DNA of 64,000 nucleotides, taken from the NCBI GenBank assembly GCA_937981995.1, contig CALJNC010000038.1, positions 1 to 64,000 on the forward strand. Reading direction: 5' to 3'. The DNA is from an uncultured Chitinophagaceae bacterium (GTDB lineage: Bacteria; Bacteroidota; Bacteroidia; Chitinophagales; Chitinophagaceae). The notes beneath the pieces are model-generated. The model ran no database searches. It was not told the origin of the DNA and worked only from the letters and a program-made list of their open reading frames with translations. The translations under genes and the position numbers were made by a program. Shown here piece after piece: positions 1-64,000 of the stretch (its first letter is position 1; the number at the start of each line of letters is the position of its first letter).

Positions 1-91
1 AATTTGCCATTGTCCTTTCCAAAACATGTAAATCGGGTACTAAAGGTGGAAAAATATCAATCATCCCTTATCCATTATCAATTAGTGAGCC

Positions 92-99
92 TATCTTTG
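92..99 (+). promoter_or_regulatory. Putative -7 box for atpG
   Basis: TATCTTTG fits the Bacteroidota -7 consensus TAnnTTTG exactly and ends 18 bases before the atpG start. No convincing -33 TTG is seen at the usual distance. The 117 bases before atpG hold no other gene. It suggests atpG can be transcribed on its own, although atp genes usually also read through from upstream. Confidence 0.45.
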
Positions 100-117
100 C
101 GCCCGAATTAGATAATT

Positions 118-999
118 ATGTCTGGAGCATTAAAAGAAGTACGTATCCGTATAGGATCGGTAAAAACCACACAACAAATTACAAAAGCCATGAAAATGGT
201 AAGTGCTGCTAAATTGCGCCGTGCGCAAGACGCTATTACACAAATGCGACCTTATGCCGAAAAACTACAAGAAATGCTTAGCAGTATTATTAGTAGTTCA
301 GAGGGTGATTTAGGTGGCGATTTGAGCAAGGAGCGTGACGTAAATAAAGTACTTTTTATAGTAGTAACAAGTGATAGAGGACTTTGTGGAGCATTTAATT
401 CCAACATTATTAAAGCGGCAAAAGCTAAAATTGCCGATAGCTATACAAAAGAAGAAGCTGCCGGAAACATTGCAGTTTTACCATTAGGTAAAAAAGGTAT
501 GGAAGCATTTGCGCGTGACGGTTTTACAATTGAAGATGCTTATTGGGATATATTTAGTGATTTATCTTTTGACAATGTAAAAAAGGCCGCAGAATATGTA
601 CGCGAAGCATACTTAAACGGTACATATGATCGTGTGGAGCTTGTATATAGTCAATTTAAAAACGCCGCAACACAAGATTTTATTTGCGAAGGGCATTTGC
701 CAATTCCTAAAATTGAAAATGAAGGAGAGGTTGTTAAAAGTGATTTCATATTTGAACCTTCTAAGGAAGTTTTGATAGAGGAATTGATGCCTAAGATTTT
801 AAACACTCAAATTTTTAAAGCTGTATTAGATGTAAATGCATCGGAGCATGGTGCTCGTATGACGGCTATGGATAAAGCAACAGAGAATGCAGAGGAATTA
901 TTAAAAGATCTAAAACTAACCTATAACCGTGCACGTCAAGCGGCTATTACTACTGAGCTTACTGAGATTGTAAGTGGAGCAGCAGCCTTGGAAGGATAG
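118..999 (+). CDS. atpG: F1Fo ATP synthase gamma subunit
   Basis: The 293-residue protein is the gamma subunit, the central rotating shaft of the F1 ATPase. It begins with the typical N-terminal helix (IRSVK-like segment, then TQQITKAMKMVSAAKLRRAQ at about residues 18-37) and ends with the matching C-terminal coiled-coil helix (MTAMDKATENAEELL, then ARQAAITTELTEIVSGAAAL). The family motif DRGLCGAFN is at about residues 86-94. Length is normal. The ATG is 18 bases after a good -7 box. atpA, its usual upstream neighbour, is not within the visible 117 upstream bases, so it either lies further away or the operon has a spacer here. A strong bidirectional terminator follows. Identification is secure. 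Confidence 0.97.
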   Translation: MSGALKEVRIRIGSVKTTQQITKAMKMVSAAKLRRAQDAITQMRPYAEKLQEMLSSIISSSEGDLGGDLSKERDVNKVLFIVVTSDRGLCGAFNSNIIKAAKAKIADSYTKEEAAGNIAVLPLGKKGMEAFARDGFTIEDAYWDIFSDLSFDNVKKAAEYVREAYLNGTYDRVELVYSQFKNAATQDFICEGHLPIPKIENEGEVVKSDFIFEPSKEVLIEELMPKILNTQIFKAVLDVNASEHGARMTAMDKATENAEELLKDLKLTYNRARQAAITTELTEIVSGAAALEG

Positions 1000-1022
1000 T
1001 ATTAATTTATTATAAAAATAAT

Positions 1023-1050
1023 AAAGCGTCACGCAAATGCGTGACGCTTT
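1023..1050. terminator. Bidirectional terminator between atpG and the 1076 gene
   Basis: Perfect 13-base arms (1023-1035 and 1038-1050) with a two-base loop, GC-rich core GCGTCACGC, A-tract on one side and T-tract on the other. It sits between two convergent genes, so it can end transcripts from both. Confidence 0.88.
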
Positions 1051-1075
1051 TATTTTAATCCAAGATCTTGTTTAT

Positions 1076-1744
1076 TTATTTTCCCATTTGTTTTAATATG
1101 CTTTCAGCTTGTCCTTTACCCCAGCGTGGCATAAAGTTTTGAGCTTCCTGTTTTTCTTCTTTTTCAAAAAGGAGTAATGCTTTTTGTAATAGCTCTTTAG
1201 CCTTTACTTTATCTCCACCAAATGCCTCGGGGGTATAAAATAAGTTTTGTCCTTTGAGTAACCATACTCTTGGGTTATCAGCATTTAATCCTGCGGCCGT
1301 GCCTAAAGCTTGTGCGCTTAATGGCATAAACTTTGCTCCAAGCACCATAGGGTTTTCCATCATACGTGCATTGTACATCATAGCAAGTAATGTATGTATT
1401 TCTGATTGAATATTTTTATCTGCTTTTACAGTTTCTAACTCCAAGGTGCTTAGTACCAATGGGTCTGCTTTAGCCACTAGTGCAGCAGCAGCTACCTTAT
1501 TTTCTGTTTCAAAACTGCGAAAGGTGGTTATAAAAGCATTGTAATATACTGGAGCCCATTCTTCTTTTTCATTATCCGCAATGCGTGCCAGGGTGTTAGC
1601 TATGGCTTGGTATTCATCTGCTGTTTTAGCAGTTGCCATTTTGCCTAAGGTACTTCCCATGGCTTGTTGGAATTTTGTTTTTTCTTGTGCAAATAATGCA
1701 CTAGATAATATTAAGAAAGCAAATGCTATTATTAGTTTTTTCAT
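1076..1744 (-). CDS. Secreted TPR-like protein of unknown function
   Basis: This 222-residue protein has a clear signal peptide (MKK, hydrophobic stretch, ALFAQ cleavage site near residue 20). The mature part is helical, with an Ala/Leu-rich pattern that looks like degenerate tetratricopeptide repeats (for example the segments around residues 40-60, 105-130 and 180-200, including PRVWLLKGQNLFYTPEAFGG). No enzymatic motif is visible. It starts 35 bases after the stop of the TonB receptor on the same strand, so the two are probably co-transcribed and it may be a periplasmic partner of that receptor. Small proteins of this kind next to a TonB receptor recur in Bacteroidota, but I know of no assigned function. 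Confidence 0.7.
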   Translation of the reverse strand: MKKLIIAFAFLILSSALFAQEKTKFQQAMGSTLGKMATAKTADEYQAIANTLARIADNEKEEWAPVYYNAFITTFRSFETENKVAAAALVAKADPLVLSTLELETVKADKNIQSEIHTLLAMMYNARMMENPMVLGAKFMPLSAQALGTAAGLNADNPRVWLLKGQNLFYTPEAFGGDKVKAKELLQKALLLFEKEEKQEAQNFMPRWGKGQAESILKQMGK

Positions 1745-1779
1745 GATGTTATAAATTTAAGATTTTTAATGGTTAAAAG

Positions 1780-4053
1780 TTAAAGGTTGTTGTTAATTAC
1801 TTCTTGTGATCGGTCAATACCAAAACTCATAAACATACCTAAGAATACAAATTGACGTGCAGCGGGTGTGATTTCTTTTCGGGCAAATTGACCATCACCG
1901 TTTAAATCACTTTGTGCATAGTTGTAGCCATATACTTGTTTAAAGTTAAATGGATTATTAATACTAAATACAAAAACGGTAAATGCCTTACCAATATTTT
2001 TTAAGTAGTTTAGTGATAATCCTACGGTATGATAATCAATTGTTCTGCCTGTCATAAAATCACCAGAATTTAAATCATTGTAAGGTCTCCCGCTTGAGTA
2101 AGTATAGGTTCCGTTTATGCCAAATGTTTTCTTGGTCCAGAATTTTTTAAAAACTAAAGAAGCTACATGGTTAGCCACAAAATCCGGTTGAACTTCTTTA
2201 GGGAAGTTTAGGAAGTCTCTTTTTGAATCAATGAATGAATACGATAGCCAATAATCAATTCCTTTTAATGTTGTTTTATCTCTATAAAATAATTCAAAAC
2301 CTCTAGCGTATCCAGCACCAGTACTTGTAGCGTAATTGTTCTGGCTTTCGTTTTTTATTAAGTTTCTATATTCTTTATTATAAACCTCGGCACGGAGGAG
2401 GCGTCCTTTTTTCTGATATAAATAGTTAAGTATGAAATGTTCGGCTCGTTGATAATCAAGTTGGATCCCCGGATCAATGAGTTGATTTAATGAACTGTTG
2501 GAGGCTAAGTATTGAAAATCAGGATTTTGATAAAACAATCCATAGGCTGCAGAAAATTGACCTGCTTTAGTAAGCTTATAGGCAGCGGATAATCTTGGTG
2601 CAAAATTTACTTTTCCTATACGTTGTGAGTGCTCGGCTCGGATACCAATTTTACCAGCTAGATTGTTGGTAATATAAATATCAGACTCGGCAAATAGCGA
2701 AGTGTAATTTTCTTTTTCATAAAGCTCAGAAATCGAGAAATTACCTATGGCATTTGTTTGTTCATCTATTTGATTAATGTATTCAGCACCAAAACGAATG
2801 GCATTTTCCTTGGGTAAAAAATGTTCAAGTACAAACTTGCCACTTGTAAAGAAATTATCACCACCTATAGAAGTTTGCCTAACAGGAAAGTTCATGTCTT
2901 GAATTAACTCATTATCCTGCGTTACTATTCTAGTTTCAATAGCATCAGTATTTTTACTTATACTATAACCTGCTTTAAGAAGCCATTTGTTTCCAAGGAA
3001 AGTTTTGTAGGATAAGTTACCATAAGCATTTGTATTGTCTACTGAGTATTCATCTTTATATTCTTTGTTTACATCATTGTAATCAAGGCTGGTAATGTTT
3101 TGTCTTCTTATGCCTGTTTTGGTTCCATTTATATAGCCATAAAATTTTAGCATACCTGTTTTACCAATTTTTGCACGGTAGTTAGCGTCTAGCTGATGAC
3201 TTTTGGGAGCTTGTATAAAATCTACATTTTGTTTAATAAGTTTGAAATAGGTACCCAGGTTCGTAAAGTTATAATTCAAACCAAAGGATTGTTTTTTATC
3301 TTTTGTAAGATGCTGATAGCCACCTCCAATACCCACAGAAGTAAGACTAAGATTAGCTGATGATTTTTTAGGCAAGTCAATCGTTGAAAGGATAACAGCA
3401 GAGGATAAGGCCTGACCATATAAAGCTGAGTAACCGCCTGTACTAAAAATGGTACCCTTAAAAATAAAAGGGGTGAACCTACCACGGGATCCTAAATCAG
3501 GTATGGTTGCACCAAAAGGATTGCGCACTCGGGTACCATCTATATAGGTTTGTGTTTCATTTCCAGTACCACCTCGTACAAAAAGTCCTTCGCGCTCATT
3601 GGTTTGTTGTGCACCGGGCAAGGTTTTCATCGCGCTATAATTATCTCCATTGCTTCCGGCCGTAGTAACCATATCAAGCGATGATAAAGAGGTGCCTTGT
3701 TTCTCATCGCTTGCTTCAAAAGCTCCTGCTGTAATACGCACGGCTTTTAGTTTGCTTATTTTTTCTTTGAGTGTAATATTTTGTACAATGCTTTTAGTAC
3801 CTAAGTCTAATTCGATTTCTTGTTTTATAAAACCAATCATACTTATTTTAATTTTTTGTATTCCTTTTTCACTTGTTGTAAAAGAGTATAATCCATCTTT
3901 ATTTGAAGACCCTCCATCATAGGAGCCTATAATGCCAATATTTACACCAGGTACAGGCAATCCTTTTTTATCAATCACCTTACCTGAAATAGTAATCTGT
4001 GCTACGCTGGTTAAGGATAAAAGAATAAAGGATAGGGTTGATAGGAATCGCAT
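1780..4053 (-). CDS. TonB-dependent receptor with carboxypeptidase-like N-terminal domain
   Basis: A 757-residue outer-membrane receptor. Signal peptide at residues 1-18 (ending SVAQ). Residues about 20-95 are the carboxypeptidase regulatory-like beta-sandwich (ITISGKVIDKKGLPVPGVNI) common on Bacteroidota receptors. Next comes a plug domain (about 120-230) with GLFVRGGTGNETQTYIDG and NPFG, then a long series of amphipathic strands typical of the 22-strand barrel, ending in the receptor-like segment around FVFLGMFMSFGIDR. The substrate cannot be read from sequence; there is no SusD-like partner beside it, which argues against a classical glycan-uptake pair. It is divergent from the amidohydrolase at 4119 and precedes the small secreted protein at 1076-1744. 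The terminal strand is followed by a short polar tail (SQEVINNNL), slightly unusual since most barrels end in phenylalanine. Confidence 0.88.
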   Translation of the reverse strand: MRFLSTLSFILLSLTSVAQITISGKVIDKKGLPVPGVNIGIIGSYDGGSSNKDGLYSFTTSEKGIQKIKISMIGFIKQEIELDLGTKSIVQNITLKEKISKLKAVRITAGAFEASDEKQGTSLSSLDMVTTAGSNGDNYSAMKTLPGAQQTNEREGLFVRGGTGNETQTYIDGTRVRNPFGATIPDLGSRGRFTPFIFKGTIFSTGGYSALYGQALSSAVILSTIDLPKKSSANLSLTSVGIGGGYQHLTKDKKQSFGLNYNFTNLGTYFKLIKQNVDFIQAPKSHQLDANYRAKIGKTGMLKFYGYINGTKTGIRRQNITSLDYNDVNKEYKDEYSVDNTNAYGNLSYKTFLGNKWLLKAGYSISKNTDAIETRIVTQDNELIQDMNFPVRQTSIGGDNFFTSGKFVLEHFLPKENAIRFGAEYINQIDEQTNAIGNFSISELYEKENYTSLFAESDIYITNNLAGKIGIRAEHSQRIGKVNFAPRLSAAYKLTKAGQFSAAYGLFYQNPDFQYLASNSSLNQLIDPGIQLDYQRAEHFILNYLYQKKGRLLRAEVYNKEYRNLIKNESQNNYATSTGAGYARGFELFYRDKTTLKGIDYWLSYSFIDSKRDFLNFPKEVQPDFVANHVASLVFKKFWTKKTFGINGTYTYSSGRPYNDLNSGDFMTGRTIDYHTVGLSLNYLKNIGKAFTVFVFSINNPFNFKQVYGYNYAQSDLNGDGQFARKEITPAARQFVFLGMFMSFGIDRSQEVINNNL

Positions 4054-4118
4054 CCTTTAAAAATAAATAGATAATTTAAATCTTATGCATAAATGAAGGA
4101 ATGATGTAATTATGCAAT

Positions 4119-5744
4119 ATGAAAAACAGTTTATTGTTTTTGGGATTCCTTTTTCTGTTAGCGGCCTGTAATACCCAAGAGGCTGATTTGATAGTTTATA
4201 ATGCACAAGTGAATACAATCAATGATTCCTTGGCAGTATATGAATCTTTTGCCATAAAGGATGGGAAATTTATTGCAATTGGAACGAATGAAGAAGTAAA
4301 AAAAATAAAGTCAAAAAAAACGATTGATGCTAAAGGACAATTTGTTTATCCGGGATTGATAGACGCACATTGTCACTTTACGGGTTATGCTATGGATAGC
4401 TATAAGTTGGACTTGTTTGGAACAAAAAGTTTTGAAGAAATAATAAAAAAAGTAAATGACTACTCCAAAACCTGCGATAGAGAATGGATAGAAGGTAGAG
4501 GTTGGGACCAAAATGATTGGCCCAATAAAAAATTTCCTAGCAAAGAGCAATTGGATGAATTGTTTCCGGATAAGCCCGTATTTCTTTTACGAGTAGATGG
4601 TCATGCTGCTTTGTGTAATCAAAAGGCCTTGAATATTGCTAAAATAACCTGCGACTATACGGTAGAAGGCGGTGAGAATATTTTGAAAAATGGAAATTGT
4701 ACCGGCTTACTTATTGATAATGCAATAGAAGAAGTAAGGCAATACATTCCTAAATTAATAGCTGAGGAAGCAAACGATTATTTTAAAAAAATGGAGGCAG
4801 AATGTTTTAGCTATGGTCTCACATCGGTTGTAGATTGTGGAGTGTATGATTATGTAATTGATTGGGTGCAGCAAGCATATAAAGATGATTTAAAAATTAG
4901 ATCATCATTTATGCTTAGTGATACCAAAGAAAATTTTGATCGTTTTTTAAATAACAAACCAAAACAAACTGAACGTTTTAATGTATTTGGTTTTAAGTTT
5001 TATACGGATGGTGCACTCGGTTCTAGAGGTGCTTTTTTACTAGAAGATTATAAGGATAGGCACAATCATAGAGGCTTTTTATTAAAACCAGCAGATAGTT
5101 TGAAGTTAGCGGCGGAGCAATTAATAAATTCAAATTATCAAATGTGCTCCCACGCAATAGGAGATGGAGCTGTACGTACCATTTTAGAAATTTATGCCGG
5201 AGTATTAAAAGGAAAGAATGATAAACGATGGAGGGTGGAGCATGCCCAGGTGGTGAATGAAAATGATTTTCATTACTTTGGAGATTATAGTATTGTGCCA
5301 AGTGTACAGCCTACGCATGCTACTAGCGATATGTACTGGGCAGACGAACGTCTAGGAGACAAAAGACTAAAAGATGCTTATGCCTATAAAAAATTATTAG
5401 ACCAATATGGTTGGCTACCATTGGGTACGGATTTCCCGGTTGAATATATCAATCCCTTATATACTTTTTGCTCAGCGGTATGGCGCCAAGACGCTAAGGA
5501 GTATCCTAGTGAAGGTTTTCAAAAAGAGAATGCGTTGACTAGAGTAGAGGCTTTAAAAGGAATGACTATTTGGGCTGCTAAATCTACATTTGAAGAAAAT
5601 GAAAAGGGTAGTATTGAAGTAGGCAAGTATGCCGATTTTATACTCACTGATTTAGATTTATTACAAGATGACTTCCTTAAAATTAGGAATGGTAAGATTT
5701 CTAAAACCTTTGTTGGGGGTGAAGAGGTTTATTCGAGTAAATAA
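4119..5744 (+). CDS. Lipoprotein amidohydrolase (YtcJ-like metal-dependent hydrolase)
   Basis: A 541-residue amidohydrolase-superfamily enzyme. Residues 1-17 form a lipoprotein signal with lipobox LAAC (Cys17), so the enzyme is likely membrane-anchored in the periplasm. The metal-binding HxH is at His84/His86 (GLIDAHCHF), preceded by the small beta-sandwich typical of the family. Later conserved pieces are KFYTDGALGSRGA, SHAIGDGA, RVEHAQ and LGTDFPVE, the last carrying the catalytic Asp. This matches the amidohydrolase_3/YtcJ group, whose natural substrates are mostly unknown (C-N bond hydrolysis of small amides or cyclic compounds is the general chemistry). It is divergent from the TonB receptor (65-base gap) and 17 bases upstream of the TonB-domain protein, with which it is probably co-transcribed. 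Confidence 0.9.
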   Translation: MKNSLLFLGFLFLLAACNTQEADLIVYNAQVNTINDSLAVYESFAIKDGKFIAIGTNEEVKKIKSKKTIDAKGQFVYPGLIDAHCHFTGYAMDSYKLDLFGTKSFEEIIKKVNDYSKTCDREWIEGRGWDQNDWPNKKFPSKEQLDELFPDKPVFLLRVDGHAALCNQKALNIAKITCDYTVEGGENILKNGNCTGLLIDNAIEEVRQYIPKLIAEEANDYFKKMEAECFSYGLTSVVDCGVYDYVIDWVQQAYKDDLKIRSSFMLSDTKENFDRFLNNKPKQTERFNVFGFKFYTDGALGSRGAFLLEDYKDRHNHRGFLLKPADSLKLAAEQLINSNYQMCSHAIGDGAVRTILEIYAGVLKGKNDKRWRVEHAQVVNENDFHYFGDYSIVPSVQPTHATSDMYWADERLGDKRLKDAYAYKKLLDQYGWLPLGTDFPVEYINPLYTFCSAVWRQDAKEYPSEGFQKENALTRVEALKGMTIWAAKSTFEENEKGSIEVGKYADFILTDLDLLQDDFLKIRNGKISKTFVGGEEVYSSK

Positions 5745-5761
5745 TGCTTTACCTTTAAATC

Positions 5762-6745
5762 GTGAAGTATTTAATTTTAGTTATCTCGTTTTTTCTTTTA
5801 TGTTCAATTGCTTGTGAAGCACAATCACAGAAAGAAAAAGAACGATTTGTAAAACGAATTTATAAAGATTTTAAACGAAATCGGATAGACGATATCGCAA
5901 AGAAATTTGTAGATAGTATATACATTGACAAAGTGTTTGATGATATTATTTCAAAAGACCCAAAGCTTGCAAAAAGATTAAAGAAAGAAAAAATTCATAA
6001 GCAAAGGCGTAAAGCAGCCATCCGTTTAAGGGAATCTTTACGTACGGCCTATCAAAAAATAGCAACAATTCATCCTTCTGATTTAAAGCAAGCTAAATTG
6101 ATCAACATAGAGTTTAAAGAAAAATTGAAAGTGCCAGTTGCATCGTTTCGTGGGATGATCAACTTTAAAGTGGATACAACTTTAGTGCAATTAGAATTAA
6201 GGGAATTAACCTATGATAAAACGGCTAAAGTATTTTATATATTAGGTGACCGCGTTAGATATAAAATATTCGACAATAATACACCTGGTGAAGAAGCTAT
6301 TGAAATGGTTGAAGCCCAAGCAGCTGAGATAGTTGAAGAAAGAGATTATGAAGAAATAGGTGAAGCTGTCCCTCCCCCACCGCCACCCAGAAAAATATCT
6401 GACACTGAGCTAGAGGGACCCGAAGTAGAAGAGGTTTTTCAAGTAGCCAAAAAAATGCCTGAGTTTCCCGGTGGAGAAAAGAAAATGTACGAGTACTTTG
6501 TTAAGAAATTAAGGTATCCTGAAGTTGCTCGGGATAATAATATTCAAGGCAAAGTGTATGTATCATTTGTAGTATCAAAAGATGGTAGCTTAAAAGATAT
6601 AAAGATTTTACGCGGTATTGGTTATGGCTGTGATGAGGAGGTAATACGTATGATATTACTTATGCCAAAATGGAAACCAGGCACACAAGGTGGAAAGCCC
6701 GTTCGTGTAAGGTACACTTTGCCGGTATCATTTAAATTAAATTAA
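5762..6745 (+). CDS. Periplasmic protein with TonB C-terminal domain
   Basis: A 327-residue protein that starts at GTG 17 bases after the amidohydrolase stop. Residues 1-21 are a signal peptide (cleavage near CEAQS; SIAC is not a good lipobox). The middle (about 25-190) is Lys/Arg-rich and helical. A short proline run (PPPPPP, about residue 205) leads to a TonB C-terminal domain at about 228-327, with FPGG, YPEVARDNNIQGKVYVSFVV and LPVSFKLN. True TonB has an N-terminal membrane helix and no cleaved signal; this looks secreted, so it may bind receptors or serve a structural role instead of transducing energy. The function is inferred only from the domain. A terminator follows. Confidence 0.8.
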   Translation: MKYLILVISFFLLCSIACEAQSQKEKERFVKRIYKDFKRNRIDDIAKKFVDSIYIDKVFDDIISKDPKLAKRLKKEKIHKQRRKAAIRLRESLRTAYQKIATIHPSDLKQAKLINIEFKEKLKVPVASFRGMINFKVDTTLVQLELRELTYDKTAKVFYILGDRVRYKIFDNNTPGEEAIEMVEAQAAEIVEERDYEEIGEAVPPPPPPRKISDTELEGPEVEEVFQVAKKMPEFPGGEKKMYEYFVKKLRYPEVARDNNIQGKVYVSFVVSKDGSLKDIKILRGIGYGCDEEVIRMILLMPKWKPGTQGGKPVRVRYTLPVSFKLN

Positions 6746-6769
6746 AATAGTTCGTTGGTATAAGTACAT

Positions 6770-6800
6770 AAAAAAAGCAACACGCTAGGCGTGTTGCATT
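6770..6800. terminator. Bidirectional terminator (TonB-domain gene / cold-shock gene)
   Basis: Stem GCAACACGC (6777-6785) pairs with GCGTGTTGC (6789-6797), three-base loop TAG. A seven-base A-tract precedes it (6770-6776), giving a strong U-tract for the minus-strand csp transcript; the plus-strand tail (ATTT) is weaker. It lies between convergent genes. Confidence 0.85.
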
Positions 6801-6826
6801 TACAAATTTACTTAGATTAATATATA

Positions 6827-7021
6827 TTAATTTTCTACACGCACATCAACGGCATTAGGCCCTTTCTGTGAGTCTTCAACTTCAAAGCTTACTTTGTCAC
6901 CTTCACGAATTGTTTCGTTCAAGTTGTTTGCGTGTACAAACACGTCTTTACTTCCATCATCTGGAGTGATAAATCCAAAACCTTTGGATTCATTGAAAAA
7001 TTTAACTGTACCGTTACTCAT
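6827..7021 (-). CDS. Cold-shock protein (CspA family)
   Basis: A 64-residue single cold-shock domain. It shows the RNA-binding motifs [10 protein letters not shown] (RNP1, about residues 12-21) and DVFVHANNL (RNP2, about 26-34), and the C-terminal [19 protein letters not shown] typical of the fold. Such proteins bind single-stranded RNA/DNA, melt RNA secondary structure, and are made constitutively or on cold shock. Length is normal (64-70). The -7 box TACCTTTG lies inside an 11-base inverted repeat 15-43 bases upstream (see that feature), which leaves only about 18-20 bases of untranslated leader, much shorter than the long leader of E. coli cspA. The product call is secure; which paralogue is not. 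Confidence 0.96.
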
Positions 7022-7035
7022 TTTTATTTAAATTA

Positions 7036-7064
7036 TAATAAGCCACAAAGGTAGTGGCTTATTA
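7036..7064 (-). promoter_or_regulatory. Inverted repeat enclosing the csp -7 box
   Basis: Perfect 11-base arms TAATAAGCCAC (7036-7046) and GTGGCTTATTA (7054-7064) with a 7-base spacer. On the minus strand the spacer plus the first base of the second arm reads TACCTTTG (7053 to 7046), an exact TAnnTTTG match. It lies between the DUF1801 gene and csp, so it may be the DUF1801 terminator, an operator, or both. There is no clear U-tract. Confidence 0.6.
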
Positions 7065-7113
7065 AGCTATGAATGGTATTTATTTGTTATTTATTTAAAA
7101 CTATTTTTTGAGG

Positions 7114-7569
7114 TTATTTCTTGTAATTCTTCTCATATAGGGCAATCCAATCCTTTTGGCTCATTTTTGTCATAAGCTCAGCAACAAGTTCAAAAGGGAT
7201 TTCATCTACTTTTTTAAAGCGTATACAACTCTTGCCCATATCCAACTTGCGTTTACAGTGTCTTGGATATTCGGTGGTAAACCACTTCATAAGCTTCTCA
7301 TCGGCATAGATTCCCATATGATATAAGGCTACAAAATTCTTTTGAGAGGCAAAACTTATAAAAGGTAATGGAGTATCAGCTTTGCAATGGTACCCATCAG
7401 GATAAGCTGATAAAGGCACTACATAAGCTGGCATGCCGTACCCAATACATTCTTTAAATCCTTTAGGTAAGTTTTTTTTAATTGTTGTTCGTAGTTTTTT
7501 TATAGCAGCTTTTCTTTCTTCTGGTATTTGATCAATGTAATCAGCTACTGACTCAGCTTTGTATTGCAT
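7114..7569 (-). CDS. DUF1801 (YdhG-like) protein
   Basis: A 151-residue soluble protein matching DUF1801 (YdhG/YyxJ-like): N-terminal helix with VADYIDQIPEERKAAIKKLR, then KECIGYGMPAYVVP, FISFASQKNFVALYHMG and the CIRFKK segment near residue 105. These are the conserved parts of the fold, which has been linked to frataxin-like iron handling in Bacillus (Fra/YdhG), although most members have no tested function. It has three scattered Cys residues and no signal peptide. It reads toward csp, 92 bases away, and is downstream of the T9SS cargo gene by 34 bases, so it may share that gene's transcript or use its own promoter, which I could not see. Confidence 0.8.
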   Translation of the reverse strand: MQYKAESVADYIDQIPEERKAAIKKLRTTIKKNLPKGFKECIGYGMPAYVVPLSAYPDGYHCKADTPLPFISFASQKNFVALYHMGIYADEKLMKWFTTEYPRHCKRKLDMGKSCIRFKKVDEIPFELVAELMTKMSQKDWIALYEKNYKK

Positions 7570-7603
7570 AAAGCTAAATTACTTTTTTTCTTTAAATTAG
7601 ATA

Positions 7604-9835
7604 CTAACGGATTACATTAATATCACCTCGGGCATACCCGATATTGTCTTTTGCTTTTTTGTAAGAAGCGGTATAAAAATAAGTACCATTAGGAACTTCA
7701 AAGCCTCCTGAATTTCCTTTCCAGGCCTTGCTAGGATTGTTGGTTTCAAATACAAGCTGTCCCCATCGATTAAAAATTCTCAAGTGATATTGCTCTACTA
7801 TTGAAGTGCCTCTATCAATAATCAAGGGTTTAAATTCATCATTTTTACCATCACCATTTGGCGTAAATGCATTAGGAAATACAAGATCTACGTCTTCGAT
7901 TTTAAATACAGTACCGCAATGTTCTATAGTATCTGCACAGCCAAAATTATTTTTAGCTACAAGCTTAAAGCAATATTCTCCTACTGTATCTGCCATAAAT
8001 GTTTCATCAGGACTAATACTTAAAAGGTTTCCATTATAATACCATTCGTATTGTGTAGCACCTTGGCTTTGATTAATTAATTGAAAATTTGGGTCATCTA
8101 CACTTACACTATTTGGAGTAATGGTAAAATCCGCAACAGGATAGGGATGTACAATTACTGTAAAAGTAATCGTATCATAATCTCGGCAAATATCTCCTTC
8201 GTATCCATACACAGTATAGGTTGTAGTAGTATCAGGTGCAAACGTTAATTGGGTATTTGTACCATTCGGAATTACACCGGTTTTAGGATTATAATCAAAA
8301 AAGTTATTTGGAGGAATATCCATTGGGTCTGTTGACTCCCCATAACAGAATTCTCTATTATCAGGTTTGTCTAAATCAAAGCCGTATGATTTATTAAATG
8401 AAGAGTCATGAACACGCGCCATCCAAATATCACTGGAGGCATTATAGTTAAGTGTAGTGTTTCCGTAGACAGATGGAGATCGCATAAATCCTCCAGTATA
8501 AATTTGACCATTTACACCCAAGGCAATTGCATTAGCACGATCATTATCATCGGGTCCTCCGCCGGTAACTGCCCATTTCCATTTACCGTCTGGTGAAATC
8601 CTTGCTACAAAGGATTGCTTGGTTAGGGTAGGAGATAAAATGATATTGTCTCCAAATTTTGCATTGTTATTTATATCGCCGGCTACATAAACATTACAAT
8701 TGGTATCCGCTACAATATCATTTCCGCGCTCGCCACCCACATCACGTCCTGCACGCGCTCCCCAAACCGGGCTTCCATCAGCAGCATTTACTTTAATTAC
8801 AAATACATCACGGCCGTCATAGTTTTTAGCCATGAATTGACCGTCGTAGTATATCGAATCTCGATGCTCGCCAGTAAGATAAATACTTCCTTTATTGTCA
8901 GAGCAAATTCCATTGCACCAATCTTTTTTTCTACTACCAAAGTTTTTGGCGTAGCGAAAAGTACCACTACCATCATAGCTAATTAAAAAACCGTCATAAT
9001 GCCCATTACTTGTAAGCGAGGTGCCTCCAAATACTCTTGTATGATCAAAACCACCGGTAATATATACATTGTTATTTTCATCTACACAGCATGCAATATC
9101 ACGTTCTACATATTTTCCGTAGGAGCTATCATAGGGTAAATTTCCGAAGGACTTAGCCCATAAAAAATTACCAGCAGCATCTTGCTTGGTAACCCAATAA
9201 GCGCATTCCCTGCTACCAGAGGTATTTAAATCTGTAACCAATAAGGTTGGACCGCCGTATAAATCATTCCCTTGCATAAAACCACAGGTATAAATATTGC
9301 CTAATTTATCAATCGCCACATCCATTCCTTGGTCATCGCCTGAATTTGAGCGTAAAACATGTCCCCATTGTACTACGCCATTGGTATTTACTTTGGCCAC
9401 AAATCCTTGATCTTGCCCACCATTTGGTCCTGCTCCAATAATGTAACCGTTTAAATTAAATCCACTATTGCCATGCCAGTACGTTCCTGTAACTATTGAG
9501 TTTCCAGCCGGATCAACGTTCATACCTAAAATTCGATCATCAAATACACGACCGCCCGAAATGGCCCAATAGCAATAACCCGTACTGTCAAACTTGGCTA
9601 GCCAAGCTTCTTTACTGCTTGAATTGCTTGTATACTGTAAGTTGAGCTGATTGATACCTAAGTCAATATTATTGCCAAAGTAACCTGCCGCATATATAAA
9701 TCCTAGTGAATCCGTTCGCATGGCTATGCATTTATCACTTTTGTTATTCCCAGCACTTTGGGACCAAACATAGCGTTGCGCGTTTGTTTGCGCTATACAG
9801 CTTGATAATAACAAGATAAGTAAGATTCTTTTCAT
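7604..9835 (-). CDS. Secreted beta-propeller-like protein with PKD and T9SS type B sorting domain
   Basis: I place the start at the ATG ending at 9835 (743 residues), because it gives a proper signal peptide (MKRILLILLLSSC then NAQ) and because a weak -7-like TAACTTTA lies just upstream; the reading frame extends to 9868. Residues about 30-480 contain repeated units of the type GxIYxxGxF / GNIYTCG / NNVYITGGF / NVYVAGD / GQIYTGGF, like SBBP beta-propeller repeats. About 560-650 is PKD-like (PVADFTITP, TQYEWYYNG, YCFKLVAKN). About 655-743 is the gliding-motility/T9SS type B C-terminal domain (FPNAFTPNGDGKNDEF, FNRWGQLVFET, PNGTYFYTASYK). The protein should be exported through SprA and held on the surface or released. 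Ligand unknown. Confidence 0.9.
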   Translation of the reverse strand: MKRILLILLLSSCIAQTNAQRYVWSQSAGNNKSDKCIAMRTDSLGFIYAAGYFGNNIDLGINQLNLQYTSNSSSKEAWLAKFDSTGYCYWAISGGRVFDDRILGMNVDPAGNSIVTGTYWHGNSGFNLNGYIIGAGPNGGQDQGFVAKVNTNGVVQWGHVLRSNSGDDQGMDVAIDKLGNIYTCGFMQGNDLYGGPTLLVTDLNTSGSRECAYWVTKQDAAGNFLWAKSFGNLPYDSSYGKYVERDIACCVDENNNVYITGGFDHTRVFGGTSLTSNGHYDGFLISYDGSGTFRYAKNFGSRKKDWCNGICSDNKGSIYLTGEHRDSIYYDGQFMAKNYDGRDVFVIKVNAADGSPVWGARAGRDVGGERGNDIVADTNCNVYVAGDINNNAKFGDNIILSPTLTKQSFVARISPDGKWKWAVTGGGPDDNDRANAIALGVNGQIYTGGFMRSPSVYGNTTLNYNASSDIWMARVHDSSFNKSYGFDLDKPDNREFCYGESTDPMDIPPNNFFDYNPKTGVIPNGTNTQLTFAPDTTTTYTVYGYEGDICRDYDTITFTVIVHPYPVADFTITPNSVSVDDPNFQLINQSQGATQYEWYYNGNLLSISPDETFMADTVGEYCFKLVAKNNFGCADTIEHCGTVFKIEDVDLVFPNAFTPNGDGKNDEFKPLIIDRGTSIVEQYHLRIFNRWGQLVFETNNPSKAWKGNSGGFEVPNGTYFYTASYKKAKDNIGYARGDINVIR

Positions 9836-10019
9836 AAGGCGTTCTAAAGTTAAGGTATTCTTATCCATATTTTTATTATGAATATAAATATAAATAAGTT
9901 GCCATGCTACTTATAAGACGCTAAAACCCTGCTAAACGTTTGATGAACTGTATATTGCCGAGTGTTGGAATATTTTCAATAAATTAAGAACTAAAGCGGC
10001 CTTTTTTTAATAAAATTGC

Positions 10020-10027
10020 TACTTTTG
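10020..10027 (+). promoter_or_regulatory. Putative -7 box for the yceD-rpmF-plsX operon
   Basis: TACTTTTG fits TAnnTTTG and ends 20 bases before the yceD ATG. No good -33 element is seen. The 178-212 bases between the divergent T9SS cargo gene and yceD contain nothing else I can identify. Confidence 0.5.
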
Positions 10028-10047
10028 CACTCCTTATATCGGTTGGT

Positions 10048-10584
10048 ATGAAATGGAGAAGAGAATTTGAGATAGCTTATGTAAGCTTGAAGCAGGGCGA
10101 GCACCATTTCAACTATAAGATTGAGGACAGTTTCTTTGAACACTTTGCAAATCCTGGATTTAATAATTCGGATATTGAGGTAAAGATGATACTTGATAAA
10201 AAACCAAGTGTTTTCTTACTGCATTTTGATATTCATGGAAAAGCCATTACACAATGTGATCGTTGTGGTGATGACTTTGAAATGACGCTCTGGGACGAGT
10301 TTGACCATGTGGTTAAATTAGTTAGCGATAGCGATGTGAATCTCAAAAATGAAGAAGACCCCGAGGTATCCTATATATCAAGAAATGATAGTTTGCTAGA
10401 CGTAAGTAAATTGGTATATGAGTACATCGTATTTAGTATGCCGATACAAAAAACGCATGGTACAGATGAGGAAGGAAATACAGAGTGTAACCAAGAGGTA
10501 CTGGATAGATTAGAAAAACAAACACCGCATACCACAAATAAAATGTGGGATGCACTGAAGAAAAAAATAAAAAAAGAAAAGTAA
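10048..10584 (+). CDS. yceD: DUF177 / YceD-family rRNA accumulation protein
   Basis: The 178-residue protein matches DUF177 (YceD), needed for normal 23S rRNA accumulation in E. coli and plants. Evidence is the CxxC pair Cys70/Cys73 in ITQCDRCGDDFEM, the acidic middle and the conserved downstream pattern around DVSKLVYEYIVFSMPI. The family usually has this pair and sometimes a second; here only one further Cys (near residue 151) is present. The position directly before rpmF, six bases away, is the classic arrangement and supports the call more than the sequence alone. It opens an operon yceD-rpmF-plsX. Confidence 0.88.
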   Translation: MKWRREFEIAYVSLKQGEHHFNYKIEDSFFEHFANPGFNNSDIEVKMILDKKPSVFLLHFDIHGKAITQCDRCGDDFEMTLWDEFDHVVKLVSDSDVNLKNEEDPEVSYISRNDSLLDVSKLVYEYIVFSMPIQKTHGTDEEGNTECNQEVLDRLEKQTPHTTNKMWDALKKKIKKEK

Positions 10585-10590
10585 TTAATT

Positions 10591-10812
10591 ATGGCACATC
10601 CTAAGAGACGACAATCTAGTCAACGTCAAGCAAAACGTCGTACACACTATACGGCAAACACTCCTACATTGAGTATTGACAAAACTTCTGGAGAAGTACA
10701 CCAGCGCCACCGTGCACATTGGGTTGAAAACAAACTAATGTACAAAGGTCGTGTGGTGATGGAAAAAGAAGTTGAAGTAGACGAAGATATTGATGATAAT
10801 ACTGAAGCTTAA
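10591..10812 (+). CDS. rpmF: Ribosomal protein bL32
   Basis: A 73-residue bL32. It begins AHPKRRQSSQRQAKRRTHY, the typical basic N-terminus that threads into the large subunit near the peptidyl transferase centre, followed by HQRHRAHW and YKGRVV. There are no cysteines at all, so this is the zinc-free form of bL32; many bacteria carry the CxxC...CxxC zinc form. The C-terminal tail is unusually acidic (EVEVDEDIDDNTEA). It sits between yceD and plsX with gaps of 6 and 15 bases. Confidence 0.96.
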   Translation: MAHPKRRQSSQRQAKRRTHYTANTPTLSIDKTSGEVHQRHRAHWVENKLMYKGRVVMEKEVEVDEDIDDNTEA

Positions 10813-10827
10813 TTCATATCAAGCTAT

Positions 10828-11754
10828 ATGCGTATAGGATATGATATGATGGGCGGCGATAATGCACCTCAGGCTAACCTGAGTGCTGCGAAGCAGTTTG
10901 CCCAATCGAATACTGACGTTCAATTGTATTTATTTTTTGATGCCGCCCAGCCGATTGATGGTTTGGACGGCATTCCTAATTCTGTACCTGTACCATGCGA
11001 TGGTGTAGTGGGTATGGATGATCATCCTACTAAGGCCATGCGCGAAAAACAGAAAGCAACCATTCCGGTTGGTTTTCATTTTTTAGCCGAAGGCAAAGTA
11101 GATGCTTTTATAAGCACAGGCAACACCGGCATGATGATGGTAGGCGCCATGATGATGATCAAACCATTAGATGGCGTTTTGCGACCAGCAATTCCTACTA
11201 TGGTACCTAAATTAAATGGTGGCCTAGGCCTTATAGCTGATGTAGGACTCAATGCTGATTGTAAGGCGGAGCACCTAAAACAGTTTGCAATATTAGCCGC
11301 AGAGTATGCTCGATTAGCACAGGATAATGAAAATCCTACGGTAGGTCTTATCAATATGGGTGAGGAAGAAGGCAAAGGAAATCTATTAGCCAAAGAGGCG
11401 TATCCTTTATTGAAGGCAGAATCCAAAATTAATTTTATAGGAAATATTGAAGGCCGAGATATTTTTTATGATAAAGCCGATGTTATGATCTGCGATGGTT
11501 TTACCGGTAATATCGTATTAAAACTTTCAGAAAGTATGTATGATGTATTTTCTGTAGAGCGAGGAATTAAAGACGAATTTGTTGAGCGCCTAAATTTTGA
11601 AAATTATGGCGGTACACCTGTATTGGGGGTGAAAAAACCAGTAATTGTAGGTCATGGTGTTTCTAAGGCACCTGCTATGATGCACATGATGGCTATGGCT
11701 AAGCGCATGGTAGAGACGGACTTTTGTGGTACACTTGCTAAGCAGTTTGCTTAG
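10828..11754 (+). CDS. plsX: Phosphate acyltransferase PlsX
   Basis: PlsX (308 residues) makes acyl-phosphate from acyl-ACP, the first step of phosphatidic acid synthesis by the PlsX/PlsY route. Diagnostic segments are RIGYDMMGGDNAP at the start, FISTGNTGMMM (about 91-101), RPAIPTMVP, LIADVGLNADCKAEHLKQFA, NMGEEEGKGN and VMICDGFTGNIVLKLSE. The operon yceD-rpmF-plsX is conserved widely and is often followed by fabH; here an unrelated AT-rich orphan on the opposite strand follows 10 bases later. No terminator is obvious between the two convergent genes. Confidence 0.95.
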   Translation: MRIGYDMMGGDNAPQANLSAAKQFAQSNTDVQLYLFFDAAQPIDGLDGIPNSVPVPCDGVVGMDDHPTKAMREKQKATIPVGFHFLAEGKVDAFISTGNTGMMMVGAMMMIKPLDGVLRPAIPTMVPKLNGGLGLIADVGLNADCKAEHLKQFAILAAEYARLAQDNENPTVGLINMGEEEGKGNLLAKEAYPLLKAESKINFIGNIEGRDIFYDKADVMICDGFTGNIVLKLSESMYDVFSVERGIKDEFVERLNFENYGGTPVLGVKKPVIVGHGVSKAPAMMHMMAMAKRMVETDFCGTLAKQFA

Positions 11755-11764
11755 CCGCACTAGG

Positions 11765-12355
11765 TCAATGCAAGTCGCGATTTACATTCTCTAATAAATG
11801 TCTCCTATTCTTAAAATACTTTTGTAAAGTATCAGTTTTTTTATCTTTAGGAGCTACTTCTAAAACCTTATCAAAAAGTTCAAAATAATCATTAAGAGAT
11901 TTTCTTATTGCGTTATTAAATTTTTCAACAGAAATTAATTCAGAAGAAAAAAATCGCCTTGAACTATTAATTGAATTTATTCCTTTTTGATAAGATAAAC
12001 TATAGGTTTTTCTATTTACTTTTTCCAATTTAAGAATATCATTCGTTATAAATGTATGAATATAACTATTCGGGGAACCTTCATTTGGCCATTCTTTATT
12101 AATTTGGTTATTATAATAAAGCAAAAAATTTATCAAAAAGTCAATGGCATTTAGTGAAACATAGAAATCGAAATTTCTAAATATTATCTTATATCCATCA
12201 GTTATTATTTCAATTCCCCCATGACAACTCCATAAATAATAAGGTGTTAGTGACTCCTGGTCAAAATAATCTGAACCTGCTTTTACATCATGAATATTGA
12301 TCTCGCGACCATGTTCATCAAACAACACAATTGATATTTCTAAGTCTGCTTCCAA
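11765..12355 (-). CDS. Unrecognised 196-residue protein, possibly acquired
   Basis: I do not recognise this protein. It has no signal peptide, membrane helix or known motif; it is rich in Asn, Ile, Phe, Tyr and Lys and more AT-rich than the housekeeping genes beside it, which hints at recent acquisition. A central hydrophobic stretch (SLNAIDFLINFLLYY, about residues 67-81) looks like a buried helix, and the C-terminus is basic and helical. It lies downstream of, and on the same strand as, the type 23-like gene (112-base gap), so an immunity or accessory role to that gene is conceivable, but nothing in the sequence proves it. The -7-like TATCTTTA ends five bases before its ATG, so it may have its own leaderless transcript. 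Confidence 0.6.
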   Translation of the reverse strand: MEADLEISIVLFDEHGREINIHDVKAGSDYFDQESLTPYYLWSCHGGIEIITDGYKIIFRNFDFYVSLNAIDFLINFLLYYNNQINKEWPNEGSPNSYIHTFITNDILKLEKVNRKTYSLSYQKGINSINSSRRFFSSELISVEKFNNAIRKSLNDYFELFDKVLEVAPKDKKTDTLQKYFKNRRHLLENVNRDLH

Positions 12356-12360
12356 CTTGA

Positions 12361-12368
12361 TAAAGATA
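12361..12368 (-). promoter_or_regulatory. Weak -7 box for the orphan gene
   Basis: On the minus strand this reads TATCTTTA, one mismatch from TAnnTTTG, five bases before the ATG at 12355. If used, transcription would begin at or next to the start codon. Weak evidence on its own. Confidence 0.3.
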
Positions 12369-12467
12369 TAAATTTACAATTTTAATACATAGTAATTGCT
12401 AGCTCAAGTTGTATAGAGGGGATTGTTTTATAATACTAACAAAAATTGCATATCTCGTTGAAAGATC

Positions 12468-13427
12468 TTAATAAAACAAAGGTCGATTCAAACCTATGCC
12501 CCAAACAAATTTTCCTTTTCTTACTTTCTCCTTTTTGCCATAAAGGTAATCGGCCCCCTCAGCATTGCGCATAGGTATGTGCGGATTTTCTATTTTTATG
12601 AGCCGCTTTGGCAAGAAAGGCATGTCATGAATAAATTTATTCTGTACCGCATTTCTAATGTGCTCATTATCTAAACCAATAGTAGCAAAGGCGCTTTGAT
12701 TAAATTCTGTACTCGTATGCCAACTCAGTTTTAAAATTCCATGCGAAGCTTTATGGTATGTTGAGTTATTGAGTTTTTTATACCCAAAGCGTGATGGGTA
12801 AGTGTCTTCTGTAATTTTTTCAGTAGGAGCATTTTGTGTTTGTCCTGTATATAATAAGAGGTCTAAGGAAACTTTTTGCTCAGCTAATAATTGATTGCCA
12901 ATGGTTGCGCTATAAAAATAACGGCCTAATGATATTGCACCGGTTCTAAATTTATCGTAAGGTAAAAATACAAAGCCGTCATTTTCTGAAGCAAGAAAAT
13001 AGTCTCCTAAACGTAGATTGATAAGCCCCGTTATTTGATCTGTTCCTATTTTATCAGAATACAATTTTATACCATAGCTTATCATGTGCGTGCGCAGACT
13101 AAAATTAGAAATAGGAGAAAGCATAGCTAAGCCATCAATAAATTGTCTTGGTGGTCCAAAACCAACACCCATTGCTAATCCTGATTGAGATTCTAACCGA
13201 GGTATATTGGGCCCATAATTTTTAAAAGCATAGAAAATTGCGTTATTAGAACTAAATTGAAAACTACCCAAATTGGCATAAAGGCCTAATGTACCACCAA
13301 TGCGATGCACCGGTTGGCCAAGCTCGTACACAATACCAATTTTAAATCCACGATTCTTATACAATTGACCAAAGCCTAGCTTGCAAAAAATTAATAAGAT
13401 TAGCGTTATTTTTAAGGTTCGCAACAA
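12468..13427 (-). CDS. Secreted protein resembling the polymorphic toxin type 23 family
   Basis: I propose the TTG codon ending at 13427 (319 residues; the next TTG, at 13424, is as good), since it yields a standard signal peptide (LRTLKITLILLIFCKLGFGQ) and the longer frame runs into the divergent ung gene. The mature part alternates short beta strands with Gly and aromatic residues. The order of its pieces, DQITGLINLRLGDYF, then a SENDG segment, DKFRTGAISLGRYF, LLLYTGQTQ, and finally EHIRNAVQNKFIHDMPF, agrees with my recollection of proteins annotated as 'polymorphic toxin type 23 domain' in Bacteroidota (ENDxxxF, DRxRTAA, LFTG, HAxQNxxxHD). Toxic activity of that domain is a prediction, and the protein could equally be an outer-membrane barrel. 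It is divergent from ung with about 18 bases between starts. Confidence 0.5.
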   Translation of the reverse strand: MLRTLKITLILLIFCKLGFGQLYKNRGFKIGIVYELGQPVHRIGGTLGLYANLGSFQFSSNNAIFYAFKNYGPNIPRLESQSGLAMGVGFGPPRQFIDGLAMLSPISNFSLRTHMISYGIKLYSDKIGTDQITGLINLRLGDYFLASENDGFVFLPYDKFRTGAISLGRYFYSATIGNQLLAEQKVSLDLLLYTGQTQNAPTEKITEDTYPSRFGYKKLNNSTYHKASHGILKLSWHTSTEFNQSAFATIGLDNEHIRNAVQNKFIHDMPFLPKRLIKIENPHIPMRNAEGADYLYGKKEKVRKGKFVWGIGLNRPLFY

Positions 13428-13445
13428 GAGGCAAATATCAGAAGA

Positions 13446-14120
13446 ATGGCTGTGCAAATAGAAGAAAGTTGGAAAAAAGAACTGCAAGCAGAATTTGAGA
13501 AGGAGTACTTCAAAAATCTAGTAAATACACTTAAAGAAGAAAAAAAGTTGGGAAAGGAAATTTACCCAAGTGGGGATGAAATTTTTAATGCATTTGAGCT
13601 TACACCTTTTAAAGATGTAAAAGTGGTTATACTTGGGCAAGACCCTTATCATGGTCCGGGGCAAGCACATGGGCTTTGCTTTAGCGTAAATAAAGGGGTG
13701 ATTATACCGCCTTCATTAAAAAATATTTATAAGGAGTTAGTTACAGATGTAAATTTTGTAAAACCTAATCATGGCGATCTTACTAGCTGGGCAACAAAAG
13801 GCGTGTTTATGCTCAATGCGTCACTTACCGTAGAGCGAGCTTCTCCTATGAGCCACAGTAAAATTGGTTGGGCTCAATTTACAGATGCTGTAATTAAAAT
13901 ACTGAGCGAACGAAAAGAGCATATTGTATTTTTATTGTGGGGCAAGTTTGCACAAGAAAAAGGGAAATTAGTTGATGTAAATAAACATACCGTTTTGACC
14001 GCAGCTCATCCATCGCCATTCTCAGCATATAATGGTTTTTTTGGTTGTAAGCATTTTTCTAAAACAAATGAAAGCTTACGTACCTTTGGCTTTTCAGCAA
14101 TAGACTGGCAGATAAATTAG
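13446..14120 (+). CDS. ung: Uracil-DNA glycosylase
   Basis: Family 1 uracil-DNA glycosylase (224 residues) that removes uracil from DNA as the first step of base-excision repair. The water-activating loop GQDPYHG is at residues 64-70 with catalytic Asp66; the Leu-loop HPSPFSA carries His188; LLWGKFAQ lies at about 164-171. Length is as expected. It is the first gene of a compact ung-plsC-rnz run (1-base gap, then 4-base overlap). The start is only about 18 bases from that of the divergent gene at 12468-13427, so their promoters must overlap. Confidence 0.97.
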   Translation: MAVQIEESWKKELQAEFEKEYFKNLVNTLKEEKKLGKEIYPSGDEIFNAFELTPFKDVKVVILGQDPYHGPGQAHGLCFSVNKGVIIPPSLKNIYKELVTDVNFVKPNHGDLTSWATKGVFMLNASLTVERASPMSHSKIGWAQFTDAVIKILSERKEHIVFLLWGKFAQEKGKLVDVNKHTVLTAAHPSPFSAYNGFFGCKHFSKTNESLRTFGFSAIDWQIN

Positions 14121-14121
14121 T

Positions 14122-14862
14122 ATGAAATCCATTTTAGCAAGAATATACTTTGTGTATGCTGTTTCACTTTTTTTACTTTCTATGACGATTGTAGCAATCG
14201 TTGTTTTCTTTTTTAAATTGATTCTTTCAATCGAAAAATTTGATCATGCCTTGCATAAAATCTTTCAAGTATGGATGGGTATTTATATGCCTCTGATTTT
14301 TTGCCCTGTAAAGCATTTCGGTAGGGAACATTTTGAGCAGGGCGAAAATTACGTGGTTGTAGTAAATCATAATTCATTCTTGGATATACCCGTTTCTGCA
14401 CCCGGTGTGCCTGTTACGAATAAAACCTTGGCTAAAATAGAAATAAGTAAAGTGCCTATTTTTGGTTATATCTATAAGCAAGGAACCATTTTAGTAGATA
14501 GAAAAAATAGAAATAGTCGGGCAGAAAGTTTTGCAAAAATGGGAGAGGTTTTACAAAGCGGTTTGAGTTTGTGTTTGTATCCAGAGGGTACACGAAATAA
14601 GTCTAATGAGCTCTTGGCCAATTTTAAGGACGGAGCATTTAAGGTAGCTATTCAAAATCAGAAGGATATTATTCCTGGAGTAATTTTTGGTACAAAAAAT
14701 ATATTACATCCTTCAAAAAAAATGTATGCTTGGCCTAGTCGAATTGAGTTTCATTTTTTGAATAAAATTTCAGTGCAGGGTACAGAGGTAAAAGAATTAA
14801 AGGAGGAGACTAAAAGTAAAATGCTAGATTTTATTAAACAGCACAAAGAAAAATTAGTTTGA
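14122..14862 (+). CDS. plsC: 1-acyl-sn-glycerol-3-phosphate acyltransferase (PlsC-like)
   Basis: A 246-residue inner-membrane acyltransferase that adds the second acyl chain to lysophosphatidic acid. One N-terminal membrane helix (about 8-36) is followed by the HX4D catalytic pair His83/Asp88 in NHNSFLDIP, then VDRKNRNS (substrate-binding block II) and YPEGTRNKSNE (block III). Start is the ATG one base after the ung stop. Its TGA stop overlaps the TTG start of rnz (TTGA), which points to translational coupling. Lyso-acyltransferases have many paralogues, so the exact acceptor is inferred. Confidence 0.9.
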   Translation: MKSILARIYFVYAVSLFLLSMTIVAIVVFFFKLILSIEKFDHALHKIFQVWMGIYMPLIFCPVKHFGREHFEQGENYVVVVNHNSFLDIPVSAPGVPVTNKTLAKIEISKVPIFGYIYKQGTILVDRKNRNSRAESFAKMGEVLQSGLSLCLYPEGTRNKSNELLANFKDGAFKVAIQNQKDIIPGVIFGTKNILHPSKKMYAWPSRIEFHFLNKISVQGTEVKELKEETKSKMLDFIKQHKEKLV

Positions 14863-15755
14863 AAGTAAAAATACTAGGAAGCAATAGTGCTACGCCGGCC
14901 AATGGCAGAAACCCAACTTCTCAAGTTGTAAATATCAAAGAACAGCTATTCCTAGTGGATTGTGGTGAGGGAACGCAGATGCAAATGCAAAAGTTCCATG
15001 TGAAGCGCAATCGTATCAATCATATATTTATTAGTCACCTTCATGGGGATCATTATTTTGGACTAATTGGATTTTTAAATTCATTGGCTTTGTATGGTCG
15101 TGAAAAGGAAATGCATATATATTGTCCTGAACCCTTGCAAGCAATAATTGAAATTCAATTATTACAGGAATTGAGTTTTCCTTTACGGTTTCATTTTTTA
15201 AATTTTGAAAAGGAAGGTTTGATTTATAGTTCCGATAGTTTAGAGGTCAAGAGTTTTCCTGTAGATCATCGAATTGATACTTGTGGTTTTTTGTTTTTGG
15301 AAAAACAGCGTAAAAGGATATTACTTCCTGAAGAATGCAGACAATATGAAGTGCCGCAATATTTTTATAAGCGATTGACGACAGGGGAAGATTATACGCG
15401 TAAAGACGGTGAAATAATAAAGAATGAATGGTTAACTAAAGAAGGTAAAAAACCTTGCTCCTATGCTTATACCGCCGATACTGCACCCCATGAGAAATAC
15501 TTTGAAATAATAAAGAATGTAGACTTGCTATATCATGAAGCAACATATGAGGAAAAGCATTTAGACAAGGCAACGGATAGGGGGCACAGTACCGCAAAGC
15601 AAGCGGCAGAAGTTGCTAAGCAAGCCCTTGTAGGCAAACTAATGATTGGGCATTATTCTTCGCGTTATAAAGAACTTGATACTTTATTGGAAGAAGCTCA
15701 AAGTATTTTTGAAAATACGGTTTTAGCTATTGAAGGGGAAGAGGTTGACGTTTAA
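14859..15755 (+). CDS. rnz: Ribonuclease Z
   Basis: A 298-residue metallo-beta-lactamase-fold endonuclease that trims tRNA 3' ends. The metal site HLHGDH is at residues 60-65 (His60, His62, Asp64, His65), preceded by ILGSNSATP and FLVDCGEGTQMQM, which are typical of RNase Z. Later metal ligands are in DHRIDTCGF and YTADTAPHEKYF, with the histidine motif at RGHSTAKQAAEVA and GHYSSRY. It starts at TTG overlapping the plsC stop. Its stop codon abuts that of the convergent gene at 15756 with no base between. Length is normal for the short form. Confidence 0.95.
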   Translation: MKVKILGSNSATPANGRNPTSQVVNIKEQLFLVDCGEGTQMQMQKFHVKRNRINHIFISHLHGDHYFGLIGFLNSLALYGREKEMHIYCPEPLQAIIEIQLLQELSFPLRFHFLNFEKEGLIYSSDSLEVKSFPVDHRIDTCGFLFLEKQRKRILLPEECRQYEVPQYFYKRLTTGEDYTRKDGEIIKNEWLTKEGKKPCSYAYTADTAPHEKYFEIIKNVDLLYHEATYEEKHLDKATDRGHSTAKQAAEVAKQALVGKLMIGHYSSRYKELDTLLEEAQSIFENTVLAIEGEEVDV

Positions 15756-16208
15756 TTATACCAAATCAAATCGTTCATAATCTTCAAATATAATTTTGGA
15801 ATGCTTTGATTGACCAATAGTATAATAATCTCCGTCCTTGTAATGATTATAACTAACTGAATCCACTTTTATATTGGGGATGTTTGTGTCATTAAAAAAC
15901 AAGTAATATTCATTAGTTAGTGGAAAAAACTGTTTTCGAATAACTTGTAATTTAATTTTTATACCAGTTTGATGTTTTAAATCTTTGCGTAGCGGGATGA
16001 TCCTTTTGATATATAATATTATCATTTGAATACCGCCTAAAACAAAGGCAATGCTTCCATATATAAGTAAACCAACTAAAGAACCAAGAAGAATTGTTGC
16101 TAGCGGGATTAAAAAAAGACCACCTAATGCTTTTAGGAAAAATGAAGTACGTTGTTTCTTTATCTTTTCTAGGTAAGCAATTTGAAGTTCATTGAGTTCA
16201 AACTCCAT
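15756..16208 (-). CDS. Small two-helix membrane protein, unknown function
   Basis: I place the start at the ATG ending at 16208 (150 residues), which overlaps the transpeptidase stop as TAATG, and not at the longer 16232 frame. Two hydrophobic segments (about residues 26-46 and 48-68, GGLFLIPLATILLGSLVG and IAFVLGGIQMIILYI) suggest a helical hairpin in the inner membrane, with a soluble tail (about 75-150) that looks beta-rich (EYYLFFNDTNIPNIKVDSV). No family recognised. It is the last gene of the minus-strand run from DUF6913 and dapA and is coupled to the L,D-transpeptidase gene, so a cell-wall-related role is possible. Confidence 0.6.
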   Translation of the reverse strand: MEFELNELQIAYLEKIKKQRTSFFLKALGGLFLIPLATILLGSLVGLLIYGSIAFVLGGIQMIILYIKRIIPLRKDLKHQTGIKIKLQVIRKQFFPLTNEYYLFFNDTNIPNIKVDSVSYNHYKDGDYYTIGQSKHSKIIFEDYERFDLV

Positions 16209-16801
16209 TAAGGCAATATCAAAATAGGGCAATCATTCAGTACCCAAGTAAAGAGTTCATCAATTTCATGATCGGTTACGGCTATGCAACCCAGTGTCCA
16301 GTCGGTATTCATTAGTTCTTTCTCAGCATCCATTCTGTGCCTATTAGGAAAGCCATGTATTTTTATTTCGCCTCCGGCAGATTTGCCTTGATTAGCCGCA
16401 AAAACTGAATCGCTATAGTTAGGATATGAAATACCTAGGTTTTTGTGATAACTGCTTCTTGCTTCGCGTTCATTAATTGTATATAAACCTTCGGGTGTTT
16501 TAAAATCTCCTTCAAATTGCTTTTCTCCTTTTGGTTCCATTCCTAAGGATATCATATATAATTTCATTTTCTTACCATGATGATAGGTTTGCATCATGCG
16601 TTTTGATTTGTATACAACAATGCTGTCAATTACCCCATCAACCTCTTTAAACGCTTCGTAATAAAATGCTCTGCGGTGTGGTTTTACGTCAGCAATTGGG
16701 TTTTTATCTTGACCATCAGTTGTATCAAAAGAATCTCCGTCTTGGGCAATGCAAAATATACTTAGGAATAAAAAAAGGGTAGTGGTGCAAATGAATTTCA
16801 T
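16208..16801 (-). CDS. L,D-transpeptidase (YkuD-domain) secreted protein
   Basis: A 197-residue protein with a signal peptide (residues 1-19, ending FCIAQ). The YkuD catalytic domain is at about 60-196: IVVYKSKRMMQTY, then the conserved His149 in IKIHGFPN and catalytic Cys172 in WTLGCIAVTDHEIDELF. The usual motif is SHGCIR; here it is TLGCIA, a variation seen in the ErfK-like murein L,D-transpeptidase subgroup. It likely makes 3-3 crosslinks or attaches proteins to peptidoglycan, or acts on muropeptides. The next gene downstream overlaps it by one base. Confidence 0.87.
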   Translation of the reverse strand: MKFICTTTLFLFLSIFCIAQDGDSFDTTDGQDKNPIADVKPHRRAFYYEAFKEVDGVIDSIVVYKSKRMMQTYHHGKKMKLYMISLGMEPKGEKQFEGDFKTPEGLYTINEREARSSYHKNLGISYPNYSDSVFAANQGKSAGGEIKIHGFPNRHRMDAEKELMNTDWTLGCIAVTDHEIDELFTWVLNDCPILILP

Positions 16802-16805
16802 GGTG

Positions 16806-17204
16806 TTACAAAAATCTTTCTTTTAGTTTGGCCGTTGGAATTGGGCATTCTTCCGTTTTGCCAAACCACTTATATCTGTTTCTTGCTATAAAGTTATAAA
16901 TTCTATCTCGAATAAATTTAGGTATTAACAAGCCTATAATAGACACAATTTTTAGTGGGACGTTTAATTCGCCTAAAATCTTTAAGGCTGCCGTAGATAG
17001 CGTATAGATATTTCCTTGATTATAATATACAACCGAATTTAACTCATTGACTTTTAAATCATTGGGAATAAGTTGTTTAGCTTTTTCATTTTGCAAGGGG
17101 AGAAAGTAAATATTTTTTTTGCGATTGTACTTAAATACAAAACGCACCCAGTAGTTACAAAAAATACAAACACCATCGAATAAGATTATTTTCTTATCCT
17201 CCAT
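16806..17204 (-). CDS. DCC-family thiol-disulfide oxidoreductase-like protein (DUF393)
   Basis: A 132-residue protein starting ILFDGVCIFCNYWVRF, with Cys13 and Cys16 as the CxxC of the DCC family (Asp at position 10 and the two Cys give the name). LPLQNEKAKQLI and a C-terminal hydrophobic stretch (PLKIVSIIGLLIPKFIRDRIY) with ARNRYKWFGK are also typical. The fold is thioredoxin-like and its redox role is inferred from the CxxC, not tested. It sits 3 bases downstream of dapA's stop, in the same operon. Confidence 0.88.
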   Translation of the reverse strand: MEDKKIILFDGVCIFCNYWVRFVFKYNRKKNIYFLPLQNEKAKQLIPNDLKVNELNSVVYYNQGNIYTLSTAALKILGELNVPLKIVSIIGLLIPKFIRDRIYNFIARNRYKWFGKTEECPIPTAKLKERFL

Positions 17205-17207
17205 GGT

Positions 17208-18089
17208 TTACAATTGCGCTATATAATCTTTTATATCTTGTTCAGTTGATTTGCTTACACCTACTACAGGTAAGCGGAATGTGTTTTCACAAATATCCAT
17301 TTGGCTTAAAACAAATTTTACACCTGCAGGGTTTCCTTCGGTAAATAATAAGCCAATACCATCTAACAATTTGTAGTGAAGTTCTCTAGCTGTTGCAAAG
17401 TCATTTTTTCTTGCGGCGTTTAACATGCTGGTAAATTCTTTGGTCCAGCAGTTAGCCGCAACAGATATTACACCTGAAAAACCAGCTGCAATTTGAGGCA
17501 TGACTAAATCATCATCACCACTTAAAATACTAAAGGAACTTGGTAATGATTTTACCAATTGCATGCTTTGGCTCATATTGCCAGCTGCTTCCTTAATGGC
17601 TACAATGTTTTTAAAATCTTTTGCTAATCGGATAACAGTATCCACACTCATATTACTACCCGTGCGCCCCGGTACATTGTATAATATTATATTTTGATCG
17701 GTGGCTTCGGCCACAGCCTTAAAGTGCTGGTATACGCCTTCAGCATTGGGTTTGTTATAATAAGGTACCACGCATAGTATACCGTCTACTTTATTCAAAG
17801 GGAATTCAGCTAAGTCTTTTAAAACCAAGGCTGTATTATTACCGCCTAGACCGCACACCAAGGGGACACGTTTATTATTTACCTGCGCAACATATTCTAG
17901 CACCGCAATTTTTTCAACCACGCTTAGCGTTGGAGTTTCTGCAGTAGTACCAAGTGCAACCAAAAAATCTACTCCATCCTTTATTACATGGTTCACCAAT
18001 TTTTCCAATGAAGGAAAATCTATAGAGCCATCTGCAGTAAAAGGAGTAACTAATGCTACACCGGTTCCGCTAAATTTCTGGTCTGACAT
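17208..18089 (-). CDS. dapA: 4-hydroxy-tetrahydrodipicolinate synthase
   Basis: DapA (293 residues) condenses pyruvate with aspartate semialdehyde, the first committed step toward lysine and meso-diaminopimelate for peptidoglycan. The Schiff-base lysine is Lys166 (VAIKEAAGN), with Tyr137 in ILYNVPGRTG and the TTAET triad at 48-52. C-terminal SILSGDDDLVMPQIAAG is conserved. Its start overlaps the end of the DUF6913 gene by 20 bases, indicating a coupled operon. The downstream L,D-transpeptidase makes the operon loosely cell-wall themed. Confidence 0.96.
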   Translation of the reverse strand: MSDQKFSGTGVALVTPFTADGSIDFPSLEKLVNHVIKDGVDFLVALGTTAETPTLSVVEKIAVLEYVAQVNNKRVPLVCGLGGNNTALVLKDLAEFPLNKVDGILCVVPYYNKPNAEGVYQHFKAVAEATDQNIILYNVPGRTGSNMSVDTVIRLAKDFKNIVAIKEAAGNMSQSMQLVKSLPSSFSILSGDDDLVMPQIAAGFSGVISVAANCWTKEFTSMLNAARKNDFATARELHYKLLDGIGLLFTEGNPAGVKFVLSQMDICENTFRLPVVGVSKSTEQDIKDYIAQL

Positions 18090-18654
18090 ATTTTTGTATT
18101 TTAAGTGTTTCGTTTATTTTTTTTATAAGCGCCTCAACATTATTTGAAGAATCCATTGGAAGAAGAACATCGCTATATGGAGTTATAAAATCTAAATACG
18201 GACTTACCCTGCACTTTGCATTAGACTCTTTAGATAAATGCAGTAATTGTGGAACGGGCTCAAAATAAAGATTTAATAAAATATCAAACCGTCTTACTGT
18301 AAATCGATCAGTTCGAGGTGAATTTGGAATCATCTCCTTATTTAAATCTGATAAATTAAAAGAAGGAAGGTAAACCTTGGGGCTTTTTTCCATTTGATTT
18401 AAAAACACCAATACCTCACATTCAAATCCTAAACGTTCTAATTCTTTTTTATAAGCGAGTATTGGTTTTTGATTATCAATACCCTCAGTATAGGTACAAA
18501 GTATTCCTATACGATAGGCCTGAGAAAAATCAACTAATTCATGCTTAACTACCTTTTTCTTTCTGGTGATAGGCCTTGCCATCGGGGCATTCATCGTTCG
18601 TTTCGGCTGTGCCGGATCGCGTAATGATTCTTTTATTTTTTTTAGAAAAGACAA
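18070..18654 (-). CDS. DUF6913-like protein upstream of dapA
   Basis: A 194-residue soluble protein. The N-terminus is basic (KKKVVK), followed by a Rossmann-like opening (RIGILCTYTEGIDNQ), LERLGFECEVLVFLNQ and FDILLNLYFEPVPQLLHL, and SNNVEALIKKINETLK near the end. This pattern matches the Bacteroidota family DUF6913, which is often found next to dapA. No function is known. It overlaps dapA by 20 bases and is the first gene of the operon, preceded by a -7 box. Confidence 0.72.
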   Translation of the reverse strand: MSFLKKIKESLRDPAQPKRTMNAPMARPITRKKKVVKHELVDFSQAYRIGILCTYTEGIDNQKPILAYKKELERLGFECEVLVFLNQMEKSPKVYLPSFNLSDLNKEMIPNSPRTDRFTVRRFDILLNLYFEPVPQLLHLSKESNAKCRVSPYLDFITPYSDVLLPMDSSNNVEALIKKINETLKIQKYVRPEI

Positions 18655-18683
18655 ATTAATTTATTCCCGAAGTATTAGGACTT

Positions 18684-18691
18684 CAAAAATA
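18684..18691 (-). promoter_or_regulatory. Putative -7 box for the DUF6913-dapA operon
   Basis: On the minus strand this reads TATTTTTG, an exact TAnnTTTG match, 29 bases before the ATG at 18654. No -33 TTG is visible at the normal distance. accA ends at 18740, upstream on the same strand. Confidence 0.5.
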
Positions 18692-18739
18692 AAGAATTCA
18701 ATGTAAAAACTAAGCTAAAAGAAAAGAAGAAAGCAAATC

Positions 18740-19702
18740 TTATGCTTTTGCATCTTCATTATAAAAGCCCATCTGAGAAAATTTCTCAATACGTTGGTTA
18801 ATGCGGTCTTGTGGTTTGATAGCGCAAAGTTCTTCGGTCACTTTCTTGATATAGCGTTTAACGGTTTTGGCCATTTGTTTAGGATTAGAATGTGCACCAC
18901 CATCTGGTTCTTTAATAATCTGATCAATCAAGCCAAACTTATGCATATGCTTAGGCGTTAATTTAAGTTGCTCCGCGGCTTGCTCCTTATAATCCCATGA
19001 GCGCCATAAAATACTGGAGCAACTTTCAGGAGATATAACAGAGTACCACGTATTTTCTAACATCACTACTCGGTCACCTATACCTATGCCTAATGCGCCA
19101 CCACTTGCTCCTTCGCCTATAATAATACACATTACTGGCACTTTAAGATTCATCATTTCATAGATGTTTCTTGCAATCGCTTCTCCTTGTCCACGCTCCT
19201 CAGCTTCTAAGCCAGGATAAGCACCTGGTGTATCAATAAATGATATGACGGGTTTATTAAACTTTTCTGCTAATTTCATAAGGCGCAATGCCTTTCTGTA
19301 ACCTTCGGGGTTAGCCATCCCAAAGTTTCTATATTTTCTGAGTTTTGTATTTACTCCCTTTTGATGACCAATTATCATATATGTTTGATCTTCAAGTTGA
19401 GCAAACCCACCAATAATTGCCTTGTCGTCCTTTACATTACGATCGCCATGCATCTCTTGGAATTTATCAAATATCATTTCGATATAATGATTTGTATACG
19501 GTCTGTTTGGATGACGGCTCAACTGTACCTTTTGCCAATCCGATAAATTAGCGTAGATTTTTTTTCGCTCTTCGGCTATTTTAAGCTCCATTTTTTCAAT
19601 GGTAGAACTCATATCAACTTCTGTTTTAGATTGAGAAGTTTTTACCTTTTCCAATTCTTCGTAAAGTGTTTCTATCGATTTTTCAAATTCTAAAAAGTGC
19701 AT
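18740..19702 (-). CDS. accA: Acetyl-CoA carboxylase carboxyltransferase subunit alpha
   Basis: AccA (320 residues) is half of the carboxyltransferase that makes malonyl-CoA for fatty-acid synthesis. The N-terminal helical segment ([17 protein letters not shown]) and [17 protein letters not shown] are characteristic, followed by [64 protein letters not shown], and [18 protein letters not shown]. Length is normal. It lies between DUF4175 and the dapA operon; a near-match -7 (TACATTTA at 19721-19728 on the minus strand) may drive it. Confidence 0.97.
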
Positions 19703-19765
19703 GATCTTAGTATTGACTCGTAAATGTAGCGCTTGATAAACAAAAGAAAGACAAAGCTGTGTAAA

Positions 19766-22700
19766 TTACTTAATCAATCCAAAATACTTTTCTACAAGGT
19801 CCTTGTAATAGGGTTTTAAGGCTGCTGGTACTGTTTTATAATATTCTATAGCAGATTGCTTATCCTTGAGGATATCCTTCAATTCTTGGGGTATTTCACG
19901 GGTAATTGCTTTACCAGATTTGCTTTCTCGTTCTTCACCTTGGTCTTGCTCGCGCATAGCGTCTTTGGCCTTCATTAAGCGTGTAAGAATCTGTGCTTGT
20001 CTACTTAGTAATTGATCTGTAATACGCTTATTGACTAGTTCAGTTTCTACGCGATCCATTTCTGATCGAATTTTGGTCAATTCAGGGTTTGATTTACCGT
20101 TTTTAATTAATTCAGAATGTATATCGTTTAATTGCTTGCGCAAAGCAGCTTGTTGTGCAGCCATACGAGCCATCTGTTCACTTTCGCTAGGCTGTCCTCC
20201 TTGTCCAGCCTGACCGCCATCTCCAGATTGACCCGGTTTGCCACCTTTGCCTGGTTTGTTTCCTTCGCCCGGTTTTTTACCTTCTCCTTTGCCTTTTCCT
20301 TCGCCTGGTTTTTTACCTTTTTTATCCATCAGCTGTTTCATGGCACTGCCTAACTGCTTTTGTTTGGTAATGATATCTCCCAATTGCATTCCTACTCCTT
20401 GGCCCGGTTTTTTACCTGGTTTTTTGCCCGGTTTACTACCCGGTTTTTTACAACTTCCTGCCTGACCTGCTTGCGATTGTTGTTTGGCCTGTTTCTTTTG
20501 AAGATTATCTAAAAGCTCATTTAGCATGAGCGCTAAATTATTAGTATGTGTCATTACATACTGCTGGCTTACGGTAGTGCTCCTAGAGTTACGGGCTTCT
20601 AAGGCTGTAATACTATTAGTCATATGTGTATTAATCTCAGCCGTTTCTTTATTTACGAATGATGAGATTTCAAACAATCTTTTGCTTAAAGCAAAAAGGC
20701 TATCCGAGATCATTTTGCTATCATCTTTTAATTTGTATTGTTCTCTTACATTGGTCACAAATGCAGGGTCTGTACGTTTTGTTTTTCTTACTTTATCAAT
20801 TAATTCTTCTTGACCAAAAGACATTCTAAGTAAGTTAGATAAAATTTGCCTAGTGGCTTTTATATCTACTTCAGTTTGATCTTGGCTACCACCAGCTGCC
20901 ATAGCATTTAATGCATTGGCCATTTTTTGTAAGCTTTCTTGTGCTTTCTTTTGTGATTTTGAAGATTTGCTTTTATTACCCTTACTCAATGATTCCGAGC
21001 TTTTGCTCATTTCACTTTTAGCATTCTCTTGATCTTTTTTTACACCCTTTAAGTCTTGAGGCGTTTCGGTTTCTTTGTTTAATTTTTCTAGTTCGTCAAG
21101 GTCTTTTTTTAGTTCTTCTGTTTCTTTCTTTAGTTCGTCTTGTTTCTTTTTAAGTTCATTCTTGTCTTTGCCTAGCTTGGTTTCTTCGTTTAGCTTTTCT
21201 TGCTTGTCGGCTAGTTTTTGAGCTTTTTGAGCCAAGTCCTCCATTCGCATATCGCGCTCCAGCTGTTTCATGAGCTCCAGCATTCTATCCAGGTCTTTTT
21301 CCATTTGAAGATTTTCATCTTCTGTTTTTTGTAGCTCTTCAAAAAGTTTATCCTTGTTAAGCATTTTCATAAGCTCCTCGATTTTTTTCATTCGCTCGGC
21401 TAGCTTATTGTCCTTGAGTTCTTCCAGCATTTTGTCTACTGCTTGCTGCTTCTCTTTTATTTCGTCTGAGTGGTTTTTTTCTTGATTTTTTTGCTGGCTC
21501 TTTTGAAATTTTTGTTGAATTTTTTCTATTTGTTTTTGAATAGATTGATTTTTATTTACAAGCTGTTGCAACTGTTTTTTGTCTTGCCAATCCAATGACT
21601 TTTTATTCAAAAGTTTTTCTTTGATTTCCTTAATTTCTTTATCAACTTTTTGATTTTCTTTAGATGCATCTTTCAGGTCCTTATTTATTTCTTTTTGAGC
21701 TTGCTTTAACAAAGAATCTGCCTGAGCTTCACTAGGTTTATTAAAAGTAAATACGCTACTCTTAGCACATTTGCTTCCGTTCACCGCATCATTATCACAT
21801 GCAAGGAAATAGTATTGCAATTTGTCTCCGGCTTGCAAGTTTAACGTTTGTACATCTAGTAAATAATCAAACTGTGTAAACGTACCAGAGGTGATTTTCA
21901 TAGGAACGCGACCACTTCTTGCGGCTGCTTTACTTTTTATGTTATAATGCATAGCCACGGAGCGTATGCCGTAATCATCGCCCGCCTCACCCGTAAATAA
22001 TACAAAATCTCCTGTTAGAGAATCATTATACTGATTTACATTAATAGAAGGACTTTGATCAGGTATCACCGAAACTTGATATTGTAATATATCCTTGGCT
22101 TTTACATTTGAATTACTAAGTTGTATACTGTAGGTCGTATCTCTATAAAACGTTTTGGCAATAGAAAATCGATTTCCATTGCGTGCCATAGGTTGGTTAG
22201 GAAATTTGCTAAAGCCAAATAAAATTTTACTTGTATGTTGTGCAGTAAAGGTCCAACGTATTGACGTTCCCTGTGGCACCACTACATCACCAATGTTTTT
22301 AAGTACTTCATCTTTTTTGCCAGTATAAGATGGGTAATTCAAAGAAACCTTAAACCCTTGAATACTTGGATTAGCCATTACTTTTACTTCGTATTGTTTG
22401 CTTTCAAAACCATTTCCTTCAAAACTAAAAGTGGTGTTTTTACTAAGCTTGTGTAACGTATAGGAGTAAATATTATTATTTTTTTTAATCATGGCAATTT
22501 CCTGACCGCCAATATTAATATTTACATTTTCCGGTAGGGTTGTACCATTCACCGCTACTTTTATTTCTATATCCTCATATTGAGGGATAGATAATTTTTT
22601 ATTTTTTAGTTCAAAAGCAAAAGGTGCGGCAGGCACAAAAGCTTTATCGGGTTGAAATAAACGCTCCGCACTATCCGTAAAAATTTTAGCATTCGTAAAA

Positions 22701-23209
22701 AGGATGACAATACCAGCTAAAATAGGTACTAAAAGATAGGGGAGATATTTTTTATTTTTTGAGAGGTTAATTGCCGATGAAAATGGCACCGGTGATAGTT
22801 CCTTTGTTTTTTGTTCAATACTAGCACTAATTAAAGCCTGGCTTTTTGCATTCTCCTGTAGTAGATTTAGCTGAAGGATATTTAAAAGTTTATCTTTTAC
22901 ATTAGGGAAGTGGCTTCCAATAATTTCAGCTGCTTGTTCTCTACTAATTACTTTGCCTAGCTTTTGCATTTTTAGCAATGGAATTAAAACTAAAGAAATT
23001 AGACTTCCCAAGCCAAGCGTTCCCAAAATGGCAAGTAGGGTATATCGTAACCAAGAAGGGAAATAAAAATAGTATTCGCCTAAACTAATAATAAGATAAA
23101 AAGCTAATGCACTTCCAAGAAAAATAATGGTACCACGTAATAATTTATTAGCGTAATACTTGCGTATAAAGCCATCTAATCGATTAATTAAGAGTTGGTA
23201 ATTTGTCAT
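19766..23209 (-). CDS. DUF4175-family large membrane protein with coiled coil
   Basis: A 1147-residue protein of the DUF4175 type found in Bacteroidota. Two or three membrane helices lie near the N-terminus (about 23-43, 51-77 and 156-176). A beta-rich extracytoplasmic region (about 200-490) follows, then a long Lys/Glu/Gln coiled coil (about 495-770), a DUF4175 core with MTHTNNLALMLNELLDNLQKKQ, and a Gly/Lys/Pro-rich stretch with repeated KPG units (about 917-1000) before a helical end. The function is unknown. It starts 62 bases after sprA's stop on the same strand and is probably part of the ruvA-sprA transcript, so a link to T9SS assembly or envelope structure is a reasonable guess, not shown. 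Confidence 0.82.
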   Translation of the reverse strand: MTNYQLLINRLDGFIRKYYANKLLRGTIIFLGSALAFYLIISLGEYYFYFPSWLRYTLLAILGTLGLGSLISLVLIPLLKMQKLGKVISREQAAEIIGSHFPNVKDKLLNILQLNLLQENAKSQALISASIEQKTKELSPVPFSSAINLSKNKKYLPYLLVPILAGIVILFTNAKIFTDSAERLFQPDKAFVPAAPFAFELKNKKLSIPQYEDIEIKVAVNGTTLPENVNINIGGQEIAMIKKNNNIYSYTLHKLSKNTTFSFEGNGFESKQYEVKVMANPSIQGFKVSLNYPSYTGKKDEVLKNIGDVVVPQGTSIRWTFTAQHTSKILFGFSKFPNQPMARNGNRFSIAKTFYRDTTYSIQLSNSNVKAKDILQYQVSVIPDQSPSINVNQYNDSLTGDFVLFTGEAGDDYGIRSVAMHYNIKSKAAARSGRVPMKITSGTFTQFDYLLDVQTLNLQAGDKLQYYFLACDNDAVNGSKCAKSSVFTFNKPSEAQADSLLKQAQKEINKDLKDASKENQKVDKEIKEIKEKLLNKKSLDWQDKKQLQQLVNKNQSIQKQIEKIQQKFQKSQQKNQEKNHSDEIKEKQQAVDKMLEELKDNKLAERMKKIEELMKMLNKDKLFEELQKTEDENLQMEKDLDRMLELMKQLERDMRMEDLAQKAQKLADKQEKLNEETKLGKDKNELKKKQDELKKETEELKKDLDELEKLNKETETPQDLKGVKKDQENAKSEMSKSSESLSKGNKSKSSKSQKKAQESLQKMANALNAMAAGGSQDQTEVDIKATRQILSNLLRMSFGQEELIDKVRKTKRTDPAFVTNVREQYKLKDDSKMISDSLFALSKRLFEISSFVNKETAEINTHMTNSITALEARNSRSTTVSQQYVMTHTNNLALMLNELLDNLQKKQAKQQSQAGQAGSCKKPGSKPGKKPGKKPGQGVGMQLGDIITKQKQLGSAMKQLMDKKGKKPGEGKGKGEGKKPGEGNKPGKGGKPGQSGDGGQAGQGGQPSESEQMARMAAQQAALRKQLNDIHSELIKNGKSNPELTKIRSEMDRVETELVNKRITDQLLSRQAQILTRLMKAKDAMREQDQGEERESKSGKAITREIPQELKDILKDKQSAIEYYKTVPAALKPYYKDLVEKYFGLIK
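20217..20460 (-). repeat. KPG-type low-complexity repeat inside DUF4175
   Basis: Short tandem units encoding GKKPG, GEGKGKG, KPGEGNKPG and GKGGKPGQSG repeat irregularly in this coding stretch. It is codon-level low complexity, not a CRISPR or mobile repeat. The linker is probably disordered and basic. Confidence 0.75.
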
Positions 23210-23271
23210 TTCCCTATAACTGCAAGTTACGCATTTTAGACCAAGGGAAACTTAAAGGATTTGTGAAATGT

Positions 23272-26200
23272 CTATTGCCCAAATATGAATCGGAACATAA
23301 CGCCACCACGTGTAGTAGTGATAGGGAATGCCGTACTTACACTAGGTATACTGCGTCTTCTGTCATATAAAAAGCGTAGCGTCAAATTTTTATTAATAAT
23401 ATAATCAATAGAAGGCGAGATGCTAATTACTTTTTGACCCCTAGTAGGTATACTTGTTCGATCATCTAATCGATTAATGCTTGTAAGATCATCGCGTACT
23501 GAGAAGTCAAATTTAAAGTTGACATCACTTTTTTGATTGTGTAAATTAAAGTATTGCGTAGGTACAACTACATTTTTTAAACGCATACCTGCTCCAATAG
23601 TAAACTCCGAACTATTTGTTTCGCTTAATTGAAAATCAATTAAACTCATACTTAAGGTTCTGCTTTTCTTGTACTCAAATTTAAAGTTTAACGAGTTTTG
23701 AAAAGTTACATCTACTCCAGCTACCGGGCCGAAGTTCTCCGTAATGGTAACATTAGGAACCAAGAAGAAAGGAACATAATTACCAGAGGTAGAATCAATA
23801 AAGGAAGGATAGCCTAAACCAAATGCATCATTATAGGTAAGGGCACTATTAAATCCATTCATAGACATGGATCCATTATAAGAGTGTCTAATAGTGAACT
23901 GCTGGAAAATTTTTCTAAGTTTTTTATTACGAGCTAAGCCATTGTATGTTAAGCGCCAATTAGGTAATGGGAATAAATTTTTGAATGGATTAGAACGCAC
24001 ATTATCGTTGTTTTCTTCAACTAATGGTATGGTTTCAGGATCTCTGCCCGCATAAGCTGCAAGGAAGGCGGGGATCAATACATTTTGCTGATAGCGGGAA
24101 TAACCTTTGGTATAATCAGGATCGGAAGGGTTAGGTAAACTAGCCGTATACGGATTCACTATTCCTAATCTTCTTGAAATGTTTTGACGATAGTCTTCAA
24201 AATTATAGAAAGCTTGATTTAGGTTATCCGCATTTCGTTTTTGAAATAGTGTTCTTAAGGCAATAAATGATATGTCAAAACTACCTGTTTGATATGGATT
24301 TAAATGTACATAAGCATCAGTTCCACCTATGGTATCCTTAAATAATTCAGTAAGATTTTTACTGAATGTTTTTTTCCAAGTAAGGTCAACTCTAAAATCT
24401 TTAAAAGGCTCAATATTGGCGGTGATATTAAAGTTTTGAGAATACTGTTGTTGTAGTTGTTGGCTAAATAGAGAGTCCCTAGTAAACCAATTTTGATTAC
24501 CGTTTTCATCTAGCCACATTCTGGTTGGTTGGTAACCCAATACAAAGTCTGCTCCTGGTTTAAATTGATTAGCAAAGTTTAAACCAGCGTATTGATTGCT
24601 ATCCATATAGCCTGGCAATACGGTACCCATATTTTCATTATAATTTACGCTTACTCGTTTTAAACCCATTAAAGCTCTACCTACTATTCTTACACTTTCA
24701 GGTGGGTCAGGTTGTTTCTTTTTACGTTCTTCTCTTTTTTTCTTCTTGGCTAATTTCTTTTTCTTTTTCTCTTCTTCGGCTTTCTTTTTTGCTTCTTCTT
24801 TTTTCTTTTTGGCAAGCTCTCTGTCTAAATCTTGCTTGCCGCTTTGTGTGATTTTTACTTTATCATTATCAACCAATACTTCATCGTTGCCATCCTTTTT
24901 CTTTTCTTTTTGCTTACCATCTTCACTTAAGTCTATCTCAACCAATTTTCCTTCTTTTGGTTTTTTGATTTTACTTGGGATGCCGTTCTTTTTCTCTTCT
25001 CCTTTTTTTGTTTTCTTTTTTCCTTTGTTTCTTTTAGGTTGGTTTAGGACTCTAAGGATTTTGACCTTGTTATATAGTTGGCCAAAATTCATTTCACCAT
25101 TAATACTTCTTTTTTGGGTATTACCTATTGTGTTACCTAGTGAGGTAGCTAATAAGGATGCTCTAGCAAAATCGTAGGTTGAGGAATAAGAAGCTCTTGC
25201 CGTAATCCAATCGGTAAGCGGGAATTTATTTAATGGTACTGTGTAATTTACATTTACGTTGTGATTGAAATTCGTATTTCGTCCACCTCGTAAAATATTA
25301 TCCAATACTTCGTTTTGTTTTACCTTGCTATCAATTCTTCCTTCAGGCTCATCTATACGCGATAAATTAGTTGCCGAGTAATCAAACGAAAGTGATTTGA
25401 AAAGGTTCCAACGCAGATTGTAGGTTCTTGTCCATGTAAAGAATTTGAAATAATTGGTTGGCAATTCATAGCTTGCATCATCTATGTTGCGGAGCTCAGT
25501 TTCGCCTATAATGCGTTGCATACTATTACGGAATGTAAAGTTGGTAGGCAATAAGTTTATATTAAAATCTCGAATTGGTTTTAGGTATCTTCTTTTTGCC
25601 TTAATCACATTTTTGAATGGCTCAAGTGGTTTTGATTTAGGAGCATAGGTATAACCAAAACTCAGGTTATGCTCGTCAAGCTCATCTTTTGTTATCAATG
25701 GGTTTCTTTTTGAGGTTCCCGTATAGGAATAACTCATATTAAAGTTTTGCAAATCCCAAGGTTCAACATTGTCATTTTTCTTAGGAGCTATACGTACGTT
25801 TTGTAAGTTTAAACTTTTTATTGAAGTAAAGTCTTGTGCTGCTTTCCTTGCTGAGTCTTTTGCAGCACCCGAAAAGTTTGCAACTTTTTCATCAAATTTT
25901 ACATCCTTATCAAATGGATCATACACGGGGTTAGTAACCGCTTGATTATAGCCAGCATATATTGGAAGTTGAACCCCCCATTTTTCTGGTAAAAGTTTTC
26001 CGCCATTTATAGTAGTAGATACATCAAATTGCGAGAAGTTTTCTTGTGCTCTTTCGTTTACACGTTGGTCAATGTTTCCATAACCTGCCGTGTACATATT
26101 ACCTCCTAGCTTTACGGTAGCAATGTCTGCTAATTGAATATCTGCTTGGCCAATAGCAGCCCAACCGCCACTTTCTTCCATGTTAGATAAGCGCAATTCA

Positions 26201-29200
26201 TTAAACCAAGCTTCGCCGCAAATGGTACCACCATCATCATTAGGGCGGTTATTGTTTTTCTTTGGATTATGTACACCTAGCATACACATTTCTGCATCGC
26301 CAATATTTGGGTTTCCTACTATAGTAATGGTACGTCCATTACTTAATTCCTTGATATATGGTACAGTAGCAGGGTAGCCTTCTTTATTTCTTTGTAGTTT
26401 GGCATCAATCAACTCTTGGAATTCAAGATTTAGATTATTCGCTTCTGGCCATACTTCGGTATCTAAATTGTTGCCAAATGGAGTTAGTTTTAAAGGAATG
26501 CGGTATTCATAATAGTTATTTGCAAAGTCACTACCTATGCGTATAAAGCCATGCATTTGATCATCTTGTAAAGCGCCACTTGCTGATGCTTCGGCATGAA
26601 TAAACATATCAATTCTTTTAAATTGACGAATGTCCATTCCTAAACTTTTAAATACTCCACGTGAGTCACCATCCTCTAAATCACAAACTTGTAAAGCCAA
26701 GGCTTGTTCATTTAAATCAATATTTTGACCGTTGGTTCCTGCTTGAACTTGTGTTTGGATTCCCGGAGGTATTACATAGTTTACCGGCGACCTTGATCCA
26801 TTTTCTTGCTTACTTACTGAGGTTAAATTAAAAGTAGTTGCATCATTATCAGAAATAGGAATCAACTCGCCCGGCTCTTTTAGTGAGAAGTTATATCTAC
26901 GCCATTGATTACGTCCTAACTCCAAACGTGCAAAACGTAAAACGGTTCTTTCCTTAAAACCAGTCATAAACATACGTGCAAATCGAATGGATCTAAAGTC
27001 ACTTATGCCGCCTATACTGTTGTTGAATTGTCTTATTGGAATTTTAAATTGATACCATACCGCATCGGAAGTTTTTTCATTGGCGAATTCAACAGTTGTT
27101 ACTTGCTTATTTACTATATAATTTTCACCCACCACCATATTTGGTTTAATGTCAATTACGTATTGGAAATATTGTTCATTTTCATTTAAAGTATTGTCTC
27201 TATTGATATCCTCTGTTTCAGGAATATTAGTAAACGAATTTGAGAATGTATTTGCATTATTTTGAACAGGAGAATTTCCTTGCGGATTATTAAATGATAA
27301 ATATCGATCTAAGATTTCGCGCTCTTCACTATCATAATCATCTCCACGGAAGTGGTGGTAGTCATCATTATTTGGGTCCTTATTTGCATCGGTATAAGCT
27401 TTTGAATTTAGCCCTACATTGTCTTCTATGTTTTTTAAATATGCTTGAAGATGTTCTCGTTCCTCATCATTCGTCATACCATCATAACCTAAATCTTGTT
27501 CAAGACGCTCTGTTTCTGAACTACCAAATGCTGGTGATAATTGTTGTTGAAATTTAGGAACTTTACTCCAAGCAGTAGTTTGTGTTTTACTAGCATCAGG
27601 AGGAGAGGGTAGTCCGTTCTCAAAAAACTTACGAGAATCTTTCAATATATCCTCAGATATATTTCCGAGGTTCAAGTATAATTTACCACCGCTTGACGTT
27701 TGATTAGAAGGATCTAGATAAGGATCTAACATCCAAAATTCTACAAACTCAACATTGGCTGTTTCAAAATCACTAAAATCAATAGGGCGCATAATTCCTC
27801 CCCAACGTGTTTCAGGATTTAAGAGTTCGCCATCTGCATTAATATTTTGTGCATCGTAGTTATACGGCCCTTTTAATGAAGGAGAATATGCAAGGTCAAA
27901 GGTTGTTTGATTTCCCTGTAAAGCGGTTACTGTAACATTAGGAAATACCTCTTGCTGTTGAATAAGACGCGTATAGTGGTTTGATACATAGCCCGTATCA
28001 ATATGCGTAGGGTTACAACTTTGGTTTAAATCTGCAAGGCAAGGGTCCAAATTATACCAAGCCAATTTTGCACGATTTTTACCATAGTCAGGATTGTTTA
28101 CTAATCGTCCTTCAGGAAATAATTCATTGCCCAATGCATCAGTGGCACCTACAGGAGTGCTGGCTAGCTGCCAAGACATTACTGGGAACTTTAAGTCATA
28201 CGAACTTCTTGTGCCTTCAAAGTCATCAATGTAAACTTCACCCGAGCCGCTGGTACCTTGTATTAATTTATGATGCCCTGGGAAAATACGTGCCACCTCT
28301 CCACTTGCTGTAACCATTGAATTGGCTTCCGTTTTTATTAATGGTAAGTTGTTTAAGAAAGTGGTAAGCTTTGGCAATTCTTTTTGATAGTTAGCATCTA
28401 ATCCTATCACAGTATTTTTTAATGGATCATCTCCAAACGATACTTTATTAAAGTAAGGACGTTCTGATAATCTAAGGATAGTAGACCCAACTGTAAAGTC
28501 ATTATTTATAAAGTAATCTAAACGTGTTCCTACAAAGTTTTGTACTTGCGTACCAAAGGCAATATTGTTTTCGTAGGATACATTTATGGGTACACCTGAA
28601 CTTAATATACCAGAGTTTATAATTTTAAGTTTCCCTATCCCATAGTCAATAGTATAATCCACACCTTCAATCAATCGCTGCCCACCTGCTGATACGTTTA
28701 CTGACCCTTGCGGGATATTAAATCCTCCCAAGAAAATTTCGGAAGAGTTAGATGCTTCAAAACTTCCTTTTAAAACAAAACGGTTAAACTGCGGAAACTG
28801 AATGGCAATGTTTTTAGTAGAGTCATACAATACGTCGTATACATATTTTTTTTCTAAAGCAATATCTCCATTAAACAGAGGTTTTAAATCTTTACCAAAA
28901 GGTTCTATTACAGGAAAAATGATTTTACCCGTTTGTGCTTGAATTGTAATTCCCTCTACATAATCAAATCGTCCATCGGGTTGAGGGTCACTTTGATTAT
29001 TTAATCTATCAAGGTTTAACAAGTTTAATAGTGGGATGCCGGCATTAGGACCTTCAGGTAAGAAACGTTTTAACCCGCCTCCAGGGTCTTGGTACAATAC
29101 ATTTAGTATAAAGTTATTCGGGTTTACACCACTTGCTCCTAAGGGATAAATATTTTTCATCATCAAATCCCAAATTGGTTTTCTAGGATCTGGTGTTGTT

Positions 29201-30693
29201 GATTTCAACATTTTAAGAAACAATACCTTGGGTTCAGAACTATCTGGTGGAAGTTGCTGCGAAAATTCTCCTACTTGATACACTTTACCATTATGCGTAT
29301 ACTCAAAGGCTACACCAATTACATCATCAGGTTGTAGCTGAGAGTTAACGGATAAAAATCCTAACTGAGGATTAAAGCTGTACTCATTTGGGTTTAGTTT
29401 TCTTGCAAATGTTTTTTCAAAATCATTAGCTGCACGTAGTCCTCTACTTTGTAAGGCAGTAATTACAGTACCTGTTTCACGTATGCCTTGTGTTTTTAAA
29501 ATTTGAGAGTATAAGGAGTTGGCGCCATTGTTGGGCAGCCCTGTGCTTGTTGTTTGAAAAGCCGTATTGTATGGTTTAGGCTCTCCTAAATCTTGTAGCG
29601 CTACAATATCTCTTACGTTTTGTGTCGTACCTTGTCGGTTGGTTACCCATACTTCAATTCGCGTAATATTATTTAAGGATTGTATGATAGGGTAATTTTC
29701 TAAAGCGCCATTGTAGCTGTCTCTAAAATATTGCGCTAATAAAAAGTGACGGAAGTAATCATACTCATCAGATTTTATTTCAAATTCTTGGGTTTGTGCA
29801 CCGCCTTTTACTGAGAAGCTTTCTCTCTGCGATTTTTGTTGTGATACAACATTGGTCATCATTAAACGCCCAAATTGCAATTGTGCTTTTATCCCAAACA
29901 AAGATTGTACACCTTGAATCAATTGACTTTTTAATGGAAAGCTTATAAAACCTGCTTCGAGCTTTTTAATAATATCATCTTCCTTACCTGTCCAATCTAG
30001 TTTTAATTGGTTTTCAAAATCAAAGTTTGCCTGCGTATTGTAGTTAAAGTTCATACGCATTTTATCACCAATCTTGGCTAGCATGTTTAGGTTCATTTGA
30101 ATATCAAAATCAAATATCCCGTACTTCTGTGCGCTTTGTACAAGGGCAGGGTTTTGAACATTTTGCCAGTTGCCACCAAAAAACATATCTACATTTCCTT
30201 GTGGTTTTACCTCAATAGTTGAACCGCCAAAAATTCTATCAAAAATAGCATTGCCTAATTCTACTTTTGGAATCACGCCACCGCTTCTTGATATATTAAA
30301 TAAAGTATTTGCTCTTTTTCTCCAGTAAGCATCTTCATAGCGCTTCGCTTGATAATCCATAAACTCATCATACTCCATTTCGGTAGGATTTCTATAATAA
30401 GTGCTTCCTATTTTTTCTTTGATGGTATAGGTTTTGGTTACTGGGTCGTATTCGTATTCTGTATTTAAATTTTTAGGATCTTTAAGGTCAAACTGTTTGC
30501 CCTTGTTTTGCGTAGCACTATTTCCACTTCTATCTTTTATAGGAAACTTTAAGGTATCCTTTTTAGTACTATCTCCGGCAGGAATAAAAAACGGACTGTC
30601 AAAGGGAGCAGCCTCGGCAGTAGGAAACATAGCAATCCCACATACTGTAATAAGTATACTAATAGAATAATATAGTAGGTTCCTCTTTTTCAA
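23272..30693 (-). CDS. sprA: SprA, outer-membrane translocon of the type IX secretion system
   Basis: SprA (Sov) is a single giant barrel, here 2473 residues, through which T9SS cargo crosses the outer membrane, and it is needed for gliding in many Bacteroidota. Evidence is the size, the signal peptide (residues about 1-28, ending PTAEA), the adjacency to ruvA that is typical of the phylum, and segments such as YRNPTEMEYDEFMDYQAKRY, FRDSYNGALENYP, IYVDDFEGTRSSYDLK-like (GEVYIDDFEGTR), and ERTVLRFARLELGRNQWRRY. The protein alternates amphipathic strands throughout and ends RGGVMFRFIFGQ, consistent with a terminal strand. A strongly basic, low-complexity insertion occupies about residues 1875-1990. 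It follows ruvA by five bases. Confidence 0.95.
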   Translation of the reverse strand: MKKRNLLYYSISILITVCGIAMFPTAEAAPFDSPFFIPAGDSTKKDTLKFPIKDRSGNSATQNKGKQFDLKDPKNLNTEYEYDPVTKTYTIKEKIGSTYYRNPTEMEYDEFMDYQAKRYEDAYWRKRANTLFNISRSGGVIPKVELGNAIFDRIFGGSTIEVKPQGNVDMFFGGNWQNVQNPALVQSAQKYGIFDFDIQMNLNMLAKIGDKMRMNFNYNTQANFDFENQLKLDWTGKEDDIIKKLEAGFISFPLKSQLIQGVQSLFGIKAQLQFGRLMMTNVVSQQKSQRESFSVKGGAQTQEFEIKSDEYDYFRHFLLAQYFRDSYNGALENYPIIQSLNNITRIEVWVTNRQGTTQNVRDIVALQDLGEPKPYNTAFQTTSTGLPNNGANSLYSQILKTQGIRETGTVITALQSRGLRAANDFEKTFARKLNPNEYSFNPQLGFLSVNSQLQPDDVIGVAFEYTHNGKVYQVGEFSQQLPPDSSEPKVLFLKMLKSTTPDPRKPIWDLMMKNIYPLGASGVNPNNFILNVLYQDPGGGLKRFLPEGPNAGIPLLNLLNLDRLNNQSDPQPDGRFDYVEGITIQAQTGKIIFPVIEPFGKDLKPLFNGDIALEKKYVYDVLYDSTKNIAIQFPQFNRFVLKGSFEASNSSEIFLGGFNIPQGSVNVSAGGQRLIEGVDYTIDYGIGKLKIINSGILSSGVPINVSYENNIAFGTQVQNFVGTRLDYFINNDFTVGSTILRLSERPYFNKVSFGDDPLKNTVIGLDANYQKELPKLTTFLNNLPLIKTEANSMVTASGEVARIFPGHHKLIQGTSGSGEVYIDDFEGTRSSYDLKFPVMSWQLASTPVGATDALGNELFPEGRLVNNPDYGKNRAKLAWYNLDPCLADLNQSCNPTHIDTGYVSNHYTRLIQQQEVFPNVTVTALQGNQTTFDLAYSPSLKGPYNYDAQNINADGELLNPETRWGGIMRPIDFSDFETANVEFVEFWMLDPYLDPSNQTSSGGKLYLNLGNISEDILKDSRKFFENGLPSPPDASKTQTTAWSKVPKFQQQLSPAFGSSETERLEQDLGYDGMTNDEEREHLQAYLKNIEDNVGLNSKAYTDANKDPNNDDYHHFRGDDYDSEEREILDRYLSFNNPQGNSPVQNNANTFSNSFTNIPETEDINRDNTLNENEQYFQYVIDIKPNMVVGENYIVNKQVTTVEFANEKTSDAVWYQFKIPIRQFNNSIGGISDFRSIRFARMFMTGFKERTVLRFARLELGRNQWRRYNFSLKEPGELIPISDNDATTFNLTSVSKQENGSRSPVNYVIPPGIQTQVQAGTNGQNIDLNEQALALQVCDLEDGDSRGVFKSLGMDIRQFKRIDMFIHAEASASGALQDDQMHGFIRIGSDFANNYYEYRIPLKLTPFGNNLDTEVWPEANNLNLEFQELIDAKLQRNKEGYPATVPYIKELSNGRTITIVGNPNIGDAEMCMLGVHNPKKNNNRPNDDGGTICGEAWFNELRLSNMEESGGWAAIGQADIQLADIATVKLGGNMYTAGYGNIDQRVNERAQENFSQFDVSTTINGGKLLPEKWGVQLPIYAGYNQAVTNPVYDPFDKDVKFDEKVANFSGAAKDSARKAAQDFTSIKSLNLQNVRIAPKKNDNVEPWDLQNFNMSYSYTGTSKRNPLITKDELDEHNLSFGYTYAPKSKPLEPFKNVIKAKRRYLKPIRDFNINLLPTNFTFRNSMQRIIGETELRNIDDASYELPTNYFKFFTWTRTYNLRWNLFKSLSFDYSATNLSRIDEPEGRIDSKVKQNEVLDNILRGGRNTNFNHNVNVNYTVPLNKFPLTDWITARASYSSTYDFARASLLATSLGNTIGNTQKRSINGEMNFGQLYNKVKILRVLNQPKRNKGKKKTKKGEEKKNGIPSKIKKPKEGKLVEIDLSEDGKQKEKKKDGNDEVLVDNDKVKITQSGKQDLDRELAKKKKEEAKKKAEEEKKKKKLAKKKKREERKKKQPDPPESVRIVGRALMGLKRVSVNYNENMGTVLPGYMDSNQYAGLNFANQFKPGADFVLGYQPTRMWLDENGNQNWFTRDSLFSQQLQQQYSQNFNITANIEPFKDFRVDLTWKKTFSKNLTELFKDTIGGTDAYVHLNPYQTGSFDISFIALRTLFQKRNADNLNQAFYNFEDYRQNISRRLGIVNPYTASLPNPSDPDYTKGYSRYQQNVLIPAFLAAYAGRDPETIPLVEENNDNVRSNPFKNLFPLPNWRLTYNGLARNKKLRKIFQQFTIRHSYNGSMSMNGFNSALTYNDAFGLGYPSFIDSTSGNYVPFFLVPNVTITENFGPVAGVDVTFQNSLNFKFEYKKSRTLSMSLIDFQLSETNSSEFTIGAGMRLKNVVVPTQYFNLHNQKSDVNFKFDFSVRDDLTSINRLDDRTSIPTRGQKVISISPSIDYIINKNLTLRFLYDRRRSIPSVSTAFPITTTRGGVMFRFIFGQ

Positions 30694-30698
30694 TTTTA

Positions 30699-31280
30699 TT
30701 ATATCTGCTTCAATGCCAATTTTATAACCTCTTCAACTTGTTTTTGACCCCCAGATGATAATACTTTTTGTACCGCTTTGTAAGCTACATTGCGTGATAT
30801 GCCCAAGCTTACCAATGCAGTTAACGCATCTTGACTTAGGTTATTGTCTCCTGAACTCTCCAATTCAATATTTTCACTTGATTTTAAGAGTTTGTCTTTC
30901 AGTTCTAATATCAAACGCTGTGCCGTTTTTGGGCCAATTCCTTTGATACTTTTGATTACACCCTCATTGCCATTGACAATAGCTTGGCGTATTTCATTGG
31001 TTTTCATACCACTAAGTGCTACTCGAGCCGTAGATGTTCCTATACCAGAAACTGAAATTAAATGCAGAAATAGCTCTCGTTCAGCTTCATCATAAAAACC
31101 ATAAAGGCTTTGGGTTTGCTCAGTAATGTGGTGGTATATAAAAAGCTTGCCTTTGGACCAATCTTGTATTTGCTCATAGGTATTCAAACTTATATGAATA
31201 TCATATCCTATACCTCCTACCTGCATCCATACGTTTGCGGGTGTTTTACGCACTATTTCTCCTTCAATGAAGACTATCAT
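30699..31280 (-). CDS. ruvA: Holliday junction branch migration protein RuvA
   Basis: RuvA (193 residues) binds Holliday junctions and loads the RuvB motor. Domain I is an OB fold (MIVFIEGEIVRKTPANVWM, VGGIGYDIHIS, FIYHHITEQTQSLYGFYDEAERELF). Domain II has helix-hairpin-helix motifs (LISVSGIGTSTARVALSG and IKGIGPKTAQRLILELKDKL). The C-terminal domain III, which contacts RuvB, begins near residue 145 (SQDALTALVSLG). Starts at ATG, 10 bases after a -7 box. ruvC lies elsewhere in the window (55.4 kb) and ruvB is not seen. Confidence 0.97.
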   Translation of the reverse strand: MIVFIEGEIVRKTPANVWMQVGGIGYDIHISLNTYEQIQDWSKGKLFIYHHITEQTQSLYGFYDEAERELFLHLISVSGIGTSTARVALSGMKTNEIRQAIVNGNEGVIKSIKGIGPKTAQRLILELKDKLLKSSENIELESSGDNNLSQDALTALVSLGISRNVAYKAVQKVLSSGGQKQVEEVIKLALKQI

Positions 31281-31290
31281 AATCTACTAA

Positions 31291-31298
31291 CAAATATA
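31291..31298 (-). promoter_or_regulatory. Putative -7 box for ruvA-sprA
   Basis: On the minus strand this reads TATATTTG, an exact TAnnTTTG match, with ten bases to the ruvA ATG. It would give a leader of only a few bases. No -33 TTG is seen at 17-23 bases. Confidence 0.5.
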
Positions 31299-31401
31299 GC
31301 TGATTTACCTAGAGTAGGCGCGCCCTCGAAAGCACTTAAACGTTAAATTTTACCTTATGTCTTAACAATATGATTTTGAGATGATATTCAATGGTTTTTA
31401 A

Positions 31402-31409
31402 TAGATTTG
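31402..31409 (+). promoter_or_regulatory. Putative -7 box for the B12-binding gene
   Basis: TAGATTTG is an exact TAnnTTTG match only four bases before the GTG start at 31414, so transcription would start at or within a base or two of the initiation codon. A TTTG at 31375-31378 gives a 23-base spacing and may be the -33 element. Confidence 0.5.
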
Positions 31410-31413
31410 CAGC

Positions 31414-31818
31414 GTGAAACCTATCAGAGTACTTATAGCCAAAGTTGGATTAGATGGTCATGATCGTGGGGCCAAAGTAATAGCTGCAGCCTTGCGTGAT
31501 GCAGGTATGGAAGTAATATACACTGGCTTGCGCCAAACACCTGCGATGGTTGTAAAAGCTGCCTTGCAAGAGGATGTAGACGCTATTGGTGTAAGTATTT
31601 TAAGTGGGGCGCATATGACGGTTTTTCCTGCCATTATTGAAAAAATGAAGGAAGAAGGTGTTGACAATGTATTACTAACCGGTGGTGGCATTATACCTGA
31701 GGATGATATGAATGTATTGCGCGATATGGGGGTAGGTGAGTTGTTTTCGCCGGGCACACCAACTACAGATATTGCTGACTATATTAAGGAATTTGTTGCA
31801 AAGAAATCTGATACGTAA
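31414..31818 (+). CDS. Stand-alone cobalamin-binding subunit (methylmalonyl-CoA mutase C-terminal type)
   Basis: A 134-residue B12-binding domain. The DxHxxG motif is Asp14-Gly-His16-Asp-Arg-Gly19 ([12 protein letters not shown]), with His16 the lower cobalt ligand; SxL is Ser61-Ile-Leu63 ([10 protein letters not shown]), and the Gly-rich end is [12 protein letters not shown]. This is the small subunit or C-terminal domain of methylmalonyl-CoA mutase-type enzymes, which swap a carbonyl-CoA group between neighbouring carbons. No catalytic large subunit lies next to it (its neighbours are ruvA and mgtE), so the partner must be elsewhere. Starts at GTG, and a -7 box lies four bases upstream. Confidence 0.9.
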
Positions 31819-31854
31819 TCGATTGGGTAGTTCGCTAAAACTTCCAGATTGAAA

Positions 31855-31882
31855 TCATTATCAAATTGTCTCATTATCAAAT
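31855..31882 (+). repeat. Short direct repeat before mgtE
   Basis: TCATTATCAAAT occurs at 31855-31866 and 31871-31882, followed by a partial copy and TTAGT. The first bases of the window (about 74-84, CATTATCAATTAGT) are similar. AT-rich short repeats like this are common before promoters in Bacteroidota, with no role known to me. Nothing else of note lies in the 90-base gap. Confidence 0.5.
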
Positions 31883-31908
31883 CATCAAATTAGTAACTTA
31901 GCGACTTC

Positions 31909-33291
31909 GTGGAAGATTTTAAAGCCATATTAGAACGAGTTGAAACCCTTATTGAATTAGATGCTTGGGGTGAAATCAATGATTTTGTAAATGAGTTAAA
32001 TATATCTGATGTGGTAGAGGTGATGGAAGAATTTCCTGAACATGCAAGCCGTTTCTTTCTGCAACTAGACTTTAATAGAGCCATTGCGGTTTTTGGCGCT
32101 TTAGATACTAATGATCAAGAAGAACTATTAACCAATATCCCGGCAAGCAAAGTAGCGCAACTTTTAAATGAATTACCGCCCGATGATAGAACGTCTTTAT
32201 TAAGTGAGCAATCCAGTTCGGTAGTAAAAGAGTTGATTAAAGTACTTACACCTGAGGAACGTAAAATTACTTTGTCCCTTTTAGGTTATCCCGAGGATTC
32301 TATTGGGCGATTAATGACGCCAGATTATATTGATGTAGAACCTGATTGGACGGTTGAGCAAGTGCTTAATTATATACGTGATTATGGTAAAAGCTCCGAG
32401 ACGATTGATGTAATTTATGTTACGGACGAAAACGGAACCTTTTTAGATGATATTCGCATTCGTGATTTTTTAATTGTTGATCCTGCCAATACCTTAGTTT
32501 CTGATTTAATGGATGAGCGCTTTATTACATTGAATGTAAATGAGGATCAGGAAACTACGATGGATGTTTTCCAAAAAAATAATCGAGTAGCCCTACCCGT
32601 AGTAGATGATAAAAATATCCTACTAGGTATCGTAACGATTGATGATGTATTAATCGTACAAGAGGAAGAGTTTACTGAAGATATCCAAAAGATTGGTGGT
32701 ACCGAAGCACTTGATGAACCCTATTTAGATTCGTCTATCCCCAAGCTTTATAAAAAGCGTGTTATCTGGTTAATCATTTTATTTATTGGAGAGTTGCTTA
32801 CCATAATAGCTATGCGCAATTTCGAAGCTGAAATTGCCAAGGTGGCCTTGCTGGCTATTTTTATTCCTTTGATTATAAGTAGTGGAGGTAATACGGGCTC
32901 GCAGGCAGCAACGCTTATTATTCAAGCTATGGCATTGGATGATATTGATTTAAAAGATTGGTGGCGTATCATGCGTAAAGAAATCATTTCAGGCGTCTTA
33001 CTAGGTCTTACACTTTGCGCTTTAAGTTTTATAATCTTTGGTGCATGGCATGCAAGTACCAATTCATTTGGAGATAATTATTTAGCTATTTCAATGGTTA
33101 TTGGTTGTTCCTTATTAGGTGTGGTACTATGGGGTACCATCGTTGGGAGTATGCTACCTATTTTACTCAAACGTGTAGGTGCCGATCCTGCAGCCTCTTC
33201 TACTCCTTTTGTAGCTACGCTAGTTGATGTAAGTGGATTGGTTATTTACTTCTCTTTTGCCATGTTGTTTTTGAGTGGAGGGTTGTTGTAG
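31909..33291 (+). CDS. mgtE: Magnesium transporter MgtE
   Basis: A 460-residue MgtE channel/transporter. The cytosolic N domain (about 20-125) contains AIAVFGALDTNDQEELL and LLNELPPDDRTSLL. Paired CBS domains (about 135-255), which sense Mg2+, include SIGRLMTPDYIDV and the typical VALPVVDDKNILLGIVTIDDVL. Five membrane helices follow (about 280-460) with PLIISSGGNTGSQAATLIIQ, the conserved pore segment, and GADPAASSTPF. Length is normal. Starts at GTG; a -7-like TAACTTAG ends seven bases upstream, so the transcript may be leaderless. A strong bidirectional terminator follows. Confidence 0.96.
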   Translation: MEDFKAILERVETLIELDAWGEINDFVNELNISDVVEVMEEFPEHASRFFLQLDFNRAIAVFGALDTNDQEELLTNIPASKVAQLLNELPPDDRTSLLSEQSSSVVKELIKVLTPEERKITLSLLGYPEDSIGRLMTPDYIDVEPDWTVEQVLNYIRDYGKSSETIDVIYVTDENGTFLDDIRIRDFLIVDPANTLVSDLMDERFITLNVNEDQETTMDVFQKNNRVALPVVDDKNILLGIVTIDDVLIVQEEEFTEDIQKIGGTEALDEPYLDSSIPKLYKKRVIWLIILFIGELLTIIAMRNFEAEIAKVALLAIFIPLIISSGGNTGSQAATLIIQAMALDDIDLKDWWRIMRKEIISGVLLGLTLCALSFIIFGAWHASTNSFGDNYLAISMVIGCSLLGVVLWGTIVGSMLPILLKRVGADPAASSTPFVATLVDVSGLVIYFSFAMLFLSGGLL

Positions 33292-33346
33292 TTGGTCGAT
33301 ATTTTTTTAACTCTGAAGTAAATTTTGGTTACATAAAATAATAAAT

Positions 33347-33376
33347 AAAAAGCCATCACGAAAGTGATGGCTTTTT
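33347..33376. terminator. Bidirectional terminator between mgtE and the CotH gene
   Basis: Arms AAAAAGCCATCAC (33347-33359) and GTGATGGCTTTTT (33364-33376) pair perfectly around a GAAA loop. A- and T-tracts serve both convergent genes. Confidence 0.9.
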
Positions 33377-33394
33377 GAACATATTTTATAAAAT

Positions 33395-35662
33395 TTATTC
33401 TACAATAACTTTAATAGAGGCATCATCAACTTTAATGATATATAGTGCCGGTGCCCAATTTGAAGTATTGATTTTTAAATTTTTCTTTAATGTGTTATGG
33501 TAAATGATTCGTCCATTTAAATCATAAACTGAAACATTTTTAAGTGCATTATTGGCACCCAACAATTCTAAGTTAACGTGCTCATTAGCCGGATTTGGGC
33601 TAACACGAATTTTAGTTTTAGACTTTGTAATTGTATTCGTACTTGTATTAATATTATTTATGCCATTAAAAGTAGGAGGCATAGTTTGGAATGGACCCGT
33701 TCCATTTGCAAAACGCCCGTAACTGATATCGGTTGTTTGAGCAGGAAAAAATATTTGATCTACAATTGTACCGCTTGCGTTTGATAGGAATAATGTTTCA
33801 CCAGCAGATGATAATTTAAAGTTTGCGTGAAAAACTCCTTGCGAAGAATCTTCATCTGCCCATATGATTTGATAACCATTAGCAGGAATAGTAGTTCCGG
33901 CTGGGATTTCCCATTTCATTAATTTGTCTACATTATCCGATAGGAAATAACCACCAATATTTATAGCAGAATTTGTGTTGTTGTGCAACTCAATCCAATC
34001 ATCATACTCCCCATTTAAGTCAGCTACAATCGCGCTGTTAGAAGCAAGCAATTCATTAATGACAATATCACTTACTGGAGGTGAAGCTATATTAACCGTA
34101 TGGTATTCATGCTCCGCTCGTACAGGAGAAAATTTACCAATAGTTGCTCCGTCGGCATAGATATAGTATTGTACAAAAATATTAGACATTACAACATCTG
34201 CTCCATAAACGCCATCATTAGCAGCACCATCATTGTGTAAGCCATCATCAAACATTGGAGTTCTTACAAAGCGATCTTCTACATCTGTACGCGAACCTAA
34301 ATAAACTGCCGTTTCATTAGCCACAGATGCTGTTACGGTTATTGTTGAATTTAAAGCAGGGCTTGTATTGGAAACAGTTACACCCGTTATACTAGGCTCA
34401 GTGGCTGTAAAGTCACTAAGTCCCAAAAGGTAAGTGGCACGTGGTCCCATTAAGTTTGTAATACCAATATAGCTACCGCCTCCAGGTCCAGGCCCGCCGC
34501 CTACATCTGATGTTAGATTACTTTGAAAATTAGCAAAAGTGAAAAACTTATTTGGATCATTTTGCACTGCGGTACTAATTGTATTTTGTAAAGCTTGCCC
34601 TTGCGTTTGATATGCACCATTCGAAAAGTTCTCAGTTAGCATTGTTTTCATATGAGCCAAGTACATTCTTTTATAAATAGGGATTGCAAATAGTTCTTGA
34701 ACTAAAGGTAAATCAGTATCTGTTGCACCTAACAAATGACTCATTTGTTGTTTCTGTGCATTGCTATTTAAATTACCCGAATTAGTTCTTGCAAAGCCTC
34801 CAAAGGATTCGTTTAAATCCCAAACTACTGAATTGAACCTTCCATTATTATCTCGATATAAGTAATAGTTTTGCTTAAAGCCTCCTATATAACTATCCAA
34901 GTTTACAAGCGTATTATCAAATGCTAGCATCCATAGTGCACGATCTACATCTAAAATTGTTTCGATAGAGGCAGTTGTATTTTTTAAAGTATCACATAGG
35001 TCAATCAATTCTTGCCATCCGTTATCTGATTTTAATTCGTAGCCATCATAGTAATCTGTGCTATCCTGACCCAGATATACTAAGTTAGGAAAATCATTGG
35101 ATTGTGGACCTGCACCAGCGGGTGGATTACATTTAATAAATGTATTTTTCTTTGAGTAAAATTTACGATTTACAAATCCTTTATTAATAGCTTCTGAATT
35201 ACTATATAGTCCAATCAATGTTCCATTTATTGTAAGTGTTGCATAGTTTGATTGTGGCGCATGCATATACTGTCTGAGTATTTGATAGGATAATACCTCA
35301 CGTAAAAAAGAAGGATCTTTCGCTACATTGCTCAACTTGATATCAGTATACCCTTGATAATCTTGATTTTTGTATGTGTCTAATTCAATATGAAATGGAT
35401 TTTTAGCTTGGTTAGAATTATAGGTACTATTCCCTTTAAATTTTACCCCAACACTATCGTATGTTGTATTGTTGATCTTCACTGTAGTGGCCATGGTATA
35501 GCCGTCAGCGCCGGCCCTCTCAGCATCTAATACTTGATCCCAATTGCTTTGCGCAAATGTTATTTCTATGGTTTGAATCGTGCTCATGTCATAAAAACCT
35601 TGAGCTTGAACCGCAAGGTTTAAAAGAATGCAGCTTGTGAGTAAAAGTGTAATTTTTTTCAT
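33395..35662 (-). CDS. Secreted CotH-type kinase with lamin-tail and T9SS type A sorting domains
   Basis: A 755-residue protein: signal peptide (about 1-20, ending AVQAQ), CotH kinase domain (about 20-420), a middle Ig-like part, lamin-tail domain (about 530-650, NELLASNSAIVADLNGEYDDWIELHN), and a T9SS type A sorting domain at the end (RVSPNPANEHVNLELLG, VYDLNGRIIYH, PALYIIKVDD). CotH proteins are atypical protein kinases first described in spore coats; the segment SYIGGFKQNYYLYRDNN then SVVWDLNESFGG matches the region holding the metal-binding residues, so activity is plausible. It should be exported by SprA. It lies 53 bases after the EF-hand gene and is likely co-transcribed with it. Confidence 0.9.
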   Translation of the reverse strand: MKKITLLLTSCILLNLAVQAQGFYDMSTIQTIEITFAQSNWDQVLDAERAGADGYTMATTVKINNTTYDSVGVKFKGNSTYNSNQAKNPFHIELDTYKNQDYQGYTDIKLSNVAKDPSFLREVLSYQILRQYMHAPQSNYATLTINGTLIGLYSNSEAINKGFVNRKFYSKKNTFIKCNPPAGAGPQSNDFPNLVYLGQDSTDYYDGYELKSDNGWQELIDLCDTLKNTTASIETILDVDRALWMLAFDNTLVNLDSYIGGFKQNYYLYRDNNGRFNSVVWDLNESFGGFARTNSGNLNSNAQKQQMSHLLGATDTDLPLVQELFAIPIYKRMYLAHMKTMLTENFSNGAYQTQGQALQNTISTAVQNDPNKFFTFANFQSNLTSDVGGGPGPGGGSYIGITNLMGPRATYLLGLSDFTATEPSITGVTVSNTSPALNSTITVTASVANETAVYLGSRTDVEDRFVRTPMFDDGLHNDGAANDGVYGADVVMSNIFVQYYIYADGATIGKFSPVRAEHEYHTVNIASPPVSDIVINELLASNSAIVADLNGEYDDWIELHNNTNSAINIGGYFLSDNVDKLMKWEIPAGTTIPANGYQIIWADEDSSQGVFHANFKLSSAGETLFLSNASGTIVDQIFFPAQTTDISYGRFANGTGPFQTMPPTFNGINNINTSTNTITKSKTKIRVSPNPANEHVNLELLGANNALKNVSVYDLNGRIIYHNTLKKNLKINTSNWAPALYIIKVDDASIKVIVE

Positions 35663-35715
35663 GTCGTATTTTCTTAGACGTTTAATATTTTTTTTCCCTT
35701 CGTTTAAAAAAGAGT

Positions 35716-36375
35716 TTATCGCGTTCTATTATTTCTTGTTTGTTTCTTTCTTGGGTTTCTATTTCTTCTTTGCTGTCTACTTGAAAGTTCTTTCTGACTT
35801 ATGAATCCATTGTTATCTCTATCTAATCTATTGAACATTTTTCTTGGGCTAGCGTTGGTGTATCGTCTTTTATTTTTTATGGATCGTTTATACTCTCTAA
35901 AAGAGATGCGACCATCATTGTTTTTATCAGAGTTACTAAATCTAGAATTAGATTGAGTGTTTCTTCGGTTGTTGCTCTGCCTGGTGTTTTGCCTTGGGTT
36001 ACGGCGTCGGTCATTCGTATTGTTTTGGTTTCTAATTCCATTATCTCTATTAGGGCGTTTGGTGCGGGGGACTCTACCATTTACCTTATTGCGCATTCTG
36101 TTTTTTCTTGCGGCAATAAATTCTTCACGGGAAATAACACGATCACCATTGGTATCAAATCTTTTAAAAGAATTTGCTGCATTAACTACTCTTTTGGTAT
36201 TGCTTTTGTGCGCAATAGCAGCTTGGTATTCTTGCATGTTTATACGGCCATCATTATTCTGGTCCCAATTTTGGAATGCCTTAGCGGGGTTCTTTTTGTT
36301 TTGGTTCTGTTGTGCGTGCAAGTTGCTTGTTATAAATAAACAACCGGTGATAGCGATTAGTTTAATAAGTTTCAT
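35716..36375 (-). CDS. Secreted EF-hand calcium-binding protein
   Basis: A 219-residue protein with signal peptide (residues 1-21, ending NLHAQ). Four EF-hand loops are readable: DQNNDGRINMQE (about 38-49), DTNGDRVISREE (about 74-85), DKNNDGRISFRE (about 152-163) and DRDNNGFISQKE (about 184-195); all have the acidic/Asn ligands, Gly at position 6 (absent in the second, which has Asp-Arg), and Glu at 12. The linkers and the C-terminus are very rich in Arg and Asn. It is probably exported or periplasmic and folds on calcium. Together with the CotH-type kinase just downstream it may form a functional pair, with this protein a possible substrate; this is inference. An exact -7 box lies 44 bases upstream. 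Confidence 0.88.
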   Translation of the reverse strand: MKLIKLIAITGCLFITSNLHAQQNQNKKNPAKAFQNWDQNNDGRINMQEYQAAIAHKSNTKRVVNAANSFKRFDTNGDRVISREEFIAARKNRMRNKVNGRVPRTKRPNRDNGIRNQNNTNDRRRNPRQNTRQSNNRRNTQSNSRFSNSDKNNDGRISFREYKRSIKNKRRYTNASPRKMFNRLDRDNNGFISQKELSSRQQRRNRNPRKKQTRNNRTR

Positions 36376-36419
36376 ATTTCTAATTTTTCGCCTTCAGTTT
36401 GCTTAACCAATAGGCTTTT

Positions 36420-36427
36420 CAAATATA
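36420..36427 (-). promoter_or_regulatory. Putative -7 box for the EF-hand/CotH pair
   Basis: On the minus strand this reads TATATTTG, exact TAnnTTTG, 44 bases before the EF-hand ATG and downstream of the rplY terminator, so it is well placed to start a new transcript. Confidence 0.55.
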
Positions 36428-36465
36428 TTGTTTTTATAAAATTAGTGCGTTAATCATTTGCATAT

Positions 36466-36494
36466 AAAAAAACCACCACACAGAAGTGTAGTGG
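36466..36494 (-). terminator. rplY terminator
   Basis: Stem CCACCACAC (36473-36481) pairs with GTGTAGTGG (36486-36494), one G-T wobble, loop AGAA; seven A's (36466-36472) give a U-tract on the minus strand. It lies 27 bases after the rplY stop. Confidence 0.88.
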
Positions 36495-36520
36495 CTATAT
36501 ATTTTTTTTAAATTATAGGT

Positions 36521-37168
36521 TTATGAGTCTGCTTTTGCTTCAGCACCTTCTGCTGCTTCTGCTCCTTCGCCTTCAGCACCTTCTTCACCAGCGTCGCCGC
36601 CACCTTCATTTGCTTCTTGTTTCAACACACGTGTTGTAACTACAGCACAAACAGGTATACGAGGACTATGCATAATTTCAGCATCTTCAAATACTATGTC
36701 AGAGATACGTAAGTTTTTACCAATTAATAGTTCAGTGATATCTACTTCGATATGCTCAACTAATTTAGCTGGTACTGTACGTACTTTAATTGTGTTCATT
36801 TTGGCTACAAAACGACCACCTGCTCTTACACCTTCAGATGTTCCTACAAACTTCAATGGAATATTTGCAATCAACCTTTTATCTTCTACTAATTCTAAGA
36901 AGTCAAGGTGAGTTACCTTATCCGTTAGTTTGTGCATTTGTAAGTCTTTCAAAATACATTTGTAAGATTTATCGCCAATTTCAATATTGGCAAGCAAAAA
37001 CTCTGATGTGTAAACAATACCACGGATTTCTAGAGGAGTTGCGTAGAAGTGGATTGTTTCGTTACCTCCGTAAATTACTGCAGGCACTTGCCCCTCAGAA
37101 CGTAGCCGACGAGAGGATTTCTTCCCGGTTTCGCTTCTAAGTTGTCCTTTGATAGTAATACTTTTCAT
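36521..37168 (-). CDS. rplY: Ribosomal protein bL25 (general stress form, Ctc)
   Basis: A 215-residue bL25 of the long Ctc/TL5 type, which binds 5S rRNA. N-terminal ITIKGQLRSETGKKSSRRLR and VPAVIYGG match the 5S-binding domain; the C-terminal domain (about 100-190) has PLKFVGTSEGVRAGG, VEHIEVDITELLIGKNLRISDI and CAVVTTR. It ends in an Ala/Glu/Gly-rich acidic tail typical of the family. prs, its conserved neighbour, precedes it by 144 bases. Promoter and terminator are both visible. Confidence 0.95.
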   Translation of the reverse strand: MKSITIKGQLRSETGKKSSRRLRSEGQVPAVIYGGNETIHFYATPLEIRGIVYTSEFLLANIEIGDKSYKCILKDLQMHKLTDKVTHLDFLELVEDKRLIANIPLKFVGTSEGVRAGGRFVAKMNTIKVRTVPAKLVEHIEVDITELLIGKNLRISDIVFEDAEIMHSPRIPVCAVVTTRVLKQEANEGGGDAGEEGAEGEGAEAAEGAEAKADS

Positions 37169-37191
37169 TATCTATTTTTTTTATTGGAGCG

Positions 37192-37221
37192 CAAAGATAG
37201 TTAAATCTACTAAACTGCCAA
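37192..37221 (-). promoter_or_regulatory. rplY promoter (-33 and -7)
   Basis: On the minus strand a TTG (37221 to 37219) is followed after 19 bases by TATCTTTG (37199 to 37192), the best complete promoter match in the window. The -7 box ends 23 bases before the ATG. Confidence 0.7.
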
Positions 37222-37231
37222 GGTTTAGTAG
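37207..37231. repeat. Inverted repeat over the rplY -33 element
   Basis: Perfect 9-base arms CTACTAAAC (37207-37215) and GTTTAGTAG (37223-37231), 7-base spacer. The -33 TTG of rplY sits in the spacer. A further TTTAGTAG occurs at 37269-37276. It may be an operator or a weak prs terminator; it has no U-tract. Confidence 0.6.
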
Positions 37232-37312
37232 GTTTATAGGAGCTGTAAAATTGACTAGGTTCAAAGGATTTAGTAGATAAAGTGTTTAACGTAATCAACG
37301 ACCCAATTTCAA

Positions 37313-38275
37313 CTATGCTACTGGTTCAGCTTTTTTTTTATCGCTATGTATGAATAATGAGCTGATACTCTTATTCTCAAACATATTACGAATCGCTACT
37401 GAGAATAGCTCGGCAGTACTCACCACTTTGATTTTGCTAGATTCTTGCTTTAAAGGAATTGTATCACAAACCACCAATTCAGTTAAAACTGAATTTTCAA
37501 TGTTTTCGTACGCTTTGCCGCTTAAAACAGGGTGCGTGCAAAATGCTCTTACGCTTTTAGCTCCTTTTTCAATGAGCATGGCAGCACTGCGGGTTAAGGT
37601 TCCTGCTGTGTCACATATATCGTCAATCAAAACGATGTTTTTTCCTGTTACATCTCCTATTACCGTCATAGAAGCTATTTCATTTGCACGTTTTCTTTGC
37701 TTATCGCAAATAACCATTTCAGCATTAAAGTAACTAGCCACCTCACGTACACGATTTGTGCTTCCTACATCTGGGCTAGCAAAACATAAATCCTCAATTT
37801 CTAAATCTTCGATGTAAGGAATAAATATTGCTGAGCTATCTAAATGATCCACTGGGATATCAAAGAATCCTTGAATTTGAGGAGCATGTAAATCCATAGT
37901 CATGATACGATTGGCCCCTGCTTTTGCGATTAAGTTGGCGCAAAGTTTTGAAGCAATAGAAACACGAGGTTTGTCTTTTCTATCCTGACGTGCAAATCCA
38001 AAATAGGGTATTACCGCCGTAATATATCCTGCAGAAGCTCTTCGAGCAGCATCCATCATCATGAGCAATTCCATTAGGTTGTCAGAAGGAGCATTTGTGC
38101 TTTGAACTAAAAAAACATAATCACCACGAATACTCTCTTTGTACTCCGGTTGAAACTCTCCATCACTAAATTTTTGAATGTGCAATTCTCCTAAAGGAAT
38201 ATCCGAATGATCGGCTATAGCCTTTGCTAGGTCTGGAGTTGCATTACCTGAGAAGATTTGAATTTCTGAGCGCAT
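37313..38275 (-). CDS. prs: Ribose-phosphate pyrophosphokinase
   Basis: PRPP synthase (320 residues from the ATG ending at 38275). The open frame reaches 38320, but the -7 box TATATTTG at 38301-38308 lies inside that extension and the family normally begins here (EIQIFSGNATPDLAKAIA). Conserved pieces are GELHIQKFSDGE, VFLVQSTNAPSDNLMELL, IPYFGFARQDRK, RIMTMDLHAPQIQGFF, and the PRPP loop VLIDDICDTAGTL. It supplies PRPP for purine, pyrimidine, histidine and NAD synthesis. rplY follows, the order usual in the phylum. Confidence 0.97.
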   Translation of the reverse strand: MRSEIQIFSGNATPDLAKAIADHSDIPLGELHIQKFSDGEFQPEYKESIRGDYVFLVQSTNAPSDNLMELLMMMDAARRASAGYITAVIPYFGFARQDRKDKPRVSIASKLCANLIAKAGANRIMTMDLHAPQIQGFFDIPVDHLDSSAIFIPYIEDLEIEDLCFASPDVGSTNRVREVASYFNAEMVICDKQRKRANEIASMTVIGDVTGKNIVLIDDICDTAGTLTRSAAMLIEKGAKSVRAFCTHPVLSGKAYENIENSVLTELVVCDTIPLKQESSKIKVVSTAELFSVAIRNMFENKSISSLFIHSDKKKAEPVA

Positions 38276-38300
38276 AATATTGTGGTATGAATTTTGTGAA

Positions 38301-38308
38301 CAAATATA
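38301..38308 (-). promoter_or_regulatory. Putative -7 box for prs
   Basis: On the minus strand this reads TATATTTG, an exact match, 25 bases before the ATG at 38275. It rules out use of the longer frame to 38320 if active. Confidence 0.55.
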
Positions 38309-38367
38309 TAAGTATGTCAAGTATTTTTAAGTACCCAAAAGCTTGATGTGCATAAGTCCTAATAAGT

Positions 38368-38883
38368 ATGAGAAAAATAATTAAGGTATCCGGTATCGTT
38401 TGTGCTCTTTTATTGACCTGTCAATTTGTTATGGCGCAATCAAAAACAAAGGAATTTGATTTAAGAAATGCACCTAAGTTTTGGGTTGATAAAATACAAG
38501 AACGCTATGACAAGTTTACTAAGAATGATGACTTCCTAGTTTATCATAAGGTGAGCAAATTAGCAGATCGTAATACTGAGTTGCCAGTGCTTGTTCAATT
38601 GTTTAAGGGGCGGTTATATCATTTTATGGTATTTGCAGATCCTAGCGTACATAAAGTGCAAATGAAATTAGGAAAGCGAGGAGTAGGGCATATTATTACT
38701 GATAAATTTTACCCGCAACGAGACGGAGAGTTTTATTCTGATTTTACATACGTCTGTTCTAAAACAGGATGTTACTTACTTACAGTTTTTCAGCGTGGAG
38801 GTAATAAAAAACAAATGACTCATATTGCCGTTTTGCAAAAAGAGCGTGACGAAAATAGATCCTTAGAGTTTGGTTATGATTAA
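38368..38883 (+). CDS. Secreted protein of unknown function
   Basis: A 171-residue protein with a good signal peptide (about 1-23, ending FVMAQ). The mature part has a basic, aromatic-rich beta pattern (LVQLFKGRLYHFMVFADPSVH, GHIITDKFYP, FTYVCSKTGCYLLTVFQRGG) and two Cys (in VCSKTGCY) that could form a disulphide. No family recognised. It stands alone, divergent from prs by 92 bases and convergent with the hydrolase gene, four bases away. No terminator is seen between them. Confidence 0.65.
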   Translation: MRKIIKVSGIVCALLLTCQFVMAQSKTKEFDLRNAPKFWVDKIQERYDKFTKNDDFLVYHKVSKLADRNTELPVLVQLFKGRLYHFMVFADPSVHKVQMKLGKRGVGHIITDKFYPQRDGEFYSDFTYVCSKTGCYLLTVFQRGGNKKQMTHIAVLQKERDENRSLEFGYD

Positions 38884-38887
38884 AAAT

Positions 38888-39532
38888 TTAATCTAGTATT
38901 GAATTAATAATTGGATTGATTTCATCAGCTTTATTAAAAATCATAAAATGATTTCCGCCTTCAATTATATGGTCGGCTTCTACAAAACTGCTTTGCAATA
39001 GCATATCCTTGTTGCCATGTATGTGACAAGTTGAGCAAGGTACTTCGGTATTTTTCCATCGGCTAATTGTGCGCATAGACCATGACAAATAATCCTCATT
39101 TAAACTATCAATAAAATCACTTGCTATTTCTTTTTCTTTATCTGTTTTAGTGCCTAAAAAATTATAAACTAGCGGCTTACTTTTTTTAACCAATGCCGTA
39201 GGCATTAAACTATCCAGGCCAAGGGAGCCTGCCATTTTTATTTGAGGTGGCAGCTCGCTTTTTGTTTTACATGAAGAAATAAGAATAACTTTTTTGGCGG
39301 AAATAGTTTTGGCAATTTCGATTGCCATCATACCTCCAAAAGATAGTCCTACAATAATAGGTGCCTCACCCGTAATATTTGTAGCCATTCGCTTTGCGTA
39401 GGACTCAATGCTTTCTTTTTTTTGCAGGGGTGCAAGCCAAGGGAGGTAAGTTGCATTGTGCTTTTTCACAAAATCTAACTTGCTAAATGCTCTTTGGTCT
39501 GCTCCTAAACCGCTTATGTAGTAAATGTTCAT
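38888..39532 (-). CDS. Small alpha/beta hydrolase
   Basis: A 214-residue alpha/beta-hydrolase. The nucleophile elbow is GLSFGG with Ser64, the oxyanion glycine is in ISGLGADQRAF (about 6-16), the catalytic His lies in EGGNHFMIF near residue 197, and the Asp is probably near HGNKDMLL (about 177). Substrate unknown; no lid-domain features are diagnostic. It follows pdxA by six bases on the same strand, so it is probably the last gene of a murI-pdxA-hydrolase operon. Confidence 0.82.
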   Translation of the reverse strand: MNIYYISGLGADQRAFSKLDFVKKHNATYLPWLAPLQKKESIESYAKRMATNITGEAPIIVGLSFGGMMAIEIAKTISAKKVILISSCKTKSELPPQIKMAGSLGLDSLMPTALVKKSKPLVYNFLGTKTDKEKEIASDFIDSLNEDYLSWSMRTISRWKNTEVPCSTCHIHGNKDMLLQSSFVEADHIIEGGNHFMIFNKADEINPIINSILD

Positions 39533-39538
39533 TTTTAT

Positions 39539-40621
39539 CTATCCTCTATCCTCAGGTTTATTGCGTCTTGGTCGTTTACTATGCGTGCCGTAAGCAAGGT
39601 GATTTTTAGTATTTTCTTGGTAACCTTGACGTTGTGCTAAAATATCAATACAACTATATAAGGCATGTAAATAGGAGCTTGGATTTGCTTCGTTTTTACC
39701 AGCAATTTCAAATGCGGTACCATGGTCAGGCGATGTGCGTACAATAGAAAGTCCTGCCGAAAAGTTTACGCCTTCATCATTGTCTAGTGTTTTAAAAGGA
39801 ATTAATCCTTGGTCATGATACATGGCTAATACGCAATCAAATTCTTGGTATGCGCTTCGTGCAAAAAAACCATCTGCCGCATATGGGCCAAAAACTAAAA
39901 TATTTTTATCACGCAGTTGCTCAATTGCGGGCATGATAATTGCTTTTTCTTCTGATCCAATTAAGCCATCGTCTCCTGCATGAGGATTTAATCCTAAAAT
40001 GGCAATCTTAGGTTTTTCAATTCCAAAATCTTGGATTAAAGATTTATGTACGATCTCAGTTTTTGAAACGATAGCTGCTGTGGTAATATGCTTTTCTAAT
40101 TGTGTAACAGGCACATGCTCCGTAAGCAAGGCTACTTTCAAATAATCAGTACACAGCATCATGGCTACATCAGAAGCACCAAAGGTTTCTTTTAAATAAG
40201 GTGTATGGCCACTATGATTAAAGTTTGGTCCTTGCACATTTTTTTTGTGAATAGGTGCTGTAAGCAAGCCATCAATTTGTTTATCTTTTAAGCATTGTAC
40301 GGCAACTTCCAAACTGCGTACTGCATATTTGCCACCTTCTGGAGTGAGTTTGCCAGGTGTAATTTTTACATCTTCCTGCCAGCAGGTATATACATTGAGC
40401 GCTTTAGGGTTTAGTTTATCCCATTCTTTTACGCTGGTGTATTTAAATTGTTCATTTATACTTTTGGTATAAAAACTTAATACTTTATTACTTGCAAAAA
40501 GTACAGGAGTACAATAGTCAAATAAACTTTTATTGCTAAATGTTTTTATGATTAGTTCTAAACCAATGCCATTTAAATCTCCTGTGGTTAAACCAATGAT
40601 TGGTTTTTTGTTTTCACTCAT
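39539..40621 (-). CDS. pdxA: 4-hydroxythreonine-4-phosphate dehydrogenase
   Basis: PdxA (360 residues) oxidises 4-hydroxythreonine phosphate in the DXP-dependent route to pyridoxal phosphate. Diagnostic stretches are IGLTTGDLNGIGLELI, LTAPIHKKNVQ, NHSGHTPYLKETFG, LGLNPHAGDDGLIG, GPYAADGFF and MYHDQGLIPFK. The conserved metal-binding histidines sit in these. The ATG overlaps the murI stop as ATGA, indicating translational coupling. The Lys/Arg-rich C-terminal tail (about 335-360) is somewhat longer than average. Confidence 0.95.
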   Translation of the reverse strand: MSENKKPIIGLTTGDLNGIGLELIIKTFSNKSLFDYCTPVLFASNKVLSFYTKSINEQFKYTSVKEWDKLNPKALNVYTCWQEDVKITPGKLTPEGGKYAVRSLEVAVQCLKDKQIDGLLTAPIHKKNVQGPNFNHSGHTPYLKETFGASDVAMMLCTDYLKVALLTEHVPVTQLEKHITTAAIVSKTEIVHKSLIQDFGIEKPKIAILGLNPHAGDDGLIGSEEKAIIMPAIEQLRDKNILVFGPYAADGFFARSAYQEFDCVLAMYHDQGLIPFKTLDNDEGVNFSAGLSIVRTSPDHGTAFEIAGKNEANPSSYLHALYSCIDILAQRQGYQENTKNHLAYGTHSKRPRRNKPEDRG

Positions 40622-41415
40622 AATGCAAATATATTGTGTTCTGTAACGTTAATCTCTTTTCCAAAAAACATAGATGCCGATTTGGCAAAAGTTTTTGTGT
40701 AATCGCTAACCTTAAATTCGTCTTCTCCTTCTTTATTAATTGATAGTAGGTTGTTTTTTTCTAAATAAGCTTTTACATCCTGCGCCATAAAGTCAGCATT
40801 ATCCATTACGTCTATTTTATTTTCAAAAAAATCGATGACTGATTTTTTAATCAATGGGTAGTGCGTACAAGCAAGTAAAAGCGCTTCAATATCTTTAAAT
40901 TGGCTCAGGTATTCTTTTATCACTTCTTTTGAGATATCATTTTTATTAAACCCTTCCTCTATCATAGGTACTAATAATGGGGTGGCAAGTGCATTGAGTT
41001 TTGTAATGGGGTTGTACTCATTTAATATACTTGTATAAACTTCACTTTGTACGGTAACCTGCGTACCTATCAAACCTATTTGTGCGTAGTTCTTTTGTGC
41101 TACGGCTTTTAGCATGGGTCGTATTACACCCCGTATTTCTATTTGCTCGTGGTATTTTTCCCTTAGGTAACTAGCTGCCGTTGCTGATGCTGAATTGCAC
41201 GCAATTACAATTAATTTGACGCCTTGTTTTATTAAATACTCTACAATGGCTGCGCTATACTCTTTAATATGCGTGTCGCTTTTTTCGCCATACGGCAGAT
41301 GCAGGGTATCTCCGTAGTAAATAATGCGTTCTTGCGGCATTAAATTACTTATAGCCTTAGCCACCGTAAGGCCGCCTAAGCCGCTATCAAATATGCCAAT
41401 GGGCGCATTTTTCAT
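40618..41415 (-). CDS. murI: Glutamate racemase
   Basis: MurI (265 residues) makes D-glutamate for peptidoglycan. I start it at ATG ending 41415 (KNAPIGIFDSGLGG), because the only longer start is a TTG in front and the -7 box TACTTTTG (41422-41429) covers that TTG. Catalytic residues are Asp10, Cys73 (ACNSASA) and Cys184 (LACTHYPL). The stop overlaps the start of pdxA. As the -7 box ends six bases before the ATG, the mRNA should be nearly leaderless. Confidence 0.95.
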   Translation of the reverse strand: MKNAPIGIFDSGLGGLTVAKAISNLMPQERIIYYGDTLHLPYGEKSDTHIKEYSAAIVEYLIKQGVKLIVIACNSASATAASYLREKYHEQIEIRGVIRPMLKAVAQKNYAQIGLIGTQVTVQSEVYTSILNEYNPITKLNALATPLLVPMIEEGFNKNDISKEVIKEYLSQFKDIEALLLACTHYPLIKKSVIDFFENKIDVMDNADFMAQDVKAYLEKNNLLSINKEGEDEFKVSDYTKTFAKSASMFFGKEINVTEHNIFAL

Positions 41416-41421
41416 TGGTAT

Positions 41422-41429
41422 CAAAAGTA
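41422..41429 (-). promoter_or_regulatory. Putative -7 box for murI
   Basis: On the minus strand this reads TACTTTTG, an exact TAnnTTTG match, six bases before the ATG at 41415. A TTTG (41447 to 41444) lies 14 bases upstream, a short spacing. Confidence 0.5.
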
Positions 41430-41466
41430 TCTTTTTTTTATACCAAAGGCAAAATATAAAATAGCG

Positions 41467-41474
41467 TATATTCG
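41467..41474 (+). promoter_or_regulatory. Weak -7 box for rny
   Basis: TATATTCG is one mismatch from TAnnTTTG and lies 68 bases before the rny ATG. Weak; no -33 TTG is seen. Confidence 0.3.
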
Positions 41475-41542
41475 CTCGTAGGTAAATGAAAGGTCATTTA
41501 TCAGTAATATATTAATAATACAAGTGAAAATAGATATACAAT

Positions 41543-43108
41543 ATGGAACCAATGGTAATAACAGCCATAGCCGCAGTCGTAGCACTGGTTATAGGCGTAG
41601 TAATAGGTAAAATAATTTTTAGTAAAAACACACAACATTTAATAAAAGAGGCAGAAGTAAAAGCACAAGGAATTATAGCAGCAGGAGAAACGAAATCAAA
41701 TGCTTATTTTGAAAAAAGGAAACTAGAAGCAAAAGAAAATTTTCTTAAGAAAAAATCTGAACACGAAAAACAAGTAAACCAACGTTCTCAAAAATTAAAA
41801 GATGCTGAGAACAGAGTAAAACAAAAAGAAGGCGATTTAAATAAAAAAAATCAAGAAGCAGGTCGAATAAAAAAAGAGTATGACCAGAAAAAAACAAATC
41901 TTGATAAGCAGCTTCAAGTAGTTTCAAAAAAACAAAAAGATCTTGAGGAGCAGCACCAGCAGCACGTAAGTGCATTGGAGCAAATCTCAAACCTCAAAGC
42001 CGATGATGCTAAAACGCAACTAATAGAGCTGATGAAATCAGAAGCACGCACCGATGGCATGGCGCATGTGCAGGAGATTATGGAAGAGGCAAAACTGACG
42101 GCCAATAAAGAAGCTAAGAAAATTGTAATACAAACTATTCAAAGAACGGCAGCTGAGCAAGTTATTGAAAACTCTATAACGGTATTTAACTTGGAAAGCG
42201 ATGCTCAAAAAGGACAAATCATTGGTAGAGAAGGAAGAAATATAAGAGCAATAGAAGCTGCAACGGGAGTAGACTTGGTAATAGATGATACACCTGAGGC
42301 AATTGTATTAAGTTCGTTTGATCCATTACGCAGGGAAATTGCACGTTTATCGCTACAACGATTAACCCAAGACGGAAGAATACACCCAGCACGTATTGAA
42401 GAGGTGGTAAATAAAACCAAAAAACAAATTAATGAGCAAGTAATGGAAATAGGTAACCGTACGGTTATTGATTTAGGGATACACGGCTTGCATAAAGAAT
42501 TGGTAAGAATGGTAGGGCGTATGCGTTTCCGTTCATCTTACGGTCAAAATTTATTAATGCACTCGCGTGAAACTGCAAACCTTTGTGGAATTATGGCAGC
42601 TGAGTTAGGCTTAAATCCTAAGCTGGCAAAACGTGCCGGCCTTTTACATGATATAGGTAAAGTGCCCGAAGAAGAAACCGAACTGTCTCATGCATTATTA
42701 GGAGCAAAACTTGCCGAGAAATATGGTGAGCATGCTGCTGTAGTAAATGCAATAGGAGCGCACCACGATGAGATGGAAATGAAATATGTAATCTCACCTA
42801 TTATACAAGCTTGCGATGCCATGAGCGGAGCAAGACCTGGCGCACGACGCGAAATAATGCAAAGCTTTTTACAACGTGTACAAGATTTAGAGAATCTTGC
42901 CTTGGAATATAAAGGGGTAGAAAAAGCTTATGCTGTGCAAGCCGGTAGGGAGTTACGCGTAATAGTTGAGGCTGATAAAGTAAGTGATGCTGAAAGCGAT
43001 ACCTTATCATTTGACATTGCCGATAAGATCCAAAATGAGATGCAATACCCTGGCCAAATTAGAGTTACCGTGATACGTGAGAAGCGCGCGGTGAATGTGG
43101 CTAAGTAA
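41543..43108 (+). CDS. rny: Ribonuclease Y
   Basis: RNase Y (521 residues) is a membrane-tethered endoribonuclease that starts mRNA decay. An N-terminal membrane helix (about 4-24, AAVVALVIGVVIGKIIF) is followed by a long Lys/Glu coiled coil (about 35-200), a KH domain (about 215-280, GQIIGREGRNIRAIEAATG), and an HD domain (about 335-430) with MHSRETANLCG and AGLLHDIGKVPEEE and HHDEMEMKY. Length and order are normal. It is divergent from murI with about 127 bases between. Confidence 0.97.
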   Translation: MEPMVITAIAAVVALVIGVVIGKIIFSKNTQHLIKEAEVKAQGIIAAGETKSNAYFEKRKLEAKENFLKKKSEHEKQVNQRSQKLKDAENRVKQKEGDLNKKNQEAGRIKKEYDQKKTNLDKQLQVVSKKQKDLEEQHQQHVSALEQISNLKADDAKTQLIELMKSEARTDGMAHVQEIMEEAKLTANKEAKKIVIQTIQRTAAEQVIENSITVFNLESDAQKGQIIGREGRNIRAIEAATGVDLVIDDTPEAIVLSSFDPLRREIARLSLQRLTQDGRIHPARIEEVVNKTKKQINEQVMEIGNRTVIDLGIHGLHKELVRMVGRMRFRSSYGQNLLMHSRETANLCGIMAAELGLNPKLAKRAGLLHDIGKVPEEETELSHALLGAKLAEKYGEHAAVVNAIGAHHDEMEMKYVISPIIQACDAMSGARPGARREIMQSFLQRVQDLENLALEYKGVEKAYAVQAGRELRVIVEADKVSDAESDTLSFDIADKIQNEMQYPGQIRVTVIREKRAVNVAK

Positions 43109-43131
43109 ATTGAGTTAAAGTTTTCTAATAA

Positions 43132-43155
43132 TTCTGTCATTTTTAAATGACAGAA
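43132..43155. repeat. Hairpin after rny
   Basis: Arms TTCTGTCATTT (43132-43142) and AAATGACAGAA (43145-43155) are perfect inverted copies, two-base loop, 23 bases after the rny stop. No T-tract follows, so it may be a Rho-type or processing site instead of an intrinsic terminator. Confidence 0.55.
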
Positions 43156-43194
43156 AGAAGAAAGTTGTGCTGTTCACTTCTTGTTGATTCTTGC

Positions 43195-43202
43195 TACATT
43201 CG
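43195..43202 (+). promoter_or_regulatory. Weak -7 box for the TonB receptor cassette
   Basis: TACATTCG is one mismatch from TAnnTTTG, 133 bases before the receptor ATG, in the largest gene-free gap here (43109-43335). Besides this and the hairpin I see nothing else in the gap. Confidence 0.3.
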
Positions 43203-43335
43203 TAATAAGAAATAGAGACGTAACTCAAAAGCAATCCGTTAGAATTAATTGTTAATAATTTTAATTAAAATGTGTACCTGATTACTATCTTTAACATATA
43301 TTTACGAGCTAATTAAAACTCATCCGAAACCGATT

Positions 43336-46300
43336 ATGAAATTGAGACTAATTATTTTACTTTGTTTGACAGCCATCACAAACTTTGCCTACGCCCAATC
43401 AGGCGCAGGTGGTATTGATGGTAAAGTTCTTGACGCAAAAGGCGAACCTGTTCCCTTTGCAAGTGTAGGTGCCTTTGAAGGTGGTATACTTAAAGGACAG
43501 GGTAAAACAAACTTTAATGGAAACTATAAAATCAAACCTTTAAACTCTGGCACGTATACTATTAAAATAAGTTCCGTAGGATTTAATAAAATGGAGATCA
43601 GTGGTATTGTAGTTAGAAGCTCGGGTTCTACTACTCAAAATGCCAAAATGACTCTTAAGGGTAAAGGTGGTAAAGGAAAAGAACTCACAACCGTAAAAAT
43701 TAAAACAAAGAAGAGCATTGTTGACGTAACAGATCCTGGAGGGCAATCTGTAGGTAAAGATGTAATTAATAACATTGCAAGTGATAATCCGTTAAAGGCA
43801 TTAGAAACACAAGTAGGTGTAGATAATGGTGGACAAGCTGGTGGTACAGTACACATTGGTGGTGGCCGTGGAGATGAAACATTATATATTGTAGATGGTA
43901 TGCAAGTAAGAGGTGCAGCAGCCATTCGTAATTTACCACAAGAGTTATTTAGAAATATTGAAGTATTTAAATCAGGAGTACCTGCAAAAATTGGTAATGC
44001 TACGGGAGGTGTAATTGAAATTAACTTGATTAATCTTTCGCCTACTTTGCGTGGTGGTCTTAGAGCACAACGCTCCGTAGATGGTTTTAATAATAACTTA
44101 GTAAACTTTAATTTGTCAGGTCCTTTATTATTTAAAAAGGATTCTAACAAAAGAAAGATTAACCCAATCATGGGCTTTGTACTAAGTTTATCTGGTAGAT
44201 ATAATAAAGATGCTAATCCATCTTATAATGGTTATCAAGCTTTGAAACCTGAAGTATTAGAAGCTATTCAAGCTAATCCTTTAACGGCTAATCCAAATGG
44301 AACTGGCGCATCTTCTTTTATACCAACGGTAGAAACAGTTACGGCTGATGACTTTAGAGAAATAAGAGCAAAAGAAAATGGAGAGAGTTATAATTTGAAC
44401 TACTCAGGTAAGTTAGATTTTAGTCCTACTTCTCGTATGAATGTGAGATTAGGTACGTTCCTTGATTATAATAGAAATAGAGGTTGGAACTTTTTAAACT
44501 CATTATTTGCACCAGAAGCTAATGCGATTAATAATAGCTATAGAGCAAAGGCATATGTAAGATTACAACAATCATTAGGTAAGCCAAATGCCGAAGAAGA
44601 TGCTTTGATTTCAAATGCGTTTTATAATATTCAGCTTTCTTATCAAAGAACATTTGGGCAAACTGAGAACCCAGATCATGGACAGAATATTTTTAACTAT
44701 GGCTATGTAGGTAAGTTTGATCAAACAACGTCTCCTTTTTACAGAGTAGATACATTTACGGGGCCTAGCGGAAAAGTATATGAAGGCTGGAAGTTTATTG
44801 GAAACGGTGTAAGTGGATTAACTTATACTCCTGGTGGTTTAAACCCTTTATTAGAAAATTATACAAATCAAGTAATGTCTGATCCAAGATTTGACATTCG
44901 TAGTCAAACATTATTGCCAATATTTGGTGGATTAAGAAATGGAGATGCACCAAGTTCTTCTTATAATATCTGGACTGGGGCTGGTACTCAAATTTCAAGC
45001 TACAGTTATTCTCAAAACGACCAGTTTGATTTGAATTTAGGTGCTTCTTTTGATATAAATCAAGGGATCAAAAACAAAGCCAATAAAGATGCTATTACGC
45101 ATCAGATTGAATTTGGTTTAGGTTACCAACAGATTACTGCAAGAAGTTATGCTATTGGAGCAAATTCAACAGGTAATTTATGGACCTTAATGCGTCAAAG
45201 TGTAAATAATCATATTCAAAATTTAGATGTAGCTAACCCAATATTTGTGGTAGGTGGGAATGAATATAGCGAACAAGAGTTAATAAATAGTGGACTTCAG
45301 TTCTCAGAATTTGACACTGTAAAGTATAATCAGTTTTTAGCAGCAAGTGATCAAACAAGATTTTCAAAAGAGTTAAGAAAAAAACTATTTGGAGATGAGA
45401 ATAATACCTCAACTATTTTTACCGATAATCTCAGCCCTGAGACCTTTAGCTTAGATATGTTTTCTGCTGAGGAGTTGTATGGAGATGGCAGAAATGTTTA
45501 TTTAAACTATAATGGGTATGACTATTTAGGAAATATAGAAAGAACTCAACCTAACTTTAATGACTTTTGGACTAAGAAAGATGCAAGAGGTGATTATTTA
45601 AGACCAATAGCTCCTTACAATCCTAACTATATGTCTGGCTACTTATCTGATTTATTTAAGTATAAGGATGTAACATTTAATATAGGTGTAAGAATTGATC
45701 GTTTTGATGCTAACCAAAATGTATTAAGAGATCCATATTCATTAAATGGGATACGAAACCTTACAAGCATTTCTGGAGAAAATTATAGAACAGCAATCAA
45801 TTCTAGAACGAATCAACCAGCTCCTGATCCTGTAACAGCAGGTTTTGATGGGGAGTGGTTGCCGTATGTAGATAATAACCAAGCATCTACACCAACATTA
45901 GTTGGTTACCGTAGTGGTGATACTTGGTATGATCCATTTGGTAAAGAAGTAGTAGATCCTACAACTTTATCAGAACAGTATGCTAATGGTTTGCCTATTC
46001 AACCATGGTTAACTGATAGAACGGATAGTATTAAAAGTGAAGGCTATAAAATTGATAATGCCTTTACAGATTACGAGCCAGATATTGCTATCTCGCCAAG
46101 AATTCGTTTTACATTCCCTATTACAGACCAAGCATTATTTTATGGTAACTATGATATAATGACTCAATACCCACAGGGAAGAAATTTTGTTACACCTGAT
46201 CAATATTATTACTTTACTGAGCGTGGAGCTACTATCAATAATGCAAATTTAAAAATGCAACGTACCATTAATTATCGTTTAGGTTTTGAGCAAGCCGTTA

Positions 46301-47184
46301 CTCCTAAAAGTAAAATTGGTATTGAGGCATACTATAATGAACGTAAAGGGCAGATACAACAACAACAGTTTATCCTGGCTTATCCTCAAACGTATGTATC
46401 TTATGGTAACAGAGATTTTTCTAGTACCAAAGGTTTTACATTCAGTTATAAATTGAACCCTACACGAGAAATACCATTAAGATTCTCATTAGCCTATACC
46501 TTACAATTTGCTGAGGGTACTGGTTCTAGTACTACTTCGTTGGCTTCATTGATTAATCAAGGTCAGCCTAATTTACGCCCTATTTTCCCTATGGCTTTTG
46601 ATACAAGACATATTGGTAATATGAACATTGATTACCGTTTTGCACAGAACTATAAAAAAGGACCAAAAATTGGAAAAGAAAAGCCACACTATGTTTTGAG
46701 TGGAATGGGAGCTAACTTATTACTAACTGCTCGTAGTGGACGCCCGTATACCAAAACAACCTTGGCGCAACCGATTGTAGGTGCATCTTCTAATACACCA
46801 ATCATTGGTGGATATAATGGTTCAAGAAGACCATGGACAAACAATTTAGATTTAAGGTTAAATAAACGCTTTAATGTAACAAGCTTAGGTAAGAAGAAGA
46901 AAGTAGAAGGACTTCAGTTTAGCCGTGGAGGCAAAATGTTAAGTGCAGATGTATTTGTATACTTTGAGAATTTATTAAATTCTCGTAACGTACTTAACTT
47001 ATACTCTTATACAGGAGTAGCAGATGATGATGGTTACTTATCTTCTCCGCAAGGAATACAGGATGTAACGCAGACTCGTATTTTCCCGCAGGCTTACACA
47101 GATCAGTATACTACAAGAATAAATAACCCATTTAATTTTAATAACCCAAGAAGAATAAACGTTGGATTTTCATTGAACTTTTAA
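43336..47184 (+). CDS. Large TonB-dependent receptor-like barrel (first gene of cassette)
   Basis: A 1282-residue outer-membrane protein. Signal peptide (about 1-20, ending FAYAQ), carboxypeptidase-like domain (about 25-105, GGIDGKVLDAKGEPVPFASV), Gly/Lys-rich linker, plug domain (about 130-230; VGVDNGGQAGGTVHIGGGRG, LYIVDGMQVRG), then a long beta-barrel with insertions. It ends in NNPRRINVGFSLNF with a terminal Phe, as expected of a barrel. No SusD partner is near. The next two genes, 31 and 38 bases apart, encode a secreted T9SS-like protein and a PorV-like barrel, so the three probably act together. Transport substrate unknown. Confidence 0.9.
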   Translation: MKLRLIILLCLTAITNFAYAQSGAGGIDGKVLDAKGEPVPFASVGAFEGGILKGQGKTNFNGNYKIKPLNSGTYTIKISSVGFNKMEISGIVVRSSGSTTQNAKMTLKGKGGKGKELTTVKIKTKKSIVDVTDPGGQSVGKDVINNIASDNPLKALETQVGVDNGGQAGGTVHIGGGRGDETLYIVDGMQVRGAAAIRNLPQELFRNIEVFKSGVPAKIGNATGGVIEINLINLSPTLRGGLRAQRSVDGFNNNLVNFNLSGPLLFKKDSNKRKINPIMGFVLSLSGRYNKDANPSYNGYQALKPEVLEAIQANPLTANPNGTGASSFIPTVETVTADDFREIRAKENGESYNLNYSGKLDFSPTSRMNVRLGTFLDYNRNRGWNFLNSLFAPEANAINNSYRAKAYVRLQQSLGKPNAEEDALISNAFYNIQLSYQRTFGQTENPDHGQNIFNYGYVGKFDQTTSPFYRVDTFTGPSGKVYEGWKFIGNGVSGLTYTPGGLNPLLENYTNQVMSDPRFDIRSQTLLPIFGGLRNGDAPSSSYNIWTGAGTQISSYSYSQNDQFDLNLGASFDINQGIKNKANKDAITHQIEFGLGYQQITARSYAIGANSTGNLWTLMRQSVNNHIQNLDVANPIFVVGGNEYSEQELINSGLQFSEFDTVKYNQFLAASDQTRFSKELRKKLFGDENNTSTIFTDNLSPETFSLDMFSAEELYGDGRNVYLNYNGYDYLGNIERTQPNFNDFWTKKDARGDYLRPIAPYNPNYMSGYLSDLFKYKDVTFNIGVRIDRFDANQNVLRDPYSLNGIRNLTSISGENYRTAINSRTNQPAPDPVTAGFDGEWLPYVDNNQASTPTLVGYRSGDTWYDPFGKEVVDPTTLSEQYANGLPIQPWLTDRTDSIKSEGYKIDNAFTDYEPDIAISPRIRFTFPITDQALFYGNYDIMTQYPQGRNFVTPDQYYYFTERGATINNANLKMQRTINYRLGFEQAVTPKSKIGIEAYYNERKGQIQQQQFILAYPQTYVSYGNRDFSSTKGFTFSYKLNPTREIPLRFSLAYTLQFAEGTGSSTTSLASLINQGQPNLRPIFPMAFDTRHIGNMNIDYRFAQNYKKGPKIGKEKPHYVLSGMGANLLLTARSGRPYTKTTLAQPIVGASSNTPIIGGYNGSRRPWTNNLDLRLNKRFNVTSLGKKKKVEGLQFSRGGKMLSADVFVYFENLLNSRNVLNLYSYTGVADDDGYLSSPQGIQDVTQTRIFPQAYTDQYTTRINNPFNFNNPRRINVGFSLNF

Positions 47185-47215
47185 AAAAAAATCAAAAAAC
47201 GTTAAAGAATAGATT

Positions 47216-50200
47216 ATGAAAAGAATTGTTTTATTAGCCCTAGCCCTATTTGTAGCAATAGGCCTTACAGCAAGACAACCGGACGGAGAGAAGAAAAGGC
47301 CATCTGGATTAAACAAAACCGCAGCAGGATGTAATCAAACGACTGCCACAATTGATTTAGATATCAATAATGTACGTGCCAGAATAATGAGTGGTGGTGA
47401 TATGTGGTGGGATCGATCGGCAGGAGCTGCACGATATGCAGTACCTAAAGATGGTAACGCAAATGCTTTATTTGCTGGTTCTATTTGGATTGGTGGTATT
47501 GATCAATCTACAAATCAGTTAAAAGTTGCAGCACAAACGTATCGTGGTACAGGTAATGATTATTGGACCGGTCCTTTAGATGAATTTAATGGAGCCTCTG
47601 TTGATTTTCAAACCTGCTCAGAGTGGGATCGTTTTTGGAAAATTAACCGAGCGGACATTAATAATTTTGTGGACCTAGCTGAGGCGTGTAATAATGACCC
47701 AGCATGTATATTTAATTCTTCTAATAAGATACCAGATGCGATTAAAGAATGGCCTGGTAGAAATGCTAATTCACCTACTGGTTCTGGAACAGCAGTAGGA
47801 GCTACTGGTGCACAGTTAAATATTCCTGATAGAGAAATGGCACCGTTTGTTGATGTAGATGGAGATAATGTATACAACTGGTTGAAGGGTGATTATCCTA
47901 ATATTTTGGGAGACCAATATATATGGTATGTATTTAATGATAGAGGAGATGCTAAAACACAAACGCAATCTGATGCAATAGGTGTAGAGATTCACTTAGG
48001 AGCTTTTGCCTTTGGTACAAGTGATTGCTTGAATGATGCAACTTTTTATAACTACAGAGTACACAACTGGAGTACGTCTATTATTGATAGTACCTATATG
48101 GCTACCTGGACGGATGCCGATATGGGTTTTGCTGATGATGATTTTATTGGTTGTGATACAGCCCGTGGTTTAGGAATACTTTATAACGGAGACGGATATG
48201 ATGATGGAGGGGCAGGATATGGTTTTGATATACCCATGGTAGGTGTAGATTTCTTTAGAGGTCCGAGAATTGACAATCCTAATTTCCCGGCTACAAGTAA
48301 TAATAAGTATATCGAATTAAAAATGAGTGTATTTACTTATTTTAATAGAGGACCAGGTGCTACTGGAGATCCAACTATTGGAGCTGAGTTTTATAATTAC
48401 ATGACAGGTAGTTGGGCAAGTGGAGCTAAATTTAAATTTGGATGTGACCCATTTAATGGTAGTGGCCCTGATGCTGCTAGTGTATTCCCAGATGACCCTT
48501 GTAAAGGTGGAATTTCAGAGCCAGATTGTAACAATGCTCCTTTTGATAGACGTTTTGTACACTCTGCAGGACCGTTCCAATTAATACCAGGTATTGTACC
48601 AAGTGATATTACAATTGGTGCTATTTGGGTACCAGATGCAGGTTCGGGTAAATCAGCTTGTTTCTCTAAAATATTAACATGTGATGATAAAGCACAAGAC
48701 TTATTTGATAGAGGTTTTGATTTACCTAAAGGACCACAAGCTCCTGATTTAAAAATTCATCCGTTAGATAGAAAATTAGTTTTGCAATTATCAAACCCTG
48801 AAGGGTCTAATAATTTTAAAGAATTATATGGAATAGGTACAAGTTTGGCAGATACATTGGAACCTCAATATTTTGAGGCTACACCAAAGGCCGTAAAACG
48901 TGAGCCAGCTTATCCTGATAGTGTATACAAGTTCGAAGGATACATAGTATACCAATTAAGAGATGGGAATGTTGCCTTTTCTGATATTAGAGATAAAGAT
49001 GGTTCTGTAAATACTGATGTAGCTCGTATAGCTTTTCAGTGTGATAAAGAAAACCACATTAGTGAATTATTAAACTTTGAAATTGATCCAGAAATCTCTT
49101 CTGATTATTATAAACCTAAATTAATGGTTACTGGTGCAAACCAAGGTTTAAAACATTCGTTTCAGCTTACCGAAGATTTCTTTGCTACTGGAACATCAAA
49201 AGAATTAGTAAACTATAAAACATATTATTACCTAGCAATTGCTTATGCTTATAATAAGTTTGATAACGATGATGTTGATGGTGCTGGTGCTACACCGGCA
49301 AGCTCTGAAAATGAGTTTGACCCTAATGCCGCAAGTAACACACAAGACATTCAATATTTAGAAAGTAGATTGAATGGTAGAGAGTTGCCATTACAAATAA
49401 TTGAAGCAACACCGCATGCTGCATACGATAGCATGTATGTACAAAACTATGCAGACTATGGTACTGGAATTGAGCTTACTCAAGTAGAAGGTCAAGGAAA
49501 TGGTGGTAGAGAATTAGAGCTAACAATGGCTACAATTAATTCAATACTATATGATGGTAATAACCAAGATTATACGCCTACATACCAAGGAGGTTTTGGA
49601 CCAGCAGATCTTTTTGTAACTACGCCTGATAGTTTAGTGGCGGGTACTTATGAATTATCCCTTGATGTAAAAGCTTCACATGCTGCTCCAAATGCTTCAA
49701 GAGGTGTAATAGGAGATAGCACAAATTGGATTCTTAAAAATGTAACTACTGGTGAGACTATTGCAACTAGTGATAATTCAATTGCAACATATAATGATCA
49801 ATTGATTAGTTCTTACGGTTTATCCTTAGGTATGAATCAGGTTTTACGACCAGGTGATGTAGATACATTAGGAGACAATGGTTTTATAACTTCAACGATA
49901 TCATTTGCTGACTTAAATCAATCTTGGTTGTCTGGTGTGCCAGATGCAGAAAGTACCTCATTGTTTAATTGGATTCGTTCTGGAGGAGACTTTGCACCTG
50001 CTCCTGACCCAGTACAATTGGGTGGAGGATTAAGCTGTGATATGGGTGATTGGTCTTTCCCTGCAGATCGTATTGGTGCATATGAGAATATTGTATCAGG
50101 TACGTGGGCACCATACGTGCTTTCTGCCAAAGAATCTAAAAGTGAGTGTGGTAATGGTGTATCATATACTCGTCTTGTAGATCGTGTGATATCACGTATG

Positions 50201-51268
50201 ATGTTCAATATACAATCTGTTGATATTATATTTACTTCTGATAAAACCCTTTGGACTAAGTGTCCTGTTGTAGAAATGACAGATCATGTAGGTGCCGTTG
50301 GATTTGGAGAAGGTCAACAAGCAAAGTATAACATTAGAAAACATGCAGCGTGGGATAAAGGTTTTGATGAAAATGACAATCCTACTTATAGCGCTACTGA
50401 AACTGGTTATAGCTGGTTCCCTGGTTATGCAATTAATGTTGAAACCGGTGTAAGGCTAAATGTTTTCTTTGGAGAAGAATCTGCTAATGCACAGGATAAT
50501 GGTAGAGATATGATTTTCAATCCTACCGGTCGTTTCTCTGACCCTGTAAATGGAGATTTGAAGTGGGGAGGTAAGCATATGGTGTATGTAATGAGCACCA
50601 AATATGATGAAGGGGCTAGTGCTTTGGCAAGTTTAAATGCTGCCGATGCCGATGCAGGTAAATTTTCTGATAACAATGCAAGCTTAAAAGAGGTATATAA
50701 TAATATCATGTGGGTAGGTAATGTTCTTAGATCTCGTGGTGTACAAATGGCTAGCTTGAAAGATGGTTTAATCCCAACTGAAACAAAAGTTAGAATTAGA
50801 GTTGAAAGACCATATGATAACTATTTACCGGATCCTAACTATACACCACGTAATGGTGGTTGGCCGCTGTATACGTTTAATACCGATGGGATTGCGCCAG
50901 TTAAATTAGGTAACGATGGTAATGTATGGACTGGTAATGAAAAAGATTTATTGAAAAACATTCAGCCAGTGCCAAATCCTTACTATGCGTTTAGTGGGTA
51001 CGAAAGAGAAAGACTAGATAATAGAGTAAAAATTATTAATCTTCCTGGTAAAGCAGAAATTAAAATTTATACAATTGATGGTACCTTGGTTCGCACGCTT
51101 AATAAAAATGATAATTTCACAACCTTTGTAGATTGGGATTTGAAAAACAATAAGAATATACCAATCGCAAGTGGTATGTACTTAATACACGTAAAAATCG
51201 AAGATGTAGGAGAAACTGTTTTAAAATGGTTTGGAGCTATGAAACCAGTAGATATTACGAATCAATAG
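47216..51268 (+). CDS. Large secreted surface protein with T9SS type A-like C-terminus
   Basis: A 1350-residue secreted protein. Signal peptide (about 1-19, ending GLTARQ). The N-terminal region has the pattern NNVRARIMSGGDMWWDRS then ALFAGSIWIGGID and LKVAAQTYRGTGNDYWTG, which I recognise from a widespread but uncharacterised Bacteroidota surface family. Calcium-type acidic loops (DVDGDNVYNW, DGDGYDD) appear near 225 and 325. The C-terminus (about 1245-1350) has VPNPYYAFSGYERERLDN, then IKIYTIDGTLVRTLN, SGMYLIHVKIED and LKWFGAMKP, a T9SS type A/FlgD-like sorting fold with an extra tail after the usual basic end. It sits between a TonB receptor and a PorV-like gene; its export through SprA is inferred. 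Confidence 0.85.
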   Translation: MKRIVLLALALFVAIGLTARQPDGEKKRPSGLNKTAAGCNQTTATIDLDINNVRARIMSGGDMWWDRSAGAARYAVPKDGNANALFAGSIWIGGIDQSTNQLKVAAQTYRGTGNDYWTGPLDEFNGASVDFQTCSEWDRFWKINRADINNFVDLAEACNNDPACIFNSSNKIPDAIKEWPGRNANSPTGSGTAVGATGAQLNIPDREMAPFVDVDGDNVYNWLKGDYPNILGDQYIWYVFNDRGDAKTQTQSDAIGVEIHLGAFAFGTSDCLNDATFYNYRVHNWSTSIIDSTYMATWTDADMGFADDDFIGCDTARGLGILYNGDGYDDGGAGYGFDIPMVGVDFFRGPRIDNPNFPATSNNKYIELKMSVFTYFNRGPGATGDPTIGAEFYNYMTGSWASGAKFKFGCDPFNGSGPDAASVFPDDPCKGGISEPDCNNAPFDRRFVHSAGPFQLIPGIVPSDITIGAIWVPDAGSGKSACFSKILTCDDKAQDLFDRGFDLPKGPQAPDLKIHPLDRKLVLQLSNPEGSNNFKELYGIGTSLADTLEPQYFEATPKAVKREPAYPDSVYKFEGYIVYQLRDGNVAFSDIRDKDGSVNTDVARIAFQCDKENHISELLNFEIDPEISSDYYKPKLMVTGANQGLKHSFQLTEDFFATGTSKELVNYKTYYYLAIAYAYNKFDNDDVDGAGATPASSENEFDPNAASNTQDIQYLESRLNGRELPLQIIEATPHAAYDSMYVQNYADYGTGIELTQVEGQGNGGRELELTMATINSILYDGNNQDYTPTYQGGFGPADLFVTTPDSLVAGTYELSLDVKASHAAPNASRGVIGDSTNWILKNVTTGETIATSDNSIATYNDQLISSYGLSLGMNQVLRPGDVDTLGDNGFITSTISFADLNQSWLSGVPDAESTSLFNWIRSGGDFAPAPDPVQLGGGLSCDMGDWSFPADRIGAYENIVSGTWAPYVLSAKESKSECGNGVSYTRLVDRVISRMMFNIQSVDIIFTSDKTLWTKCPVVEMTDHVGAVGFGEGQQAKYNIRKHAAWDKGFDENDNPTYSATETGYSWFPGYAINVETGVRLNVFFGEESANAQDNGRDMIFNPTGRFSDPVNGDLKWGGKHMVYVMSTKYDEGASALASLNAADADAGKFSDNNASLKEVYNNIMWVGNVLRSRGVQMASLKDGLIPTETKVRIRVERPYDNYLPDPNYTPRNGGWPLYTFNTDGIAPVKLGNDGNVWTGNEKDLLKNIQPVPNPYYAFSGYERERLDNRVKIINLPGKAEIKIYTIDGTLVRTLNKNDNFTTFVDWDLKNNKNIPIASGMYLIHVKIEDVGETVLKWFGAMKPVDITNQ

Positions 51269-51306
51269 AATTGAATATTTAGAGAATAACTTAATTATAA
51301 AAGATA

Positions 51307-52467
51307 ATGAGAATTAGAAAACATATTTTACTAGCATTAAGTATCATAATGATAAGCTCAGTTGCTTGGGCTGGAAATAGTGATCGTTCTGGACAAGCAG
51401 GTGCCGGAGAATTATTATTAAATCCTTGGGCAGCTTCAAGTGGATTGTTTGCGCTTAATGTAGCTAATGTAACAGGCCTTGAGGCTATGAAAAATAATAT
51501 AGCTGGCTTGGCTAATATTAATTACACCGAAATGGGCTTGTCTCATTGTCGTTACCTAGCAGGTACCGGAATGAGTATTAGTAATGTAGGTGTTGCTTTG
51601 CCTATTGGCAAGGACAAATCTTCTGTATTGGGCATTAATGTTATGACCTTTGGCTTTGGTGAAATTCCAATTACTACAGCTGATAATCCTTCGGGAGGTA
51701 TAGGTACTTTTAAACCAAGCTTTTTTAATGCTTCTATAGGTTATTCTAAGGCTTTTTCTAAAAGTATGAGTGCAGGTTTAAATGTTACATTCGTAAATGA
51801 AGCTGTTACAAATATTAAAGCAAATGCACTTGGTTTTGATGCAGGTGTACAATACAAAACGGGTAAAAAAGACGCTTTTAAAATTGGAATTACTTTACGT
51901 AATATTGGTACAGATATTCGTTTCTCAGGAGATGGATTTAAGTTTAACGGAAATGCTCCTAATGGAGGTAACGATATAACAGTTGCTTTTCCTAGCGATA
52001 AATTTCAGTTGCCTTCTCAACTTAGCATCGGTACTTCTTATGACATTTATTTAGATGAAGGGAAAAAAGAGTTGGATGCTGATGGGAATCCAATTGATTC
52101 TGATTACAAACCAAAACACAGATTAACACCAATGCTTACATTTAAATCTAATTCATATTCAAAAGATTGGATTGGTTTAGCTGCCGAGTATGGCTATGAA
52201 GATAAGTTCTTTTTAAGAGCAGCATATCGTTATGAAACAGACATCATAAGCGAAAGCAATAATACCACGCTCTATTCTGGTTTAGCAGCTGGTGTTGGTT
52301 ATATGACCAACTTTGGTAAGGAAGATGCTGGTACAAGAATGGCATTTGATTATTCTTACAACCATACTCGTTTTAATAGCGGAAACCATACGCTTACATT
52401 ACGTATTTTCTTAGGTGGAACTACTGAGGATGCTGGCGAAGAAATTGAGCTAGGCGACGACGACTAA
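51307..52467 (+). CDS. PorV/PorQ-family outer-membrane barrel
   Basis: A 386-residue barrel. Signal peptide (about 1-22, ending AWAG), then AGAGELLLNPWAASSGLFAL, the start typical of PorV/PorQ (UPF0164) proteins, followed by repeated amphipathic strands, and NHTLTLRIFLGG before an acidic tail (EEIELGDDD). PorV is the shuttle that takes T9SS cargo from SprA to the surface attachment machinery. This one is encoded beside a putative cargo instead of with the por core, so it is probably a paralogue dedicated to that cargo. It is the last gene of the three-gene cassette; a terminator follows 20 bases downstream. Confidence 0.83.
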   Translation: MRIRKHILLALSIIMISSVAWAGNSDRSGQAGAGELLLNPWAASSGLFALNVANVTGLEAMKNNIAGLANINYTEMGLSHCRYLAGTGMSISNVGVALPIGKDKSSVLGINVMTFGFGEIPITTADNPSGGIGTFKPSFFNASIGYSKAFSKSMSAGLNVTFVNEAVTNIKANALGFDAGVQYKTGKKDAFKIGITLRNIGTDIRFSGDGFKFNGNAPNGGNDITVAFPSDKFQLPSQLSIGTSYDIYLDEGKKELDADGNPIDSDYKPKHRLTPMLTFKSNSYSKDWIGLAAEYGYEDKFFLRAAYRYETDIISESNNTTLYSGLAAGVGYMTNFGKEDAGTRMAFDYSYNHTRFNSGNHTLTLRIFLGGTTEDAGEEIELGDDD

Positions 52468-52487
52468 TAATATTCTAACTTATAATG

Positions 52488-52524
52488 CAACGCTTTCATA
52501 TGCTGGGAGCGTTGTTTTATTTTT
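52488..52524 (+). terminator. Terminator of the surface-protein cassette
   Basis: CAACGCT (52488-52494) pairs with AGCGTTG (52508-52514) around a 13-base loop, followed by a T-rich tract (52515-52524). The tail also reads TATTTTTA (52518-52525), one mismatch from a -7 box, 16 bases before the greA ATG. Confidence 0.7.
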
Positions 52525-52541
52525 AAACAACTTAACGAACT

Positions 52542-53015
52542 ATGGGAGACTTAACTTATGTAACAAAGGAAACGCTTGAATCAATGAAGGCCGAACTTAA
52601 AGAACTAAAGGGGCCAGGAAGAAATGCAATTGCCAAGGCTATTGCTGAAGCACGTGAGAAAGGAGATCTAAAGGAAAATGCAGAGTATGACGCAGCTAAA
52701 GAAGCGCAAGGTCATCATGAAGCAAAAATGGCTAGATTAGAAAGTGCTATTGTCAATTCTAGGATACTAGACCCAAAGGATATTGATTTGACCAAAGTAA
52801 CGATTTTAAATAAAGTAAAAATTACAAACCTTAAAAATGATAAGTCGCTTACTTATCAAATTGTATCTGAAAATGAAGCTGATTTAAAGCTTAAAAAATT
52901 ATCAGTTACTTCACCATTAGCTAGTGGCTTATTGGGTAAAGAAGTGGGTGACATAGCTGAAGTAGAAACACCGGGCGGAATTGTTAAGTTTAAAATAGAA
53001 GAAATAAGTATTTAA
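52542..53015 (+). CDS. greA: Transcription elongation factor GreA
   Basis: GreA (157 residues) rescues stalled RNA polymerase by stimulating transcript cleavage. The N-terminal coiled-coil hairpin has the catalytic acidic tip in EAREKGDLKENAEYDAAKE (about 34-52), and the C-terminal FKBP-like domain shows VSENEADLKL, SVTSPLASGLLGKEVGD and TPGGIVKFKI. Length normal. The HIT-family gene follows by five bases, a pairing common in Bacteroidota. Confidence 0.97.
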   Translation: MGDLTYVTKETLESMKAELKELKGPGRNAIAKAIAEAREKGDLKENAEYDAAKEAQGHHEAKMARLESAIVNSRILDPKDIDLTKVTILNKVKITNLKNDKSLTYQIVSENEADLKLKKLSVTSPLASGLLGKEVGDIAEVETPGGIVKFKIEEISI

Positions 53016-53020
53016 GTAAA

Positions 53021-53413
53021 ATGGCAAGCATTTTTACTCAAATAATTCAAGGAGATATTCCTTCATATAAAATCATTGAGGATGATAACTTTTATGCATT
53101 CTTAGATATTTTTCCTTTAGTTAAAGGACACACTCTTTTAGTGCCTAAAATTGAAGTTGATAATTTATTTGATCTTGACTTGGAAACATTGAACAAGCTA
53201 TTTGCGTTTGCTCAACCTATAGCCAAGGCCATAGAAAAATCATTTGATTGTAACCGTTGTGGTATATCTGTTATAGGATTGGAGGTGCCTCACGCACATA
53301 TGCATTTGTTGCCTATAAATACAGCAGACGATTTGAATTTTACCAGAAAAAAAATAGAAGTATCTCCTGAAGAGATGGAGCTTACTAAAAAGCTTATTCT
53401 TTCAAATCTTTAG
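53021..53413 (+). CDS. HIT-family nucleotide hydrolase
   Basis: A 130-residue histidine-triad protein. The catalytic triad HAHMH is His91, His93 and His95 (VPHAHMHLLP), with GDIPSYKIIEDDNFYAFLDI and PLVKGHTLLVPKIEVDN at the start. It hydrolyses nucleotidyl-amide or dinucleoside bonds; the natural substrate is uncertain. Last gene of the greA pair; its end overlaps the convergent response-regulator gene by 20 bases. Confidence 0.94.
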   Translation: MASIFTQIIQGDIPSYKIIEDDNFYAFLDIFPLVKGHTLLVPKIEVDNLFDLDLETLNKLFAFAQPIAKAIEKSFDCNRCGISVIGLEVPHAHMHLLPINTADDLNFTRKKIEVSPEEMELTKKLILSNL

Positions 53414-54131
53414 TATCTCCTTTTTTATCTTCCTCCTCAAGTAATGAAGGATTAATAAATCGGAAGCCTACGCCATGTATAGTTTGTATCTCAATGTCTT
53501 CTTCTTGTTTTAGGTACTTACGTATTTTAGTAATAAATACATCCATACTTCTTCCTAAGAAATAATCATCCTTACCCCATACTTTAGTAAGGACCTCTTC
53601 TCTTTTTACAACCTTATTTGCATTCAAGCAGAAAAAACGTAATAAGTCAGCTTCTTTTTGAGTTAGTCTTGTATCAATTTTTTCACCTTGAATTGTTAGA
53701 TTTTCATAATCAAATTCTGATGTGCCTAATTGGAACTTCGTTTCGTCAGTATCAGAACCAACAGTGCGCTTAAGAAATACATCGATACGCAGTAGAAGCT
53801 CTTCCATACTAAATGGCTTAGTAATATAATCATCAGCCCCAGCTTTAAGACCGGCAATTTTATCTTCCTGCATACTTTTAGCAGTTAGAAAAATAATAGG
53901 GATGTAATCATTTTTTCGTCTGATTTGCTGTGCTAACGTAAAGCCATCCTTTACAGGCATCATTACATCTATCAAGCATAAGTCATAGAAGTTTTTAGAA
54001 AACTGCTGCCAACCTACTTGTCCGTCAGTAGCTAGTGTAACCTCGAATCCTTTGTCTTCTAAGGCGTCTTTTACAACAAAACCTAATGATGAATCATCTT
54101 CTACTAAAAGTATTTGTATTTTTTGCGGCAT
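53394..54131 (-). CDS. OmpR/PhoB-family response regulator
   Basis: A 245-residue regulator. The receiver domain (about 5-118) has Asp11/Asp12 (EDDSS), phospho-acceptor Asp55 (LIDVMMPVKDG), the Thr at FLTAKS and Lys at ADDYITKPF. A winged-helix DNA-binding domain (about 135-230) includes LTQKEADLLRFFCLNANKVV and KIRKYLKQEEDIEIQTIHGVGFRF. It directly follows the histidine kinase gene (adjacent stop/start), so the two form a two-component pair. The acidic tail (about 232-245) is poorly conserved. Target genes are unknown. Confidence 0.95.
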   Translation of the reverse strand: MPQKIQILLVEDDSSLGFVVKDALEDKGFEVTLATDGQVGWQQFSKNFYDLCLIDVMMPVKDGFTLAQQIRRKNDYIPIIFLTAKSMQEDKIAGLKAGADDYITKPFSMEELLLRIDVFLKRTVGSDTDETKFQLGTSEFDYENLTIQGEKIDTRLTQKEADLLRFFCLNANKVVKREEVLTKVWGKDDYFLGRSMDVFITKIRKYLKQEEDIEIQTIHGVGFRFINPSLLEEEDKKGDTKDLKE

Positions 54132-55421
54132 CTATTTCTTATTTATAGGTATAAATATACTAAAAGTACTCCCTTTTCCAAGGGTACTTTGTGCTGTTAT
54201 TTTTCCACCATGTCGTTCACAAATTAATCTTACATAATTTAGGCCTAATCCAAAGCCTTTTACATTATGAATATTACCCGTTGGTACACGATAAAATCGC
54301 TTAAAAACGTTCTTTAAATTCTCTTTACTTATGCCAATGCCATTGTCCTTAATATCAATATGCACGTTGGCCTCCTTAATATAAACGTCTACAATTATTT
54401 TGGGAGCTACTTCGCAGTACTTAATAGCATTGTCTAGCAAGTTACCCATTACATTTTTGAAGTGTAAGGTATCTGCCATAATGATTAAGGACTCATCTTC
54501 ATAATTAATGGTCATTTCACCTCCACGCGATCGAATCCAAGGAGCATAGGTTCTCTCGGTCATTTCATCCAAAAGTTCCTTTATGTTTACAGGTTCTTTA
54601 TTAAGCTCAATGGCGTTTTTATTATTCTTAGCCATATGCAATACTCGCTCCACTTGCTTAGTAAGATGAGCCGTTTCATTAGATACTATGGTTGCATAAT
54701 TTAAAAGACGTTGCGGGTTATTTACAATATTCGGATTTTTTAATACCTCAGCTGATATTTTAATTGTGGCCAAGGGTGTTTTAAATTCATGGGTCATATT
54801 GTTCACAAAATTCTTTTGAATTTCGCTCAGGCGTTTTTGTTTAAAAATGATAAACATGGCATATCCTAATATTAAGAGTACCGCAAACAAGAGGGCAGTA
54901 GACAAAAGCCATTTATTCATTTCGCCGGAAAGAAAAATATTTCGGTTGGGAAACTGAACTGCAAAGAAGTTATTTTCATTCTCAGCATTGGGAAAACCTT
55001 TTACTACATCCTTAGTGTCGCCACTTTTATCTTCGGATAGATAAACATATCGGCTGTGTTTTATTTTTTTGTCTTCGCAACTATAAATTCCATATTCAAA
55101 ATCTGCCGTAATTGATTTGATACCTAACTCTCTAACTAAAAGTTTTTCAAGTGCAATTGGATTGATAGTATCGCCAATTTGAACAGTAAAATAATGTTTG
55201 CCTTCCTTTTTTGCCTGATTATTTACAGTAGGGGCATAGTTGTTTTCATTAGAACGAAGAAGACCAGTAGTTACACTATTTAAACTGGATATTACTTTGC
55301 TATCAAAAATCTTGTGCTCAACATCATAAGAAGTTTTAACCCAATACAATTGGGTAATAAGCATTAGAATCGCTGAAACTACAGCGAGAATAAATACGAT
55401 ACGAAGATTTCTACTACTCAT
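54132..55421 (-). CDS. Sensor histidine kinase
   Basis: A 429-residue kinase from the ATG ending at 55421 (the frame extends to 55502 but runs into ruvC). Two membrane helices (about 6-27 and 170-192) flank a periplasmic sensor region. The dimerisation domain has FVNNMTHEFKTPLATIK with the phospho-accepting His. The ATPase domain shows the N box (MGNLLDNAIKY), DIKDNGIGIS, F box (FKRFYRV) and GFGLGLNYVRL, and GSTFSIFIP at the end. Together with the next gene it is a two-component system. Signal unknown; not BaeS/PhoR-specific by what I can see. Confidence 0.94.
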   Translation of the reverse strand: MSSRNLRIVFILAVVSAILMLITQLYWVKTSYDVEHKIFDSKVISSLNSVTTGLLRSNENNYAPTVNNQAKKEGKHYFTVQIGDTINPIALEKLLVRELGIKSITADFEYGIYSCEDKKIKHSRYVYLSEDKSGDTKDVVKGFPNAENENNFFAVQFPNRNIFLSGEMNKWLLSTALLFAVLLILGYAMFIIFKQKRLSEIQKNFVNNMTHEFKTPLATIKISAEVLKNPNIVNNPQRLLNYATIVSNETAHLTKQVERVLHMAKNNKNAIELNKEPVNIKELLDEMTERTYAPWIRSRGGEMTINYEDESLIIMADTLHFKNVMGNLLDNAIKYCEVAPKIIVDVYIKEANVHIDIKDNGIGISKENLKNVFKRFYRVPTGNIHNVKGFGLGLNYVRLICERHGGKITAQSTLGKGSTFSIFIPINKK

Positions 55422-55425
55422 AAAA

Positions 55426-55992
55426 CTACTTTTTAATTTTAACCCGCCCGGGGTTGTCTTTAATAAACTTATCCCATCCTTGGCCACTCTTAAGGTTGGC
55501 AATAGGAAACTTACTTTGAAAATGATGACACAGCGCTACGCCAACTGCATCAGAAGCATCAAGGTATTGAGGCGTTTCTTCAAATTTAAGGATTTTCTGG
55601 ATGGTAGTCCACAATTGTTCTTTTGTAGCGGATCCATTTCCTGTAACTGATTGTTTTACCTTCTTAGGCGAGTATTCTTCCATTGGAATTTTGGACTGCA
55701 TGGCTGCTGCCATAGCAACACCTTGCGCTCTGCCCAACTTAAGCATACTTTGTACGTTCTTACCAAAAAAAGGAGCTTCAATAGCACAAGATTCAGGCTT
55801 GTATTGCTCGCATAATTCGTGCACTCTTACATAGATCCTGTTTAACCTATCCGCATGGTCAGGGAACTTACTTAGCTTAAGCACCCCCATTTCCACTATT
55901 CTAATCTTTTGACCAGTAATACCAATCAATCCGTAACCCATTACTACAGTACCCGGATCAATTCCTAATATTATTTTTTCTTTTAGTGCCAC
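55426..55992 (-). CDS. ruvC: Holliday junction resolvase RuvC
   Basis: RuvC (188 residues from the GTG ending at 55992) cuts Holliday junctions. Catalytic acids are Asp12 (ILGIDPGT), Glu in CAIEAPFF, and the Asp pair in YLDASDAVGVALCHH. The GTG is chosen because the family begins just before LGIDPG, and the frame further upstream crosses into the divergent gene. Four bases separate it from the histidine kinase gene, so a shared transcript is likely. The start lies eight bases after the palindromic -7 box GTAAATTTAC, suggesting a nearly leaderless mRNA. Confidence 0.94.
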   Translation of the reverse strand: MALKEKIILGIDPGTVVMGYGLIGITGQKIRIVEMGVLKLSKFPDHADRLNRIYVRVHELCEQYKPESCAIEAPFFGKNVQSMLKLGRAQGVAMAAAMQSKIPMEEYSPKKVKQSVTGNGSATKEQLWTTIQKILKFEETPQYLDASDAVGVALCHHFQSKFPIANLKSGQGWDKFIKDNPGRVKIKK

Positions 55993-56000
55993 TTGATTCA

Positions 56001-56010
56001 GTAAATTTAC
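56001..56010. promoter_or_regulatory. Palindromic -7 box between ruvC and the 56015 gene
   Basis: GTAAATTTAC is a perfect palindrome and reads TAAATTTA on both strands, one mismatch from TAnnTTTG in each direction. The ruvC GTG is eight bases away on one side and a TTG start six bases away on the other, so one element may serve two divergent, nearly leaderless genes. Confidence 0.4.
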
Positions 56011-56014
56011 AACC

Positions 56015-56983
56015 TTGACTTTAAACCGCAATATTAAAAGAAGTATCAAGATCGCTTTAGGAAGTATTCTATTTGCGTGGTTAGCTTATTCTTTATACCA
56101 TCAAATTGCATCGCAGGATAATTTACAGTCTGATTATAATCAACTTTTTCAAGAATGGACAGTTGCTAAAATAGTGGGCCTTGTCGTTGTTTTTATTTTA
56201 ATGATATTTAATTGGTCCATTGAAAGTAAAAAATGGCAAATGCTTTTAAAACATACGGAGCAATTAAGTTTTATTGCTGCGTTTCAATCTGTATTAATGG
56301 GTTTAGCCATATCCATTATTACGCCTAATAGAATAGGAGAGTATCTTGGAAGAATTTTGTATTTAAAAAATACCAATAAGCTCAAAGGTATTTCCATAAC
56401 CATTATTGGAAGCTTTGCTCAAATGTTAGTCACTAGTGCTTTTGGTGTTCTGGGGCTACTTTTTTATCTGTACGCTGTGCAGCAATCTACCTTTTTATAT
56501 TTCTTATTAGTGCTTAGCTTTTTGATTGCCTGTGGTATGTTTTATATTCTTTTTAATTTAGATCAATTGGTCAATTTTTGTAAAAGAATTCCGATCCTTA
56601 AGAAAATTAGTATTTACATAGAGGTAATTAAGCGTTACGAAAGAAGCACCTTGGTAAAATTGATTTTTTATGCAATTGCGAGATACTGCGTTTATTCAAC
56701 ACAATTTTTCTTGCTCTTATATATAACCCACAATTACTTTTTACCTATCAAAACCTTTGCGGGCATCTGGTTATTATATTGGATAATTGCTGTGGTACCA
56801 TCTTTTGTAATAGCCGATGTAGGTATCCGGGGTAAAACGGCGGTTACGTTTTTAGCTTTTGTAAGTGGAAATGCGCTTGCTATAGTAGTATCTAGTGTAA
56901 TGCTTTGGGTTATTAATCTTATACTTCCTGCACTAATTGGTTGTTTTTTTGTGTTTAAAATACGAATGTTTGATAATGACTAG
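56015..56983 (+). CDS. Lysylphosphatidylglycerol synthase-like membrane protein (UPF0104)
   Basis: A 322-residue inner-membrane protein with about eight membrane helices, from residue 13 to the C-terminus. The typical family parts are FILMIFNWSIESKKWQMLLK, FQSVLMGLAISIITPNRIGEYLGRILYL, and VVPSFVIADVGIRG. Members of this family act as flippases or are the membrane half of aminoacyl-phospholipid synthases; here no synthetase domain is fused, so the substrate is uncertain. The only plausible start is TTG, since no ATG lies near the N-terminus. Divergent from ruvC over 22 bases. Confidence 0.85.
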   Translation: MTLNRNIKRSIKIALGSILFAWLAYSLYHQIASQDNLQSDYNQLFQEWTVAKIVGLVVVFILMIFNWSIESKKWQMLLKHTEQLSFIAAFQSVLMGLAISIITPNRIGEYLGRILYLKNTNKLKGISITIIGSFAQMLVTSAFGVLGLLFYLYAVQQSTFLYFLLVLSFLIACGMFYILFNLDQLVNFCKRIPILKKISIYIEVIKRYERSTLVKLIFYAIARYCVYSTQFFLLLYITHNYFLPIKTFAGIWLLYWIIAVVPSFVIADVGIRGKTAVTFLAFVSGNALAIVVSSVMLWVINLILPALIGCFFVFKIRMFDND

Positions 56984-57078
56984 TATCGCTTGATTTTACC
57001 TTAAATCAATGGCTCAAAGACCTATGAATAGGGCTAATTATTTTTTCCTTAACATTTCGCTTTTTGATTAAAAGAGAC

Positions 57079-57086
57079 TACATTTG
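57079..57086 (+). promoter_or_regulatory. Putative -7 box for the 57109 barrel gene
   Basis: TACATTTG is an exact TAnnTTTG match, 22 bases before the ATG. A TTTG at 57063-57066 is only 12 bases upstream, too close for a normal -33. The 125-base gap before it holds nothing else. Confidence 0.5.
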
Positions 57087-57108
57087 TTTCCATATAAATT
57101 AAACTAAC

Positions 57109-57795
57109 ATGAAAAAACTGGTATTATTTACAATGATTCTTCTGTGTGCATTCACATTTGATTCATCAGCACAGCGTAAGAGAAAAAGAACGGCAACATC
57201 ACAGGGTAATTGGGTACTTCGCGTAGGCGCAGGCTTTAATACTAATAGCAGTACGGATGAACTTACTGGCTTTGAAAATTCTTCGAATACATTTTCATTC
57301 AACCCAACTTTATCTTACATGGTAATTGATAATTTAGAGATAGGAGCAAATGTTGGAGTAGCAAATACTTCTTCTCGTAACGAATCTTCTGCTACAGCTA
57401 GAATTGAAGATGAAGGAACTGATTTTACTTTCGGCTTATTTGCTCAAAAGTATTTCCCTTTAAATAACTGGTTTGCTTTTTATACTTCAGCTAATATTGG
57501 TCTTTTAACTGGTAGCGGTGAAACTAGTAATATTAATGGTTCTACAACTTCTACTTCAGGTTATGTAAATAACGGAGTACAAGGTGGATTAAACTTCGGT
57601 TTTGGTTTCACTCCGTATAACGCTTTTGCATTATATAGTGACTTTACTGGATTAACTATTTCTAATACTAAAAGAAATCCTGACGGAAATACTTTACCTA
57701 CAGTAAGTAATACAAGTGCAGGATTCAACATAGCACGTAACCCAATTAATATTGGAATTGCTTGGTATTTTGGCCGCGGTCTTTGGAGAAGATAA
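57109..57795 (+). CDS. Outer-membrane beta-barrel protein
   Basis: A 228-residue protein with a signal peptide (about 1-21, ending SSAQR) and alternating hydrophobic strands through the mature part, for example WVLRVGAGFN, YMVIDNLEIGANVGVAN, FYTSANIGLLTGSG, QGGLNFGFGFTPYNAFALYS and NPINIGIAWYFG. This is the 8-strand OmpW/OmpA-barrel-like 'porin family' pattern. Ser/Thr/Asn-rich loops are surface-like. No specific function. It is followed by a terminator that overlaps the promoter of the next gene. Confidence 0.82.
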   Translation: MKKLVLFTMILLCAFTFDSSAQRKRKRTATSQGNWVLRVGAGFNTNSSTDELTGFENSSNTFSFNPTLSYMVIDNLEIGANVGVANTSSRNESSATARIEDEGTDFTFGLFAQKYFPLNNWFAFYTSANIGLLTGSGETSNINGSTTSTSGYVNNGVQGGLNFGFGFTPYNAFALYSDFTGLTISNTKRNPDGNTLPTVSNTSAGFNIARNPINIGIAWYFGRGLWRR

Positions 57796-57818
57796 GCTTA
57801 AAACAATACTTAAATAAT

Positions 57819-57826
57819 TATATTTG
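57819..57826 (+). promoter_or_regulatory. Putative -7 box for the DUF5916 gene
   Basis: TATATTTG, exact TAnnTTTG, ends immediately before the terminator hairpin (57827). Transcription from it would begin inside the hairpin's 5' arm, about 25 bases before the ATG at 57855. See the separate terminator entry. Confidence 0.55.
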
Positions 57827-57853
57827 CCCCGACTTTCAAGTCGGGGTTTTTTT
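57827..57853 (+). terminator. Terminator of the 57109 barrel gene
   Basis: CCCCGACTT (57827-57835) pairs perfectly with AAGTCGGGG (57838-57846), two-base loop, followed by seven T's (57847-57853). A strong intrinsic terminator. It lies within the leader of the next gene, whose -7 box directly precedes it. Confidence 0.92.
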
Positions 57854-57854
57854 A

Positions 57855-60347
57855 ATGAAATACGCTAAATATATAGGGATACTGCTTGCACTTATAAGTA
57901 TAGGTAAGCTTAGCTATGCGCAAACAAGAAATTATAAGATAGCTAAAACCTCAGATGTTATTAAAATTGATGGCGTATTGAACGAGAACTGCTGGAGTGG
58001 CAGTGAACAAGCCTCTAATTTTACTCAGTGGATTCCTGATCCCATGCAGCCCGAAACACAAAAGACTATTGTACGTATGTGTTATGATGAAACGGCCATT
58101 TATATAGGAGCAATTTTATATCAAGATCCTAGCACCATTCGAAAACAATTAACCCCGCGCGATGAAATAGGAAATTCAAATGCCGATGTGTTTGGAGTAT
58201 ATTTTGATACATATAAAGACAAGCAAAATGGATTTGCTTTTAAAGTAACTGCGGCAGGGAGCAAACAGGAGGAGCGCATGGTCAATGGTGGTAATGAAGG
58301 TACGGGCGATGTATCCTGGGATGCTGTATGGACTAGTAAAGTTCGAATTACGGATTCCGCTTGGATAGTTGAGATGCAAATTCCATTTCAGGCAGTTCGT
58401 TTTCCTAAGAATAAAGTTCAAGATTGGGGTTTGCAATTTTTACGACAGTTTAGAAGCCGACGTGAAAGGTCTTATTGGAATCCAGTAAATCCTCGAGAAA
58501 CTGGTTTTTTGGCGCAAGCCGGAGCGTTACAAGGTATACAAAATGTAGAGCCTCCTGTTCGTTTGATTTTCTTTCCATACCTATCTACTGGTTTTCAGCG
58601 CAAGCCAAGCGAAGGAGGAGCTACAAACCAATGGTTGCGTAGCGGAGGAATGGATGTAAAGTATGGGATTAATGAGGCCTTTACTTTTGATATGAATTTA
58701 ATTCCTGATTTTTCCCAGGTGATATCTGATCAATTAATACGTAACTTATCTGCTTTTGAGCAGCAGCTAACCGAGAATAGACCTTTTTTTACTGAAGGGG
58801 TTGAGTTGTTTAATAAGCAAGGTTTATTTTATTCCCGTAGGGTGGGAGGCACTCCTAAAGGGTTTAATAGTGTGGGAGCTCGTTATGCTAATGATAGCAT
58901 ATATGAAATAGATCAAAATCCCAATGTTACGCCTTTATATAATTCGTTTAAAATTTCGGGTAGAACGGAAAAAAAACTTGGGATTGGATTATTTAATGCT
59001 TTAGCTACTCCCGTAAAAGCTAATGTGATCAATAAAATTACAGGTGAAAAAATTGAAGAAGAAACGGAACCGCTTACGAACTATTCTGTTTTTGTATTAG
59101 ATCAAGGCTTAAAAGGACAATCGTTTATAAACTTTACCAACACCAATGTAGCTCGGGCGGGTGATGGGCTAGACGCAAATGTAAGTGCTTTAGAGGTCAA
59201 GCTATTTTCTAAGGAGAATAAGTATATGTATCGTTTTAATCATGCCACTAGTTTTAACTCAGAAAATTCTACCGGAACTAAATGGATTGGACGTTTTGAA
59301 AAAATTAGTGGTAAAATTCGTTTGGCACAACATCTAAGATATTTATCTCCTAAGTATGACCAAACAAACCTTGGCTTACAGTTTGATCGCAATGATTTAT
59401 ATAGCTATACACAGTTTCGTTATTTTGAAAACAAACCAAAGGCTAAGCACTTGCAGCTCTACAATATTTATTTAAACTCATCTTTAAGTTATAACGCACA
59501 GCCATATTCATTTAGAAGGTGGGAAGTAGCTGCAACTTATTTTATGCTGCTTAAAAACTTTTGGGACATATCCTTAACTATTGAAAATACTCCATTTGCT
59601 CCTATCAACTTTTACCAATTAGCCTCTTTTGGTGAGCGTATAAAGGAGTTCCCTTATTTATTTACCAATGTAAGGGGTAGTACGGATAGCCGTAAGAAAT
59701 TTTTCTGGGCTTGGAATTATGGCTTTGGAAAAGGAACAATAGATCCAAACCCTAATTACATTACGTTATCAAATACACTGCGCTATCGCTTTAATGATCA
59801 TTTAGAAATTAGTACAACTTACAGTATAGAAAATAATGAAAGCAATATTGGTTATTCCTTTTACGACAATGCTCTTGATAGACCCATAGTAGCTTTTAGA
59901 GATATAAAACAACAAACTGCTCAAATAAACCTTGCGTATAATTTTTCGCCTAAGCTAAATCTTACTGGACGTTTTAGGCATTACAATTCTAAAATAAACA
60001 ATAAGTCATTGCATACTACAAGTGCCAATGGCTCATGGCAAAACAATGTTTATATTGCTCAAGCGGCGGCAGATTATAATGAGAATTATAACTTACAAAA
60101 CGTTGATGTATTTCTTAATTGGATTTATGCGCCAGGAAGCAGAATGATATTGAGCTATAAGCAATGGCTTAATGATTCTTATATACTAAATGACAGGCTT
60201 GAAAATAGTTTTTCTAATAATTTGTTTCAGGTAATAGAACGACCAAAAGCATTTGAGGTGTCTTTGCGATTTATCTATTATCTAGATTATAATCGTATGA
60301 AGCAATTTATAAAGGGAAATAAGATTAAGAATCTTGAATTGCAGTAG
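57855..60347 (+). CDS. DUF5916-family protein with CBM9-like N-terminus and barrel
   Basis: An 830-residue protein from the ATG at 57855 (the longer frame from 57762 crosses the terminator). Signal peptide (about 1-22, ending KLSYAQ). The N-terminal part (about 30-220) has VIKIDGVLNENCWSGSEQA and DVFGVYFDTYKDKQNGFAF, matching the CBM9-like domain of DUF5916 proteins; the rest (about 250-830) is a beta-barrel-like region with FNLIPDFSQV (as MNLIPDFSQV) and FFTEGVELF, both typical of this family. It is probably outer-membrane and sugar- or peptide-related; function untested. Its 3' end overlaps convergent nuoJ by 23 bases. Confidence 0.86.
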   Translation: MKYAKYIGILLALISIGKLSYAQTRNYKIAKTSDVIKIDGVLNENCWSGSEQASNFTQWIPDPMQPETQKTIVRMCYDETAIYIGAILYQDPSTIRKQLTPRDEIGNSNADVFGVYFDTYKDKQNGFAFKVTAAGSKQEERMVNGGNEGTGDVSWDAVWTSKVRITDSAWIVEMQIPFQAVRFPKNKVQDWGLQFLRQFRSRRERSYWNPVNPRETGFLAQAGALQGIQNVEPPVRLIFFPYLSTGFQRKPSEGGATNQWLRSGGMDVKYGINEAFTFDMNLIPDFSQVISDQLIRNLSAFEQQLTENRPFFTEGVELFNKQGLFYSRRVGGTPKGFNSVGARYANDSIYEIDQNPNVTPLYNSFKISGRTEKKLGIGLFNALATPVKANVINKITGEKIEEETEPLTNYSVFVLDQGLKGQSFINFTNTNVARAGDGLDANVSALEVKLFSKENKYMYRFNHATSFNSENSTGTKWIGRFEKISGKIRLAQHLRYLSPKYDQTNLGLQFDRNDLYSYTQFRYFENKPKAKHLQLYNIYLNSSLSYNAQPYSFRRWEVAATYFMLLKNFWDISLTIENTPFAPINFYQLASFGERIKEFPYLFTNVRGSTDSRKKFFWAWNYGFGKGTIDPNPNYITLSNTLRYRFNDHLEISTTYSIENNESNIGYSFYDNALDRPIVAFRDIKQQTAQINLAYNFSPKLNLTGRFRHYNSKINNKSLHTTSANGSWQNNVYIAQAAADYNENYNLQNVDVFLNWIYAPGSRMILSYKQWLNDSYILNDRLENSFSNNLFQVIERPKAFEVSLRFIYYLDYNRMKQFIKGNKIKNLELQ

Positions 60348-60855
60348 CAATATCGTCATCCTTTTTACCAAGAACCACGGTACCAATCATTGCACTTAAA
60401 AACAGTACACTACTTATCTCAAACGGGAAAACAAAATCAGTAAATAGTTTTTTACCCAATACTTTAATCAGTCCAATATTAGAAACTGTGGTAGACGTTT
60501 GTGTAAGCTCAATTCCACTGCTTTGAAATGCCATAAGGATTACAAGCAATAAACAACCGCCTGATATTACACCAGCAAATTGAACCATAGTACTTTTTTG
60601 TGGCTCAGTATCCTTATTTAGATTCATGAGCATGATTACAAATAAGAAAAGAACCATAATAGCACCAGCATAAACTATAATATTTACAATAGCCAAAAAC
60701 TGAGCATTCATAAGTAAGTAATGACCTGATATACAAAAGAAAGTAAGTATCAATAAAAGTACACTTGTAATAGGATTACGTGTAATAACTACACCTATAG
60801 CACTTGCTAAAGTCAAGGCACTTAATACAATAAATATGATTAGATCTAAACTCAT
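60325..60855 (-). CDS. nuoJ: NADH-quinone oxidoreductase subunit J
   Basis: NuoJ (176 residues) is a membrane subunit of respiratory complex I with five predicted helices. VVITRNPITSVLLLILTFF and IVNIIVYAGAIMVLFLFVIMLMN are the conserved parts, including the pi-bulge helix. Its ATG overlaps the nuoI stop by one base (TAATG). nuoK, which should follow, is absent: the DUF5916 gene converges onto its 3' end. Confidence 0.94.
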   Translation of the reverse strand: MSLDLIIFIVLSALTLASAIGVVITRNPITSVLLLILTFFCISGHYLLMNAQFLAIVNIIVYAGAIMVLFLFVIMLMNLNKDTEPQKSTMVQFAGVISGGCLLLVILMAFQSSGIELTQTSTTVSNIGLIKVLGKKLFTDFVFPFEISSVLFLSAMIGTVVLGKKDDDIATAIQDS

Positions 60856-61376
60856 TATGCCTCTACTTCTTTAGTTTCACCTTTTGGGTGTGGTATTAAT
60901 AAATCATCCTTACCATATATAAATCCTTTGCGTTGATAATTGGCAGGAGCAAATGTTTGTGTAAGATAAACAGCATCTTTAGGACAAGCTTCTTCGCATA
61001 AGCCACAAAAAATACAACGCAACATATTGATTTCGTATTTGGCAGCGTATTTCTCTTCTTTGTATAAATGCTCTTCGTTGTCCTGACGCTCAGCACTTTC
61101 CATCGTAATCGCTTCTGCCGGGCAGGCTAGTGCACATAAGCCACATGCAGTACATTTTTCACGCCCTTCTTCATCTCTATTTAAGATATGTAAACCTCTA
61201 AAAGTTGAAGAAAATTCACGCTCCGTATCAGGGTAACGTACCGTAGGTTTTTTAGTAAAAATATGACCTAAGGTTACTTTAAGCCCTTTCATGATATTAG
61301 GAATGTACATAGATTCCATAAAGGTCATGGGCTTCCGATCAACTGCTTTCGCTCTATTTGATATGTTTGTGCTCAT
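60855..61376 (-). CDS. nuoI: NADH-quinone oxidoreductase subunit I
   Basis: NuoI (173 residues) carries two [4Fe-4S] clusters (N6a, N6b) that link the peripheral arm to the membrane arm. Both ferredoxin motifs are visible: CTACGLCALACP (about 79-90) and CIFCGLCEEACP (about 119-130). N-terminal MYIPNIMKGLKVTLGHIFTK is the amphipathic membrane-contact segment. It is five bases downstream of nuoH's stop and overlaps nuoJ. Confidence 0.96.
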   Translation of the reverse strand: MSTNISNRAKAVDRKPMTFMESMYIPNIMKGLKVTLGHIFTKKPTVRYPDTEREFSSTFRGLHILNRDEEGREKCTACGLCALACPAEAITMESAERQDNEEHLYKEEKYAAKYEINMLRCIFCGLCEEACPKDAVYLTQTFAPANYQRKGFIYGKDDLLIPHPKGETKEVEA

Positions 61377-61381
61377 ATTTA

Positions 61382-62434
61382 TTATTTAAACCAAAAAAGA
61401 ATTGCAGCTCCTGTAATTATCATATTGATAAGAGCTAATGGGATTAATTTTTTCCAACCTAAGTTCATTAATTGATCATAACGAAAACGTGGAAGTGTCC
61501 AACGGATGGCCATGAAAAATAGAACGAATAAGATTGCTTTTGTAATTACAACTACTACTCCAAGTAATGAAAATACTAATGGTGGTACATTTAATGCCAC
61601 CCAATCCATACCTGGGAAGTTATAGCCACCAAAGTAAAGGCAACTTATAATAACTGAGGTGATAAATAAATTGATATACTCAGCAAACAAAAAGAAACCT
61701 AACTTCATACTACTATACTCCGTATGATAGCCTCCTATTAATTCACTTTCACTTTCCGCCATATCAAATGGTGCACGATTTAACTCAGCAAATGAGCAAA
61801 CCAAGAAAATTATAAATCCAAGTGGTTGTTTAAAAACATTCCAAGTAAACCAACCATCTGCCCAAAAGCCATGTTGCTGTTCTACCATTTCTTTTACACT
61901 CATGGTGCCTGTAAGCATAATAAGTGCAATTAAGGATAAACCCAAAGCCAACTCATAAGAAACAGCTTGCGCCGCAGCACGAATCCCACTTAATAAAGAG
62001 TATTTATTATTACTAGCCCAAGCGCCTAGCATAATGCCGTAAACACCTACGCTTAAAACACCAAAAATAAATAGCATACCAATATTGATATCCGCCACTT
62101 GTAATACAAAACCATCAAAGGTGGGCCCCCAAGGAATAATCGCACTTGTCATAAGCGCAGTTAGCATTGCTAAGGAAGGGCCAATGATGAATAAAAATTT
62201 ATTAGAAAAAGTTGGGATGATTTCTTCTTTTGCAAAAAGCTTTAAACCATCGGCTAGTGGTTGTAATAAGCCAAAGGGCCCCGCACGATTAGGACCTACT
62301 CGATCCTGCATAATGGCAGCCACTTTTCGCTCAGCCCAAGTAAGATACATAGCTACTCCTAGGCTTCCTCCTAGTATTACAGAAATGAGAATAACCTTCT
62401 CTATAATAAAACTTAAGTCTACTGCTAAATACAT
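61382..62434 (-). CDS. nuoH: NADH-quinone oxidoreductase subunit H
   Basis: NuoH (350 residues), the ND1-type membrane subunit at the quinone entry of complex I, with eight or so helices. Conserved parts are TWAERKVAAIMQDRVGPNRAGPFG (ERK...QDRVGPNR block), GILQPLADGLKLFAKE-like (FGLLQPLADGLKLF), AELNRAPFDMAESESELIGGYHTEYS and FLFMAIRWTLPRFRYDQLM-like (FMAIRWTLPRFRYDQLM). It has its own -7 box upstream, so it heads a short nuoH-nuoI-nuoJ operon. Confidence 0.97.
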   Translation of the reverse strand: MYLAVDLSFIIEKVILISVILGGSLGVAMYLTWAERKVAAIMQDRVGPNRAGPFGLLQPLADGLKLFAKEEIIPTFSNKFLFIIGPSLAMLTALMTSAIIPWGPTFDGFVLQVADINIGMLFIFGVLSVGVYGIMLGAWASNNKYSLLSGIRAAAQAVSYELALGLSLIALIMLTGTMSVKEMVEQQHGFWADGWFTWNVFKQPLGFIIFLVCSFAELNRAPFDMAESESELIGGYHTEYSSMKLGFFLFAEYINLFITSVIISCLYFGGYNFPGMDWVALNVPPLVFSLLGVVVVITKAILFVLFFMAIRWTLPRFRYDQLMNLGWKKLIPLALINMIITGAAILFWFK

Positions 62435-62461
62435 GTTTTTCTTGTGCCTAAAATTGAGCTA

Positions 62462-62469
62462 CAAAAATA
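62462..62469 (-). promoter_or_regulatory. Putative -7 box for nuoHIJ
   Basis: On the minus strand this reads TATTTTTG, an exact TAnnTTTG match, 27 bases before the nuoH ATG. It supports an independent nuoHIJ transcript. Confidence 0.5.
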
Positions 62470-62495
62470 AAGTCTAATGGGCATTAGCCATTGAA

Positions 62496-63653
62496 TTATT
62501 CAGCTTTTCTTTTACGGGTTCCTGCATACATTTCGTACTTCACAAGCCGGGCCTCTAACGGGCCATTGTAGCATGGGATGCGCTTTGAGGTCCTTAAACC
62601 TACAGATTTCAAAGCTTCTAAATTGGCTGTAACCAACCAGGCATTTGTATTGGCGTAATGTTGTTTTAACGTATTGCCTATATCTTGGTAAAATTCTTCG
62701 GTTTCTTCAATCTCAATGCGCTCATCATAGGGCGGATTAAAGAAAATATGAAGCAAGGTATCTACATGCTTTTCGCTTTTAAAGAAATCTTGTTTTGCAA
62801 TTTTTACGAATTCTTCTAGCCCGGCTGCTTCAATATTTTCTTTGGCTAAGTCTGCCAGTTTAGGGTTAATCTCAAAACCTGTAATACTAAAGGCGCAGTC
62901 TCTTGTTTTGGCTAAGAGTGATTCTTTTATTTTATCAAATAATCCGGCATCCCAATCGGCCCATTTTTTAAAAATAAAAAAGTCACGATTAATATTTGCA
63001 GGGATGTTACAAGCGATCATAGCTGCTTCAATAGGTATAGTTGCACTGCCACACATAGGATCTAAAAAATCACACTGACCAAACCATCCACTTTTAAGTA
63101 AAAGCCCAGCGGCTAACACTTCATTGATAGGAGCGCTGCCCACATGCTGGCGGTAACCTCGGCGGTGCAAGCTATGACCACTACTATCCAAGCTTACAGT
63201 ACATTTATCTTGTTGTATATGAATATTTATTCTTAGGTCAGGATCATTAGTATCAATGTTGGGACGGTCACCTGTGTTGTCTCTAAATTGATCTACTATG
63301 GCGTCCTTAGCTTTAAGCGCAACATATTTACTATGATTAAAATAATCAGAATGTACGGTTGCATCTATCGCAAAGGTTTTATCATTATCTAAGTATTGCG
63401 ACCAATCCATTTTATAAATACTATTATAAAAACGTTTTTCGTGGCGGGTAGTAAAGTTATGTATGGGCTTTAAAATTTTAATAGCGGTACGGCAAGCAAG
63501 GTTTGCTTTATACATCATGCCATTGTCGCCTTCAAAGCTTACCATACGCACATGTTGCTTTACGTTTAAACCGCCAAGGTCTCTTAGCTCATTAGCCAGT
63601 ATTTCCTCAAATCCAAAAAGTGTTTTAGCTACTAGTTTAAAATTATGCCCCAT
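62496..63653 (-). CDS. THUMP-domain 23S rRNA methyltransferase (RlmL-like)
   Basis: A 385-residue RNA methyltransferase. The N-terminal half (about 1-160) is a THUMP-type RNA-binding region ('FKLVAKTLFGFEEILANELRD' style start; I give only VAKTLFGFEEILANELRD here). The catalytic half has LDPMCGSATIPIEAAM (SAM-binding, about 198-213), then the NPPY motif in FFNPPYDERI (about 310-319), typical of RlmL/YcbY-class N2-guanine methyltransferases acting on 23S rRNA. Length matches the short form lacking the RlmK half. It reads toward nuoH and may be on the same transcript, but the -7 box before nuoH makes that uncertain. Confidence 0.9.
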   Translation of the reverse strand: MGHNFKLVAKTLFGFEEILANELRDLGGLNVKQHVRMVSFEGDNGMMYKANLACRTAIKILKPIHNFTTRHEKRFYNSIYKMDWSQYLDNDKTFAIDATVHSDYFNHSKYVALKAKDAIVDQFRDNTGDRPNIDTNDPDLRINIHIQQDKCTVSLDSSGHSLHRRGYRQHVGSAPINEVLAAGLLLKSGWFGQCDFLDPMCGSATIPIEAAMIACNIPANINRDFFIFKKWADWDAGLFDKIKESLLAKTRDCAFSITGFEINPKLADLAKENIEAAGLEEFVKIAKQDFFKSEKHVDTLLHIFFNPPYDERIEIEETEEFYQDIGNTLKQHYANTNAWLVTANLEALKSVGLRTSKRIPCYNGPLEARLVKYEMYAGTRKRKAE

Positions 63654-63659
63654 TGGGTG

Positions 63660-63667
63660 CGAAGGTA
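63660..63667 (-). promoter_or_regulatory. Weak -7 box for the methyltransferase gene
   Basis: On the minus strand this reads TACCTTCG, one mismatch from TAnnTTTG, six bases before the ATG at 63653. It would again give a nearly leaderless transcript. The rest of the 88-base gap is G/T-rich with repeated GGTTTAG-like units and no other feature. Confidence 0.3.
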
Positions 63668-63741
63668 GGTAATTGGTTTAGGAGGTTTAGTGGGTTTGGT
63701 AGTTTTATTTGTTTGCTTCTTCGTAGTTTTCATTTTAGATT

Positions 63742-64000
63742 ATGAAGAAGTCATTTATATTTTTATTGCCGATCTGTCTAATTTTTTATTCTTGCATAAA
63801 CGATAATGGTAATACAGCTTCCTCGTCTAATGGGAATCATGATCTTACCGCAAAGGTGATTTACCTAAAAGATGGAGACTCATTTGTAGTATTAGAAGGA
63901 AAGGAAGAAGTTGAAGTAAGAATGATTGATATTGATGCACCGGAGTTGTACCAAGCACACGGAAAAAAGGCAAAGCAATTCTTATCTAAAATGATTAAGG
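63742..64000 (+). CDS. Thermonuclease-like (SNase) lipoprotein, 5' part only
   Basis: The window ends inside this gene. The visible 86 residues begin with a signal (KKSFIFLLPICLIFYSC), with Cys17 as a possible lipidation site although the lipobox FYSC is not ideal. A Ser/Asn-rich linker follows, then AKVIYLKDGDSFVV and VRMIDIDAPELYQAHGKKA, matching the first half of the staphylococcal nuclease fold: the DGD and the Asp of IDAPE correspond to the calcium-binding and substrate-contacting residues, and the Arg in VRMIDID is the catalytic arginine. It probably degrades extracellular or periplasmic nucleic acid. Divergent from the methyltransferase. Confidence 0.8.
   Translation, partial: MKKSFIFLLPICLIFYSCINDNGNTASSSNGNHDLTAKVIYLKDGDSFVVLEGKEEVEVRMIDIDAPELYQAHGKKAKQFLSKMIK

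Follow-up and report, generated by a model that had tools for sequence, protein, structure and literature searches.

The stretch of DNA analysed here (the window, 64,000 nucleotides) lies on contig C38 of the 2.73 Mb host genome G000, an uncultured Chitinophagaceae bacterium. It carries three genes in a row, here called the trio, which code for a TonB-dependent receptor (TBDT), a very large protein (BIG) and a PorV/PorQ-family barrel (PORV). The features to which the text refers are the following.

43336..47184, + strand: TBDT, outer-membrane TonB-dependent receptor; open reading frame with CarboxypepD_reg and Plug domains and a long barrel.
47216..51268, + strand: BIG, predicted Sec-exported, non-lipoprotein surface protein of 1350 aa; open reading frame, full length in 293/396 class genomes.
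47330..48724, + strand: N-terminal domain of BIG, residues ~39-503, a predicted super-beta-sandwich mapped by alignment from the model of homologue L163.
50933..51241, + strand: C-terminal sorting fold (CTD) of BIG, residues ~1240-1342, predicted in the window segment's own model, pLDDT 83.6.
51236..51265, + strand: conserved C-terminal tail of BIG past the last strand, consensus [VA]MRPxDLxxF, from the family alignment.
51307..52467, + strand: PORV, PorV/PorQ-family barrel of the 14-strand type, putative cognate anchor or shuttle of BIG (NF033709; own clade; OmpA fusions).
52487..52515, + strand: intrinsic terminator-like hairpin, 12 pairs and a T-run, folding z-score -4.6.
52542..53015, + strand: greA, housekeeping gene 3' of the trio across the class; positional marker.
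53021..53413, + strand: HIT-family gene, housekeeping gene after greA across the class; positional marker.
23272..30693, - strand: sprA/sov, T9SS outer-membrane translocon, outside the trio operon and the presumed exporter of BIG (TIGR04189, 2530 bits).

The coordinates of the three open reading frames and the gaps between them, 31 bp from TBDT to BIG and 38 bp from BIG to PORV, were reproduced as the first-pass annotation of this DNA had given them. Upstream, 227 bp separate an rny-like gene from the start of TBDT, and downstream the hairpin begins 20 bp past the PORV stop. Because of the short internal gaps, the longer 5' gap and the terminator-like hairpin at the 3' end, TBDT, BIG and PORV are most likely transcribed together, with the transcript ending ahead of greA. 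The greA and HIT genes serve as positional markers and probably have no share in what the trio does. In the window the trio is single-copy, and its neighbours are housekeeping genes rather than those of a polysaccharide locus.

That the three genes form a unit was a claim of the first-pass annotation, and the adjacency count had been set beforehand as a result that could refute it. Relatives of BIG were collected from whole genomes and from genome contigs of uncultured Chitinophagales, Saprospiraceae, Flavobacteriales and Bacteroidales, and the counts were limited to loci with a long enough contig and to genes on the same strand. In 110/120 testable loci from several Bacteroidota classes BIG has TBDT on its upstream and PORV on its downstream side (28/28 in the order, 68/77 among the class-wide named loci and 14/15 in other classes). 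The median gaps are 26 and 28 bp, and a TBDT homologue was directly upstream of BIG in 112/121 loci with enough sequence. This linkage rules out chance adjacency, which is untenable because the trio spans many families and several classes, though related loci are not independent. Seven second copies of BIG stand alone. The gene greA follows the trio in 86/97 testable Bacteroidia loci versus 0/15 in other classes, and thus the trio holds together despite changed neighbours. Pairwise distances of TBDT, BIG and PORV correlate with each other at 0.82-0.89, compared with 0.51-0.73 for their correlation with greA or HIT; since the last two are short proteins, this comparison is supportive only. Judged by sequence comparison, the trio is a phylum-wide arrangement and not a local oddity.

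Full-length BIG (E <= 1e-150) is present in 293 of the 396 sampled genomes of the class Bacteroidia. Within the order it occurs almost everywhere outside the window's own family, and inside that family its occurrence is patchy; much of the family is without the trio, which is therefore dispensable there. The sprA gene is present in 385 of the 396 genomes and in 292 of the 293 that bear BIG (Fisher p = 9e-6, uncorrected for phylogeny); the search did not find sprA in one BIG-positive genome, G659. Since BIG is confined to sprA-bearing genomes with this one exception, and since sprA is in the window itself, the unit tracks the T9SS and is not itself an exporter. The suggestion of self-contained export is thus not supported, and the shared translocon is almost certainly used.

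The identification of the receptor at the outset holds: both of its domains score above the Pfam cut-offs, the plug (PF07715) at 27.7 bits against 23.9, and the CarboxypepD_reg domain likewise. The barrel of the window TBDT has no match to PF00593 in Pfam, and TBDT has no NCBIfam match and so none to the SusC/RagA family. A KVPLID-like segment before the plug, a candidate TonB box, is common to the TBDT orthologues, and the window copy diverges there.

The N-terminus of BIG reads MKRIVLLALALFVAIGLTARQPDG, which is a Sec signal, and the first Cys is residue 39. There is no lipobox, which rules out a lipoprotein, and the absence of matches to PF07980 and PF14322 rules out a SusD. BIG has no Pfam domain above cut-off, its C-terminus has no match to the type B models (PF13585, TIGR04131) in Pfam or NCBIfam, and neither BIG nor PORV found a match in a sequence search of the PDB. 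The first-pass annotation had described the C-terminus as T9SS type A-like. It scores 21.6 bits with the type A model TIGR04183, just below the cut-off of 23, and 12.4 bits with PF18962, below the cut-off of 27. It also aligns to the end of the PorZ model, with no PorZ match elsewhere in BIG. In the host genome the only strong C-terminus of this type is that of BIG itself (E 2.5e-56; next 8.7e-5).

The structure of the C-terminus had likewise been fixed beforehand as a check on which the type A-like claim could fail. The last 156 residues of the window BIG were modelled with 64 aligned sequences (pLDDT 83.6), and the model has the seven strands of the Ig-like sorting fold. Its best structural match is PorZ (Z 10.3, rmsd 2.5, 90 residues) and its second is PorU (Z 9.8, rmsd 2.8, 88 residues), and these are followed by a Bacillus-type protease domain (Z 8.6) and the mirolase CTD (Z 8.3). 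The CTDs of NucA, RemA and RemZ, which sit on PorV in the extended translocon, gave Z 7.4-7.6 with the model. Mid-range Z values are frequent among Ig folds. Foldseek, which is independent of the Z ranking, also placed PorZ first (E 6.5e-6), with a T9SS translocon substrate second. The model thus supports the assignment of the C-terminus as a T9SS sorting fold.

The annotation had also remarked that BIG continues about ten residues past the usual basic end. The sequences bear this out, and the extension is shared across the family. In Bacteroidia the tail after the last strand has the form RPxDLxxF, with D1346 in 48/48 sequences and F or Y as the last residue in 94% of these 48; the window BIG ends in Q. 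The terminal F is kept in 81% of 16 sequences from other classes. No tail of this type is present on the ordinary cargo CTDs that the short paralogues carry in these genomes. The CTD is, moreover, among the best-conserved parts of the protein. The CTDs of PorZ and PorU are unprocessed and remain on PorQ and PorV (review, PMC10202324). The conserved CTD and tail suggest that the CTD of BIG is retained rather than cleaved by PorU.

The N-terminal part was studied in the model of a 1092-aa homologue of BIG, L163, which is about 30% identical (pLDDT 83.1, pTM 0.70). Its residues 46-465, which correspond to about 39-503 of the window BIG, match super-beta-sandwich domains with Z up to 19.6 (rmsd 3.2, 255 residues), namely the N-terminal domains of dextran dextrinase, glucodextranase, and GH94 and GH116 enzymes (GH15/GH94/GH116 type). 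In these enzymes the super-beta-sandwich is a non-catalytic domain, and the fold alone implies no function. A carbohydrate-facing role of the predicted domain is plausible. The same N-terminal region recurs in paralogues of about 550 aa with ordinary T9SS tails, one of them in the host genome (contig C79). These paralogues and the full-length relatives bear out the earlier impression that the N-terminal segment of BIG belongs to a recurrent family.

PORV scores 122.6 bits with the PorV/PorQ family model NF033709, above the cut-off of 90, as expected from its first description as a barrel of this family. It stays below the cut-offs of the narrower models, with 55.8 bits for the PorV equivalog NF033710 (cut-off 250), 49.5 for PorQ, NF033711 (cut-off 220), and 41.8 for PorV2, NF052325 (cut-off 325), and its match to PF11751 (PorP/SprF) is marginal only. 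The host genome has five or six PorV-family genes, and the true PorV adjoins porU on contig C7, which rules out PORV as the only PorV of the host. A tree of 61 PorV-family proteins places the trio PORVs from every class together in a single clade (100/99) and separates them from true PorV (98/92). PORV is fused to an OmpA peptidoglycan-binding domain in L040, L047 and L048, which represent three families of the order. The N-terminal segment AGNxDRxGQAGA of PORV is conserved. Thus, the designation PorV paralogue holds insofar as PORV is a member of the family; its separate clade and its OmpA fusions show that it is no mere duplicate of PorV. Since OmpA would tie the barrel to the cell wall, the fusions argue for PORV as a static anchor more than a shuttle. 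For type B proteins, the cargo is bound by PorP and the peptidoglycan by PorE (PMC9143113), and the OmpA fusions of PORV match this anchoring logic.

Eight genomes from other Bacteroidota classes were surveyed for BIG-type C-termini and PorV-family genes. The two are repeatedly paired: 51/68 BIG-type C-termini are followed by a PorV-family gene, and 51/91 PorV-family genes lie directly downstream of such a C-terminus. Since 40/91 have no BIG-type CTD directly upstream, a strict one-to-one linkage of cargo and barrel is not claimed. A TBDT is directly upstream of the pair of CTD protein and PORV in 18/20 further loci from other classes; L202 and L211 do not have the uninterrupted order, and the TBDT reading frames of L200 and L203 are broken or short. 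These 20 loci were picked around BIG-type CTDs, nearly all PorV-paired beforehand, and so the new information is the upstream TBDT only. In these classes the trio is multi-copy and is often beside glycan-degrading genes, also in genomes that lack SusD. Sampled neighbours (Pfam) include GH88, GH28 (twice), a chondroitinase B-type lyase, a pectinesterase, GHL10 (four) and CBM9, and some sampled neighbourhoods are without glycan-degrading genes. SusD is absent from four of the eight genomes and represented by one gene in two. In the alginate locus of Rhodothermus marinus, a TonB receptor, a T9SS type A protein (hypA) and a PorV/PorQ protein (hypB) lie in this order beside alginate lyases, and the authors assigned no role to hypA and hypB (PMC9530828). 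It is mainly because of these loci, which resemble polysaccharide utilization loci (PULs), and the R. marinus alginate locus that nutrient uptake is the preferred role of the trio. The first-pass annotation had left a choice between a unit for export and one for uptake. The glycan-gene neighbourhoods favour uptake, and export by the unit alone is not supported because SprA is needed.

We consider it rather likely that the trio is a TonB-dependent uptake complex, SusCD-like, in which BIG is a partner delivered by the T9SS and held by PORV. What the sequences themselves show is the operon, its conserved linkage, the confinement of BIG to genomes with sprA, a PORV clade of its own and, in other classes, PUL-like neighbourhoods; the models support the CTD and N-terminal folds of BIG. 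BIG would pass the inner membrane via Sec, since its signal peptide can be read directly, and, going by its CTD fold and its co-occurrence with sprA, would pass the outer membrane through SprA. PORV would then recognise the PorZ/PorU-like CTD, as the linkage and the analogy with PorZ-PorQ and PorU-PorV suggest. The CTD would stay uncleaved and PORV would hold BIG at the surface beside TBDT, a step to which the OmpA fusions, the tail and the conserved CTD point. Finally, the N-terminal super-beta-sandwich may capture the substrate, probably a glycan or glycan-like compound, and hand it to TBDT, judging from the operon and the PUL-like relatives. Retention of the CTD, complexes of BIG with PORV and with TBDT, and the kind of substrate that the single-copy version in the window captures are our inferences.

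The nearness of the BIG CTD to PorZ raises the question whether BIG and PORV make up another pair of the PorZ/PorQ kind, a surface module that handles LPS or other glycans of the surface, either for T9SS cargo or to maintain the envelope, with TBDT importing or sensing a related signal. The sugar-enzyme-like N-terminal domain of BIG would suit this, as would a single copy beside housekeeping genes that is confined, within the class, to sprA-bearing genomes. We nevertheless regard such a pair as unlikely because BIG matches PorZ in its CTD only, the arrangement in other classes, with several copies and glycan-degrading genes nearby, fits uptake better, and true T9SS components are less often lost from T9SS-bearing relatives. 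It is quite unlikely, too, that BIG is ordinary cargo, with true PorV recognising and PorU cutting its CTD, and that PORV is a FadL-like small-molecule channel in an operon that merely groups a receptor with a surface binder. OmpA-fused PORV is hard to square with a simple channel, even though the FadL fold family includes the PorV/PorQ proteins (PMC12578637). The fold of the CTD is of the general type A kind and the short paralogues that share the BIG N-terminal domain bear ordinary tails, yet the CTD of BIG scores below the type A cut-offs and is well conserved, its extra tail is conserved, and CTDs of its type are repeatedly paired with PorV-family genes.

A very improbable explanation is that the trio is an outer-membrane assembly accessory, in which a FadL-type barrel and a surface canopy protein act like BamG and BamH with TBDT as client. 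BamG is indeed a FadL-fold barrel with a permanent surface-protein partner (PMC12611786, PMC12578637), and the conserved N-terminal segment of PORV could be read in the same way. No link to bamA was seen, however, many lineages do without the trio while BamG is essential, and the multi-copy loci by glycan-degrading genes point to nutrients.

The uptake complex can be put in a broader proposal, which we regard as evenly poised between right and wrong, that there is a third class of T9SS CTD/barrel pair, in which PorZ/PorU-like uncleaved CTDs with their own PorV-family barrels build TonB-dependent uptake complexes that replace SusCD where SusD genes are few or absent, and that one copy was fixed early in the class Bacteroidia and lost from many lineages. 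According to a 2025 study, one and the same PorV shuttle serves every type A CTD protein (PMC12618676). If the proposal is true, CTD proteins with their own PorV-family barrels break this single-PorV rule across the phylum, the T9SS builds nutrient receptors besides secreting enzymes and adhesins, and a route of polysaccharide uptake is suggested for Bacteroidota classes without SusD. The literature search, which had partial coverage, found no paper on a PorV-TonB or PorV-paralogue unit, nor on a PorV-family barrel that is specific to one cargo and comes with a TonB receptor; within that coverage the work names a widespread and undescribed Bacteroidia locus.

Several known systems resemble the trio in part. 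PorZ-PorQ and PorU-PorV, the nearest solved CTD structures, likewise keep a protein with a T9SS-fold CTD on a PorV/PorQ-family surface barrel, as we propose for the trio, but BIG has neither the sortase nor the PorZ propeller, PORV is in its own clade, and a TonB receptor is linked to the trio. In type B CTD proteins with PorP/SprF (and PorE), the cargo gene is also followed by its own barrel gene and some trio lineages share the OmpA-type tie to peptidoglycan; the barrel of the trio is, however, of the PorV/PorQ family and the CTD of BIG has a type A-like Ig fold. SusCD pairs a TonB-dependent receptor in an operon with a surface protein, and relatives of the trio lie near polysaccharide-degrading genes, whereas BIG is not SusD-like, has no lipobox and would reach the surface via the T9SS, the barrel is a third component, and TBDT is not of the SusC family. 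The tonB-hypA-hypB genes in the alginate polysaccharide utilization locus of R. marinus have the gene order of the trio (PMC9530828), although hypA (2,181 nt) is shorter than BIG, and its likeness to BIG is one of gene order and annotation. BamG-BamH, a FadL-fold barrel that permanently holds a surface protein, is like the proposed PORV-BIG pair, but its partner is a lipoprotein, it is bound to BamA, BamG is essential and the sequences are unrelated to those of the trio. The parts of the trio are thus of known kinds, and a pairing of cargo with barrel is known for type B and PorP; what would be new, within the coverage of the literature search, is a cargo-specific PorV-family barrel together with a TonB receptor.

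About 550-aa paralogues that share the N-terminal domain of BIG, the large T9SS-type surface protein of the trio, are present at L021 (contig C79 of the window genome) and at loci L051-L059, and since they end in ordinary T9SS sorting tails, the BIG N-terminal domain is shipped by two routes.

L021 2037-3689, + strand, ~550-aa paralogue

Full-length second copies of BIG with the special C-terminus occur at L095, L099, L104, L118, L131, L146 and L147, and at these loci neither the TonB-dependent receptor gene nor the barrel gene, PORV, adjoins them. Some PorV-family barrels carry one or two OmpA peptidoglycan-binding domains as a fusion.

L040 4089-6236, - strand, fused barrel
L047 11070-12833, + strand, fused barrel
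L048 4809-6314, - strand, fused barrel

In the trio-like loci of Bacteroidota classes other than Bacteroidia, the gene directly 3' of PORV often codes for either a protein with a TIG domain or one resembling FadL/Toluene_X, possibly a fourth component there.

L203 11060-12454, gene directly after PORV
L207 10022-11212, gene directly after PORV
L218 9563-10825, gene directly after PORV

The Bacteroidota-typical trio locus is present in the MAG records L084, L137 and L151, which are named as Azovibrio restrictus, a Sphingomonadales bacterium and Chryseobacterium gleum; these names look wrong.

In the window, about 13 kb separates the trio from the gene for the outer-membrane translocon of the T9SS, and the DUF4175 protein encoded next to that gene has a weak CBM39 match. 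Nothing indicates that the frame antisense to the receptor gene is a gene.

23272-30693, - strand, sprA/sov (TIGR04189, 2530 bits)
19766-23209, - strand, 1147-aa DUF4175 protein
43635-44171, - strand, 178-aa antisense open frame

Elsewhere in the window genome, on contig C76, a very large PorU-like protein has a distinct PorV-family barrel immediately upstream, and the two may be a second sortase-barrel pair.

L077 1-6152, PorU-like protein (at least 1661 aa, open at the contig end) and its upstream barrel
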